From assembly GCA_948144175.1 (NCBI GenBank), contig CANXME010000235.1, positions 58,201-122,200 of the forward strand: DNA of 64,000 nucleotides, read 5' to 3'. A program made the position numbers and the translations under genes. The DNA comes from Closterium sp. NIES-65. Its lineage: Eukaryota; Streptophyta; Zygnematophyceae; Desmidiales; Closteriaceae. Positions 1 through 64,000 of the stretch are shown here, one piece after another (the first letter of the stretch is position 1; the number at the start of each line of letters is the position of its first letter). The notes below the pieces were generated by a model, which was given only the letters and a program-made list of their open reading frames with translations, was not told the origin of the DNA and ran no database searches.

Positions 1-3000
1 GCAGGATGGCAGAAGGGAAAGTGGTGCTGGAGCGCGCGTCGGTTCGCGAGAGAGCTCCTGCAGGTGGGGCAACTCACGACCTGGTCGGGTGATGTCGCCG
101 TGTCGGCGGGGTCAATCGGGGCCGTGGCGTCGGAACTGGCTGTAGAGGGGACCCCGTGGGCGGCCTGAGCTCCGAGAGGATCGCCTGGGATGAGGGGAGG
201 AGACGACTCACCAGCCCCGTGCGGGGGGGGTGTCAGCGAAGATAGAGGTGGTGTCGCACAGGATAGGGCCGGGCCTCGTGCCGGTACCGGTGTCGAAGCT
301 GGGGAGGGGGGACGTGGAGGTGAGCCTGAAGTGTGTACCGTGGTGTGCTCCTGCCCCTCGGCGGGGTGCGGTTCAAGTGACGGCTCTGCTACCCCAGGCG
401 GAGGGGTCTCGGTAGGGGCGGATGCCTCATCCCTACTGCTGGTGACCTCCTGCGCCACGGGCTGAACGGGGGGAGGCGCCACCCCCTCTAGGTGCGCGTG
501 ACACGGCCTCAGAACCTGGTCCGTCTCCATTGGGGTCGGGAGTGACGCGCCTGGCTGAGTGGCGGGGGGGATAAAAGAAGGGACAGACCGGGTGACTTCC
601 GCATACGTCCGGGTCCGGTCCTGTGGGACTGGAAGGGTGGGGGCAGCCGGAGAGCTGCTCGGGCGGTGTATCGCCAGCAAATCTGAAATGCCAGCCCTCA
701 CCTCCTCTGGGGTCTCGAAGACCTGCCTGCCTGTAGGTGAGAGTAGGAGGGCTGGCAGGGTAGAGGGTGGAGTGGGGCTTGCTGGCTGAGCGGAGCTCGG
801 GTGTGGACCCTGCCCTAGAAGGCCCCCTTGGCCCTCCCCAATCACCATGGGTTGCGGTAGGGGGTCGTCGACATGGAAGGGGTGGGAGGGATGGGAGGGG
901 GAGTCGGTGGCGTCTTCCATGGGCGCATCCCTCAACCCGACGGCCTCCATCCCCGTAGCGATCGCGGCCGCCGCCACCTGGGAGGGGGACACAGCAAGGG
1001 AGGGGCAGAATGGGGGAGAGTGGGCTGGTCCGCTCCCATGGCCCTGTGGAGGTGCAGGAGCGGGGCGGGAGTGTGGGTTTGGTGGTCGGGCTGTAGCGGT
1101 AGGGCCTGGTAAGGGTTCAACGGGATGCGGGGTGGGGAGGGGCTCTTGGTGGGGGAGGGAGGGAGGGGGGAGTACGTGGGCTGACCCTCTGCCTCCTCTG
1201 CCCCTGTTCTTCCGCCGGCGGCCAACCTGGTTGTCTGCGCCTGTTTGTGAAGGAAGGGGGGGCTGTGGGGCCAAAGGGGTGGTTGGAGGGAGGATGGGTG
1301 GTTCGCCGGGCGGGGGGTGCTCTGTGTGCATCCCCTCTCTCCTCGAGGCATCCCCCTCCGTGGGGACAGATCGGGCAGGCTGTGTGTGGGGGGTGATGGC
1401 TGCCCAACGGGGCCACTCGTGGGGAACCCGGCCGGGAGGGGGGGTTGAAGGTGGGGGTCGAGGGGCTGGGCCAGTGTGGAGGTTAGAGCGAGGTACAAAC
1501 GGTGGGGGGAGAGAGGTTTGTGTGGGCTCTGTGGTGGCCTCTCCTGTGGGCCCCTCTACCCGGGTGCCGCCGCTCCCATGAGCCTGGGGCGCAAGCCCTT
1601 GCGGGTGGGTCTCGGCTGCCTGGGGGGGGTGGTGTGAGGGGGGCAGCCTGTTGGGTGGGCGTGTTGGGGCTGTGCGGCGACTCGGGTGGTTTGGGTGCCT
1701 GTAGCGTGTGGGAGAGGGATTTGGCCGCAGAGATGCTTCAACCTCCGAGATGTGTGTACTACCGGGTGGGGGGGGGCCTGGTGGAGGGGGGGGTAGTGGG
1801 CCGGTGGGGGGTGGCTGGGTGTTGGTAGGGGTCGGGGAGCATGGCTCCTCTAGGAAGGCCAGAGCCCTGGCTGCTCCACGTGGTGCTCTAAGGAGCCCCT
1901 GAGGGTGGGGGCAGAGGTGTGCTGCCCTTGGGGGTGAGGGGAGGAGTGAGGGAAGGGGCGGGGAGGGGTGAGAGGTGAGAGAAGGGGTGCCCTCGGGTGA
2001 CTCTGCTCTTGTCGCACCCGCGTGCTCTCCCGGTGGACCGCCTGCAACCGTGGGGTCAGGGGTTGGGGACGGAGAGGGGGGCTGGCCATGGAGCAACGTG
2101 GGGGTCGGGGAGCACGGCTCCGCCAAGAAGGCCAGGGCCTTGGCTGCCCCCCTGGATACTACCGGGACCTGAGGGTGGGGGTGGGGAAATGGTGCTCCTG
2201 GGGGTGGGTGGGCTGGAGGATGGGAGGTGAGGATGGGGGCTCCCTCGTGCGGCTCTGTCCTCAAGGTCTCCCCCAGCCCCTCCATCGGTCCTTCTGCTAG
2301 CATGTGGACGGGCATGGGGGGTAGAGGGGGAACCTCGACGTGAGGCTGCAGGGGGGCCGGGTCGGCCTCACCGTCAGGCGTGAGGTATTGGGCCAGTGGC
2401 CCGTCAATGTGCATCACATCCTCTCCCTCATCCTCCTCTATCACTATCACATCCCCCTCTTCCGTGCCCACCCCGGTCGGGACCACACTCACCTCTCCTT
2501 CCCCTGTTGCCCCTATGTCCCCCGAGCCCACCCCGCCTGCTGCCGCTTTACTGCTAGCCCCTTTTGCGGTCTCTGCCGGCCCTGCTGTGTGTTTCCCCGC
2601 GTTTGCTGCGGGCCCTGCCGCCCCTACTGGCCGTGCTATGGCCCTCCCTGCTGCTTCAGCTGCAGCCTCACCTTCTGCCTTTGAGGCCACTGCTGTCCCT
2701 TCTCCCACTCTAGCCCCTGCCGTACCCTCTCTTGCTACAACCGAGGCAGCACTCTCCCTCGCACCAGTCCCCGTTACCCCCTTCCCCGCTGCACCCGTAG
2801 CACCTCCCCCTGTACCGGCCCCCACTGTGGCCTCTGTCGCTCCTGCTGCAGTCCTTGCAGCCTCGACTGCTGCAGTCTGTAAAACCTCACCTGCCGTAAT
2901 CTGCTCAGCCTCACCAGCCGCGGTCCCTGCAGCCTTGCCTGCCGCGGTCCCTGCAGCCTCACGTGCAGCAGTCCCTGCAGCCTCACCTGCTGCAGTCCCT

Positions 3001-4385
3001 GCGGCCTCACCTGCTGCAGTCTGTGCGGCCTCACCTGCTAGAATCTGCTCAACCTCAACTGCTGCGGCTATTTCAGCCTCACCTGCTGCGCTCCCTGCGG
3101 CCTCACCTGCCCTGGTCCCGCCTGCAGCCTCATCCGCTGTGGTCCCTGCAGCCTCACCTGCTGCAGTCCCTGCTGCCTCACCTATTGCAGTCCCTGCGAC
3201 CTCACCAGCTGTAGACTGTGCAGCCTCACCTGCTAGAGTCTGCCCAACCTTACATGCTGCAGCCCTCGCAGCCTCACCTGCTGCGTCCGCCGCAGCCTCA
3301 CCTGCTGCGGCCCCTGCAGCCCCGCCTGCTGCGCTCCCCGCAGCCTCGCCTGCTGCGCTCCCTGCAGCCTCGCCTGCTGCGCTCCCTGCGGCCTCACCTG
3401 CTGCGCTCTCTGCAGCCTCCCCTACTGCGCTCCCTACAGCCTCACCTGCTGCGCTCCCTGCAGCCTCACCTACTGCGCTCTCTGCGGCTTCACCTGCCAT
3501 GGTCCCTCCTGCAGCCTCACCCGTTGTGATCCCTGCAGCCACACCTGCTGTGGTCTGTGCGGCCTCGCCTGGTGCGGTCCCTATAGCCTCCTCTGCTGCG
3601 GTTCCCCCAGCCAACACAGCTGCAGGTTCCGTGGCCCCTACTCCTGCAAAACCTGTCTCCATGGCCTCTGCCCTTTGCCTGGCTAGAGTCACGGTCCCTG
3701 CCGCCCCTTCCCGTGCAGCCTCTGCCGCCCTTTCCCGTGCAGCCGCTGCTGCCCCTTCCCTTGCAGCCTCTGCTGCCCTTTCCTCTGCAACCTCTGCTGC
3801 CCCTTCCCCCACAACCCCCATTGCCCCTTCCCGTGCAGCCTTTGCTGCCCCATCCTCTGCAGCCTCTGCTGCTCCTTCGCACACACATTCACTTACCCCT
3901 TCCCGTGCAGTGTTAGCTGCAAGTTCCCCCCTGGCTCTGCCCCCTCCCGCTTCTATGTGCTTGGGGGTGCTAGTAGGATTAAGTGTTTTCACAAGTAATC
4001 TGGTTTGCGAATGGGAAGTAGCGAGTGAGTTGGGGGATCTCTCCACTTGGCATGCATGGGTGCCGTCCCCGCTGTCACCTGAAGGGGGGGTAGGCTGGGA
4101 TGGGGCCGCGGGGGTAGGGCGCGGTTTTGAGCGTGCTGGCTCCTCTTTGTGTATTTCCTCCAGTGGGGCTTGGCGTTCCTCTGTTCCATCCTCTTCAAGG
4201 GTACGCTTCTGGCCCCTAGGGTCGGATTGTGTGAGTGTTTTCGCTTGGTCAGGTGTGTGTTGTTTCTTCCTGACTGTTGAAGTGGGGGGAGTGGGAGAGT
4301 AGGGGGTGGCTCGGCTGCGGGACCTCCCAGATCGCCGAGGGGCTCCCGGGTCTGCCTTTTCCCCACTCGCGGGGTGCTGGGGCAT
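1..4385 (-). CDS. LINE ORF2 N-terminal part (Ala-rich repeats, Pro-rich region, start of zinc finger), copy A
   Basis: The ORF starts at the ATG at 4385 (protein begins MPQHPASGE) and stays open for about 1,461 codons to the window edge. The first 130 or so residues are basic and polar. An Ala/Gly/Glu repeat region follows, with units like GEAAGTAAGEAA (DNA about 2840-3900), then a long Pro/Ser/Thr-rich region. The last visible codons (about 1-75) encode the C2H2 finger CPTC...HH...CH seen complete in B, C, E and F. The start is chosen because the same ATG is conserved in all copies and sits 2 nt after the stop of the upstream ORF1-like frame (TAACAATG). By homology the protein would continue into reverse transcriptase and endonuclease domains and act in target-primed reverse transcription. 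Confidence 0.75.
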   Translation of the reverse strand, partial: MPQHPASGEKADPGAPRRSGRSRSRATPYSPTPPTSTVRKKQHTPDQAKTLTQSDPRGQKRTLEEDGTEERQAPLEEIHKEEPARSKPRPTPAAPSQPTPPSGDSGDGTHACQVERSPNSLATSHSQTRLLVKTLNPTSTPKHIEAGGGRARGELAANTAREGVSECVCEGAAEAAEDGAAKAAREGAMGVVGEGAAEVAEERAAEAAREGAAAAARERAAEAAREGAAGTVTLARQRAEAMETGFAGVGATEPAAVLAGGTAAEEAIGTAPGEAAQTTAGVAAGITTGEAAGGTMAGEAAESAVGEAAGSAAGEAVGSAVGEAAESAAGEAAGSAAGEAAGSAAGEAAGSAAGGAAGAAAGEAAADAAGEAARAAACKVGQTLAGEAAQSTAGEVAGTAIGEAAGTAAGEAAGTTADEAAGGTRAGEAAGSAAGEAEIAAAVEVEQILAGEAAQTAAGEAAGTAAGEAAGTAAREAAGTAAGKAAGTAAGEAEQITAGEVLQTAAVEAARTAAGATEATVGAGTGGGATGAAGKGVTGTGARESAASVVAREGTAGARVGEGTAVASKAEGEAAAEAAGRAIARPVGAAGPAANAGKHTAGPAETAKGASSKAAAGGVGSGDIGATGEGEVSVVPTGVGTEEGDVIVIEEDEGEDVMHIDGPLAQYLTPDGEADPAPLQPHVEVPPLPPMPVHMLAEGPMEGLGETLRTEPHEGAPILTSHPPAHPPPGAPFPHPHPQVPVVSRGAAKALAFLAEPCSPTPTLLHGQPPSPSPTPDPTVAGGPPGEHAGATRAESPEGTPSLTSHPSPPLPSLLPSPPRAAHLCPHPQGLLRAPRGAARALAFLEEPCSPTPTNTQPPPTGPLPPPPPGPPPPGSTHISEVEASLRPNPSPTRYRHPNHPSRRTAPTRPPNRLPPSHHPPQAAETHPQGLAPQAHGSGGTRVEGPTGEATTEPTQTSLPPPFVPRSNLHTGPAPRPPPSTPPPGRVPHEWPRWAAITPHTQPARSVPTEGDASRREGMHTEHPPPGEPPILPPTTPLAPQPPLPSQTGADNQVGRRRKNRGRGGRGSAHVLPPPSLPHQEPLPTPHPVEPLPGPTATARPPNPHSRPAPAPPQGHGSGPAHSPPFCPSLAVSPSQVAAAAIATGMEAVGLRDAPMEDATDSPSHPSHPFHVDDPLPQPMVIGEGQGGLLGQGPHPSSAQPASPTPPSTLPALLLSPTGRQVFETPEEVRAGISDLLAIHRPSSSPAAPTLPVPQDRTRTYAEVTRSVPSFIPPATQPGASLPTPMETDQVLRPCHAHLEGVAPPPVQPVAQEVTSSRDEASAPTETPPPGVAEPSLEPHPAEGQEHTTVHTSGSPPRPPSPASTPVPARGPALSCATPPLSSLTPPPHGAGESSPPLIPGDPLGAQAAHGVPSTASSDATAPIDPADTATSPDQVVSCPTCRSSLANRRALQHHFPFCHP
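2840..3640 (-). repeat. Coding minisatellite (Ala-rich repeats) in LINE copy A ORF2
   Basis: Tandem imperfect units of about 30-33 bp (on the + strand variants of gcctcacctgctgcagtccc) encode roughly 11-residue Ala/Gly/Glu repeats on the minus strand. Unit number differs between copies. Copy B lacks about 430 bp of this tract without losing frame, which is typical of slippage or unequal exchange in a coding minisatellite. Confidence 0.8.
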
Positions 4386-4387
4386 TG

Positions 4388-5824
4388 TTACGGAGGCAGC
4401 ATGCCTGGCGGTGGCGGTGTGAGTTGCTGGAGTTGGCTCAAGAGGGCGTCAAAGGGGGAAGGGACTCCCTGGCAGAGGCCGGGGTGCGGGGGGTTAGCTT
4501 GGGGAAATGGAAAAAGGGTGGGGAAAGCGGTGCGCAGTGGGTGGAAGAGAGGGTAGAGGGGGCCTGGCAGTTGGAGGGGATTGGGGCCCAAGGGGGGGGC
4601 GGGCTGGGGGCCGGTTGAGAGGGGAAGTGTTGGCGGGCTGTAGTGGAGGTGGGGGGGGCGGGGGTGATGTAGTGGTGGGTGAGCAGGGTGTGGGGACAGG
4701 TGGTGGGCCAGAGGTGGGGAGGGCAGGGCAGAATTCCACGGGAGGTGGGGGTGGGCAGGTGGAGCCAAGTGGGGAAGGAAGGGTGGGGAACAGAGAGGAA
4801 GGGGCAAAGGGTAGTGGGTAGTCGAGTTGGCGTGAGCCTGGTAGCGGGTAATGAGAAGGTTGGAAGGCGGGGGGTGAGAACGTGGGAGAGCCGAGAGGGC
4901 ACCGAAAGGAGGCGCTGTGGTAAATGCAGAATAGGATGCGGGGCCGGGAAACAGGGGACAGAGGGAATTGGGGAATTGATGAAGGGTGATGACTGCGGAT
5001 GGGCGAGCCCCAGGGGGGAGGAAATATGGAGGGTGTTGGAGAAGGGGGAGACTGGGGGGGGTTGGGGTAGGGTGTTGGAAGGCACCAGGGGCAGGAACAG
5101 GGGGTGCAGAGGTTGGCTGGGGGAGGGAGAGGCGGTCTGGTGCCGCGGAAAGGCGGACGGAGGTTGGGGACGGTACAGCGCAGGGAGCAAAAGCAAGGGG
5201 TGTAGACCCTGGCTGGGGGTAGGAACGGCAGTGTGGAGTTAGGGAGAGGTAGAGGGAGGCTGGGGTAGGTGGCTGGATTGCGCAGGGAGCAGGGGCAGGG
5301 GGTGTAGAGATTGGATGGGGGTGGGAAAGGCGGCGTGGTGTCGGGTGGCCGCAGTTGGGTCCTCGAAGGGCCTGGCAGGGCAGGATGCAGAGGTGCAGCC
5401 CACGCTGGATGCGGAAGTAGCTGGGGGGGAAAAGGGAGGCTGGAGGGGGAGGGACGGCTCGTAGAGGTGTGGGGGGCAGAGTGGGAGTGGGGAAGGCAGG
5501 AGGGGGGGTGGAGGAGGGACGTTGTGGACAGTGGAGTGGGGGAACATGCGGGTGATGATAGGGAGAAGCCGGGGGGGGGGGGGGGGGGGGAGAAGGGGGA
5601 GGTGGTATGAAGTGGGCGAGGGTGACGCACGGGCGGAGCGCGGCGGTACTAAGGGCACGGAGACGGGGGGCTGGGGGGAGAAAGGCCTGCTTGAGGGCGT
5701 GGTGGGGGATAAGGGGAGAGGGGCGGTAATGCTGGTGGGCAAAAGGGGAGGGTGTGGTGTAGTATGATGAAACAGAATGGGGGGGTGGCGGACTGGATGG
5801 GGCCCTGGAGGGTTGGGAGAACAA
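4388..5824 (-). CDS. Possible ORF1 of the LINE (proline-rich, uncertain)
   Basis: A 478-codon frame rich in Pro, Ser, Leu, His and Thr ends at the TAA at 4390-4388, two bases before the ORF2 ATG (TAACAATG). This spacing recalls LINEs that reinitiate ORF2 after ORF1 termination. Copy C has a similar frame (38939-40168) with the same junction. Against it: the strand is nearly pure pyrimidine, so other frames are also open, no RNA-binding motif or CCHC knuckle is visible, and a variable poly-G tract (about 5570-5590) changes the frame upstream. It may be only untranslated low-complexity sequence. Confidence 0.3.
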   Translation of the reverse strand: MFSQPSRAPSSPPPPHSVSSYYTTPSPFAHQHYRPSPLIPHHALKQAFLPPAPRLRALSTAALRPCVTLAHFIPPPPSPPPPPPPASPYHHPHVPPLHCPQRPSSTPPPAFPTPTLPPTPLRAVPPPPASLFPPSYFRIQRGLHLCILPCQALRGPNCGHPTPRRLSHPHPISTPPAPAPCAIQPPTPASLYLSLTPHCRSYPQPGSTPLAFAPCAVPSPTSVRLSAAPDRLSLPQPTSAPPVPAPGAFQHPTPTPPSLPLLQHPPYFLPPGARPSAVITLHQFPNSLCPLFPGPASYSAFTTAPPFGALSALPRSHPPPSNLLITRYQAHANSTTHYPLPLPLCSPPFLPHLAPPAHPHLPWNSALPSPPLAHHLSPHPAHPPLHHPRPPHLHYSPPTLPLSTGPQPAPPLGPNPLQLPGPLYPLFHPLRTAFPTLFPFPQANPPHPGLCQGVPSPFDALLSQLQQLTPPPPGMLPP

Positions 5825-6973
5825 GGTGTAAGCTGCCGTTCTGATTTTTCCTGTTTTTTTTTTCCGATTTATATGAATTTCTTTTTCTTTTCTTTTTTCC
5901 TTGAAGTTGTTTCCTCTTATTTCCTACGGTTTCCAGAAACAGGGCGGCCTCTGCTAGCTAAGCGCCGTTAGGGAAAGAGGTTAGGTGGCGGGGTGGCTAA
6001 AGCGCGTGTGTGAGGGGGAAAGGGGCGGTGTGAGCAGGGAGGTGACTATGTGGGTGGCGACGGGGTAAGATTACGACGTGTGGGTGGCATGCACGAGTGC
6101 GCGACGAGGCATGGCAGGGTGGGAGTGAGCAAAAGGGGAGTGGGGCGGCTTGTGTGCCAAACGTGGGCGGCTAAAACGCTCTAGGCAGAAAACGCGCTTC
6201 GGGAGGCGCGCAAGGGGAGGGCTGCTTAAACGCTACGAACGCAGCAATTTCGCCTCCCTCCGCGCTGCCTTTCCCTGGCGGTAAGCGCCCCGTGCGCGGT
6301 TCCGTCTACGTTGCGGCTAGATTGAACGGGCGGGGAAAACGAGTGCGTGACTAAACATGATAGGCGACGAGAAAGCGTGCTTGGAAACGCGCGGCTCTTC
6401 GAATTAGGGTTTCGATAAAGGAGGGCGCACCGAAAGGGAAGGAAGAGTGCTAACTACGGGCGGAAGCTAAGCTCAGTGACTTCGAGAGAGGGAAACCGCG
6501 GGAAAAAACTCGGTATTTGCTAATCGCTTCGAATAGCAAAGCCGTGGGCAGAAAAGAGCGGGGGGATAAGGGAGAGTGTCGAGAGAGGGGATGGGCGGGA
6601 ACACCGTGTCTGGCGGAGTTGTGGTTGTGAGTCGCGCGCGCTGTTACACTCCGCGGGCGAACTTCGCGTCAACGCCCCACCTCCCGTTACACCGGCTGCA
6701 GCGCGTCCGCAGCGATCCCGCGATGGCGGGGTCGAACAAACGGTTCCGTAACACCCCGCGAGTTCCGTTTCCGAGACTCCTGAGGGTCGCGCGCGAAACT
6801 CGCGACCCCCGTTCCGTCGAACTCCACAGTCGAAACTGGAAAACTAACCGTTGGAAACGCTTATAACTATAACATAAACAACTATCACAATCACTTTGTC
6901 CTTAAGCAACTCGAAATAGTAGGTTTAGGAGGCTCCTTAGTAGGCAGCCATGGCTAGGTAAGCTAGGTCAAGG
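5825..6973 (-). other. LINE 5' terminal region, copy A (possible promoter/5' UTR)
   Basis: About 1.15 kb without a credible ORF is conserved nearly base for base in copies A, B and C. It begins (element sense) at 6973 and ends in an A-rich tract (minus-strand sense of 5850-5910) before the pyrimidine-rich zone. A GC-rich part (6600-6840) holds a perfect 8-bp hairpin (6784-6791 pairing with 6801-6808). Because the element is antisense to the 5S gene it cannot ride on 5S transcription, so its own promoter is most likely here. That is inference from position only; I recognise no promoter motif. Confidence 0.5.
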
Positions 6974-7041
6974 GCTAAGCGCCAGTGGGCGAGAGCAGTA
7001 CTGGGCTGGGTGACCTCCCGGGAAGTCCTCGTGTTGTACCC
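6974..7041 (+). pseudogene. 5S rRNA gene, 3' fragment downstream of LINE A
   Basis: These 68 nt match 5S positions 51-118, from gctaagc to gttgtaccc. The first 25 nt are the target-site duplication of the LINE. The fragment keeps the A box, the intermediate element (gcgagag) and the C box (gctgggtgacctcccggg) but lacks the first 50 nt, so it cannot make a normal 5S rRNA. Confidence 0.9.
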
Positions 7042-8539
7042 ATTTATGCCCCTTGCTCGGCACGTGCCGGGGGAGGGGCAAGCGGGAAAAAGAAAGGACG
7101 ATTTTAGCGCGTCCGATTCTTTCATTTTCGTTTTTTTGCCCAAACAACGACCCAGCGGGGTGGGGGGCCCCCGGGGAGGCTTGCCCGTGCGAAGAAACGC
7201 CCCGTGCGCACCACCGTTGGGCGGTTGGAAGCCGCACACGGTCGCGGGGGTGCAGAGCGGAAACGGGCAGCCGGGGGAGGGTGGGGGCGGTTGGATGGGA
7301 CTTGGGGTGTACGGGGGGCAGGGGAGTTGAGGGGGCAAGGGGAGGGGCAGCAACGGGCAGGGGCTGGGCCAACTGAGGGCACGGAAAAGGGGCGGGCAGA
7401 GGGTGAGCAGAGGGGCGAGCGATGCAAGGGTGGCACCATAGGGGGGAAACCAGTTGCACGGAGGTGGGAGGTGAGGGGCGTGCGAGGGGGTGGGAAAGGG
7501 GCAGGGAGGGGCAGAATGGGAGGATGTAGGTGGGGGGGGGTGGGGGAGGGGAGTGTGCGTGTGTGTGTGTGTGTGTGAGAAAGAGAGAGAGAGAGAGAGA
7601 GAGGGAGGGGGGGATTGAAGGGTGGGAGGGGGGCTGGTCGTGGGGATGGGCTGATGGTGGTAAGAGGGCAGCAGGGATGGGGAGAAGGGAGCGTAACGAG
7701 GGGAGAGCAAAGGGCAGGGGGGGAGGAAGGGAGGGGCAGGGAGGGAAGAGGCTGAACGTACAAAGGGGGGAAACGAGGGGCATGGATGATAGGAAACGAG
7801 GGCAGGGGTGTGGGAAATCAAGGGCAGGGAGGAGAGAAGCAATGGGTGAGGGGAAAACAAGGGAGGGGCAGACGGGGGGCAGGGAGGGAAGAAACGTGGG
7901 GCAGGGAGGGGAGAAGCCAAAGACAGGGGCATGGGCAGGCGGGGGCAGGGAGGGAGCAAAGGAGAGGCACGGAGAAAGAAAGGGAGGCGCGGGGAGGGGA
8001 GAAACCGGGCGTGGGGGGGGCGGAAAATGAGGGGCAGGGCGGGGAGGAGGGAGGGGCAGGGAGGGGAGAAGCTGAGCACACGGAGGGGGGAAAGGTGAGG
8101 CAGGGAGGTAGGAAGCCAAGGACAAGGGGGGGGAGAGTGGGGGGGGGCAGGGAGAGGGGGGAGGTGGGGAGCGGGGAAAGGCGGCGAGGGGCAGGGAGGG
8201 GAGAAACCAAGCATAGGGGGGCGAGATACGAGGGGCAGGGTGCGGATTGAGGAGGGGCAGGGAGTGGAGTGGGTCGGCGAGGGGAAGGAAGAGGCGTGCA
8301 GCAGAGGAGGGGAGGGGGGAGGAGAAGGTAAAGGAGGGGAGCGCACGGGCGGGGAGGAGCGAATGGCGGGCGGTGGGAAACGGCGAGGGGGGGCAGGGAG
8401 GGTCAAAAGAGGCGGCAAGGGAGCGGGCACGCGGAGGGTAGGGGCGGGGGGAGCGGATGGCATGAGGGGGCAGGGGGTGTGACTATGAAGGGGGGGACCC
8501 GGGCAAGGGGTGTGTAGCGGTCGGGGCACGAGGTTGACG
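7042..8539. repeat. 5S intergenic spacer, unit 1
   Basis: This roughly 1.5 kb spacer recurs after every 5S gene. It starts with a short T-run-containing zone (ttttagcgcgtccg, then a longer T run), followed by a unique-looking block (gcccaaacaacgacccagcg) and then a very G-rich, purine-biased tract with irregular ggggcagggagggg repeats and a GT/GA microsatellite. It ends just before tggtacgatc of the next 5S gene. Long minus-strand open frames here are pyrimidine-run artefacts. No gene is seen. Confidence 0.9.
7552..7604. repeat. (GT)n(GA)n microsatellite in 5S spacer
   Basis: An alternating gt run is followed by an alternating ga run. Its length differs from spacer to spacer, so it can serve to tell units apart. 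Confidence 0.95.
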
Positions 8540-8613
8540 TGGTACGATCATACCTCGGCTACTACGCCGGACCCATCAGAACTCCGAAGCTAAGCGCCGG
8601 TGGGCGAGAGCAG
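8540..8613 (+). pseudogene. 5S rRNA gene, 5' fragment upstream of LINE B
   Basis: This fragment matches 5S positions 1-75 and lacks one base in the ccggatccc stretch (reads ccggaccc). It ends at gagagcag, where the LINE 3' end begins. It carries the A box and intermediate element but no C box. The single-base loss is not seen in the other units. Confidence 0.9.
8589..8613 (+). repeat. Target-site duplication of LINE B, 3'-end side
   Basis: The 25-bp stretch gctaagcgcc...gagagcag is repeated exactly at 25663-25687, on the other side of copy B. It corresponds to 5S positions 51-75. Confidence 0.9.
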
Positions 8614-8966
8614 ATATTCATTATTAGGGGAAGAGCAAATACAAGCCGAATATAATGGTTTTTCCAAGACTAGGAAATTTTGACATAGCCTTATCGCTAT
8701 GAGGACGGTATATATATTTTGTAGGAAAAGGGGGAAAGAAAGGAAAGGAAGGAAGGATGAAGGAGTAAGAAGAAGTGGTAGGGAAAAGAAGAGGGTGGGA
8801 GGAAGAGAAGGGAAGGATAGAAGAAGGGAACTGAAAGAGGGAGGTGGGAAGAGAAAAGGAGAGAGGGAGAGAGACTAAGGAGGAGGAAGCACCAAAGGAC
8901 CACAACACGGCAGCAACCCGCACGACCGCACGGGCACAGCGTTTCAAGCACAGCCACTATTGTTTT
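8614..8966 (-). other. LINE 3' UTR, copy B
   Basis: These 353 nt between the ORF2 stop and the 5S junction contain a strongly pyrimidine-rich tract in element sense (about 8720-8880). They end in an AT-rich 3' terminus without poly(A) or a simple repeat, as in R2-type elements, whose 3' UTR is recognised by their own RT. The same region alone makes up truncated copy D. Confidence 0.8.
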
Positions 8967-11900
8967 TTACACATATGCATCATATATATACTGCATATCA
9001 GCCACACTCTCGAAGCACCCTGTGACGTGGTGCCAAGTACCCTGCCCCGCACCCAGTGGGACTGGTGCGGGCATCCACCCGTCGTCGGATCTCCCTAACT
9101 GCCGCACCGCATGCTGGATCATGCATTGAGCCTGCGCGCGCTGCAGTGCAACGGAGAGGCGTGTAGTGAGTCCTGCCTCAAATATCCGTGCCGATCCGTC
9201 ATCCCCCCCACCTCTATCCCTTCTCCGCTGTGCTATCCTCTTTGCGCAGAGCCCCAGAAACTGACGCAGCGGCTCACTGAGAAGGCCAAAGGTCTCCGCC
9301 ACGCACGCGTAAAAGTGTGGTGCCGGCTGCAGCCCCTCTAAATGCGGCCCCCAGTGCCGCAGCTTCTCCTGCACCCGCCTAGCTGCTGCCACTCCAATTT
9401 GTGTGGGGGTCGCCCGTCTCAGCTGCACGTTCCCCTCCCGCTGTGGATCCGCTATGGAGACATCCACAAGAACCATCAGACCCTGGCTAACGTCGCGGCA
9501 GGTGAGGTCTGGGATGCGGGAGGCGGTGCCTACACGGCCTGTGTGTCCGACTGGTCCCTGCTGTTGCGCTGGCTGCTGCCCTGTCTGGTCCCTTGGTGCC
9601 TCCTCTCCGATCGTCTCTCTCCCCCTCTCCTCTCCTCCATCCACCTGTCCTCTCCCCTCCCCCTCTCTACCCTCCCCCAACCCTCCCAACCCCCCTGCTC
9701 CATCCCCTGCTGCCTCTCTCACTCCCTGGCCCTCCCCTCCCAATCCCGCTGCCCCTCCTGTACCTCCGTCCGCTCTCTGCTGCTCCCGCCCCTGCCCCAC
9801 CTCCGAGGCCGAACCTGGAGGCGCGGCGCCCTGGGCCCGCGGCCTCCACTGGCTCTCCTGCTGCTGCCTGTGTTGTCTCCCCTCCCCGTCCTGGCCCGTC
9901 TGCTCCCCCTGCCGTCCCCTCTGCCCACCTGTCCCTCGCTCCACCTGACCCCGCAGCTGGTGCTGTCCCCAATGTCCCCCGCCACCCGGCTGTCCCGCCT
10001 CGCCTCTCTGCTCCCCCGGTCCCTCAGCCCGCGTCCCCTCTCCCACCACTGGCTGTCCCAGTAGTCTCGCTCGAGCCGCCTCCAACTGTGTGAACAGCGT
10101 AGAGTCCTCCACCTTTACCGCGAAGCCCGCCTCGACCGCAAAGTCTCGAAGCATGTACTTCACCGTGTCGTGGATGGTAGTGGCGACCCCGTAGCGCGGG
10201 CACCGGACCGCGTGATGAGGCACCATCATGTCGTCAATCGCCTGTCCGCAGGAGCACTGACCTGCAAGGGCTAATTGGGGGATCGGGAGGCCAAGACGAG
10301 AAGATGAAGCCGCCTGCCACAGCGCCTCCGGGATGCGCAGTGGGTCAGCGTACGGCACCGACGTCAACCACGCCCCTGCACCTCCTCCCTGAAGGGAAGT
10401 CAAACGGGCAAGGTGCAAGGGAGAGGCGTGACGGGCACGCACGGCCTCCAAGGCCTGCGCCTCCAGAAGACGGCTCGCTCCTGCAAAAAGGGAATCGGGG
10501 GAGGCAGAAGCGCAGGAGGGCCAGGGGGGAAGGAGAGAGAGAACGTCAGGTGGGAGACCCTCTAGCGCCGTCTGCAGAGCCCGGTCGATCTGCTCTGGCT
10601 CACCTGAAGCGAAGCTCTGCCGAAACACCTCGCCACACGCAGGGAGAGAACAGAGAATGGGAGCACACTGCACCCAGGAGCACACGAAACTCACCGGGGC
10701 AATGCGTGCCATGCGACGAATGCCGAAACCCCCGAGACGAATGGGGAGGAAGATCTGGTCTAGGGCGGCCTCTCGGACGTCCTCGCAACAAGCCCAGGTC
10801 CCTGAAGCTAAAAGCTGCTGAAATGTCTCTCCCAGGCGTGCGTTCCACCGTGTAAAACTAGAGATCACTGCGGGCGAATGAGGGACGGTCCTCGACAGGT
10901 ACTGCGGACGAGTGCTGACACACGCCGACAGAAGGCGGGCAGCTGTCTGGGGCTGGCGCAACCTCGGAAGCCAAGGTAGCACCCGCCCCATCCTCTCGAG
11001 ACGATCCGGGAGACTCTGCTCCACGAACGAAACGGTGCCTACCGGTACGCCTGTCACGGTGAGCCCTCGGCGTGCGACCTCGATCCCTAGGCCCGTGAAG
11101 GCCTCCAGATCCCTGGACAGAAAGGACTCTGTCTGGTAGACGAGGCACTTGTGCGGCTGGGCTGCAAGGCCCATCTCGCCCAAGCGCCTCACGATCTCGG
11201 TAAAGTGGTGCAGCACCCTGTCTGGGGGACCTAGCACGTACGTGTCATCGGCGTACGACCAGAGCTGGACATCCCCCTCCACCAGAACCGGCTCCAAAGC
11301 AAGACGCTGTGTCAGAGCGTACAAGAAGGGGCTGAGAGGGTCTCCCTGGCGAGTGCCCCGCTCCGAGTGCATCGTGACCACTCCCGTGCCTGACCTGTAG
11401 TGGAGATCCGAGGGCGTCCCGTAGAAGAGGCCGATGAAGGGGATCAGGCACTGAAACTCCGGGCTGGCCTGCAGCGCCTGGAACATCCTGTCTCGGTGGA
11501 AGGAGTTAAAGGCATTCGCCACATCTGGCTGCAGGACCACCCAGTCTGGGTGGTCAGCCAGAGCGCGGCGGACGCCTCTAACTACGACCTCTGTCCCGCA
11601 CGTAACCCCCACCCCAAACTGCTGTGACGCCAAGAAGACCCTCGCCATCTGGTCACGTAGCTGGAGACAGACTGCACGAGAAAGAATGCGGACCAAAACC
11701 TCGCCGATGGCAATCGGCCGAACATCCATGTTCGACTTCGCCAGAGCCACGAGGGTGGAAGACGCTAGCAAGGAGCGCGCAGCTGGAGCGCAACGGCCTC
11801 GAAGCCACTGCTGGTACACGGCAAGGAGGAAATGGAGACTCTGAGGGAAAGCTAGGAAAGTGTCTCGCAGGTGCTCAGCGACCCAACCGGACGGTACTCC

Positions 11901-14900
11901 CGAAGAGCCCCGCGGAGCTGTGAAGATCGCGCGGCGTAAGTGATCCACCGAGAGCACGAGAGGGGACCTCTGGAAGCCAGACTGCCAAGCTGGGGTCGGC
12001 CTCTCCGCGTTGGGGTGCTTCGACTGCAGGCGCTGTATCGTCCCCTGTGTATCTGGGGCTGCCTCCGCGGACTCGAGAGCCGCGCACGCCCGTGAGGTCT
12101 CATTGCACGCTGCCAGACGAAGGCAACGTGCAATGCGGCGCTCATCTGCTGTAGAGGGATCGGTGGCGGTGCGTGACCGGTGACCTGTGCGCCGAGGAAG
12201 GGGTGTGCGACGGCCTAGTGCATCTGAGACTAGCTCAGCCCACTCACCTCGACCAAAGCGGGAGATGCGCGTTGCAATGGCAGCCGTGTGCGAGCGGTCG
12301 GGTGGCGTCGCTGGAACAAGGAAAAGAGTCGGCGCTGCAGCGAGGAGGAAGGTAGGGCCAGCAGCCTCCGGGTCCTGGGCAATGCGGACTAGGATCGCAC
12401 TGAGGACGTTGAGATATCCTCCGCGGACCCTCTCCGGGACACGTCGGAGAGGGCGTGCATGGATACGCTCGGGCGAGAAGTACTCTGTCCAGTCCACCGA
12501 GTCGAGCGTCTGCCACTGTGCGTCGGTGAACTGTATCCCGGTTGCACGGGGCTGTGAGAGGGAAGGGATGATCGAGGCGGTATCATGGGCAGCCTGCGCC
12601 CTGCGAGCCGCGTCTGCAGGATGGCAGAAGGGAATGTGGTGCTGGAGCGCGCGTCGGTTCGCGAAAGAGCTCCTGCAGGTGGGGCAACTCACGACCTGGT
12701 CGGGTGATGTCGCCGTGTCGGCGGGGTCGATCGGGGCCATGGCGTCGGAACTGGCTGTAGAGGGGACCCCGTGGGCGGCCTGAGCTCCGAGAGGATCGCC
12801 TGGGATGAGGGGAGGAGACGACTCACCAGCCCCGTGCGGGGGGGGTGTCAGCGAAGATAGAGGTGGTGTCGCACAGGATAGGGCCGGGCCTCGTGCCGGT
12901 ACCGGTGTCGAAGCTGGGGAGGGGGGACGTGGAGGTGAGCCTGAAGTGTGTACCGTGGTGTGCTCCTGCCCCTCGGCGGGGTGCGGTTCAAGTGACGGCT
13001 CTGCTACCCCAGGCGGAGGGGTCTCGGTAGGGGCGGATGCCTCATCCCTACTGCTGGTGACCTCCTGCGCCACGGGCTGAACGGGGGGAGGCGCCACCCC
13101 CTCTAGGTGCGCGTGACACGGCCTCAGAACCCGGTCCGTCTCCATTGGGGTCGGGAGTGACGCGCCTGGCTGAGTGGCGGGGGGGATAAAAGAAGGGACA
13201 GACCGGGTGACTTCCGCATACGTCCGGGTCCGGTCCTGTGGGACTGGAAGGGTGGGGGCAGCCGGAGAGCTGCTCGGGCGGTGTATCGCCAGCAAATCTG
13301 AAATGCCAGCCCTCACCTCCTCTGGGGTCTCGAAGACCTGCCTGCCTGTAGGTGAGAGTAGGAGGGCTGGCAGGGTAGAGGGTGGAGTGGGGCTTGCTGG
13401 CTGAGCGGAGCTCGGGTGTGGACCCTGCCCTAGAAGGCCCCCTTGGCCCTCCCCAATCACCATGGGTTGCGGTAGGGGGTCGTCGACATGGAAGGGGTGG
13501 GAGGGATGGGAGGGGGAGTCGGTGGCGTCTTCCATGGGCGCATCCCTCAACCCGACGGCCTCCATCCCCGTAGCGATCGCGGCCGCCGCCACCTGGGAGG
13601 GGGACACAGCAAGGGAGGGGCAGAATGGGGGAGAGTGGGCTGGTCCGCTCCCATGGCCCTGTGGAGGTGTAGGAGCGGGGCGGGAGTGTGGGTTTGGTGG
13701 TCGGGCTGTAGCGGTAGGGCCTGGTAAGGGTTCAACAGGATGCGGGGTGGGGAGGGGCTCTTGGTGGGGGAGGGAGGGAGGGGGGAGTACGTGGGCTGAC
13801 CCTCTGCCTCCTCTGCCCCTGTTCTTCCGCCGGCGGCCAACCCGGTTGTCCGCGCCTGTTTGTGAAGGAAGGGGGGGCTGTGGGGCCAAAGGGGTGGTTG
13901 GAGGGAGGATGGGTGGTTCGCCGGGCGGGGGGTGCTCTGTGTGCATCCCCTCTCTCCTCGAGACATCCCCCTCCGTGGGGACAGATCGGGCAGGCTGTGT
14001 GTGGGGGGTGATGGCTGCCCAACGGGGCCACTCGTGGGGAACCCGGCCGGGAGGGGGGGTTGAAGGTGGGGGTCGAGGGGCTGGGCCAGTGTGGAGGTTA
14101 GAGCGAGGTACAAACGGTGGGGGGAGAGGGGTTTGTGTGGGCTCTGTGGTGGCCTCTCCTGTGGGCCCCTCTACCCGGGTGCCGCCGCTCCCATGAGCCT
14201 GGGGCGCAAGCCCTTGCGGGTGGGTCTCGGCTGCCTGGGGGGGGTGGTGTGAGGGGGGCAGCCTGTTGGGTGGGCGTGTTGGGGCTGTGCGGCGACTCGG
14301 GTGGTTTGGGTGCCTGTAGCGTGTGGGAGAGGGATTTGGCCGCAGAGATGCTTCAACCTCCGAGATGTGTGTACTACCGGGTGGGGGGGGGCCTGGTGGA
14401 GGGGGGGGTAGTGGGCCGGTAGGGGGTGGCTGGGTGTTGGTAGGGGTCGGGGAGCATGGCTCCTCTAGGAAGGCCAGAGCCCTGGCTGCTCCACGTGGTG
14501 CTCTAAGGAGCCCCTGAGGGTGGGGGCAGAGGTGTGCTGCCCTTGGGGGTGAGGGGAGGAGTGAGGGAAGGGGCGGGGAGGGGTGAGAGGTGAGAGAAGG
14601 GGTGCCCTCGGGTGACTCTGCTCTTGTCGCACCCGCGTGCTCTCCCGGTGGACCGCCTGCAACCGTGGGGTCAGGGGTTGGGGACGGAGAGGGGGGCTGG
14701 CCATGGAGCAACGTGGGGGTCGGGGAGCACGGCTCCGCCAAGAAGGCCAGGGCCTTGGCTGCCCCCCTGGATACTACCGGGACCTGAGGGTGGGGGTGGG
14801 GAAATGGTGCTCCTGGGGGTGGGTGGGCTGGAGGACGGGAGGTGAGGATGGGGGCTCCCTCGTGCGGCTCTGTCCTCAAGGTCTCCCCCAGCCCCTCCAT

Positions 14901-16559
14901 CGGTCCTTCTGCTAGCATGTGGACGGGCATGGGGGGTAGAGGGGGAACCTCGACGTGAGGCTGCAGGGGGGCCGGGTCGGCCTCACCGTCAGGCGTGAGG
15001 TATTGGGCCAGTGGCCCGTCAATGTGCATCACATCCTCTCCCTCATCCTTCTCTATCGCTATCACATCCCCCTCTTCCGTGCCCACCCCGGTCGGGACCA
15101 CACTCACCTCTCCTTCCCCTGTTGCCCCTATGTCCCCCGAGCCCACCCCGCCTGCTGCCGCTTTACTGCTAGCCCCTTTTGCGGTCTCTGCCGGCCCTGT
15201 TGTGTGTTTCCCCGCGTTTGCTGCGGCCCCTGCCGCCCCTATTGGCCGTGCTATGGCCCTCCCTGCTGCTTCAGCTGCAGCCTCACCTTCTGCCTTTGAG
15301 GCCACTGCTGTCCCTTCTCCCACTCTAGCCCCTGCCGTACCCTCTCTTGCTACAACCGAGGCAGCACTCTCCCTCGCACCAGTCCCCGTTACCCCCTTCC
15401 CCGCTGCACCCGTAGCACCTCCCCCTGTACCGGCCCCCACTGTGGCCTCTGTCGCTCCTGCTGCAGTCCTTGCAGCCTCGACTGCTGCAGTCTGTAAAAC
15501 CTCACCTGCCGTAATCTGCTCAGCCTCACCAGCCGCGGTCCCTGCAGCCTTGCCTGCCGCGGTCCCTGCAGCCTCACGTGCAGCAGTCCCTGCAGCCTCA
15601 CCTGCTGCAGTCCCTGCGGCCTCACCTGCTGCAGTCTGTGCGGCCTCACCTGCTAGAATCTGCTCAACCTCAACTGCTGCGGCTATTTCAGCCTCACCTG
15701 CTGCGCTCCCTGCGGCCTCACCTGCCCTGGTCCCGCCTGCAGCCTCATCCGCTGTGGTCCCTGCAGCCTCACCTGCTGCAGTCCCTGCTGCCTCACCTAT
15801 TGCAGTCCCTGCGACCTCACCAGCTGTAGACTGTGCAGCCTCACCTGCTAGAGTCTGCCCAACCTTACATGCTGCAGCCCTCGCAGCCTCACCTGCTGCG
15901 TCCGCCGCAGCCTCACCTGCTGCGGCCCCTTCCCTTGCAGCCTCTGCTGCCCTTTCCTCTGCAGCCTCTGCTGCCCCTTCCCCCACACCCCCCATTGCCC
16001 CTTCCCGTGCAGCCTTTGCTGCCCCATCCTCTGCAGCCTCTGCTGCTCCTTCGCACACACATTCACTTACCCCTTCCCGTGCAGTGTTAGCTGCAAGTTC
16101 CCCCCTGGCTCTGCCCCCTCCCGCTTCTATGTGCTTGGGGGTGCTAGTAGGATTAAGTGTTTTCACAAGTTATCTGGTTTGCGAATGGGAAGTAGCGAGA
16201 GAGTTGGGGGATCTCTCCACTTGGCATGCATGGGTGCCGTCCCCGCTGTCACCTGAAGGGGGGGTAGGCTGGGATGGGGCCGCGGGGGTAGGGCGCGGTT
16301 TTGAGCGTGCTGGCTCCTCCTTGTGTATTTCCTCCAGTGGGGCTTGGCGTTCCTCTGTTCCATCCTCTTCAAGGGTACGCTTCTGGCCCCTAGGATCAGA
16401 TTGTGTGAGTGTTTTCGCTTGGTCAAGTGTGTGTTGTTTCTTCCTGACTGTTGAAGTGGGGGGAGTGGGAGAGTAGGGGGTGGCTCGGCTGCGGGACCTC
16501 CTAGATCGCCGAGGGGCTCCCGGGTCTGCCTTTTCCCCACTCGCGGGGTGCTGGGGCAT
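8967..16559 (-). pseudogene. LINE ORF2 polyprotein, copy B: zinc finger, RT, CCHC, restriction-like endonuclease
   Basis: Counted from the conserved ATG at 16559 this would be about 2,530 codons. A TTA to TAA nonsense change at 16170-16172 cuts the frame after about 129 codons. From the next Met (16166) a 2,399-residue frame is open. In that numbering: Ala-rich repeats to about 390, Pro-rich to about 1130, C2H2 finger about 1160-1185, RT with fingers motif (about 1470), motif A VANAFNSF (about 1542-1553), GTRQGDPLSPF (about 1605) and YADDTYVLG (about 1637-1646), C-C-H-C knuckle CSCG...HHAVRC (about 1968-1990), a Gly/Gln/Arg-rich linker of about 190 residues, then IPDL...LVDVSIADP (about 2216-2240), the PD...D endonuclease core, and a conserved tail with FYACVAETFG. 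Motif A reads QPD here but QLD in the other copies, directly before the presumed catalytic Asp. Function by family: site-specific nicking of DNA and target-primed reverse transcription. Confidence 0.88.
15455..15930 (-). repeat. Coding minisatellite (Ala-rich repeats) in LINE copy B, shortened
   Basis: This is the same Ala-rich tandem tract as in copies A and C, but about 430 bp shorter. The sequence jumps, near 15928, from the repeat block to the Ser/Ala block that lies further on in copy A (3325 to about 3750). The reading frame is kept. Confidence 0.75.
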
Positions 16560-16561
16560 TG

Positions 16562-17386
16562 TTACAGAGGCAGCATGCCTGGCGGTGGCGGTGTGAGTTG
16601 CTGGAGTTGGCTCAAGAGGGCGTCAAAGGGGGAAGGAACTCCCTGGCAGAGGCCGGGGTGCGGGGGGTTAGCTTGGGGAAATGGAAAAAGGGTGGGGAAA
16701 GCGGTGCGCAGTGGGTGGAAGAGAGGGTAGAGGGGGCCTGACAGTTGGAGGGGATTGGGGCCCAAGGGGGGGGCGGGCTGGGGGCCGGTTGAGAGGGGAA
16801 GTGTTGGCGGGCTGTAGTGGAGGTGGGGGGGCGGGGGTGATGTAGTGGTGGGTGAGCAGGGTGTGGGGACAGGTGGTGGGCCAGAGGTGGGGAGGGCAGG
16901 GCAGAATTCCACGGGAGGTGGGGGTGGGCAGGTGGAGCCAAGTGGGGGAGGAAGGGTGGGGAACAGAGAGGAAGGGGCAAAGGGTAGTGGGTAGTCGGGT
17001 TGGCGTGAGCCTGGTAGCGGGTAATGAGAAGGTTGGAGGGCGGGGGGTGAGAACGTGGGAGGTCCGAGAGGGCACCGAAAGGAGGCGCTGTGGTAAATGC
17101 AGAGAAAGATGCGGGGCCGGGAAACAGGGGACAGAGGGAATTGGGGAATTGATGAAGGGTGATACCTGCGGATGGGCGAGCCCCAGGGGGGAGGAAATAT
17201 GGAGGGTGTTGGAGAAGGGGGAGACTGGGGGGGGTTGGGGTAGGGTGTTGGAAGGCACAAGGGGCAGGAACAGGGGGTGCAGAGGTTGGCTGGGGGAGGG
17301 AGAGGCGGTCTGGTGCCGCGGAAAGGCGGACGGAGGTTGGGGACGGCACAGCACAGGGAGCAAAAACAAGGGGTGTAGACCCTGGC
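16562..17386 (-). pseudogene. ORF1-like pyrimidine-rich region of LINE B, 3' part, cut by Copia
   Basis: This counterpart of 4388-5220 in copy A is a proline-rich open frame ending two bases before the ORF2 ATG. It is interrupted at 17386 by the Copia element; the remainder resumes at 23907. Coding status is as doubtful as in copy A. Confidence 0.3.
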
Positions 17387-18217
17387 TGTTATAGTCACAG
17401 TAGGCTCCAATGTGCCTAAAACGAAAGATAGAGTGCACAGTCGGATTTCTGCACAGCGGCTTCAAACGTTCATAGCGTTCTGGTGACAGCTTCAAATGAC
17501 TTGATTCAACTTGGATCTGGAGCGTCTTATTGTCGCCTACAATAGGCAATTTAGATCGCACGATTTGACCAAGTATTGACGACACAGTGTCGGTTTGAAC
17601 GAACGGCACTATGGCAGCCACTCTAGTCTTAGAACACAAAATAGGAAGAGATCTGAAGAGTTACGAGTTGGGAATGACTCCCAGCTCCTACAAACCCCAA
17701 GAGCCGAGGTACAGTGATGTGGAACAGTGCCACACTGTCCCCAACCACGAAGGGTCTCGAAACTACCCTTCACTAGGGCCTACACCAAGTGAAATGTTAC
17801 ACTACACAAAGTAATGTAACTATCTTCAATATCTTGAGGTGTACCCTTTTGGCGAGCTTTGAAATCACTTGAGGCTTGACACCAAGGCTCGGGCTCTTCA
17901 TCACAAACTCATCCTTGAGTTCTTGATGGGTCTGCTGCACACACCTGCGACACACCGAACGTTCGACACAGGACAAAATAGAAACCGCGCACGACAAAAT
18001 AGAAACCGCGCGCGAGACACAAACGACCGCGTAACACGCGTCTAGCGATAACTCGCTATTGACCCGACACATACACTCGACATCATGACTCAACATTCAC
18101 ACACAATTATAAGCATGAAATATATATTATCCCATGCCCTCATACCATTCCATACACACACACACATGCACGCACATGGACAACAAGCCGAGTGCAAACC
18201 ATAGGGTTGCACCAACA
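17387..18217 (-). repeat. Copia 3' LTR
   Basis: This long terminal repeat of about 831 bp begins tgttatag on the + strand and ends ccaaca. It is almost identical to 23069-23901. It lies downstream of the RNase H region in element orientation. Confidence 0.95.
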
Positions 18218-18230
18218 AACTCCCCCTCGG
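18218..18230 (-). other. Copia polypurine tract
   Basis: The element-sense sequence ccgagggggagtt lies immediately before the 3' LTR. This is the expected plus-strand priming site. Confidence 0.8.
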
Positions 18231-18259
18231 ATTGTTGGCCCTTCGGATATGTTGCTCTC

Positions 18260-18800
18260 TCAGTTCAGAGCCATCCCAGCCAGCTTGCAACACTTCCAAT
18301 GCTGCTGCTCCACCAGCCTCTTGGTCATCATGTCAGCCGGCTGCCCCGTGGTTTTCACGTAGCGCAACTCAACTTCACCCGCGGTTACCATGCTCCTCGT
18401 CCAATGCCACTTCACCCTCATGTGCTTCGTGAGTCCATGCAACACAGGGTTCTTAGCAAGAGCAATGGCACCCTGGCTGTCACAATATAGTGGGGTAGGT
18501 CCTTGCTGCTCCTCCCCCAATTCAGCCAACAAACGCCGCTGCCACACAATCTCCCGTACGGCACGGAAGAGTGCCATGTACTCGGACTCCACCTGAGCTC
18601 AAAGCTTGGTCAACCTGCTTCTTGCTCTCCCAAGCAGTTGGGCCTCCACCAACACAGCATATGAAGCCTCCCACACTTGTCATGTCCTCTGGTTCTGATG
18701 CATATGAAGCATCCGAGTAGGCGGTGAGGAACAAACGCCCGGGTTCAACACCATCCGCGCCCTTTTGGCGCCTTTGTGCCGCCGCCGAGTATTGCAGCCC
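18260..18800 (-). mobile_element. Copia RNase H region
   Basis: Translated pieces show YSDASYAS, a typical Copia RNase H start, and further on VESEYMAL and LYCDSQGAIALAKNP, followed by a tail ending in the usual HIG-like HMRV region. It forms the C-terminal end of pol and is part of a defective element. Confidence 0.85.
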
Positions 18801-18899
18801 AACGGTCGGTGTTTGGCCAAGGTACTTGGCCACCCTCATTCCAGCTGCTACCTGCTCCTCATTAGGGCATTGCACAACCCTAGCCAGCTGCCCGGTAGC

Positions 18900-19800
18900 A
18901 AACGCGACGTCCGGTCGGGTGTTTACCGCCGCATACATGAGGCTGCCCACCAACGAGTGAAATCGGCGCCTCTCCTCTTCTCCAACGCTCTCCTCCTCTG
19001 GCCCCTTCACACACTTGAACCCAGAGGGAAAGGGAGTAGCCACATGACCTTCACTCTGGCCAAAGTTGGCAGCCAACGCCTCCAGGTACTTCCGTTGGTG
19101 CACTCGCATGCTCCGCTTCTCCACGTCTCGTTCGATGTGGAGCCCAAGGTAGAAGTTCACGTCACCAAGGGACTTGCACTTGAACTTGTCATGCAGCTTC
19201 AGCATCACCTCCTTCACAAGGTCAGAGGAGGGTGAGAATATGAGAATGTCATCCACATAAACCACCATGAAGCTCCTCTGTTCCCCCTCGCCAAGCATGA
19301 ACAAGGAGTGATCGGCCGTTGAGGGAGTGAAGCCGATCTCCTCCAACACTTCGCGCAGCTTCATGTACCATTGCCTAGGGGCCTGCTTCAGCCCATAGAG
19401 GGCCTTCTTCAGCTTCCACACTCTGCCACTACCATCATCAAACCCCTCTGGCTGCGCCATAAAAATCTCCTCCTCAAGGATGCCGTTGAGGAATGCCGTC
19501 ACAATGTCCATTTGCTTCACCACCCATCCTTTGATGGCGGCTCCCGCGAATAGGGTTCGCAGCGTCGTCGGCTTCACCACAGGGGCAAACAGCTCCTTGA
19601 AGTCCACCTTCTCCTTCTGCTGGTACCCCTTGGCTACAAGCCTAGACTTGTAACGCTCGATCTTGCCGTCGGCATCCGACTTGATTTTGAAGAGCCACTT
19701 GGACGTTATCGCCGTACGCCCCTCCGGTAGCTCCACCAATTCAAACGTGTCATTCTCCTCGATGCTCTTCAGCTCACTCTCCAATGGCCTTCTTCCACTC
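18900..19800 (-). mobile_element. Copia reverse transcriptase region
   Basis: The translation shows the canonical Copia RT features: KWLFKIK, LVAKGYQQ, VKQMDIVTAFLNG, YGLKQAPRQWY and the catalytic YVDDILIF (near 19236-19260). It would copy the element RNA in a virus-like particle; the copy is defective. Confidence 0.93.
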
Positions 19801-20449
19801 CTCAGCATCACTACTCTCCAAAGCCTCCTTGAGAGTTGCTGGTTCTCCTGGCATCTCCACCGGAGAGAAGAACGCGAAGGCACACTCCTCGTAGTCACTC
19901 TCCTCGTCGTCTCCGACCATCATTGCCGCTCCGGCCAGGGCTGTCTTGCCTTGCTTTCCAAGTGCATCATAGGTCAGCCTATTAGGGGGTTGAACTCTCC
20001 TCTTCCCCCTTCCTTCCTCCTCAGCTGCAGGGACTTGAAGGCCTTGGCGTTGCTGGGGTGTGGCTCGATTCCGTGGAGCACTCGTGGTACGGGAAGGGAG
20101 TGACGGTGCACGCTCGCTCACTTGCTGCACCTCCTCCTCTTCTTCCTCTGCATCAGTGGCCTCCTCTCCCCCATGCACAAGGGAGGATTGCCTCGTGGTT
20201 GTGCTGCCGCTGCTCAGCTCCAAAGGCAGCTCCACATGCTCCAAACCGGAACTCTTCACCTCCCCAAACCGCACGCCTATCTTCGCCTCATTCTCCGCCT
20301 TCCAATCCTTGTACATGAAGTTCTCCATGAACTTGCAGTCCCTGCTCACCAAGAACTTCTTGGTGAATGGGTCCCAAAGAAGCCATCCCTTGCTGTTTTG
20401 AGCCATGCCCAAGTGCACGGCCCACACCGCCTTGGCACCAAGCTTGTTG

Positions 20450-21210
20450 TGCCGAAGATGCTTAGGCACAAGCGCCATGCACATGCACCCGAACACCCGA
20501 AGCATATCCACCTTTGGCTTCCTTCCTAGCCACTCCACATAGGGCACCCATTTGTCTGCTCCCACATGAGTCAAGGCTCTGTTCTTGGCCACACATGCGC
20601 TCCGCACCGCATCAGGCCAGAAATAGTCGGGTAGCCCGGCTTCAATGAGCAACCCGCGTGCCGCCTCCGTGATTGTGCGGTTCGCTCGCTCAGCGATGCC
20701 GTTCATTGCAGGGGAGTATGGCATGGTGAGGGAGTGCCGAATACCATTCTTCTTCAGCCACAACCCAAACTCCTTGCTCAGGAACTCTCCCCCTCGATCG
20801 GTGCGGATTGACTTGACTAGACGGTCTTGTTGCCGCTCCACCATCGGGAACCAATCCGCCTTCAACGTTTCAGCCACGTCGCTCTTCTTGGCCAGCACGT
20901 ACACCCAAGTCATACGGGTGTAGACGTCCACAATAGTGAGGAAGTACTCAGCTCCAGCAGCTCCAAGCTTCAGGGGGCCCACCACGTCCATCACCACCTC
21001 ATCAAGTGGTGCCTTAGCCGTTGCCTCCGAACTAGAGAATGGGAAACGGGTGAACTTGGCTTGCATGCACGTCGGGCAGCCAAGTACCTCATCGGGCTCC
21101 CCCTTCACACGTATGCCAGCAACCATCTCATTCTTCACTAGCTGCTGCAAGATGGGCAGGGCCACATGCCCCATGCGCCGATGCAAGGTGAGCCAATCAC
21201 ACTCCCCCGT
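20450..21210 (-). mobile_element. Copia integrase region
   Basis: An HHCC-type zinc region (HRRMGH...CPTCMQAKF, near 21060-21190) is followed by an integrase core with VVDVYTRMTWVY, IRTDRGGEF and SPAMNGIAERANRTI, fitting a DDE triad. It lies between protease and RT, as expected for Copia. Confidence 0.92.
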
Positions 21211-21789
21211 AGCCGAAGTTGGATTGGAGAATGCCGCGCTCGCAATAGCGCCCCACATACTCTCTCCGTAGTCCTCCTCCGCTGTTGCCTCGGGGTTCTC
21301 CTCACCCTTTTGCTGCTCCTTGGTTGCTGCACCACTCTCCTTAGGTTCACTGAACTTGCTGGTCCCTCCAAGATTGCACTTCTTGGACTCCTTCTCCTTA
21401 GCGCGACCGTCCGCGCAATCGCCGCTACCAATCGCTCCACCTTTAGTGCTGACGCTTGCTGCCACTTGCCTCTCCTTAGGCATTGGGACCACAGGGATCT
21501 GCCACATCTCGTTGTAGACATCTCTGTCCTCATGAAGGTCCCAAAGAATCCGATCGCCAAGCCTTGCGGTGTAGGTCTTGGCTCCCTTCGAGTTAGTGTC
21601 CATGCCGGCCTTTGCCAACCGCCGCACGGAAATCAGGTTCGCAGCAAGGCTGGGCACCCAAAGCACGTTCTTGAGGCCCACCATCTTCCCATCAGCACCC
21701 TTGAACATGGCCTTCCCCATGCCTTTCACCTCTGCTCGCTGCCCCAAAGCCGATGTGACATGCTTCACCGGTGACGGCTCGAGTTCGGT

Positions 21790-23034
21790 GAGCAAGTCCG
21801 GGCGAGGATGTCATGCTATAGGTAGCGCCACTATCAATCACCCAATAGTCCAGGGGGTGTAGGGTCACCTTCCCCACAGCTGCTGGCTCCTCAAAGCCTT
21901 CATCCTTCTCTGGACCAGCCGGTACTTGCGTCGACACGAAGTAGAATAGACCCGGGTATCGATCGTCGCTCGGGTCCTTGTCGTTGTCTCCGCTCTTCAT
22001 GTTTGCAGCTCCGCCACCGCGACCGCCACGGCCTCCACGGCCTCTTCCTCTCCCTCCTCCTGCTCCTCTACCCTCTTGGCCTTGAGCAGGGGTCCAACCA
22101 TCAGGGAGTTTGTAGCAGTCGCGCCACATGTGTCCGCTCTTGTGGCAATAGTGACACTCGCCGTCGAATCGGCCGCGACCGCGTCCGTAGCTTCTTCTCG
22201 TCGCTGCCGTAACCGCCACTCCCTGCGGCCTCCGCCGAAGTTGCTGCCACCAAACCTTCCTCCCCCTCGTCCTCTGCCTCTTCCTCGACCATATCCACGG
22301 CCGATGCTCGCTGCCCCAGCGCCATCCGCACTCGCCAACTCACGGCGGCGGAAATCCTCTTGAAGGATAGCTCGCTTCACGTCTTCAAGCGAGAGGCGGG
22401 GCAAGTCGCGATTAAGGTTGATGATGAGCGAGGACCATGACTCCGGGAGTAGGGCCAGCAACTTGGTCTTCTTTTGGAGCTCACTATAGTTCAAATCAGC
22501 TCCCTCAAGCCGCGTCAACAAGTCGAAGAATTTCTGCACCCCTTCTTCAACCGCTTCATCCTCTTCAATTCGTAACGTCGCCATTTGCCGTTCCAACACC
22601 ACAGCTACCGCCGCTGTTGCAGGAGCGTGTACACCCTTGAGAGCAGCCCATGCTTTTGGTCCCTTCTCTGGTTCACGCTGGAAAGGCTTGATGTGACGGA
22701 TTTGGCTGCTCCCCAACGCTTGCCCAAGTAGGAGGTAGCCTTGTGCGCTCTTCCGCACCCACGGGCTCTTCTCCGGGTCGTTCTCGGGACGCTTCTCCGT
22801 TCCTTCCATCACCTCCAGCAGGTCATAGTGGTCAAATATGTTCTCCATTCTGAAGGACCACTCAGCAAAGTTGTCACCATTGAACTTGTCAAGGCCAAAC
22901 ACTCTAGGCTCATCCCTAGATGGGCCAACACTTGGTTGCACGGGCGCCATGGCTGAGTCACGGGGTTGGCCTTGAGCTTGGGCTTCTCCTCTGCCACCAG
23001 CACCTCTGCCACCCCTTTCCTCAGGTCCAGCCAT
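21790..23034 (-). mobile_element. Copia GAG and protease region
   Basis: The GAG part starts near 23034 (MAGPEERGG) with the Copia-type motif NFAEWSFRMENIF. A zinc knuckle CHYCHKSGHMWRDC lies near 22114-22158, preceded by a Gly/Arg-rich stretch. An aspartic protease signature (WVIDSGATYSMTS) follows near 21815-21855. It is part of a defective element. Confidence 0.9.
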
Positions 23035-23054
23035 TGTCGAAACTGCTCCAAGGG

Positions 23055-23066
23055 GCTCTGATACCA
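23055..23066 (-). other. Copia primer-binding site (tRNA-iMet type)
   Basis: The element-sense TGGTATCAGAGC lies two bases inside the 5' LTR and matches the 3' end of initiator-methionine tRNA. This is the commonest primer site in plant Copia elements. Confidence 0.92.
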
Positions 23067-23068
23067 CT

Positions 23069-23901
23069 TGTTATAGTCACAGTAGGCTCCAATGTGCCTA
23101 AAACGAAAGATAGAGTGCACAGTCGGATTTCTGCACAGCGGCTTCAAACGTTCATAGCGTTCTGGTGACAGCTTCAAATGACTTGATTCAACTTGGATCT
23201 GGAGCGTCTTATTGTCGCCTACAATAGGCAATTTAGATCGCACGATTTGACCAAGTATTGACGACACAGTGTCGGTTTGAACGAACGGCACTATGGCAGC
23301 CACTATAGTCTTAGAACACAAAATAGGAAGAGATCTGAAGAGTTACGAGTTGGGAATGACTCCCAGCTCCTACAAACCCCAAGAGCCGAGGTACAGTGAT
23401 GTGGAACAGTGCCACACTGTCCCCAACCACGAAGGGTCTCGAAACTACCCTTCACTAGGGCCTACACCAAGTGAAATGTTACACTACACAAAGTAATGTA
23501 ACTATCTTCAATATCTTGAGGTGTACCCTTTTGGCGAGCTTTGAAATCACTTGAGGCTTGACACCAAGGCTCGGGCTCTTCATCACAAACTCATCCTTGA
23601 GTTCTTGATGGGTCTGCTGCACACACCTGCGACACACCGAACGTTCGACACAGGACAAAATAGAAACCGCGCACGACAAAATAGAAACCGCGCGCGAGAC
23701 ACAAACGACCAGCGTAACACGCGTCTAGCGATAACTCGCTATTGACCCGACACATACACTCGACATCATGACTCAACATTCACACACAATTATAAGCATG
23801 AAATATATATTATCCCATGCCCTCATACCATTCCATACACACACACACATGCACGCACACTGGACAACAAGCCGAGTGCAAACCATAGGGTTGCACCAAC
23901 A
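23069..23901 (-). repeat. Copia 5' LTR
   Basis: This LTR of about 833 bp, in element sense starting TGTTGGTGCAACCC, would contain the element promoter. It is nearly identical to 17387-18217. Confidence 0.95.
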
Positions 23902-23906
23902 CTGGC

Positions 23907-24513
23907 TGGGGGTAGGAACGGCAGCGTGGAGTTAGGGAGAGGTAGAGGGAGGCTGGGGTAGGTGGCTGGATTGCGCAGGGAGCAGGGGCAGGGGGTGTAG
24001 AGATTGGATGGGGGTGGGAAAGGCGGCGTGGTGTCAGGTGGCGGCAGTTGGGTCCTCGGAGGGCCTGGCAGGGCAGGATGCAGAGGTGCAGCCCACGCTG
24101 GATGCGGAAATAGCTGGGGGGGAAAAGGGAGGCTGGAGGGGGAGGTACGGCTCGTAGAGGTGTGGGGGACAGAGTGGGAGTGGGGAAGGCAGGAGGGGGG
24201 GTGGAGGAGGGACGTTGTGGACAGTGGAGTGGGGGAACATGCGGGTGATGATAGGGAGAAGCCGGGGGGGGGGGGGGGGGAGAAGGGGGAGGTGGTATGA
24301 AGTGGGCGAGGGTGACGCACGGGCGGAGCGCGGCGGTACTAAGGGCACGGAGACGGGGGGCTGGGGGAGAAAGGCCTGCTTGAGGGCGTGGTGGGGGATA
24401 AGGGGAGAGGGGCGGTAATGCTGGTGGGCAAAAGGGGAGGGTGTGGTGTAGTATGATGAAACAGAATGGGGGGGTGGCGGACTGGATGGGGCCCTGGAGG
24501 GTTGGGAGAACAA
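23907..24513 (-). pseudogene. ORF1-like pyrimidine-rich region of LINE B, 5' part
   Basis: This continuation of the LINE sequence right of the Copia insertion corresponds to about 5218-5824 in copy A. It is purine-rich on the + strand and contains a poly-G tract near 24264-24281. Coding status is doubtful. Confidence 0.3.
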
Positions 24514-25662
24514 GGTGTAAGCTGCCGTTCTGATTTTCCCTGTTTTTTTTTTCCGATTTATATGAATTTCTTTTTCTTTTCTTTTTTCCTTGAAGTTGTT
24601 TCCTCTTATTTCCTACGGTTTCCAGAAACAGGGCGGCCTCTGCTAGCTAAGCGCCGTTAGGGAAAGAGGTTAGGTGGCGGGGTGGCTAAAGCGCGCGTGT
24701 GAGGGGGAAAGGGGCGGTGTGAGCAGGGAGGTGACTATGTGGGTGGCGACGGGGTAAGATTACGACGTGTGGGTGGCATGCACGAGTGCGCGACGAGGCA
24801 TGGCAGGGTGGGAGTGAGCAAAAGGGGAGTGGGGCGGCTTGTGTGCCAAACGTGGGCGGCTAAAACGCTCTAGGCAGAAAACGCGCTTCGGGAGGCGCGC
24901 AAGGGGAGGGCTGCTTAAACGCTACGAACGCAGCAATTTCGCCTCCCTCCGCGCTGCCTTTCCCTGGCGGTAAGCGCCCCGTGCGCGGTTCCGTCTACGT
25001 TGCGGCTAGATTGAACGGGCGGGGAAAACGAGTGCGTGACTAAACATGATAGGCGACGAGAAAGCGTGCTTGGAAACGCGCGGCTCTTCGAATTAGGGTT
25101 TCGATAAAGGAGGGCGCACCGAAAGGGAAGGAAGAGTGCTAACTACGGGCGGAAGCTAAGCTCAGTGACTTCGAGAGAGGGAAACCGCGGGAAAAAACTC
25201 GGTATTTGCTAATCGCTTCGAATAGCAAAGCCGTGGGCAGAAAAGAGCGGGGGGATAAGGGAGAGTGTCGAGAGAGGGGATGGGCGGGAACACCGTGTCT
25301 GGCGGAGTTGTGGTTGTGAGTCGCGCGCGCTGTTACACTCCGCGGGCGAACTTCGCGTCAACGCCCCACCTCCCGTTACACCGGCTGCAGCCCGTCCGCA
25401 GCGATCCCGCGATGGCGGGGTCGAACAAACGGTTCCGTAACACCCCGCGAGTTCCGTTTCCGAGACTCCTGAGGGTCGCGCGCGAAACTCGCGACCCCCG
25501 TCCCGTCGAACTCCACAGTCGAAACTGGAAAACTAACCGTTGGAAACGCTTATAACTATAACATAAACAACTATCACAATCACTTTGTCCTTAAGCAACT
25601 CGAAATAGTAGGTTTAGGAGGCTCCTTAGTAGGCAGCCATGGCTAGGTAAGCTAGGTCAAGG
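24514..25662 (-). other. LINE 5' terminal region, copy B
   Basis: This region of about 1.15 kb is almost identical to 5825-6973 in copy A, with the same hairpin and the same 11-nt match to the 5S target (gctaagcgccg near 24646). No gene is seen; it is a possible promoter and 5' UTR. Confidence 0.5.
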
Positions 25663-25730
25663 GCTAAGCGCCGGTGGGCGAGAGCAGTACTGGGCTGGGT
25701 GACCTCCCGGGAAGTCCTCATGTTGTACCC
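25663..25730 (+). pseudogene. 5S rRNA gene, 3' fragment downstream of LINE B
   Basis: This fragment matches 5S positions 51-118, starting with the 25-bp target duplication (25663-25687). It has one change from the other units (tcctcatgttg for tcctcgtgttg). The complete internal control region (A box, intermediate element, C box) is retained. Confidence 0.9.
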
Positions 25731-26263
25731 ATTTATGCCCCTTGCTCGGCACGTGCCGGGGGAGGGGCAAGCGGGAAAAAGAAAGGACGATTTTAGCGCG
25801 TCCGATTCTTTCATTTTCGTTTTTTTGCCCAAACAACGACCCAGCGGGGTGGGGGGCCCCCCGGGAGGCTTGCCCGTGCGAAGAAACGCCCCGTGCGCAC
25901 CACCGTTGGGCGGTTGGAAGCCGCACACGGTCGCGGGGGTGCAGAGCGGAAACGGGCAGCCGGGGGAGGGTGGGGGCGGTTGGATGGGACTTGGGGTGTA
26001 CGGGGGGCAGGGGAGTTGAGGGGGCAAGGGGAGGGGCAGCAACGGGCAGGGGCTGGGCCAACTGAGGGCACGGAAAAGGGGCGGGCAGAGGGTGAGCAGA
26101 GGGGCGAGCGATGCAAGGGTGGCACCATAGGGGGGAAACCAGTTGCACGGAGGTGGGAGGTGAGGGGCGTGCGAGGGGGTGGGAAAGGGGCAGGGAGGGG
26201 CAGAATGGGAGGATGTAGGTGGGGGGGGGTGGGGGAGGGGAGTGTGCGTGTGTGTGTGCGTGT

Positions 26264-26304
<41 letters not shown>

Positions 26305-27234
26305 GGGGATTGAAGGGTGGGAGGGGGGCTGGTCGTGGGGATGGGCTGATGGTGGTAAGAGGGCAGCAGGGATGGGGAGAAGGGAGCGTAACGAGGGGAG
26401 AGCAAAGGGCAGGGGGGGAGGAAGGGAGGGGCAGGGAGGGAAGAGGCTGAACGTACAAAGGGGGGAAACGAGGGGCATGGATGATAGGAAACGAGGGCAG
26501 GGGTGTGGGAAATCAAGGGCAGGGAGGAGAGAAGCAATGGGTGAGGGGAAAACAAGGGAGGGGCAGACGGGGGGCAGGGAGGGAAGAAACGTGGGGCAGG
26601 GAGGGGAGAAGCCAAAGACAGGGGCATGGGCAGGCGGGGGCAGGGAGGGAGCAAAGGAGAGGCACGGAGAAAGAAAGGGAGGCGCGGGGAGGGGAGAAAC
26701 CGGGCGTGGGGGGGGGCGGAAAATGAGGGGCAGGGCGGGGAGGAGGGAGGGGCAGGGAGGGGAGAAGCTGAGCACACGGAGGGGGGAAAGGTGAGGCAGG
26801 GAGGTAGGAAGCCAAGGACAAGGGGGGGGAGAGTGGGGGGGGCAGGGAGAGGGGGGAGGTGGGGAGCGGGGAAAGGCGGCGAGGGGCAGGGAGGGGAGAA
26901 ACCAAGCATAGGGGGGCGAGATACGAGGGGCAGGGTGCGGATTGAGGAGGGGCAGGGAGTGGAGTGGGTCGGCGAGGGGAAGGAAGAGGCGTGCAGCAGA
27001 GGAGGGGAGGGGGGAGGAGAAGGTAAAGGAGGGGAGCGCACGGGCGGGGAGGAGCGAATGGCGGGCGGTGGGAAACGGCGAGGGGGGGCAGGGAGGGTCA
27101 AAAGAGGCGGCAAGGGAGCGGGCACGCGGAGGGTAGGGGCGGGGGGAGCGGATGGCATGAGGGGGCAGGGGGTGTGACTATGAAGGGGGGGACCCGGGCA
27201 AGGGGTGTGTAGCGGTCGGGGCACGAGGTTGACG
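25731..27234. repeat. 5S intergenic spacer, unit 2
   Basis: The layout is the same as in unit 1: T-run zone, conserved block, purine-rich G repeats, microsatellite at 26241-26299, then the 5' flank of the next 5S gene. No gene is seen. Confidence 0.9.
26241..26299. repeat. (GT)n(GA)n microsatellite in 5S spacer
   Basis: The GT run is interrupted by gcg and is followed by a long GA run. Confidence 0.95.
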
Positions 27235-27352
27235 TGGTACGATCATACCTCGGCTACTACGCCGGATCCCATCAGAACTCCGAAGCTACGCGCCGGTGGG
27301 CGAGAGCAGTACTGGGCTGGGTGACCTCCCGGGAAGTCCTCGTGCTGTACCC
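27235..27352 (+). rRNA. 5S ribosomal RNA gene (uninterrupted copy 1)
   Basis: This 118 nt gene makes the small RNA of the large ribosomal subunit, transcribed by RNA polymerase III. The sequence reads tggtacgatcatacc at the 5' end and gctgtaccc at the 3' end; ggtac pairs with gtacc to close helix I. Internal control elements are visible: A box 27282-27300, intermediate element cgagag 27301-27306, C box 27316-27333. The universally conserved gatcccatcagaactccg stretch is present. The sequence type is streptophyte. Position 55 is C (gctacgcgcc) where the interrupted genes have A, and the 3' end has gtgctgtac where others have gtgttgtac. No clear TATA-like box is seen upstream. Confidence 0.96.
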
Positions 27353-27412
27353 ATTTATGCCCCTTGCTCGGCACGTGCCGGGGGAGGGGCAAGCGGGAAA
27401 AAGAAAGGACGA

Positions 27413-27448
27413 TTTTAGCGCGTCCGATTCTTTCATTTTCGTTTTTTT
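27413..27448 (+). terminator. Candidate Pol III terminator of 5S gene 1
   Basis: The first TTTT run lies 61 nt past the 5S end (27413-27416), followed by T-rich sequence ending in T7 (27442-27448). The mature 3' end itself is followed only by catttatg, so either a longer precursor is made or termination is weak. Confidence 0.4.
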
Positions 27449-27861
27449 GCCCAAACAACGACCCAGCGGGGTGGGGGGCCCCCGGGGAGGCTTGCCCGTG
27501 CGAAGAAACGCCCCGTGCGCACCACCGTTGGGCGGTTGGAAGCCGCACACGGTCGCGGGGGTGGAGAGCGGAAACGGGCAGCCGGGGGAGGGTGGGGGCG
27601 GTTGGATGGGACTTGGGGTGTACGGGGGGCAGGGGAGTTGAGGGGGCAAGGGGAGGGGCAGCAACGGGCAGGGGCTGGGCCAACTGAGGGCACGGAAAAG
27701 GGGCGGGCAGAGGGTGAGCAGAGGGGCGAGCGATGCAAGGGTGGCACCATAGGGGGGAAACCAGTTGCACGGAGGTGGGAGGTGAGGGGCGTGCGAGGGG
27801 GTGGGAAAGGGGCAGGGAGGGGCAGAATGGGAGGATGTAGGTGGGGGGCGTGGGGGAGGGG

Positions 27862-27914
27862 AGTGTGCGTGTGTGTGTGTGTGTGAGAAAGAGAGAGAGA
27901 GAGAGAGAGAGAGG
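27862..27914. repeat. (GT)n(GA)n microsatellite in 5S spacer
   Basis: An alternating GT run is followed by a GA run of about 28 bp. Confidence 0.95.
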
Positions 27915-28850
27915 GAGGGGGGGATTGAAGGGTGGGAGGGGGGCTGGTCGTGGGGATGGGCTGATGGTGGTAAGAGGGCAGCAGGGATGGGGAGAAGGGA
28001 GCGTAACGAGGGGAGAGCAAAGGGCAGGGGGGGAGGAAGGGAGGGGCAGGGAGGGAAGAGGCTGAACGTACAAAGGGGGGAAACGAGGGGCATGGATGAT
28101 AGGAAACGAGGGCAGGGGTGTGGGAAATCAAGGGCAGGGAGGAGAGAAGCAATGGGTGAGGGGAAAACAAGGGAGGGGCAGACGGGGAGCAGGGAGGGAA
28201 GAAACGTGGGGCAGGGAGGGGAGAAGCCAAAGACAGGGGCATGGGTAGGCGGGGGCAGGGAGGGAGCAAAGGAGAGGCACGGAGAAAGAAAGGGAGGCGC
28301 GGGGAGGGGAGAAACCGGGCGTGGGGGGGGGTGGAAAATGAGGGGCAGGGCGGGGAGGAGGGAGGGGCAGGGAGGGGAGAAGCTGAGCACACGGAGGGGG
28401 GAAAGGTGAGGCAGGGAGGTAGGAAGCCAAGGACAAGGGGGGGGGAGAGTGGGGGGGGCAGGGAGAGGGGGGAGGTGGGGAGCGGGGAAAGGCGGCGAGG
28501 GGCAGGGAGGGGAGAAACCAAGCATAGGGGGGCGAGATACGAGGGGCAGGGTGCGGATTGAGGAGGGGCAGGGAGTGGAGTGGGTCGGCGAGGGGAAGGA
28601 AGAGGCGTGCAGCAGAGGAGGGGAGGGGGGAGGAGAAGGTAAAGGAGGGGAGCGCACGGGCGGGGAGGAGCGAATGGCGGGCGGTGGGAAACGGCGAGGG
28701 GGGGCAGGGAGGGTCAAAAGAGGCAGCAAGGGAGCGGGCACGCGGAGGGTAGGGGCGGGGGGAGCGGATGGCATGAGGGGGCAGGGGGTGTGACTATGAA
28801 GGGGGGGACCCGGGCAAGGGGTGTGTAGCGGTCGGGGCACGAGGTTGACG

Positions 28851-28968
28851 TGGTACGATCATACCTCGGCTACTACGCCGGATCCCATCAGAACTCCGAA
28901 GCTACGCGCCGGTGGGCGAGAGCAGTACTGGGCTGGGTGACCTCCCGGGAAGTCCTCGTGTTGTACCC
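28851..28968 (+). rRNA. 5S ribosomal RNA gene (uninterrupted copy 2)
   Basis: This 118 nt gene is identical in layout to copy 1, with helix I ggtac/gtacc, A box, intermediate element cgagag and C box gctgggtgacctcccggg. It shares C at position 55 (28905) with copy 1 and has the common gtgttgtac 3' end. It lies 1,616 bp downstream of copy 1 in the same orientation. Confidence 0.96.
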
Positions 28969-29028
28969 ATTTATGCCCCTTGCTCGGCACGTGCCGGGGG
29001 AGGGGCAAGCGGGAAAAAGAAAGGACGA

Positions 29029-29065
29029 TTTTAGCGCGTCCGATTCTTTTCTTTTCGTTTTTTTT
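29029..29065 (+). terminator. Candidate Pol III terminator of 5S gene 2
   Basis: TTTT starts 61 nt past the 5S end and is followed by T-rich sequence ending in T8 (29058-29065). The arrangement is the same as for copy 1. Confidence 0.4.
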
Positions 29066-29478
29066 GCCCAAACAACGACCCAGCGGGGTGGGGGGCCCCC
29101 GGGGAGGCTTGCCCATGCGAAGAAACGCCCCGTGCGCACCACCGTTGGGCGGTTGGAAGCCGCACACGGTCGCGGGGGTGGAGAGCGGAAACGGGCAGCC
29201 GGGGGAGGGTGGGGGCGGTTGGATGGGACTTGGGGTGTACGGGGGGCAGGGGAGTTGAGGGGGCAAGGGGAGGGGCAGCAACGGGCAGGGGCTGGGCCAA
29301 CTGAGGGCACGGAAAAGGGGCGGGCAGAGGGTGAGCAGAGGGGCGAGCGATGCAAGGGTGGCACCATAGGGGGGAAACCAGTTGCACGGAGGTGGGAGGT
29401 GAGGGGCGTGTGAGGGGGTGGGAAAGGGGCAGGGAGGGGCAGAATGGGAGGATGTAGGTGGGGGGGGTGGGGGAGGGG

Positions 29479-29501
29479 AGTGTGCGTGTGTGTGTGTGTG
29501 T

Positions 29502-29551
<50 letters not shown>
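29479..29551. repeat. (GT)n(GA)n microsatellite in 5S spacer (expanded)
   Basis: The GA run is about 50 bp, longer than in neighbouring units, with a small deletion next to it. Confidence 0.95.
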
Positions 29552-29553
<2 letters not shown>

Positions 29554-30467
29554 AGGGGGGCTGGTCGTGGGGATGGGCTGATGGTGGTAAGAGGGCAGCA
29601 GGGATGGGGAGAAGGGAGCGTAACGAGGGGAGAGCAAAGGGCAGGGGGGGAGGAAGGGAGGGGCAGGGAGGGAAGAGGCTGAACGTACAAAGGGGGGAAA
29701 CGAGGGGCATGGATGATAGGAAACGAGGGCAGGGGTGTGGGAAATCAAGGGCAGGGAGGAGAGAAGCAATGGGTGAGGGGAAAACAAGGGAGGGGCAGAC
29801 GGGGGGCAGGGAGGGAAGAAACGTGGGGCAGGGAGGGGAGAAGCCAAAGACAGGGGCATGGGCAGGCGGGGGCAGGGAGGGAGCAAAGGAGAGGCACGGA
29901 GAAAGAAAGGGAGGCGCGGGGAGGGGAGAAACCGGGCGTGGGGGGGGGCGGAAAATGAGGGGCAGGGCGGGGAGGAGGGAGGGGCAGGGAGGGGAGAAGC
30001 TGAGCACACGGAGGGGGGAAAGGTGAGGCAGGGAGGTAGGAAGCCAAGGACAAGGGGGGGGGAGAGTGGGGGGGGCAGGGAGAGGGGGGAGGTGGGGAGC
30101 GGGGAAAGGCGGCGAGGGGCAGGGAGGGGAGAAACCAAGCATAGGGGGGCGAGATACGAGGGGCAGGGTGCGGATTGAGGAGGGGCAGGGAGTGGAGTGG
30201 GTCGGCGAGGGGAAGGAAGAGGCGTGCAGCAGAGGAGGGGAGGGGGGAGGAGAAGGTAAAGGAGGGGAGCGCACGGGCGGGGAGGAGCGAATGGCGGGCG
30301 GTGGGAAACGGCGAGGGGGGGCAGGGAGGGTCAAAAGAGGCGGCAAGGGAGCGGGCACGCGGAGGGTAGGGGCGGGGGGAGCGGATGGCATGAGGGGGCA
30401 GGGGGTGTGACTATGAAGGGGGGGACCCGGGCAAGGGGTGTGTAGCGGTCGGGGCACGAGGTTGACG

Positions 30468-30542
30468 TGGTACGATCATACCTCGGCTACTACGCCGGAT
30501 CCCATCAGAACTCCGAAGCTAAGCGCCGGTGGGCGAGAGCAG
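30468..30542 (+). pseudogene. 5S rRNA gene, 5' fragment upstream of LINE C
   Basis: This fragment matches 5S positions 1-75 exactly as in the uninterrupted gene at 55755, ending in gagagcag before the LINE 3' end. The A box and intermediate element are present and the C box is absent. Confidence 0.93.
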
Positions 30543-30895
30543 TTATTCATTAATAAGGGAAGAGCAAATACAAGCCGAATATAATGGTTTTTCCAAGACT
30601 AGGAAATTTCGACATAGCCTAAGCGCTATGAGGACGATATATATATTTTGTAGGAAAAGGGGGAAAGAAAGGAAAGGAAGGAAAGATGAAGGAGTAAGAA
30701 GAAGTGGTAGGGAAAGGAAGAGGGTGGTAGGAAGAGAAGGGAAGGATAGAAGAAGGGAACAGAAAGAGGGAGGTGGGAAGAGAAGAGGAGAGAGAGAGAG
30801 AGACTAAGGAGGAGGAAGCACCAAAGGACCAAACACGGCAGCAACCCGCACGACCGCACGGGCACAAGCGTTTCAAGCACAGCCACTATTGTTTT
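30543..30895 (-). other. LINE 3' UTR, copy C
   Basis: This 353-nt region runs from the ORF2 stop to the 5S junction, with a long C/T-rich tract and an AT-rich 3' terminus. The same sequence begins every copy at the 5S junction, as expected for the RNA end recognised by the element's RT. Confidence 0.8.
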
Positions 30896-33800
30896 TTACA
30901 CATATGCATCATATATATACTGCATATCAGCCACACTCTCGAAGCACCCTGTGACGTGGTGCCAAGTTCCCTGCCCCGCACCCAGTGGGACTGGTGCGGG
31001 CATCCACCCGTCGTCGGACCTCCCTAACTGCCGCACCGCATGCTGGATCATGCATTGAGCCTGCGCGCGCTGCAGTGCAACGGAGAGGCGTGTAGTGAGT
31101 CCTGCCTCAAATATCCGTGCCGATCCGTCATCCCCCCCACCTCTATCCCTCCTCCGCTGTGCTATCCTCTTTGCGCAGAGCCCCAGAAACTGACGCAGCG
31201 GCTCACTCAGAAGGCCAAAGGTCTCCGCCACGCACGCGTAAAAGTGTGGTGCCGGCTGCAGCCCCTCTAAGTGCGGCCCCCAGTGACGCAGCTTCTCCTG
31301 CACCCGCCTAGCTGCTGCCACTCCAATCTGTGTGGGGGTCGCCCGTCTCAGCTGCACGTTCCCCTCCCGCTGTGGATCCGCTATGGAGACATCCACAAGA
31401 ACCATCAGACCCTGGCCAACGTCGCGGCAGGTGAGGTCTGGAATGCGGGAGGCGGTGCCTACACGGCCTGTGCGTCCGACTGGTCCCTGCTGTTGCGCTG
31501 GCTGCTGCCCTGTCTGGTCCCTTGGTGCCCCCTCTCCGATCGTCTCTCTCCCCCTCTCCTCTCCTCCATCCACCTGTCCTCTCCCCTCCCCCTCCCTACC
31601 CTCCCCCAAACCTCCCGACCCCCCTGCTCCATCCCCTGCTGCCTCTCTCACTCCCTGGCCCTCCCCTCCCAATCCCGCTGCCCCTCCTGTACCTCCGTCC
31701 GCTCTCTGCTGCTCCCGCCCCTGCCCCGCCCCCGAGGCCGAACCTGGAGGCGCGGCGCCCTGGGCCCGCGGCCTCCACTGGCTCTCCTGCTGCTGCCTGT
31801 GCCGTCCCCCCTCCCCGTCCTGGCCCGTCTGCTCCCCCTGCCGTCCCCTCTGCCCACCTGTCCCTCGCTCCACCTGACCCCGCAGCTGGTGCCGTCCCCA
31901 CTGTCCCCCGCCACCCGGCTGTCCCGCCTCGCCTCTCCGCTCCCCCGGTCCCTCAGCCCGTGTCCCCTCTCCCACCACTGGCTGTCCCAGTAGTCTCGCT
32001 CGAGCCGCCTCCAACTGTGTGAACAGCGTAGAGTCCTCCACCTTTACCGCGAAGCCCGCCTCGACCGCAAAGTCTCGAAGCATGTACTTCACCGTGTCGT
32101 GGATGGTAGTGGCGACCCCGTAACGCGGGCACCGAACCGCGTGATGAGGCACCGTCATGTCGTCAATCGCCTGTCCGCAGGAGCACTGACCTGCAAGGGC
32201 TAACTGGGGGATAGGGAGACCAAGACGAGAAGATGAAGCCGCCTGCCACAGCGCCTCCGGGATGCGCAGTGGGTCGGCGTACGGCACCGACGTCAACCAC
32301 GCTCCTGCACCTCCGCCCTGAAGGGAAGTCAAACGGGCAAGGTGCAAGGGAGAGGTGTGACGGGCACGCACGGCCTCCAAGGCATGCGCCTCCAGAAGAC
32401 GGCTCGCTCCTGCAAAAAGGGAATCGGGGGAGGCAGAAGCGCAAGAGGGCCAGGGGGGAAGGAGAGAGAGAACGTCAGGAGGGAGACCCTCTAGCGCCGT
32501 CTGCAGAGCCCGGTCGATCTGCTCTGGCTCACCTGAAGCGAAGCTCTGCCGAAACACCTCGCCACACGCAGGGAGAGAACAGAGAATGGGTGCACACTGC
32601 ACCCAGGAGCACACGAAACTCACCGGGGCAATGCGCGCCATGCGACGAATGCCGAAACCCCCGAGACGGATGGGGAGGAAGATCTGGTCTAGGGCGGCCT
32701 CTCGGACGTCCTCGCGACAAGCCCAGGTCCCTGAAGCTAAAAGCTGCTGAAAAGTCTCTCCCAGGCGTGCGTCCCACCGTGTAAAACTGGAGATCACTGC
32801 GGGCGAAGGAGGGACGGTCCTCGACAGGTACTGCGGACGAGTGCTGACACACGCCGAAAGAAGGCGGGCAGCTGTCTGGGGCTGGCGCAACCTCGGAAGC
32901 CAAGGTAGCACCCGCCCCATCCTCTCGAGACGATCCGGGAGACTCTGCTCCACGAACGAAACGGTGCCTACCGGTACGCCTGTCACGGTGAGCCCTCGGC
33001 GTGCGACCTCGATCCCTAGGCCCGTGAAAGCCTCCAGATCCCTGGACAGAAAGGACTCTGTCTGGTAGACGAGGCACTTGTGCGGCTGGGCTGCAAGGCC
33101 CATCTCGCCCAAGCGCCTCACGATCTCGGCAAAATGGTGCAGCACCCTGTCTGGGGGACCTAGCACGTACGTGTCATCGGCGTACGACCAGAGCTGGACA
33201 TCCCCCTCCGCCAGAACCGGCTCCAAAGCAAGACGCTGTGTCAGAGCGTACAAGAAGGGGCTGAGAGGGTCTCCCTGGCGAGTGCCCCGCTCCGAGTGCA
33301 TCGTGACCACTCCCGTGCCTGACCTGTAGTGGAGATCCGAGGGCGTCCCGTAGAAGAGGCCGATGAAGGGGATCAGACACTGAAACTCCGGACTGGCCTG
33401 CAGCGCCTGAAACATCCTGTCTCGGTGGAAAGAGTTAAAGGCATTCGCCACGTCTAGCTGCAGGACCACCCAGTCTGGGTGGTCAGCCAGAGCGCGGCGG
33501 ACGCCTCTAACTACGACCTCTGTCCCGCACGTAACCCCCACCCCAAACTGCTGTGATGCCAAGAAGACCCTCGCCATCTGGTCACGTAGCTGGAGACAAA
33601 CTGCCCGAGAAAGAATGCGGACCAAAACCTCGCCGATGGCAATCGGCCGAACATCCATGTTCGACTTCGCCAGAGCCACGAGGGTGGAGGACGCTAGCAA
33701 GGAGCGCGCAGCTGGAGCGCAACGGCCTCGGAGCCACTGCTGGTACACGGCCAGGAGGAAATGGAGACTCTGAGGGAAAGCTAGGAAAGTGTCTCGCAGG

Positions 33801-36800
33801 TGCTCAGCGACCCAACCGGACGGTCCTCCCGAAGAGCCCCGCGGAGCTGTGAAAATCGCGCGGCGTAAGTGATCCACCGAGAGCACGAGAGGGGACCCCT
33901 GGAAGCCAGACAGCCAAGCTGGGGTCGGCCTCTCCGCGTTGGGGTGCTTCGACTGCAGGCGCTGTATCGTCCCCTGTGTATCTGGGGCTGCCTCCGCGGA
34001 CTCGAGAGCCGCGCACGCCCGTGAGGTCTCATTGCACGCTGCCAGACGAAGGCAACGTGCAATGCGGCGCTCATCTGCTGCAGAGGGATCGGTGGCGGTG
34101 CGTGACCGGTGACCTGTGCGGCGAGGAAGGGGTGTGCGACGGCCTAGTGCATCTGAGACTAGCTCAGCCCACTCACCTCGACCAAAGCGAGAGATGCGCG
34201 TTGCAATGGCAGCCGTGTGCGAGCGGTCGGGTGGCGTCGCTGGAACAAGGAAAAGAGTCGGCGCTGCAGCGAGGAGGAAGGTAGGGCCAGCAGCCTCCGG
34301 GTCCTGGGCAATGCGGACTAGGATCGCACTGAGGACGTCAAGATATCCTCCGCGGACCCTCTCCGGGACACGTCGGAGAGGGCGTGTATGGATACGCTCG
34401 GGCGAGAAGTACTCTGTCCAGTCCACCGAGTCGAGCGTCTGCCACTGTGCGTCGGTGAACTGCATCCCGGTCGCACGGGGCTGTGAGAGGGAAGGGATGA
34501 TCGAGGCGGTATCATGGGCAGCCTGCGCCCTGCGAGCCGCGTCCGCAGGATGGCAGAAGGGAATGTGGTGCTGGAGCGCGCGTCGGTTCGCGAGAGAGCT
34601 CCTGCAGGTGGGGCAACTCACGACCTGGTCGGGTGATGTCGCCGTGTCGGCGGGGTCAATCGGGGCCGTGGCGTCGGAACTGGCTGTAGAGGGGACCCCG
34701 TGGGCGGCCTGAGCTCCGACAGGATCGCCTGGGATGAGGGGAGGAGACGACTCACCAGCCCCGCGCGGGGGGGGTGTCAGCGAAGATAGAGGTGGTGTCG
34801 CACAGGATAGGGCCGGGCCTCGTGCCGGTACCGGTGTTGAAGCTGGGGAGGGGGGACGTGGAGGTGAGCCTGAAGTGTGTGCCGTGGTGTGCTCCTGCCC
34901 CTCGGCGGGGTGCGGTTCAAGTGACGGCTCTGCTACCCCAGGCGGAGGGGTCTCGGTAGGGGCGGATGCCTCATCCCTACTGCTGGTGACCTCCTGCGCC
35001 ACGGGCTGAACGGGGGGAGGCGCCACCCCGTCTAGGTGCGAGTGACACGGCCTCAGACCCCGGTCCGTCTCCATTGGGGTCGGGAGTGACGCGCCTGGCT
35101 GAGTGGCGGGGGGGATAAAAGAAGGGACAGACCGGGTGACCTCCGCATACGTCCGGGTCCGGTCCTGTGGGACTGGAAGGGTGGGGGCAGCCGGAGAGCT
35201 GCTCAGGCGGTGTATCGCCAGCAAATCTGAAATGCCAGCCCTCACCTCCTCTGGGGTCTCGAAGACCTGCCTGCCTGTAGGTGAGAGTAGGAGGGCTGGC
35301 AGGGTAGAGGGTGGAGTGGGGCGTGCTGGCTGAGCGGAGCTCGGGTGTGGACCCTGCCCTAGAAGGCCCCCTTGGCCCTCCCCAATCACCATGGGTTGCG
35401 GTAGGGGGTCGTCGACATGGAAGGGGTGGGAGGGATGGGAGGGGGAGTCGGTGGCGTCTGCCATGGGCGCATCCCTCAACCCGACGGCCCCCCTCCCAGT
35501 AGCGATCGCGGCCGCCGCCACCTGGGAGGGGGACACAGCACGGGAGGGGCAGAATGGGGGTGAGTGGGCTGGTCCGCTCCCATGGCCCTGTGGAGGTGCA
35601 GGAGCGGGGCGGGAGTGTAGGTTTGGTGGTCGGGCTGTAGAGGTAGGGCCTGGTAATTGTTCAACGGGATGTGAGGTGGGGAGGGGCTCTTGGTGGGGGA
35701 GGGAGGGAGGGGGGAGTACGTGGGCTGACCCTCTGCCTCCTCTGCCCCTGTTCTTCCGCCGGCGGCCAACCTGGTTGTCCGCGCCTGTTTGTGAAGGAAG
35801 GGGGGGCTGTGGGGCCAAAGGGGTGGGTGGAGGGAGGATGGGTGGTTCGCCAGGCAGGGGGTGCTCTGTGTGCATCCCCACTCTCCTCGAAACATCCCCC
35901 TCCGTGGGAACAGATCGGGCAAGCTGTGTGTGGGGGGTGATGGCTGCCCAACGGGGCCACTCGTGGGGAACCCGGCCGGGAGAGGGGGTTGGAGGTGGGG
36001 GTCGAGGGGCTGGGCCAGTGTGGAGGTTAGAGCGAGGTACAAACGGTGGGGGGAGAGAGATTTGTGTGGGCTCTGTGGTGGCCTCTCCTGTGGGCCCCTC
36101 TACCCGGGTGCCGCCGCTCCCATGAGCCTGGGGCGCAAGCCCTTGCGGGTGGGTCTCGGCTGCCTGGGGGGGGTGGTGTGGGGAGGGCAGCCTGTTGGGT
36201 GGGCGTGTTGGGGCTGTGCGGCGACTCGGGTGGTTTGGGTGCCTGTAGCGTGTGGGAGAGGGATTTGGCCGCAGAGATGCTTCAACCTCCGAGATGTGTG
36301 TACTACCGGGTGGGGGGGGGCCTGGTGGAGGAGGGGGTAGTGGGCCGGTAAGGGGTGGCTGGGTGTTGGTAGGAGTCGGGGAGCATGGCTCCTCTAGGAA
36401 GACCAGAGCCCTGGCTGCTCCACGTGGTGCTCTAAGGAGCCCCTGAGGGTGGGGGCAGAGGTGTGCTGCCCTTGGGGGTGAAGGAAGGAGTGAGGGAAGG
36501 GGCGGGGAGGGGTGAGAGGTGAGAGAAGGGGTGCCCTCGGGTGACTCTGCTCTTGTCGCACCCGCGTGCTCTCCCGGTGGACCGCCTGCAACCGTGGGGT
36601 CAGGCGTTGGGGACGGAGAGGGGGGCTGGCCATGGAGCAGCGTGGGGGTCGGGGAGCACGGCTCCGCCAAGAAGGCCAGGGCCTTGGCTGCCCCCCTGGA
36701 CACTACCGGGACCTGAGGGTGGGGGTGGGGAAGTGGTGCTCCTGGGGGCTGGTGGGCTGGAGGACGGGAGGTGAGGATGGGGGCTCCCTCGCGCGGCTCT

Positions 36801-38936
36801 GTCCTCAAGGTCTCCCCCAGCCCCTCCATCGGTCCTTCTGCTAGCATGGGGACGGGCATGGGGGGTAGAGGGGGAACCTCGACGTGAGGCTGCAGGGGGG
36901 CCGGGTCGGCCTCACCGTCAAGCGTGAGGTATTGGGCCAGTGGCCCGTCAATGTGCATCACATCCTCTCCCTCATCCTCCTCTATCGCTATCACATCCCC
37001 CTCTTCAGTGCCCACCCCGGTCGGGACCACCCTCCCCTCTCCTTCCCCTGTTGCCCCTATGTCCCCCAAGCCCACCCCGCCTGCTGCCGCTTTACTGCTA
37101 GCCCCTTTTGCAGTCTCTGCCGGCCCTGCCGGCCCTGCTGTGTGTTTCCCCGAGTTTGCTGCGGCCCCTGCCGCCCCTACTGGCCGTGCTATGGCCCTCC
37201 CTGCTGCTTCAGCTGCAGCCTCACCTTCTGCCTTTGAGGCCCCTGCCGTACCCTCTCTTGCTACAGCCGGGGCGGCACTCTCCCTCGCACCAGTCCCCGT
37301 TACCCCCTTCCCCGCTGCACCCGTAGCACCTCCCCCTATACCAGCCCCCGCTGTGGCCTCTGTCGCTCCTGCTGCAGTCCTTGCAGCCTCGACTGCTGCA
37401 GTCTGTAAAACCTCGCCTACCGTAATCTGCTCAGCCTCACCAGCCGCGATCCCTGTAGCCTCACGTGCTGCAGTCCCTGCAGCCTCACGTGCTGCAGTCC
37501 CTGCAGCCTCACCCGCTGCAGTCCCTGCGGCCTCACCTGCTGCAGTCTGTGCAGCCTCACCTGCTAGAATCTGCTCAACCTCACATGCTGCGGCCTCTGC
37601 AGCCTCACCTGCTGCGGCTATTTCAGCCTCACCTGCTGCGCTCCCTGCGGCCTCACCTGCCATGGTCCCGCCTGCAGCCTCATCCGCTGTGGTCCCTGCC
37701 GCCTCACCTGCTGCAGTCCCTGCGGCCTCACCTGTTGCAGTCCATGCGACCTCACCAGCTGTAGACTGTGCAGCCTCACCTGCTAGAGTCTGCCCAACCT
37801 TACATGATGCAGCCCTCGCAGCCTCACCTGCTGCGTCCGCCGCAGCCTCACCTGCTGTGGCCCCTGCAGTCCCGCCTGCTGCGCTCCCTGCAGCCTCGCC
37901 TGCTGCGCTCCCTGCAGCCTCGCTTGCTGCGCTCCCTGCGGCCTCACCTGCTGCGCTCTCTGCAGCCTCACCTGCTGCGCCCCCTACAGCCTCACCTGCT
38001 GCGCTCCCCGCAGCCTCACCTACTGCGCTCCCTGCGGCCTCACCTGCCATGGTCCCTCCTGCAGCCTCACCCGTTGTGATCCCTGCAGCCACACCTGCTG
38101 TGGTCTGTGCGGCCTCACCTGGTGCGGTCCCTATAGCCTCCTCTGCTGCGGTTCCCCCAGCCGACAGCAGCAGCAGGTTCCGTGGCCCCTACTCCTGCAA
38201 AACCTGTCTCCATGGCCTCTGCCCTTTGCCTGGCCAGAGTCACGGTCCCTGCCGCCCCTTCCCGTGCAGCCCCTGCCGCCCTTTCCCGTGCAGCCGCTGC
38301 TGCCCCTTCCCTTGCAGCCTCTGCTGCCCTTTCCTCTGCAGCCTCTGCTGCCCCTTCCCCCACAACCCCCATTGCCCCTTCCCGTGCAGCCTTTGCTGCC
38401 CCATCCTCTGTAGCCTCTGCTGCTCCTTCACACACAAACTCACTTACCCCTTCCCGTGCAGTGTCAGCTGCAAGTTCCCCCCTGGCTCTGCCCTCTCCCG
38501 CTTCTATGTGCTTGGGGGTGCGGGTAGGATTAAGTGTTTTCACAAGTAATCTGGTTTGCGAATGGGAGGTAGCGAGTGAGTTGGAGGATCTCTCTACTGA
38601 GCATGCATGGGTGCCGCCCCCGCTGTCACCTGAAGGGGGGGTAGACTGGGATGGGGCAGCGGGGGTAGGGCGCGGTTTTGAGCGTGCTGGCTCCTCCTCG
38701 TGTATTTCCTCCAGTGGGGCTTGGCGTTCCTCTGTTCCATCCTCTTCAAAGGTACGCTTCTGGCCCCTAGGGTCAGATTGTGTGAGTGTTTTCGCTTGGT
38801 CAGGTGTGTGTTGTTTCTTCCTGACTGTTGAAGTGGGGGGAGTGGGAGAGTAGGGGGTGGCTCGGCTGCGGGACCTCCCAGATCGCCGAGGGGCTCCCGG
38901 GCCTGCCTTTCCCCCACTCGCGGGGTGCTGGGGCAT
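30896..38936 (-). pseudogene. LINE ORF2 polyprotein, copy C: Ala-rich repeats, C2H2, RT, CCHC, endonuclease (one frameshift)
   Basis: From the conserved ATG at 38936 the consensus frame is about 2,680 codons. One extra base near 38165 (gacagcagcagc against gacacagcagc in copy E) shifts the frame, leaving an N-terminal 273-codon frame and a 2,398-codon main frame from 38092. Domains by DNA position: Ala-rich repeats about 37370-38500, C2H2 finger 34546-34622, RT motif A QLDVANAFNSF near 33433-33468, YADD near 33161-33190, C-C-H-C knuckle 32120-32190, PD...D endonuclease core 31385-31450, conserved tail to 30896. The catalytic residues D, DD and PD...D are all present. Length is about twice a typical R2 protein because of the Ala-, Pro- and Gly-rich low-complexity regions. 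Confidence 0.9.
37370..38150 (-). repeat. Coding minisatellite (Ala-rich repeats) in LINE copy C
   Basis: Tandem units of about 30-33 bp encode Ala/Gly/Glu repeats such as GEAAGSAAGEA. The tract differs from copy A in unit number and order. Confidence 0.8.
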
Positions 38937-38938
38937 TG

Positions 38939-40168
38939 TTACAGAGGCAGCATGCCTGGCGGTGGCGGTGTGAGTTGCTGGGGTTGGCTCAAGAGGGCGT
39001 CAAAGGGGGAAGGAACTCCCTGGCAGAGGCCGGGGTGCGGGGGGTTAGCTTGGGGAAAGGGGAAAAGGGTGGGGAAAGCGGTGCGCAGTGGGTGGAAGAG
39101 AGGGTAGAGGGGGCCTGACAGTTGGAGGGGATTGGGGCCCAAGGGGGGGGCGGGCTGGGGGCCGATTGAGAGGGGAAGTGTTGGCGGGCTGTAGTGGAGG
39201 TGGGGGGGCGGGGGTGGTGTAGCGGTGGGTGAGCAGGGTGTGGGGACAGGTGGTGGGCCAGAGGTGGGGAGGGCAGGGCAGAATTCCACGGGAGGTGGGG
39301 GTGGGCAGGTGGAGCCAGGTGGGAAAGGAAGGGTGGGGAACAGAGAGGAAGGGGCAAAGGGTAGTGGGTAGTCGAGTTGGCGTGAGCCTGGTAGCGGGTA
39401 ATGAGAAGGTTGGGAGGCGGGGGGTGAGAACGTGGGAGGGCAGAGAGGGCACCGAAAGGAGGTGCTGTGGTAAATGCAGGATAGGATGCGGGGCCGGGAA
39501 ACAGGGGACAGAGGGAATTGGGGAATCGATGAAGGGTGATAGCTGCGGATGGGCGAGCCCCAGGGGGGAGGAAATATGGAGGGTGTTGGAGAAGGGGGAG
39601 ACTGGGGGGGGTTGAGGTAGGGTGTTGGAGGGCACAAGGGGCAGGAACAGGGGGTGCAAAAGTTGGCTGGGGGAGGGAGAGGCGGTCTGGTGCCGCGGAA
39701 AGGCGGAGGGAGGTTGGGGACGGCACAGCCCAGGGAGCAAAAGCAAGGGGTGTAGACCTTGGCTGGGGGTAGGAACGGCGGTGTGGAGTTAGGGAGAGGT
39801 AGAGGGAGGCTGGGGTAGGTGGCTGGATTGCGCAGGGAGCAGGGGCAGGGGGTGTAGAGATTGGATGGGGGTGGGAAAGGCGGCGTGGTGCCAGGTGGCG
39901 GCAGTTGGGTCACCGAAGGGCCTGGCAGGGCGGGATGCAGAGGTGCAGCCCACGCTGGATGCGGAAGTAGCTGGGGGGGAAAGGGAGGCTGGAGGGGGAA
40001 GTACGGCTCGTAGAGGTGTGGGGGGCAGAGTGGGAGTGGGGAAAGCAGGAAGGGGGGTGGAGGGACGTTGTGGACAGGGGAGTGGGGGAACATGCGGGTG
40101 ATGATAGGGAGAAGCCGGGGGGGGGGGGAGAAGGGGGAGGTGGTATGAAGTGGGCAAGGGTGACGCAC
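38939..40168 (-). CDS. Possible ORF1 of LINE copy C (proline-rich, uncertain)
   Basis: This 409-codon proline-rich frame ends with the same TAACAATG junction to ORF2 as in copy A, and about 85 percent of residues look alike where both are open. The upstream start differs because a poly-G tract (40117-40129) varies in length. The strand composition alone could keep it open, so coding is unproven. Confidence 0.3.
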   Translation of the reverse strand: MRHPCPLHTTSPFSPPPRLLPIITRMFPHSPVHNVPPPPFLLSPLPLCPPHLYEPYFPLQPPFPPQLLPHPAWAAPLHPALPGPSVTQLPPPGTTPPFPPPSNLYTPCPCSLRNPATYPSLPLPLPNSTPPFLPPAKVYTPCFCSLGCAVPNLPPPFRGTRPPLPPPANFCTPCSCPLCPPTPYLNPPQSPPSPTPSIFPPPWGSPIRSYHPSSIPQFPLSPVSRPRILSCIYHSTSFRCPLCPPTFSPPASQPSHYPLPGSRQLDYPLPFAPSSLFPTLPFPPGSTCPPPPPVEFCPALPTSGPPPVPTPCSPTATPPPPPHLHYSPPTLPLSIGPQPAPPLGPNPLQLSGPLYPLFHPLRTAFPTLFPFPQANPPHPGLCQGVPSPFDALLSQPQQLTPPPPGMLPL

Positions 40169-40362
40169 GGGCAGAGCGCGGCGGTACTAAGGGCAGGGAG
40201 ACGGGAGGCTGGGGGGAGAAAGGCCTGCTTGGGGGCGTGGTGGGGGATAAGGGGAGAGGGGCGGTAATGCTGGTGGGCAAAAGGGGAGGGTGTGGTGTAG
40301 TATGATGAAACAGAATGGGGGGGTGGCGGACTGGGTGGGGCCCTGGAGGGTTGGGAGAACAA

Positions 40363-41508
40363 GGTGTAAGCTGCCTTTCTGATTTTTCCTGGTTTTTTCG
40401 GATTTATATGAATTTCTTTTTCTTTTCTTTTTTCCTTGAAGTTGTTTCCTCTTATTTCCTACGGTTTCCAGAAACAGGGCGGCCTCTGCTAGCTAAGCGC
40501 CGTTAGGGAAAGAGGTTAGGTGGCGGGGTGGCTAAAGCGCGCGTGTGAGGGGGAAAGGGGCGGTGTGAGCAGGGAGGTGACTATGTGGGTGGCGACGGGG
40601 TAAAATTACGACGTGTGGGTGGCATGCACGAGTGCGCGACGAGGCACGGCAGGGTGGGAGTGAGCAAAAGGGGAGTGGGGCGGCTTGTGTGCCAAACGTG
40701 GGCGGCTAAAACGCTCTAGGCAGAAAACGCGCTTCGGGAGGCGCGCAAGGGGAGGGCTGCTTAATCGCTACGAACGTAGCAATTTCGCCTCCCTCCGCGC
40801 TGCCTTTCCCTGGCGGTAAGCGCCCCGTGCGCGGTTCCGTCTACGTCGCGGCTAGATTGAACAGGCGGGGAAAACGAGTGCATGACTAAACATGATAGGC
40901 GACGAGAAAGCGTGCTTGGAAACGCGCGGCTCTTCGAATTAGGGTTACGATAAAGAAGGGCGCACCGAAAGGGAAGGAAGAGTGCTAACTACGGGCGGAA
41001 GCTAAGCTCAGTGACTTCGAGAGAGGGAAACCGCGGGAAAAAACTCGGTAGCAGCTAATCGCTTCGAATAGAAAAGCCGTGAGCAGAAAAGAGCGGGGGG
41101 ATAAGGGAGAGTGTCGAGAGAGGGGATGGGCGGGAACACCGTGTCTGGCGGAGTTGTGGTTGTGAGTCGCGCGCGCTGTTACACTCCGCGGGCGAACTTC
41201 GCGTCAGCGCCCCACCTCCCGTTACACCGGCTGCAGCGCGTCCGCAGCGATCCCGCGATGGCGGGGTCGAACAAACGGTTCCGTAACACCCCGCGAGTTC
41301 CGTTTCCGAGACTCCTGAGGGTCGCGCGCGAAACTCGCGACCCCCGTCCCGTCGAACTCGACAGTCGAAACTAAAAAACTAACCGTTGGAAACGCTTATA
41401 ACTATAACATAAACAACTATCACAATCACTTTGTCCTTAAGCAACTCGAAATAGTAGGTTTAGGAGGCTCCTTAGTAGGCAGCCATGGCTAGGTAAGCTA
41501 GGTCAAGG
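40363..41508 (-). other. LINE 5' terminal region, copy C (possible promoter/5' UTR)
   Basis: This is the same conserved region as in A and B, with small differences near the poly-T tract (about 40384-40400). It contains the GC-rich hairpin (ggtcgcg...cgcgacc, near 41322-41345) and the 11-nt match to the 5S target near 40493. No ORF is seen. Confidence 0.5.
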
Positions 41509-41576
41509 TAAGAGCGCCGGTGGGCGAGAGCAGTACTGGGCTGGGTGACCTCCCGGGAAGTCCTCGTGTTGTACCC
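41509..41576 (+). pseudogene. 5S rRNA gene, 3' fragment downstream of LINE C
   Basis: This fragment matches 5S positions of about 51-118; the first bases read taagagcgcc instead of gctaagcgcc, a small junction alteration that touches the A box. The intermediate element and C box are intact. Confidence 0.9.
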
Positions 41577-42109
41577 ATTTATGCCCCTTGCTCGGCACGT
41601 GCCGGGGGAGGGGCAAGCGGGAAAAAGAAAGGACGATTTTAGCGCGTCCGATTCTTTTCTTTTCGTTTTTTTGCCCAAACAACGACCCAGCGGGGTGGGG
41701 GGCCCCCGGGGAGGCTTGCCCATGCGAAGAAACGCCCCGTGCGCACCACCGTTGGGCGGTTGGAAGCCGCACACGGTCGCGGGGGTGGAGAGCGGAAACG
41801 GGCAGCCGGGGGAGGGTGGGGGCGGTTGGATGGGACTTGGGGTGTACGGGGGGCAGGGGAGTTGAGGGGGCAAGGGGAGGGGCAGCAACGGGCAGGGGCT
41901 GGGCCAACTGAGGGCACGGAAAAGGGGCGGGCAGAGGGTGAGCAGAGGGGCGAGCGATGCAAGGGTGGCACCATAGGGGGGAAACCAGTTGCACGGAGGT
42001 GGGAGGTGAGGGGCGTGCGAGGGGGTGGGAAAGGGGCAGGGAGGGGCAGAATGGGAGGATGTAGGTGGGGGGGGGTGGGGGAGGGGAGTGTGCGTGTGTG
42101 TGTGTGTGT

Positions 42110-42154
<45 letters not shown>

Positions 42155-43090
42155 GGGGATTGAAGGGTGGGAGGGGGGCTGGTCGTGGGGATGGGCTGAT
42201 GGTGGTAAGAGGGCAGCAGGGATGGGGAGAAGGGAGCGTAACGAGGGGAGAGCAAAGGGCAGGGGGGGAGGAAGGGAGGGGCAGGGAGGGAAGAGGCTGA
42301 ACGTACAAAGGGGGGAAACGAGGGGCATGGATGATAGGAAACGAGGGCAGGGGTGTGGGAAATCAAGGGCAGGGAGGAGAGAAGCAATGGGTGAGGGGAA
42401 AACAAGGGAGGGGCAGACGGGGGGCAGGGAGGGAAGAAACGTGGGGCAGGGAGGGGAGAAGCCAAAGACAGGGGCATGGGCAGGCGGGGGCAGGGAGGGA
42501 GCAAAGGAGAGGCACGGAGAAAGAAAGGGAGGCGCGGGGAGGGGAGAAACCGGGCGTGGGGGGGGGGGGGGCGGAAAATGAGGGGCAGGGCGGGGAGGAG
42601 GGAGGGGCAGGGAGGGGAGAAGCTGAGCACACGGAGGGGGGAAAGGTGAGGCAGGGAGGTAGGAAGCCAAGGACAAGGGGGGGGGAGAGTGGGGGGGGCA
42701 GGGAGAGGGGGGAGGTGGGGAGCGGGGAAAGGCGGCGAGGGGCAGGGAGGGGAGAAACCAAGCATAGGGGGGCGAGATACGAGGGGCAGGGTGCGGATTG
42801 AGGAGGGGCAGGGAGTGGAGTGGGTCGGCGAGGGGAAGGAAGAGGCGTGCAGCAGAGGAGGGGAGGGGGGAGGAGAAGGTAAAGGAGGGGAGCGCACGGG
42901 CGGGGAGGAGCGAATGGCGGGCGGTGGGAAACGGCGAGGGGGGGCAGGGAGGGTCAAAAGAGGCGGCAAGGGAGCGGGCACGCGGAGGGTAGGGGCGGGG
43001 GGAGCGGATGGCATGAGGGGGCAGGGGGTGTGACTATGAAGGGGGGGACCCGGGCAAGGGGTGTGTAGCGGTCGGGGCACGAGGTTGACG
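41577..43090. repeat. 5S intergenic spacer, unit 5
   Basis: Standard spacer with a microsatellite at 42087-42149 and an expanded poly-G run near 42558-42571. No gene is seen. Confidence 0.92.
42087..42149. repeat. (GT)n(GA)n microsatellite in 5S spacer
   Basis: GT run followed by a GA run of about 35 bp. Confidence 0.95.
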
Positions 43091-43165
43091 TGGTACGATC
43101 ATACCTCGGCTACTACGCCGGATCCCATCAGAACTCCGAAGCTAAGCGCCGGTGGGCGAGAGCAG
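43091..43165 (+). pseudogene. 5S rRNA gene, 5' fragment upstream of LINE D
   Basis: 5S positions 1-75, ending gagagcag at the LINE junction, with sequence as in the other interrupted genes. Confidence 0.93.
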
Positions 43166-43512
43166 TTATTCATTAATAGGGGAAGAGCAAATACAAGCCG
43201 AATATAATGGTTTTTCCAAGACTAGGAAATTTCGACATAGCCTAATCGCTATGAGGACGGTATATATATTTTGTAGGAAAAGGGGGAAAGAAAGGAAAGG
43301 AAGGAAGGATGAAGGAGTAAGAAGAAGTGGTAGGGAAAAGAAGAGGGCGGTAGGAAGAGAAGGGAAGGATAGAAGAAGGGAACAGAAAGAGGGAGGTGGG
43401 AAGAAAAGAGGAGAGAGGGAGAGAGACTAAGGAGGAGGAAGCACCAAAGGACCAAAACACGGCAGCAACCCGCACGACCGCACGGGCACAGCGTTTCAAG
43501 CACAGCCACTAT
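43166..43512 (-). mobile_element. 5S-inserted LINE, copy D: 5'-truncated, 347 bp (3' UTR only)
   Basis: It contains only the last 347 bases of the element: it starts at the usual 3' junction and stops within the 3' UTR at ccactat, before the ORF2 stop region. It is flanked by a 16-bp duplication (cggtgggcgagagcag at 43150-43165 and 43513-43528), shorter than that of full-length copies. Severe 5' truncation with a target duplication is the hallmark of incomplete target-primed reverse transcription. Its sequence mixes features of B and C, so it is an independent insertion. Confidence 0.92.
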
Positions 43513-43571
43513 CGGTGGGCGAGAGCAGTACTGGGCTGGGTGACCTCCCGGGAAGTCCTCGTGTTGTACCC
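43513..43571 (+). pseudogene. 5S rRNA gene, 3' fragment downstream of LINE D
   Basis: 5S positions 60-118, beginning cggtgggcg. It keeps the intermediate element and C box but only the end of the A box. Confidence 0.92.
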
Positions 43572-44104
43572 ATTTATGCCCCTTGCTCGGCACGTGCCGG
43601 GGGAGGGGCAAGCGGGAAAAAGAAAGGACGATTTTAGCGCGTCCGATTCTTTTCTTTTCGTTTTTTTGCCCAAACAACGACCCAGCGGGGTGGGGGGCCC
43701 CCGGGGAGGCTTGCCCATGCGAAGAAACGCCCCGTGCGCACCACCGTTGGGCGGTTGGAAGCCGCACACGGTCGCGGGGGTGGAGAGCGGAAACGGGCAG
43801 CCGGGGGAGGGTGGGGGCGGTTGGATGGGACTTGGGGTGTACGGGGGGCAGGGGAGTTGAGGGGGCAAGGGGAGGGGCAGCAACGGGCAGGGGCTGGGCC
43901 AACTGAGGGCACGGAAAAGGGGCGGGCAGAGGGTGAGCAGAGGGGCGAGCGATGCAAGGGTGGCACCATAGGGGGGAAACCAGTTGCACGGAGGTGGGAG
44001 GTGAGGGGCGTGCGAGGGGGTGGGAAAGGGGCAGGGAGGGGCAGAATGGGAGGATGTAGGTGGGGGGGGGTGGGGGAGGGGAGTGTGCGTGTGTGTGTGT
44101 GTGT

Positions 44105-44153
<49 letters not shown>

Positions 44154-45089
44154 GGGGATTGAAGGGTGGGAGGGGGGCTGGTCGTGGGGATGGGCTGATG
44201 GTGGTAAGAGGGCAGCAGGGATGGGGAGAAGGGAGCGTAACGAGGGGAGAGCAAAGGGCAGGGGGGGAGGAAGGGAGGGGCAGGGAGGGAAGAGGCTGAA
44301 CGTACAAAGGGGGGAAACGAGGGGCATGGATGATAGGAAACGAGGGCAGGGGTGTGGGAAATCAAGGGCAGGGAGGAGAGAAGCAATGGGTGAGGGGAAA
44401 ACAAGGGAGGGGCAGACGGGGGGCAGGGAGGGAAGAAACGTGGGGCAGGGAGGGGAGAAGCCAAAGACAGGGGCATGGGCAGGCGGGGGCAGGGAGGGAG
44501 CAAAGGAGAGGCACGGAGAAAGAAAGGGAGGCGCGGGGAGGGGAGAAACCGGGCGTGGGGGGGGGGGGGCGGAAAATGAGGGGCAGGGCGGGGAGGAGGG
44601 AGGGGCAGGGAGGGGAGAAGCTGAGCACACGGAGGGGGGAAAGGTGAGGCAGGGAGGTAGGAAGCCAAGGACAAGGGGGGGGGGAGAGTGGGGGGGGCAG
44701 GGAGAGGGGGGAGGTGGGGAGCGGGGAAAGGCGGCGAGGGGCAGGGAGGGGAGAAACCAAGCATAGGGGGGCGAGATACGAGGGGCAGGGTGCGGATTGA
44801 GGAGGGGCAGGGAGTGGAGTGGGTCGGCGAGGGGAAGGAAGAGGCGTGCAGCAGAGGAGGGGAGGGGGGAGGAGAAGGTAAAGGAGGGGAGCGCACGGGC
44901 GGGGAGGAGCGAATGGCGGGCGGTGGGAAACGGCGAGGGGGGGCAGGGAGGGTCAAAAGAGGCGGCAAGGGAGCGGGCACGCGGAGGGTAGGGGCGGGGG
45001 GAGCGGATGGCATGAGGGGGCAGGGGGTGTGACTATGAAGGGGGGGACCCGGGCAAGGGGTGTGTAGCGGTCGGGGCACGAGGTTGACG
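43572..45089. repeat. 5S intergenic spacer, unit 6
   Basis: Standard spacer with a microsatellite at 44082-44149 and a variable poly-G run near 44558-44569. No gene is seen. Confidence 0.92.
44082..44149. repeat. (GT)n(GA)n microsatellite in 5S spacer
   Basis: GT run followed by a GA run of about 40 bp. Confidence 0.95.
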
Positions 45090-45164
45090 TGGTACGATCA
45101 TACCTCGGCTACTACGCCGGATCCCATCAGAACTCCGAAGCTAAGCGCCGGTGGGCGAGAGCAG
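45090..45164 (+). pseudogene. 5S rRNA gene, 5' fragment upstream of LINE E
   Basis: 5S positions 1-75, ending at the invariant LINE 3' junction. Confidence 0.93.
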
Positions 45165-45517
45165 TTATTCATTAATAAGGGAAGAGCAAATACAAGCCGA
45201 ATATAATGGTTTTTCCAAGACTAGGAAATTTCGACATAGCCTAAGCGCTATGAGGACGATTTATATATTTTGTAGGAAAAGGGGGAAAGAAAGGAAAGGA
45301 AGGAAAGATGAAGGAGTAAGAAGAAGTGGTAGGGAAAGGAAGAGGGTGGTAGGAAGAGAAGGGAAGGATAGAAGAAGGGAACAGAAAGAGGGAGGTGGGA
45401 AGAGAAGAGGAGAGAGAGAGAGAGACTAAGGAGAAGGAAGCACCAAAGGACCAAACACGGCAGCAACCCGCACGACCGCACGGGCACAGCGTTTCAAGCA
45501 CAGCCACTATTGTTTTT
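45165..45517 (-). other. LINE 3' UTR, copy E
   Basis: Same as in copy C apart from a few substitutions shared with copy F and one extra T in a T run near 45512-45520. No gene is seen. Confidence 0.75.
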
Positions 45518-48500
45518 TTACACATATGCATCATATATATACTGCATATCAGCCACACTCTCGAAGCACCCTGTGACGTGGTGCCAAGTTCCCTGCCCCG
45601 CACCCAGTGGGACTGGTGCGGGCATCCACCCGTCGTCGGACCTCCCTAACTGCCGCACCGCATGCTGGATCATGCATTGAGCCTGCGCGCGCTGCAGTGC
45701 AACGGAGAGGCGTGTAGTGAGTCCTGCCTCAAATATCCGTGCCGATCCGTCATCCCCCCCACCTCTATCCCTCCTCCGCTGTGCTATCCTCTTTGCGCAG
45801 AGCCCCAGAAACTGACGCAGCGGCTCACTCAGAAGGCCAAAGGTCTCCGCCACGCACGCGTAAAAGTGTGGTGCCGGCTGCAGCCCCTCTAAGTGCGGCC
45901 CCCAGTGACGCAGCTTCTCCTGCACCCGCCTAGCTGCTGCCACTCCAATCTGTGTGGGGGTCGCCCGTCTCAGCTGCACGTTCCCCTCCCGCTGTGGATC
46001 CGCTATGGAGACATCCACAAGAACCATCAGACCCTGGCCAACGTCGCGGCAGGTGAGGTCTGGAATGCGGGAGGCGGTGCCTACACGGCCTGTGCGTCCG
46101 ACTGGTCCCTGCTGTTGCGCTGGCTGCTGCCCTGTCTGGTCCCTTGGTGCCCCCTCTCCGATCGTCTCTCTCCCCCTCTCCTCTCCTCCATCCACCTGTC
46201 CTCTCCCCTCCCCCTCCCTACCCTCCCCCAAACCTCCCGACCCCCCTGCTCCATCCCCTGCTGCCTCTCTCACTCCCTGGCCCTCCCCTCCCAATCCCGC
46301 TGCCCCTCCTGTACCTCCGTCCGCTCTCTGCTGCTCCCGCCCCTGCCCCGCCCCCGAGGCCGAACCTGGAGGCGCGGCGCCCTGGGCCCGCGGCCTCCAC
46401 TGGCTCTCCTGCTGCTGCCTGTGCCGTCCCCCCTCCCCGTCCTGGCCCGTCTGCTCCCCCTGCCGTCCCCTCTGCCCACCTGTCCCTCGCTCCACCTGAC
46501 CCCGCAGCTGGTGCCGTCCCCACTGTCCCCCGCCACCCGGCTGTCCCGCCTCGCCTCTCCGCTCCCCCGGTCCCTCAGCCCGTGTCCCCTCTCCCACCAC
46601 TGGCTGTCCCAGTAGTCTCGCTCGAGCCGCCTCCAACTGTGTGAACAGCGTAGAGTCCTCCACCTTTACCGCGAAGCCCGCCTCGACCGCAAAGTCTCGA
46701 AGCATGTACTTCACCGTGTCGTGGATGGTAGTGGCGACCCCGTAACGCGGGCACCGAACCGCGTGATGAGGCACCGTCATGTCGTCAATCGCCTGTCCGC
46801 AGGAGCACTGACCTGCAAGGGCTAACTGGGGGATAGGGAGACCAAGACGAGAAGATGAAGCCGCCTGCCACAGCGCCTCCGGGATGCGCAGTGGGTCGGC
46901 GTACGGCACCGACGTCAACCACGCTCCTGCACCTCCGCCCTGAAGGGAAGTCAAACGGGCAAGGTGCAAGGGAGAGGTGTGACGGGCACGCACGGCCTCC
47001 AAGGCATGCGCCTCCAGAAGACGGCTCGCTCCTGCAAAAAGGGAATCGGGGGAGGCAGAAGCGCAAGAGGGCCAGGGGGGAAGGAGAGAGAGAACGTCAG
47101 GAGGGAGACCCTCTAGCGCCGTCTGCAGAGCCCGGTCGATCTGCTCTGGCTCACCTGAAGCGAAGCTCTGCCGAAACACCTCGCCACACGCAGGGAGAGA
47201 ACAGAGAATGGGTGCACACTGCACCCAGGAGCACACGAAACTCACCGGGGCCATGCGCGCCATGCGACGAATGCCGAAACCCCCGAGACGGATGGGGAGG
47301 AAGATCTGGTCTAGGGCGGCCTCTCGGACGTCCTCGCGACAAGCCCAGGTCCCTGAAGCTAAAAGCTGCTGAAAAGTCTCTCCCAGGCGTGCGTCCCACC
47401 GTGTAAAACTGGAGATCACTGCGGGCGAAGGAGGGACGGTCCTCGACAGGTACTGCGGACGAGTGCTGACACACGCCGAAAGAAGGCGGGCAGCTGTCTG
47501 GGGCTGGCGCAACCTCGGAAGCCAAGGTAGCACCCGCCCCATCCTCTCGAGACGATCCGGGAGACTCTGCTCCACGAACGAAACGGTGCCTACCGGTACG
47601 CCTGTCACGGTGAGCCCTCGGCGTGCGACCTCGATCCCTAGGCCCGTGAAAGCCTCCAGATCCCTGGACAGAAAGGACTCTGTCTGGTAGACGAGGCACT
47701 TGTGCGGCTGGGCTGCAAGGCCCATCTCGCCCAAGCGCCTCACGATCTCGGCAAAATGGTGCAGCACCCTGTCTGGGGGACCTAGCACGTACGTGTCATC
47801 GGCGTACGACCAGAGCTGGACATCCCCCTCCGCCAGAACCGGCTCCAAAGCAAGACGCTGTGTCAGAGCGTACAAGAAGGGGCTGAGAGGGTCTCCCTGG
47901 CGAGTGCCCCGCTCCGAGTGCATCGTGACCACTCCCGTGCCTGACCTGTAGTGGAGATCCGAGGGCGTCCCGTAGAAGAGGCCGATGAAGGGGATCAGAC
48001 ACTGAAACTCCGGACTGGCCTGCAGCGCCTGAAACATCCTGTCTCGGTGGAAAGAGTTAAAGGCATTCGCCACGTCTAGCTGCAGGACCACCCAGTCTGG
48101 GTGGTCAGCCAGAGCGCGGCGGACGCCTCTAACTACGACCTCTGTCCCGCACGTAACCCCCACCCCAAACTGCTGTGATGCCAAGAAGACCCTCGCCATC
48201 TGGTCACGTAGCTGGAGACAAACTGCCCGAGAAAGAATGCGGACCAAAACCTCGCCGATGGCAATCGGCCGAACATCCATGTTCGACTTCGCCAGAGCCA
48301 CGAGGGTGGAGGACGCTAGCAAGGAGCGCGCAGCTGGAGCGCAACGGCCTCGGAGCCACTGCTGGTACACGGCCAGGAGGAAATGGAGACTCTGAGGGAA
48401 AGCTAGGAAAGTGTCTCGCAGGTGCTCAGCGACCCAACCGGACGGTCCTCCCGAAGAGCCCCGCGGAGCTGTGAAAATCGCGCGGCGTAAGTGATCCACC

Positions 48501-51500
48501 GAGAGCACGAGAGGGGACCCCTGGAAGCCAGACAGCCAAGCTGGGGTCGGCCTCTCCGCGTTGGGGTGCTTCGACTGCAGGCGCTGTATCGTCCCCTGTG
48601 TATCTGGGGCTGCCTCCGCGGACTCGAGAGCCGCGCACGCCCGTGAGGTCTCATTGCACGCTGCCAGACGAAGGCAACGTGCAATGCGGCGCTCATCTGC
48701 TGCAGAGGGATCGGTGGCGGTGCGTGACCGGTGACCTGTGCGGCGAGGAAGGGGTGTGCGACGGCCTAGTGCATCTGAGACTAGCTCAGCCCACTCACCT
48801 CGACCAAAGCGAGAGATGCGCGTTGCAATGGCAGCCGTGTGCGAGCGGTCGGGTGGCGTCGCTGGAACAAGGAAAAGAGTCGGCGCTGCAGCGAGGAGGA
48901 AGGTAGGGCCAGCAGCCTCCGGGTCCTGGGCAATGCGGACTAGGATCGCACTGAGGACGTCAAGATATCCTCCGCGGACCCTCTCCGGGACACGTCGGAG
49001 AGGGCGTGTATGGATACGCTCGGGCGAGAAGTACTCTGTCCAGTCCACCGAGTCGAGCGTCTGCCACTGTGCGTCGGTGAACTGCATCCCGGTCGCACGG
49101 GGCTGTGAGAGGGAAGGGATGATCGAGGCGGTATCATGGGCAGCCTGCGCCCTGCGAGCCGCGTCCGCAGGATGGCAGAAGGGAATGTGGTGCTGGAGCG
49201 CGCGTCGGTTCGCGAGAGAGCTCCTGCAGGTGGGGCAACTCACGACCTGGTCGGGTGATGTCGCCGTGTCGGCGGGGTCAATCGGGGCCGTGGCGTCGGA
49301 ACTGGCTGTAGAGGGGACCCCGTGGGCGGCCTGAGCTCCGACAGGATCGCCTGGGATGAGGGGAGGAGACGACTCACCAGCCCCGCGCGGGGGGGGTGTC
49401 AGCGAAGATAGAGGTGGTGTCGCACAGGATAGGGCCGGGCCTCGTGCCGGTACCGGTGTTGAAGCTGGGGAGGGGGGACGTGGAGGTGAGCCTGAAGTGT
49501 GTGCCGTGGTGTGCTCCTGCCCCTCGGCGGGGTGCGGTTCAAGTGACGGCTCTGCTACCCCAGGCGGAGGGGTCTCGGTAGGGGCGGATGCCTCATCCCT
49601 ACTGCTGGTGACCTCCTGCGCCACGGGCTGAACGGGGGGAGGCGCCACCCCGTCTAGGTGCGAGTGACACGGCCTCAGACCCCGGTCCGTCTCCATTGGG
49701 GTCGGGAGTGACGCGCCTGGCTGAGTGGCGGGGGGGATAAAAGAAGGGACAGACCGGGTGACCTCCGCATACGTCCGGGTCCGGTCCTGTGGGACTGGAA
49801 GGGTGGGGGCAGCCGGAGAGCTGCTCAGGCGGTGTATCGCCAGCAAATCTGAAATGCCAGCCCTCACCTCCTCTGGGGTCTCGAAGACCTGCCTGCCTGT
49901 AGGTGAGAGTAGGAGGGCTGGCAGGGTAGAGGGTGGAGTGGGGCGTGCTGGCTGAGCGGAGCTCGGGTGTGGACCCTGCCCTAGAAGGCCCCCTTGGCCC
50001 TCCCCAATCACCATGGGTTGCGGTAGGGGGTCGTCGACATGGAAGGGGTGGGAGGGATGGGAGGGGGAGTCGGTGGCGTCTGCCATGGGCGCATCCCTCA
50101 ACCCGACGGCCCCCCTCCCAGTAGCGATCGCGGCCGCCGCCACCTGGGAGGGGGACACAGCACGGGAGGGGCAGAATGGGGGTGAGTGGGCTGGTCCGCT
50201 CCCATGGCCCTGTGGAGGTGCAGGAGCGGGGCGGGAGTGTAGGTTTGGTGGTCGGGCTGTAGAGGTAGGGCCTGGTAATTGTTCAACGGGATGTGAGGTG
50301 GGGAGGGGCTCTTGGTGGGGGAGGGAGGGAGGGGGGAGTACGTGGGCTGACCCTCTGCCTCCTCTGCCCCTGTTCTTCCGCCGGCGGCCAACCTGGTTGT
50401 CCGCGCCTGTTTGTGAAGGAAGGGGGGGCTGTGGGGCCAAAGGGGTGGGTGGAGGGAGGATGGGTGGTTCGCCAGGCAGGGGGGTGCTCTGTGTGCATCC
50501 CCACTCTCCTCGAAACATCCCCCTCCGTGGGAACAGATCGGGCAAGCTGTGTGTGGGGGGTGATGGCTGCCCAACGGGGCCACTCGTGGGGAACCCGGCC
50601 GGGAGAGGGGGTTGGAGGTGGGGGTCGAGGGGCTGGGCCAGTGTGGAGGTTAGAGCGAGGTACAAACGGTGGGGGGAGAGAGATTTGTGTGGGCTCTGTG
50701 GTGGCCTCTCCTGTGGGCCCCTCTACCCGGGTGCCGCCGCTCCCATGAGCCTGGGGCGCAAGCCCTTGCGGGTGGGTCTCGGCTGCCTGGGGGGGGTGGT
50801 GTGGGGAGGGCAGCCTGTTGGGTGGGCGTGTTGGGGCTGTGCGGCGACTCGGGTGGTTTGGGTGCCTGTAGCGTGTGGGAGAGGGATTTGGCCGCAGAGA
50901 TGCTTCAACCTCCGAGATGTGTGTACTACCGGGTGGGGGGGGGCCTGGTGGAGGAGGGGGTAGTGGGCCGGTAAGGGGGTGGCTGGGTGTTGGTAGGAGT
51001 CGGGGAGCATGGCTCCTCTAGGAAGACCAGAGCCCTGGCTGCTCCACGTGGTGCTCTAAGGAGCCCCTGAGGGTGGGGGCAGAGGTGTGCTGCCCTTGGG
51101 GGTGAAGGAAGGAGTGAGGGAAGGGGCGGGGAGGGGTGAGAGGTGAGAGAAGGGGTGCCCTCGGGTGACTCTGCTCTTGTCGCACCCGCGTGCTCTCCCG
51201 GTGGACCGCCTGCAACCGTGGGGTCAGGCGTTGGGGACGGAGAGGGGGGCTGGCCATGGAGCAGCGTGGGGGTCGGGGAGCACGGCTCCGCCAAGAAGGC
51301 CAGGGCCTTGGCTGCCCCCCTGGACACTACCGGGACCTGAGGGTGGGGGTGGGGAAGTGGTGCTCCTGGGGGCTGGTGGGCTGGAGGACGGGAGGTGAGG
51401 ATGGGGGCTCCCTCGCGCGGCTCTGTCCTCAAGGTCTCCCCCAGCCCCTCCATCGGTCCTTCTGCTAGCATGGGGACGGGCATGGGGGGTAGAGGGGGAA

Positions 51501-53559
51501 CCTCGACGTGAGGCTGCAGGGGGGCCGGGTCGGCCTCACCGTCAAGCGTGAGGTATTGGGCCAGTGGCCCGTCAATGTGCATCACATCCTCTCCCTCATC
51601 CTCCTCTATCGCTATCACATCCCCCTCTTCAGTGCCCACCCCGGTCGGGACCACCCTCCCCTCTCCTTCCCCTGTTGCCCCTATGTCCCCCAAGCCCACC
51701 CCGCCTGCTGCCGCTTTACTGCTAGCCCCTTTTGCAGTCTCTGCCGGCCCTGCCGGCCCTGCTGTGTGTTTCCCCGAGTTTGCTGCGGCCCCTGCCGCCC
51801 CTACTGGCCGTGCTATGGCCCTCCCTGCTGCTTCAGCTGCAGCCTCACCTTCTGCCTTTGAGGCCCCTGCCGTACCCTCTCTTGCTACAGCCGGGGCGGC
51901 ACTCTCCCTCGCACCAGTCCCCGTTACCCCCTTCCCCGCTGCACCCGTAGCACCTCCCCCTATACCAGCCCCCGCTGTGGCCTCTGTCGCTCCTGCTGCA
52001 GTCCTTGCAGCCTCGACTGCTGCAGTCTGTAAAACCTCGCCTACCGTAATCTGCTCAGCCTCACCAGCCGCGATCCCTGTAGCCTCACGTGCTGCAGTCC
52101 CTGCAGCCTCACGTGCTGCAGTCCCTGCAGCCTCACCCGCTGCAGTCCCTGCGGCCTCACCTGCTGCAGTCTGTGCAGCCTCACCTGCTAGAATCTGCTC
52201 AACCTCACATGCTGCGGCCTCTGCAGCCTCACCTGCTGCGGCTATTTCAGCCTCACCTGCTGCGCTCCCTGCGGCCTCACCTGCCATGGTCCCGCCTGCA
52301 GCCTCATCCGCTGTGGTCCCTGCCGCCTCACCTGCTGCAGTCCCTGCGGCCTCACCTGTTGCAGTCCATGCGACCTCACCAGCTGTAGACTGTGCAGCCT
52401 CACCTGCTAGAGTCTGCCCAACCTTACATGATGCAGCCCTCGCAGCCTCACCTGCTGCGTCCGCCGCAGCCTCACCTGCTGTGGCCCCTGCAGTCCCGCC
52501 TGCTGCGCTCCCTGCAGCCTCGCCTGCTGCGCTCCCTGCAGCCTCGCTTGCTGCGCTCCCTGCGGCCTCACCTGCTGCGCTCTCTGCAGCCTCACCTGCT
52601 GCGCCCCCTACAGCCTCACCTGCTGCGCTCCCCGCAGCCTCACCTACTGCGCTCCCTGCGGCCTCACCTGCCATGGTCCCTCCTGCAGCCTCACCCGTTG
52701 TGATCCCTGCAGCCACACCTGCTGTGGTCTGTGCGGCCTCACCTGGTGCGGTCCCTATAGCCTCCTCTGCTGCGGTTCCCCCAGCCGACACAGCAGCAGG
52801 TTCCGTGGCCCCTACTCCTGCAAAACCTGTCTCCATGGCCTCTGCCCTTTGCCTGGCCAGAGTCACGGTCCCTGCCGCCCCTTCCCGTGCAGCCCCTGCC
52901 GCCCTTTCCCGTGCAGCCGCTGCTGCCCCTTCCCTTGCAGCCTCTGCTGCCCTTTCCTCTGCAGCCTCTGCTGCCCCTTCCCCCACAACCCCCATTGCCC
53001 CTTCCCGTGCAGCCTTTGCTGCCCCATCCTCTGTAGCCTCTGCTGCTCCTTCACACACAAACTCACTTACCCCTTCCCGTGCAGTGTCAGCTGCAAGTTC
53101 CCCCCTGGCTCTGCCCTCTCCCGCTTCTATGTGCTTGGGGGTGCGGGTAGGATTAAGTGTTTTCACAAGTAATCTGGTTTGCGAATGGGAGGTAGCGAGT
53201 GAGTTGGAGGATCTCTCTACTGAGCATGCATGGGTGCCGCCCCCGCTGTCACCTGAAGGGGGGGTAGACTGGGATGGGGCAGCGGGGGTAGGGCGCGGTT
53301 TTGAGCGTGCTGGCTCCTCCTCGTGTATTTCCTCCAGTGGGGCTTGGCGTTCCTCTGTTCCATCCTCTTCAAAGGTACGCTTCTGGCCCCTAGGGTCAGA
53401 TTGTGTGAGTGTTTTCGCTTGGTCAGGTGTGTGTTGTTTCTTCCTGACTGTTGAAGTGGGGGGAGTGGGAGAGTAGGGGGTGGCTCGGCTGCGGGACCTC
53501 CCAGATCGCCGAGGGGCTCCCGGGCCTGCCTTTCCCCCACTCGCGGGGTGCTGGGGCAT
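45518..53559 (-). pseudogene. LINE ORF2 polyprotein, copy E (split by single-base indels in G runs)
   Basis: The N-terminal part is open from the ATG at 53559 for about 865 residues in the ORF2 frame, including the Ala-rich repeats without the frameshift of copy C. One extra base in the ggggg run near 50970 and another near 50479 break the frame. The remainder, including the C2H2 finger, RT (QLDVANAFNSF, YADDTYVLG), CCHC and PD...D endonuclease, is open to the stop at 45518. Both indels lie in homopolymers and may be sequencing errors; without them the frame would be about 2,680 codons. Confidence 0.85.
51990..52785 (-). repeat. Coding minisatellite (Ala-rich repeats) in LINE copy E
   Basis: Unit order and number are the same as in copy C, supporting a very recent common origin of C and E. 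Confidence 0.8.
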
Positions 53560-54770
53560 TGTTACAGAGGCAGCATGCCTGGCGGTGGCGGTGTGAGTTG
53601 CTGGGGTTGGCTCAAGAGGGCGTCAAAGGGGGAAGGAACTCCCTGGCAGAGGCCGGGGTGCGGGGGGTTAGCTTGGGGAAAGGGGAAAAGGGTGGGGAAA
53701 GCGGTGCGCAGTGGGTGGAAGAGAGGGTAGAGGGGGCCTGACAGGTTGGAGGGGATTGGGGCCCAAGGGGGGGGCGGGCTGGGGGCCGATTGAGAGGGGA
53801 AGTGTTGGCGGGCTGTAGTGGAGGTGGGGGGGCGGGGGTGGTGTAGCGGTGGGTGAGCAGGGTGTGGGGACAGGTGGTGGGCCAGAGGTGGGGAGGGCAG
53901 GGCAGAATTCCACGGGAGGTGGGGGTGGGCAGGTGGAGCCAGGTGGGAAAGGAAGGGTGGGGAACAGAGAGGAAGGGGCAAAGGGTAGTGGGTAGTCGAG
54001 TTGGCGTGAGCCTGGTAGCGGGTAATGAGAAGGTTGGGAGGCGGGGGGTGAGAACGTGGGAGGGCAGAGAGGGCACCGAAAGGAGGTGCTGTGGTAAATG
54101 CAGGAATAGGATGCGGGGCCGGGAAACAGGGGACAGAGGGAATTGGGGAATCGATGAAGGGTGATAGCTGCGGATGGGCGAGCCCCAGGGGGGAGGAAAT
54201 ATGGAGGGTGTTGGAGAAGGGGGAGACTGGGGGGGGTTGAGGTAGGGTGTTGGAGGGCACAAGGGGCAGGAACAGGGGGTGCAAAGGTTGGCTGGGGGAG
54301 GGAGAGGCGGTCTGGTGCCGCGGAAAGGCGGAGGGAGGTTGGGGACGGCACAGCCCAGGGAGCAAAAGCAAGGGGTGTAGACCTTGGCTGGGGGTAGGAA
54401 CGGCGGTGTGGAGTTAGGGAGAGGTAGAGGGAGGCTGGGGTAGGTGGCTGGATTGCGCAGGGAGCAGGGGCAGGGGGTGTAGAGATTGGATGGGGGTGGG
54501 AAAGGCGGCGTGGTGCCAGGTGGCGGCAGTTGGGTCACCGAAGGGCCTGGCAGGGCGGGATGCAGAGGTGCAGCCCACGCTGGATGCGGAAGTAGCTGGG
54601 GGGGAAAGGGAGGCTGGAGGGGGAAGTACGGCTCGTAGAGGTGTGGGGGGCAGAGTGGGAGTGGGGAAAGCAGGAAGGGGGGTGGAGGGACGTTGTGGAC
54701 AGGGGAGTGGGGGAACATGCGGGTGATGATAGGGAGAAGCCGGGGGGGGGGAGAAGGGGGAGGTGGTATG

Positions 54771-54880
54771 AAAGTGGCAAGAGAGGAGACGCACGAGAGA
54801 GAGCGCGGCGGGGGGATTGAAGGGTAGGGAGCGGGGGCTGGTCGTGGGAGAATGGCCTGCTTGGGGTGGTAAGAGGGCAG
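54771..54880. other. Blended junction between LINE E and 5S spacer
   Basis: This stretch does not match either parent cleanly. It alternates words of the LINE 5' zone (gcacg, gagcgcggcg, ggcctgcttgggg) with words of the spacer (gagagag, gggggattgaagggt, gctggtcgtgg, ggtaagagggcagcaggg). Such interleaving is more like a consensus forced from two read classes than a clean crossover. Confidence 0.7.
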
Positions 54881-55754
54881 CAGGGATGGGGAGAAGGGAG
54901 CGTAACGAGGGGAGAGCAAAGGGCAGGGGGGGAGGAAGGGAGGGGCAGGGAGGGAAGAGGCTGAACGTACAAAGGGGGGAAACGAGGGGCATGGATGATA
55001 GGAAACGAGGGCAGGGGTGTGGGAAATCAAGGGCAGGGAGGAGAGAAGCAATGGGTGAGGGGAAAACAAGGGAGGGGCAGACGGGGGGCAGGGAGGGAAG
55101 AAACGTGGGGCAGGGAGGGGAGAAGCCAAAGACAGGGGCATGGGCAGGCGGGGGCAGGGAGGGAGCAAAGGAGAGGCACGGAGAAAGAAAGGGAGGCGCG
55201 GGGAGGGGAGAAACCGGGCGTGGGGGGGGGGGGGGCGGAAAATGAGGGGCAGGGCGGGGAGGAGGGAGGGGCAGGGAGGGGAGAAGCTGAGCACACGGAG
55301 GGGGAAAGGTGAGGCAGGGAGGTAGGAAGCCAAGGACAAGGGGGGGGGGAGAGTGGGGGGGGCAGGGAGAGGGGGGAGGTGGGGAGCGGGGAAAGGCGGC
55401 GAGGGGCAGGGAGGGGAGAAACCAAGCATAGGGGGGCGAGATACGAGGGGCAGGGTGCGGATTGAGGAGGGGCAGGGAGTGGAGTGGGTCGGCGAGGGGA
55501 AGGAAGAGGCGTGCAGCAGAGGAGGGGAGGGGGGAGGAGAAGGTAAAGGAGGGGAGCGCACGGGCGGGGAGGAGCGAATGGCGGGCGGTGGGAAACGGCG
55601 AGGGGGGGCAGGGAGGGTCAAAAGAGGCGGCAAGGGAGCGGGCACGCGGAGGGTAGGGGCGGGGGGAGCGGATGGCATGAGGGGGCAGGGGGTGTGACTA
55701 TGAAGGGGGGGGACCCGGGCAAGGGTGTGTAGCGGTCGGGGCACGAGGTTGACG
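54881..55754. repeat. 5S intergenic spacer, unit 7 (right part only)
   Basis: It resumes inside the standard spacer just after the microsatellite position and runs to the next 5S gene. The left half of the spacer and the microsatellite are missing. No gene is seen. Confidence 0.9.
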
Positions 55755-55872
55755 TGGTACGATCATACCTCGGCTACTACGCCGGATCCCATCAGAACTC
55801 CGAAGCTAAGCGCCGGTGGGCGAGAGCAGTACTGGGCTGGGTGACCTCCCGGGAAGTCCTCGTGTTGTACCC
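55755..55872 (+). rRNA. 5S ribosomal RNA gene (uninterrupted copy 3)
   Basis: 118 nt, helix I ggtac/gtacc, A box gaagctaagcgccggtggg, intermediate element cgagag, C box gctgggtgacctcccggg. Unlike copies 1 and 2 it has A at position 55, matching the interrupted genes, so it has the same target sequence as the occupied sites yet is empty. Confidence 0.96.
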
Positions 55873-55932
55873 ATTTATGCCCCTTGCTCGGCACGTGCCG
55901 GGGGAGGGGCAAGCGGGAAAAAGAAAGGACGA

Positions 55933-55968
55933 TTTTAGCGCGTCCGATTCTTTTCTTTTCGTTTTTTT
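55933..55968 (+). terminator. Candidate Pol III terminator of 5S gene 3
   Basis: TTTT at 55933-55936, 61 nt past the 5S end, then T7 at 55962-55968, as in the other units. Confidence 0.4.
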
Positions 55969-56382
55969 GCCCAAACAACGACCCAGCGGGGTGGGGGGCC
56001 CCCGGGGAGGCTTGCCCATGCGAAGAAACGCCCCGTGCGCACCACCGTTGGGCGGTTGGAAGCCGCACACGGTCGCGGGGGTGGAGAGCGGAAACGGGCA
56101 GCCGGGGGAGGGTGGGGGCGGTTGGATGGGACTTGGGGTGTACGGGGGGCAGGGGAGTTGAGGGGGCAAGGGGAGGGGCAGCAACGGGCAGGGGCTGGGC
56201 CAACTGAGGGCACGGAAAAGGGGCGGGCAGAGGGTGAGCAGAGGGGCGAGCGATGCAAGGGTGGCACCATAGGGGGGAAACCAGTTGCACGGAGGTGGGA
56301 GGTGAGGGGCGTGCGAGGGGGTGGGAAAGGGGCAGGGAGGGGCAGAATGGGAGGATGTAGGTGGGGGGGGGTGGGGGAGGGG

Positions 56383-56405
56383 AGTGTGCGTGTGTGTGTG
56401 TGTGT

Positions 56406-56446
<41 letters not shown>
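56383..56446. repeat. (GT)n(GA)n microsatellite in 5S spacer
   Basis: GT run followed by a GA run of about 36 bp. Confidence 0.95.
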
Positions 56447-56450
<4 letters not shown>

Positions 56451-57389
56451 GGGGATTGAAGGGTGGGAGGGGGGCTGGTCGTGGGGATGGGCTGATGGTG
56501 GTAAGAGGGCAGCAGGGATGGGGAGAAGGGAGCGTAACGAGGGGAGAGCAAAGGGCAGGGGGGGAGGAAGGGAGGGGCAGGGAGGGAAGAGGCTGAACGT
56601 ACAAAGGGGGGAAACGAGGGGCATGGATGATAGGAAACGAGGGCAGGGGTGTGGGAAATCAAGGGCAGGGAGGAGAGAAGCAATGGGTGAGGGGAAAACA
56701 AGGGAGGGGCAGACGGGGGGCAGGGAGGGAAGAAACGTGGGGCAGGGAGGGGAGAAGCCAAAGACAGGGGCATGGGCAGGCGGGGGCAGGGAGGGAGCAA
56801 AGGAGAGGCACGGAGAAAGAAAGGGAGGCGCGGGGAGGGGAGAAACCGGGCGTGGGGGGGGGGGGGGGCGGAAAATGAGGGGCAGGGCGGGGAGGAGGGA
56901 GGGGCAGGGAGGGGAGAAGCTGAGCACACGGAGGGGGGAAAGGTGAGGCAGGGAGGTAGGAAGCCAAGGACAAGGGGGGGGGGGAGAGTGGGGGGGGCAG
57001 GGAGAGGGGGGAGGTGGGGAGCGGGGAAAGGCGGCGAGGGGCAGGGAGGGGAGAAACCAAGCATAGGGGGGCGAGATACGAGGGGCAGGGTGCGGATTGA
57101 GGAGGGGCAGGGAGTGGAGTGGGTCGGCGAGGGGAAGGAAGAGGCGTGCAGCAGAGGAGGGGAGGGGGGAGGAGAAGGTAAAGGAGGGGAGCGCACGGGC
57201 GGGGAGGAGCGAATGGCGGGCGGTGGGAAACGGCGAGGGGGGGCAGGGAGGGTCAAAAGAGGCGGCAAGGGAGCGGGCACGCGGAGGGTAGGGGCGGGGG
57301 GAGCGGATGGCATGAGGGGGCAGGGGGTGTGACTATGAAGGGGGGGACCCGGGCAAGGGGTGTGTAGCGGTCGGGGCACGAGGTTGACG

Positions 57390-57464
57390 TGGTACGATCA
57401 TACCTCGGCTACTACGCCGGATCCCATCAGAACTCCGAAGCTAAGCGCCGGTGGGCGAGAGCAG
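57390..57464 (+). pseudogene. 5S rRNA gene, 5' fragment upstream of LINE F
   Basis: 5S positions 1-75, ending at the invariant LINE 3' junction. Confidence 0.93.
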
Positions 57465-57816
57465 TTATTCATTAATAAGGGAAGAGCAAATACAAGCCGA
57501 ATATAATGGTTTTTCCAAGACTAGGAAATTTCGACATAGCCTAAGCGCTATGAGGACGATTTATATATTTTGTAGGAAAAGGGGGAAAGAAAGGAAAGGA
57601 AGGAAAGATGAAGGAGTAAGAAGAAGTGGTAGGGAAAGGAAGAGGGTGGTAGGAAGAGAAGGGAAGGATAGAAGAAGGGAACAGAAAGAGGGAGGTGGGA
57701 AGAGAAGAGGAGAGAGAGAGAGAGACTAAGGAGAAGGAAGCACCAAAGGACCAAACACGGCAGCAACCCGCACGACCGCACGGGCACAGCGTTTCAAGCA
57801 CAGCCACTATTGTTTT
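57465..57816 (-). other. LINE 3' UTR, copy F
   Basis: Same as copy E, 352 nt, with no poly(A) at the 5S junction. No gene is seen. Confidence 0.75.
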
Positions 57817-60800
57817 TTACACATATGCATCATATATATACTGCATATCAGCCACACTCTCGAAGCACCCTGTGACGTGGTGCCAAGTTCCCTGCCCCGC
57901 ACCCAGTGGGACTGGTGCGGGCATCCACCCGTCGTCGGACCTCCCTAACTGCCGCACCGCATGCTGGATCATGCATTGAGCCTGCGCGCGCTGCAGTGCA
58001 ACGGAGAGGCGTGTAGTGAGTCCTGCCTCAAATATCCGTGCCGATCCGTCATCCCCCCCACCTCTATCCCTCCTCCGCTGTGCTATCCTCTTTGCGCAGA
58101 GCCCCAGAAACTGACGCAGCGGCTCACTCAGAAGGCCAAAGGTCTCCGCCACGCACGCGTAAAAGTGTGGTGCCGGCTGCAGCCCCTCTAAGTGCGGCCC
58201 CCAGTGACGCAGCTTCTCCTGCACCCGCCTAGCTGCTGCCACTCCAATCTGTGTGGGGGTCGCCCGTCTCAGCTGCACGTTCCCCTCCCGCTGTGGATCC
58301 GCTATGGAGACATCCACAAGAACCATCAGACCCTGGCCAACGTCGCGGCAGGTGAGGTCTGGAATGCGGGAGGCGGTGCCTACACGGCCTGTGCGTCCGA
58401 CTGGTCCCTGCTGTTGCGCTGGCTGCTGCCCTGTCTGGTCCCTTGGTGCCCCCTCTCCGATCGTCTCTCTCCCCCTCTCCTCTCCTCCATCCACCTGTCC
58501 TCTCCCCTCCCCCTCCCTACCCTCCCCCAAACCTCCCGACCCCCCTGCTCCATCCCCTGCTGCCTCTCTCACTCCCTGGCCCTCCCCTCCCAATCCCGCT
58601 GCCCCTCCTGTACCTCCGTCCGCTCTCTGCTGCTCCCGCCCCTGCCCCGCCCCCGAGGCCGAACCTGGAGGCGCGGCGCCCTGGGCCCGCGGCCTCCACT
58701 GGCTCTCCTGCTGCTGCCTGTGCCGTCCCCCCTCCCCGTCCTGGCCCGTCTGCTCCCCCTGCCGTCCCCTCTGCCCACCTGTCCCTCGCTCCACCTGACC
58801 CCGCAGCTGGTGCCGTCCCCACTGTCCCCCGCCACCCGGCTGTCCCGCCTCGCCTCTCCGCTCCCCCGGTCCCTCAGCCCGTGTCCCCTCTCCCACCACT
58901 GGCTGTCCCAGTAGTCTCGCTCGAGCCGCCTCCAACTGTGTGAACAGCGTAGAGTCCTCCACCTTTACCGCGAAGCCCGCCTCGACCGCAAAGTCTCGAA
59001 GCATGTACTTCACCGTGTCGTGGATGGTAGTGGCGACCCCGTAACGCGGGCACCGAACCGCGTGATGAGGCACCGTCATGTCGTCAATCGCCTGTCCGCA
59101 GGAGCACTGACCTGCAAGGGCTAACTGGGGGATAGGGAGACCAAGACGAGAAGATGAAGCCGCCTGCCACAGCGCCTCCGGGATGCGCAGTGGGTCGGCG
59201 TACGGCACCGACGTCAACCACGCTCCTGCACCTCCGCCCTGAAGGGAAGTCAAACGGGCAAGGTGCAAGGGAGAGGTGTGACGGGCACGCACGGCCTCCA
59301 AGGCATGCGCCTCCAGAAGACGGCTCGCTCCTGCAAAAAGGGAATCGGGGGAGGCAGAAGCGCAAGAGGGCCAGGGGGGAAGGAGAGAGAGAACGTCAGG
59401 AGGGAGACCCTCTAGCGCCGTCTGCAGAGCCCGGTCGATCTGCTCTGGCTCACCTGAAGCGAAGCTCTGCCGAAACACCTCGCCACACGCAGGGAGAGAA
59501 CAGAGAATGGGTGCACACTGCACCCAGGAGCACACGAAACTCACCGGGGCAATGCGCGCCATGCGACGAATGCCGAAACCCCCGAGACGGATGGGGAGGA
59601 AGATCTGGTCTAGGGCGGCCTCTCGGACGTCCTCGCGACAAGCCCAGGTCCCTGAAGCTAAAAGCTGCTGAAAAGTCTCTCCCAGGCGTGCGTCCCACCG
59701 TGTAAAACTGGAGATCACTGCGGGCGAAGGAGGGACGGTCCTCGACAGGTACTGCGGACGAGTGCTGACACACGCCGAAAGAAGGCGGGCAGCTGTCTGG
59801 GGCTGGCGCAACCTCGGAAGCCAAGGTAGCACCCGCCCCATCCTCTCGAGACGATCCGGGAGACTCTGCTCCACGAACGAAACGGTGCCTACCGGTACGC
59901 CTGTCACGGTGAGCCCTCGGCGTGCGACCTCGATCCCTAGGCCCGTGAAAGCCTCCAGATCCCTGGACAGAAAGGACTCTGTCTGGTAGACGAGGCACTT
60001 GTGCGGCTGGGCTGCAAGGCCCATCTCGCCCAAGCGCCTCACGATCTCGGCAAAATGGTGCAGCACCCTGTCTGGGGGACCTAGCACGTACGTGTCATCG
60101 GCGTACGACCAGAGCTGGACATCCCCCTCCGCCAGAACCGGCTCCAAAGCAAGACGCTGTGTCAGAGCGTACAAGAAGGGGCTGAGAGGGTCTCCCTGGC
60201 GAGTGCCCCGCTCCGAGTGCATCGTGACCACTCCCGTGCCTGACCTGTAGTGGAGATCCGAGGGCGTCCCGTAGAAGAGGCCGATGAAGGGGATCAGACA
60301 CTGAAACTCCGGACTGGCCTGCAGCGCCTGAAACATCCTGTCTCGGTGGAAAGAGTTAAAGGCATTCGCCACGTCTAGCTGCAGGACCACCCAGTCTGGG
60401 TGGTCAGCCAGAGCGCGGCGGACGCCTCTAACTACGACCTCTGTCCCGCACGTAACCCCCACCCCAAACTGCTGTGATGCCAAGAAGACCCTCGCCATCT
60501 GGTCACGTAGCTGGAGACAAACTGCCCGAGAAAGAATGCGGACCAAAACCTCGCCGATGGCAATCGGCCGAACATCCATGTTCGACTTCGCCAGAGCCAC
60601 GAGGGTGGAGGACGCTAGCAAGGAGCGCGCAGCTGGAGCGCAACGGCCTCGGAGCCACTGCTGGTACACGGCCAGGAGGAAATGGAGACTCTGAGGGAAA
60701 GCTAGGAAAGTGTCTCGCAGGTGCTCAGCGACCCAACCGGACGGTCCTCCCGAAGAGCCCCGCGGAGCTGTGAAAATCGCGCGGCGTAAGTGATCCACCG

Positions 60801-63800
60801 AGAGCACGAGAGGGGACCCCTGGAAGCCAGACAGCCAAGCTGGGGTCGGCCTCTCCGCGTTGGGGTGCTTCGACTGCAGGCGCTGTATCGTCCCCTGTGT
60901 ATCTGGGGCTGCCTCCGCGGACTCGAGAGCCGCGCACGCCCGTGAGGTCTCATTGCACGCTGCCAGACGAAGGCAACGTGCAATGCGGCGCTCATCTGCT
61001 GCAGAGGGATCGGTGGCGGTGCGTGACCGGTGACCTGTGCGGCGAGGAAGGGGTGTGCGACGGCCTAGTGCATCTGAGACTAGCTCAGCCCACTCACCTC
61101 GACCAAAGCGAGAGATGCGCGTTGCAATGGCAGCCGTGTGCGAGCGGTCGGGTGGCGTCGCTGGAACAAGGAAAAGAGTCGGCGCTGCAGCGAGGAGGAA
61201 GGTAGGGCCAGCAGCCTCCGGGTCCTGGGCAATGCGGACTAGGATCGCACTGAGGACGTCAAGATATCCTCCGCGGACCCTCTCCGGGACACGTCGGAGA
61301 GGGCGTGTATGGATACGCTCGGGCGAGAAGTACTCTGTCCAGTCCACCGAGTCGAGCGTCTGCCACTGTGCGTCGGTGAACTGCATCCCGGTCGCACGGG
61401 GCTGTGAGAGGGAAGGGATGATCGAGGCGGTATCATGGGCAGCCTGCGCCCTGCGAGCCGCGTCCGCAGGATGGCAGAAGGGAATGTGGTGCTGGAGCGC
61501 GCGTCGGTTCGCGAGAGAGCTCCTGCAGGTGGGGCAACTCACGACCTGGTCGGGTGATGTCGCCGTGTCGGCGGGGTCAATCGGGGCCGTGGCGTCGGAA
61601 CTGGCTGTAGAGGGGACCCCGTGGGCGGCCTGAGCTCCGAGCAGGATCGCCTGGGATGAGGGGAGGAGACGACTCACCAGCCCCGCGCGGGGGGGGTGTC
61701 AGCGAAGATAGAGGTGGTGTCGCACAGGATAGGGCCGGGCCTCGTGCCGGTACCGGTGTTGAAGCTGGGGAGGGGGGACGTGGAGGTGAGCCTGAAGTGT
61801 GTGCCGTGGTGTGCTCCTGCCCCTCGGCGGGGTGCGGTTCAAGTGACGGCTCTGCTACCCCAGGCGGAGGGGTCTCGGTAGGGGCGGATAGCCTCATCCC
61901 TACTGCTGGTGACCTCCTGCGCCACGGGCTGAACGGGGGGAGGCGCCACCCCGTCTAGGTGCGAGTGACACGGCCTCAGACCCCGGTCCGTCTCCATTGG
62001 GGTCGGGAGTGACGCGCCTGGCTGAGTGGCGGGGGGGATAAAAGAAGGGACAGACCGGGTGACCTCCGCATACGTCCGGGTCCGGTCCTGTGGGACTGGA
62101 AGGGTGGGGGCAGCCGGAGAGCTGCTCAGGCGGTGTATCGCCAGCAAATCTGAAATGCCAGCCCTCACCTCCTCTGGGGTCTCGAAGACCTGCCTGCCTG
62201 TAGGTGAGAGTAGGAGGGCTGGCAGGGTAGAGGGTGGAGTGGGGCGTGCTGGCTGAGCGGAGCTCGGGTGTGGACCCTGCCCTAGAAGGCCCCCTTGGCC
62301 CTCCCCAATCACCATGGGTTGCGGTAGGGGGTCGTCGACATGGAAGGGGTGGGAGGGATGGGAGGGGGAGTCGGTGGCGTCTGCCATGGGCGCATCCCTC
62401 AACCCGACGGCCCCCCTCCCAGTAGCGATCGCGGCCGCCGCCACCTGGGAGGGGGACACAGCACGGGAGGGGCAGAATGGGGGTGAGTGGGCTGGTCCGC
62501 TCCCATGGCCCTGTGGAGGTGCAGGAGCGGGGCGGGAGTGTAGGTTTGGTGGTCGGGCTGTAGAGGTAGGGCCTGGTAATTGTTCAACGGGATGTGAGGT
62601 GGGGAGGGGCTCTTGGTGGGGGAGGGAGGGAGGGGGGAGTACGTGGGCTGACCCTCTGCCTCCTCTGCCCCTGTTCTTCCGCCGGCGGCCAACCTGGTTG
62701 TCCGCGCCTGTTTGTGAAGGAAGGGGGGGCTGTGGGGCCAAAGGGGTGGGTGGAGGGAGGATGGGTGGTTCGCCAGGCAGGGGGTGCTCTGTGTGCATCC
62801 CCACTCTCCTCGAAACATCCCCCTCCGTGGGAACAGATCGGGCAAGCTGTGTGTGGGGGGTGATGGCTGCCCAACGGGGCCACTCGTGGGGAACCCGGCC
62901 GGGAGAGGGGGTTGGAGGTGGGGGTCGAGGGGCTGGGCCAGTGTGGAGGTTAGAGCGAGGTACAAACGGTGGGGGGAGAGAGATTTGTGTGGGCTCTGTG
63001 GTGGCCTCTCCTGTGGGCCCCTCTACCCGGGTGCCGCCGCTCCCATGAGCCTGGGGCGCAAGCCCTTGCGGGTGGGTCCTGGCTGCCTGGGGGGGGTGGT
63101 GTGGGGAGGGCAGCCTGTTGGGTGGGCGTGTTGGGGCTGTGCGGCGACTCGGGTGGTTTGGGTGCCTGTAGCGTGTGGGAGAGGGATTTGGCCGCAGAGA
63201 TGCTTCAACCTCCGAGATGTGTGTACTACCGGGTGGGGGGGGGCCTGGTGGAGGAGGGGGTAGTGGGCCGGTAAGGGGTGGCTGGGTGTTGGTAGGAGTC
63301 GGGGAGCATGGCTCCTCTAGGAAGACCAGAGCCCTGGCTGCTCCACGTGGTGCTCTAAGGAGCCCCTGAGGGTGGGGGCAGAGGTGTGCTGCCCTTGGGG
63401 GTGAAGGAAGGAGTGAGGGAAGGGGCGGGGAGGGGTGAGAGGTGAGAGAAGGGGTGCCCTCGGGTGACTCTGCTCTTGTCGCACCCGCGTGCTCTCCCGG
63501 TGGACCGCCTGCAACCGTGGGGTCAGGCGCTTGGGGACGAGAGAGGGGGGCTGGCCATGGAGCAGCGTGGGGGTCTGGGAGCACGGCTCCGCCAAGAAGG
63601 CCAGGGCCTTGGCTGCCCCCCTGGACACTACCGGGACCTGAGGGTGGGGGTGGGGAAGGTGGTGCTCCTGGGGGCGGGTGGGCTGGAGGACGGGAGGTGA
63701 GGATGGGGGCTCCCTCGCGCGGGCTCTGTCCTCAAGGTCTCCCCCAGCCCCTCCATCGGTCCTTCTGCTAGCATGGGGACGGGCATGGGGGGTAGAGGGG

Positions 63801-64000
63801 GAACCTCGACGTGAGGCTGCAGGGGGGCCGGGTCGGACCTCACCCGTCAAGCGTGAGGTATTGGGCCAGTGGTCCCGTCAATGTGCATCACATCCTCTTC
63901 CCTCATCCTCCTCTATCGCTATCACATCCCCCTCTTCAGTGCCCACCCCCGGTCGGGACCACCCTCCCCTCTCCTTCCCCTGTTGCCCCTATGTCCCCCA
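57817..64000 (-). pseudogene. LINE ORF2 polyprotein, copy F (partial, single-base indels)
   Basis: The C-terminal 1,280 residues, with the C2H2 finger, RT (QLDVANAFNSF, GTRQGDPLSPF, YADDTYVLG), CCHC and PD...D endonuclease, are open from about 61640 to the stop at 57817. One extra base near 61641 (gagcagg against gacagg in C and E) and one near 61889 (ggatagcc against ggatgcc) break the frame upstream. The part beyond (61890-63560) is open in the original frame and encodes the Pro-rich region, and further indels follow to the edge. Whether these are biological or assembly errors cannot be told from sequence alone. Confidence 0.85.

Follow-up and report, generated by a model that had tools for sequence, protein, structure and literature searches.

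Analysis of a 64-kb stretch of genomic DNA (hereafter the window) revealed that the 10,970-bp insert within one of its 5S rRNA genes is a LINE (non-LTR retrotransposon). Judged from its protein motifs and insertion sites, the element is probably a LINE specific to 5S rRNA genes, whose single long ORF encodes a C-terminal restriction-like endonuclease (RLE). The specialisation of the family on 5S genes is strongly supported by its distribution in the genome. As far as our literature search reached, an RLE-type LINE directed at 5S genes is new; the novelty lies in the target, the kind of element being known.

Element ends and target site

The window belongs to a 5S array and contains three uninterrupted 5S genes (at 27235, 28851 and 55755) and five 5S left halves with an insertion (at 8540, 30468, 43091, 45090 and 57390). 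These 5S genes are presumably of the streptophyte-like kind. An Rfam scan of the window (E up to 1) gave 12 matches, all to 5S and none to a known ribozyme, and no tRNA genes were found in the window. Six copies of the element are present, A–F, all on the minus strand.

Copy C is full-length and occupies 30543–41512, with its 3′ end at 30543 and its 5′ end at 41512. It lies inside a 5S gene, as the preliminary description of this DNA had proposed; the length of 10,966 bp given there falls short of the 10,970 bp found here, the terminal TAAG having been left to the target. At the left junction, GCGCCGGTGGGCGAGAGCAG/TTATTCATTAATAAGGG at 30542/30543, the insert follows nt 1–75 of the 5S gene (30468–30542, plus strand), the start of the gene at 30468 placing the insertion site after nt 75. 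At the right junction, ...GGTAAG/AGCGCCGGTGGGCGAGAGCAGTACTGG at 41512/41513, the remainder of the interrupted gene resumes (41513–41577, plus strand). The element is antisense to its host gene, its 3′ end adjoining nt 75, and the 3′ junction reads GAGAGCAG/TTATTC. The reported lack of a poly(A) is borne out, the element ending in ...TTAATGAATAA; its 3′ UTR (30543–30895, minus strand) is pyrimidine-rich, and its overall RNA fold shows nothing unusual (z −0.48).

The other copies differ from copy C mainly in their completeness. Of copy A (1–6973), only a 5′ part falls in the window, which starts inside the copy; its 5′ junction is AAGG/GCTAAGCGCC. Copy B (8614–25662) has the variant 3′ end ATATTC and contains a nested LTR element at 17387–23901, while copy D (43166–43512) is 5′-truncated to 347 bp. 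In copy E (45165–54772) the 5′ end is missing and the copy continues into spacer rather than a 5S gene; copy F (57465–64000) is cut by the window end. The 5′ junction is visible in four of the six copies and takes three forms, which come with target duplications of different length: 25 bp for the form common to A and B (both sides visible in B only, 8589–8613 = 25663–25687), 21 bp of 5S sequence for C (30522–30542 on the left = 41513–41533 on the right) and 16 bp for D (43150–43165 = 43513–43528). Uniform 3′ ends, combined with 5′ ends that vary and with target duplications, form the signature of target-primed reverse transcription by a LINE. All features of the non-LTR class are present here, namely a LINE-like reverse transcriptase (RT), a constant 3′ end, a 5′ end that varies or is truncated, duplicated target sequence and no LTRs.

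Encoded protein and nuclease-like domain

The main ORF of copy C (30896–38092, minus strand) encodes 2398 aa from a mechanical GTG start, and the N-terminal part of the coding region lies in another frame (38115–38936, minus strand) as the result of a frameshift. In copy A, a single open frame continues from the same start as this N-terminal part, and many other copies have open frames of ~2,700 codons, unlike frameshifted copy C. The motifs listed in the preliminary description were all located in the main ORF and in the order claimed. A long low-complexity N-terminus precedes a C2H2 finger (aa 1160–1181; 34550–34615), which is also kept in a dispersed sister family described below. It is followed by the RT (Pfam RVT_1, E 7.3e-18; aa 1476–1677; 33062–33667) with the motifs LDVANAFNSF (aa 1546–1555) and YADD (aa 1637–1640), the motif GAWLTSVP, and a CCHC-like knuckle (aa 1970–1988; 32129–32185). 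The RLE-like domain then starts with IHD ... KVED (aa 1997–2021; 32030–32104), is split by a low-complexity G/R/Q-rich insert of ~185 aa (aa 2030–2214; 31451–32005) and resumes with the core IPD-x14-D-x32-K (31280–31444), in which IPD occupies aa 2217–2219 and the three key residues are D2219, D2234 and K2267, the last within KLRHW. All of these features are encoded on the minus strand.

Two observations on the knuckle sit awkwardly with the reading of the element as an RLE-type LINE. The four residues of the claimed C-C-H-C knuckle are present, but their spacing, C-x1-C-x10-H-x4-C, differs from the C-x2-3-C-x7-8-H-x4-C described for RLE-type LINEs in PMC5678591, and the first C is replaced by F in the single sister copy read at this position.

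The C-terminal domain is apparently RLE-like, an assignment made from motifs. RLEs are described as having an H at the first helix, a D/E after the first strand, a PD-(D/E)xK core and a catalytic K within KX2KY (PMC5678591); the domain of the element has the H, an E after the first strand and PD-x14-D, with its K in KX2HW instead of KX2KY. Six sister rows cover the core; all of them retain both D residues and the K, and the P of PD is present in five and replaced by S in the sixth. Comparison of copies B and C gave a dN/dS of 0.04 for aa 2215–2398 (nine changes, eight synonymous and one other), against 0.168 for aa 1151–2030, 0.63 for aa 1–1150 and 0.89 for the insert. The RLE-like core is the most constrained part of the protein in this pair, and by these ratios the RT and the C-terminal domain are under purifying selection.

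It is improbable that the C-terminal domain is something other than an RLE and that another nuclease, or one of the host, cleaves the target. Such a reading would fit the PDB sequence searches with the C-terminal region, which returned no RLE protein and no match to R2 or Prp8. It is opposed by the location of the domain after the knuckle, by the order and spacing of its motifs, and by its constraint, the strongest of all parts; moreover, Pfam scans of three ORFs found no other endonuclease domain, and no APE domain either upstream of the RT or elsewhere (E up to 1). The RLE-type assignment of the preliminary description is partly supported: domain order and motif geometry fit it and no APE domain was found in the three ORFs, but the PDB gave no match to an RLE. 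Matches of the C-terminal region to gyrase B in the PDB weakened from E 0.0024 to 0.19 once the sister sequence was added, and were therefore judged to be chance.

Genome-wide distribution

The genome searched comprises 874 Mb in 2,400 contigs. The 35-nt 3′ end (≤2 mismatches) matched it 249 times (95 + 154; reversed control, 0), and a second pattern, in which 15 nt of 5S precede 20 nt of the element, matched 247 times (93 + 154; control, 0); these are two different patterns, and the counts are not strictly nested. With 247 5S junctions set against 249 3′ ends, the expectation that most copies would lie in 5S genes holds, and only two copies outside 5S genes were found, on contigs C1922 and C676. 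Out of 299 candidates, 40 were scored and 30 3′ flanks were fetched from these; 5S sequence was found in 28 of the flanks and not in the other two. A pattern with a non-5S base at position −8, which would overlook about a quarter of random sites, matched three places: the two off-5S copies and a 5S gene carrying one additional base.

A place-by-place check covered the 14 places listed at 75–83% RT identity, beside which 99 others were listed. Three of the 14 (C1481, C1496 and C1354) turned out to be members of the 5S family inserted in 5S genes, at 96–99% DNA identity, and seven belong to the sister family; C1872 was covered except for its 3′ end, and the fetched regions of L071, L074 and L100 gave no alignment to the element. 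No relatives came from the viral_contigs or genome_contigs collections.

The seven dispersed sister copies (L069, L070, L072, L073, L075, L076 and L101) align with the 3′ part of the element at 71–74% DNA identity (n = 7), and 5S flanks were found in none of the seven examined. Six of them extend to the 3′ end, where four different flanks are seen, two of these each common to two copies; L069 stops short of the 3′ end. A dispersed relative therefore coexists with the 5S-specific family in one genome.

Copies outside 5S genes

In the C1922 and C676 copies, the flank at the element 3′ end is not 5S. At the other end, 5S sequence runs on past the usual 5′ junction, ending at nt 94 in C676, a stretch of 39 nt, and in C1922 at nt 87 plus AGAGCAGT (32 nt). 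Local duplications of 9 and 11 bp (AGAAATAGCAG; AAAGGCAAG) lie outside this 5S piece and enclose it, thus indicating that the 5S piece was copied along with the element. The templates of both copies would then have been RNA of an element residing within a 5S gene, with the RNA beginning in that gene on its antisense strand. In this way the 5S leader of the off-target copies provides genomic evidence for the start point of the copied RNA.

Both off-5S copies lie within 80 bp of a tRNA gene, a tRNA-Asn(GTT) with a gap of 76 bp and a tRNA-Ala(CGC) with a gap of 33 bp; scans of eight sister-search regions, and of the 3′ flanks of the two off-5S copies, yielded no tRNA. A random site would be equally near a tRNA gene in ~0.3% of cases, assuming 10,000 tRNA genes, an estimate set against two cases only. 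Retrotransposons guided by Pol III exist. The nearby tRNA genes could thus reflect targeting led by the Pol III machinery instead of by DNA sequence, with 5S favoured as the most abundant Pol III gene here. We regard this as unlikely, because the position within 5S is precise to a single base and the off-target nick sites, GGCAAG^TACT and ATAGCAG^GCC, resemble the 5S site AGAGCAG^TACT, again in two cases only.

Amplification within the array

Insert-bearing units repeat at ~2 kb spacing on contig C571. Array amplification has produced many of the copies, and 247 is not the number of insertions; independent insertion is instead read from distinct 5′ ends. Genome-wide, 59 full 5′ ends adjoining 5S sequence comprise 55 TAAG/AGCGCC (two of which are the off-5S copies), three GCTAAGCGCC and one GGCG/AGCGCC, the last being a fourth junction form; the truncation of copy D adds a further 5′ form beyond those of the 59.

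The ~2-kb recurrence, the mutual likeness of copies C, E and F (99.7–99.9%) and the prevalence of one form among the 59 5′ ends could also reflect one or a few entries into a 5S gene followed by the spread of nearly all copies through unequal exchange and gene conversion within the array, in which case the specificity would be only apparent. This is unlikely: the four junction forms and the truncation all share the same 3′ site, and the two off-5S copies with their target duplications show active retrotransposition, the off-5S share amounting to the only two found.

Placement of the reverse transcriptase

In PDB searches, the best match of the RT was to R2 (1.6e-7), with L1 at 0.0063. A tree was built from 16 RTs (the element, the sister, three R2, one L1, seven LINEs of the same genome and three group II introns). 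The RT of the element lies outside the L1 clade in this tree, the L1 branch that excludes it having support of 88.8/88; its grouping with R2, the only RLE-type reference clade included, is unsupported, at 14.8/52. The placement in the R2/NeSL/R4/CRE lineages, put forward as a check in the preliminary description, is not established by this tree. Identity of the RT to three R2 fragments is 22–24%. The QGDP of the element is common to all three R2 rows, the L1 rows having QGCP, and its RPIAIG resembles two of the three, R2Bm having RPISIA. Speaking against a link with R2, a search of the genome with an R2 fragment gave other LINEs at up to 92 bits, the 5S family being absent among the 150 matches listed; the eight LINEs fetched from this search read as L1-like, and one of them, L083, was left out of the tree.

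That the element is an APE-type LINE (L1-like or Mutsu-like) in 5S genes is highly improbable: Mutsu targets 5S in zebrafish (PMC3706591) and L1-like LINEs are common in the same genome, but the RT falls outside the well-held L1 clade and the three ORFs scanned yielded no APE domain.

Proposed mechanism and comparison with known elements

For the 5S-specific, RLE-type LINE that we favour, a mechanism is proposed that builds on features read directly in the DNA: the site and orientation, 3′ ends that stay constant, 5′ ends and duplications that vary, one 5′ truncation, and the 5S leader on both off-5S copies. An antisense RNA would start ~39 nt upstream of the element, inside the interrupted 5S gene. 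Reverse transcription would be primed at a nick that the protein makes in the sense strand of 5S after nt 75, which would give the exact 3′ junction, and a second-strand cut 16–25 nt off would give the target duplications. Pairing of the RNA's 5S leader with the target could favour one 5′ junction. We infer the activity and type of the nuclease, the strand order and the RNA start from sequence. In R2, upstream rRNA at the 5′ end of the template is described as annealing with the target to yield precise 5′ junctions (PMC11331408). Annealing of the 5S leader in this manner could account for the dominant 5′ junction form, as could array duplication.

R2 is 28S-specific, occurs in animals and is sense relative to its host gene. 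The present element differs in its target (5S nt 75/76, not 28S), its antisense orientation, its much longer ORF, its target duplications of 16–25 bp and its split RLE-like domain. It resembles R2 in the combination of zinc finger, RT, knuckle and C-terminal nuclease(-like) domain in one ORF, in the exact 3′ junction inside an rRNA gene and, on the proposed mechanism, in the upstream rRNA sequence at the RNA 5′ end (PMC11331408). Utopia and NeSL are described as RLE-type elements with N-terminal zinc fingers that target small multicopy RNA genes (U2, spliced-leader, tRNA and 28S), Utopia being reported from Amoebozoa, SAR and Opisthokonta; the same source gives rRNA genes, spliced-leader exons, U2, tRNA genes and microsatellites as targets of RLE LINEs, and the sections of it drawn on here do not name 5S among the targets of Utopia and NeSL (PMC4640811). 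Our element is like these, as they are described, in its N-terminal zinc finger and small multicopy RNA gene target, and it differs from Utopia in targeting 5S, not the U2 snRNA gene. Mutsu, an APE-type LINE, shares the 5S target. It is described from 5S genes of fish (zebrafish; PMC3706591) and as ~5,500 bp long with two ORFs (PMC11202950), whereas the element has 10,970 bp and one long ORF. Dada-5S targets 5S genes and Jockey-like LINEs occur in Tribolium 5S arrays, but the former is a DNA transposon and the latter are Jockey-like. No RLE LINE in 5S genes was found in the open-licence literature searched.

More tentatively, it is possible, though rather doubtful, that several of these features belong together: a two-layer targeting, in which the RLE-like nuclease reads 5S and a shared Pol III-gene factor brings the complex near, with the rare misses beside tRNA genes; and an antisense RNA start in the host 5S gene, giving each template its own ~39-nt homology arm for the next 5S gene. 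If so, the dispersed sister family would imply a recent gain or loss of 5S specificity inside a single genome. R2 is already in use for RNA-templated gene insertion (PMC11331408), and given this use a related enzyme with another multicopy target would be of practical interest. If the favoured assignment is true, 5S genes would join the target list of RLE LINEs, and the specific family and its dispersed sister in one genome would offer a natural contrast for the origin of target specificity.

Analysis of the LINE copy at window positions 8614–25662 (copy B) revealed a nested LTR retrotransposon at 17387–23901, with paired LTRs (approximately 832 bp each and 99.6% identical to each other), TG...CA termini, and a direct repeat, CTGGC, of 5 bp or longer. 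Judged by eye, its ORFs would encode gag, integrase, and RT of the copia type. In the LINE itself, 24-bp tandem repeats occupy part of the sequence coding for the N-terminal region, and their length varies from copy to copy (2842–3599, 15457–15930, 37432–38150, and 52056–52774). At 54772–54866, copy E directly abuts the array spacer, with neither its own 5′ end nor the neighbouring 5S half; this missing boundary could reflect recombination, a deletion, or an assembly join.

Three 5S genes in the window are uninterrupted; two of them carry the sequence CTACGCG (at 27289 and 28905), while CTAAGCG is found in the third and in those interrupted genes that retain this stretch. The difference falls within the target stretch that is duplicated on insertion. 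Both insertions outside 5S genes adjoin tRNA genes, namely tRNA-Asn(GTT) at a gap of 76 bp (positions 758–832 of the fetched region L077) and tRNA-Ala(CGC) at a gap of 33 bp (715–788 of L078).

In the genome assembly, repeated 5S units carrying LINE 3′ ends are spaced at approximately 2 kb on contig C571, and likewise on C253 and C220, as if a unit holding a truncated insert had been tandemly amplified.
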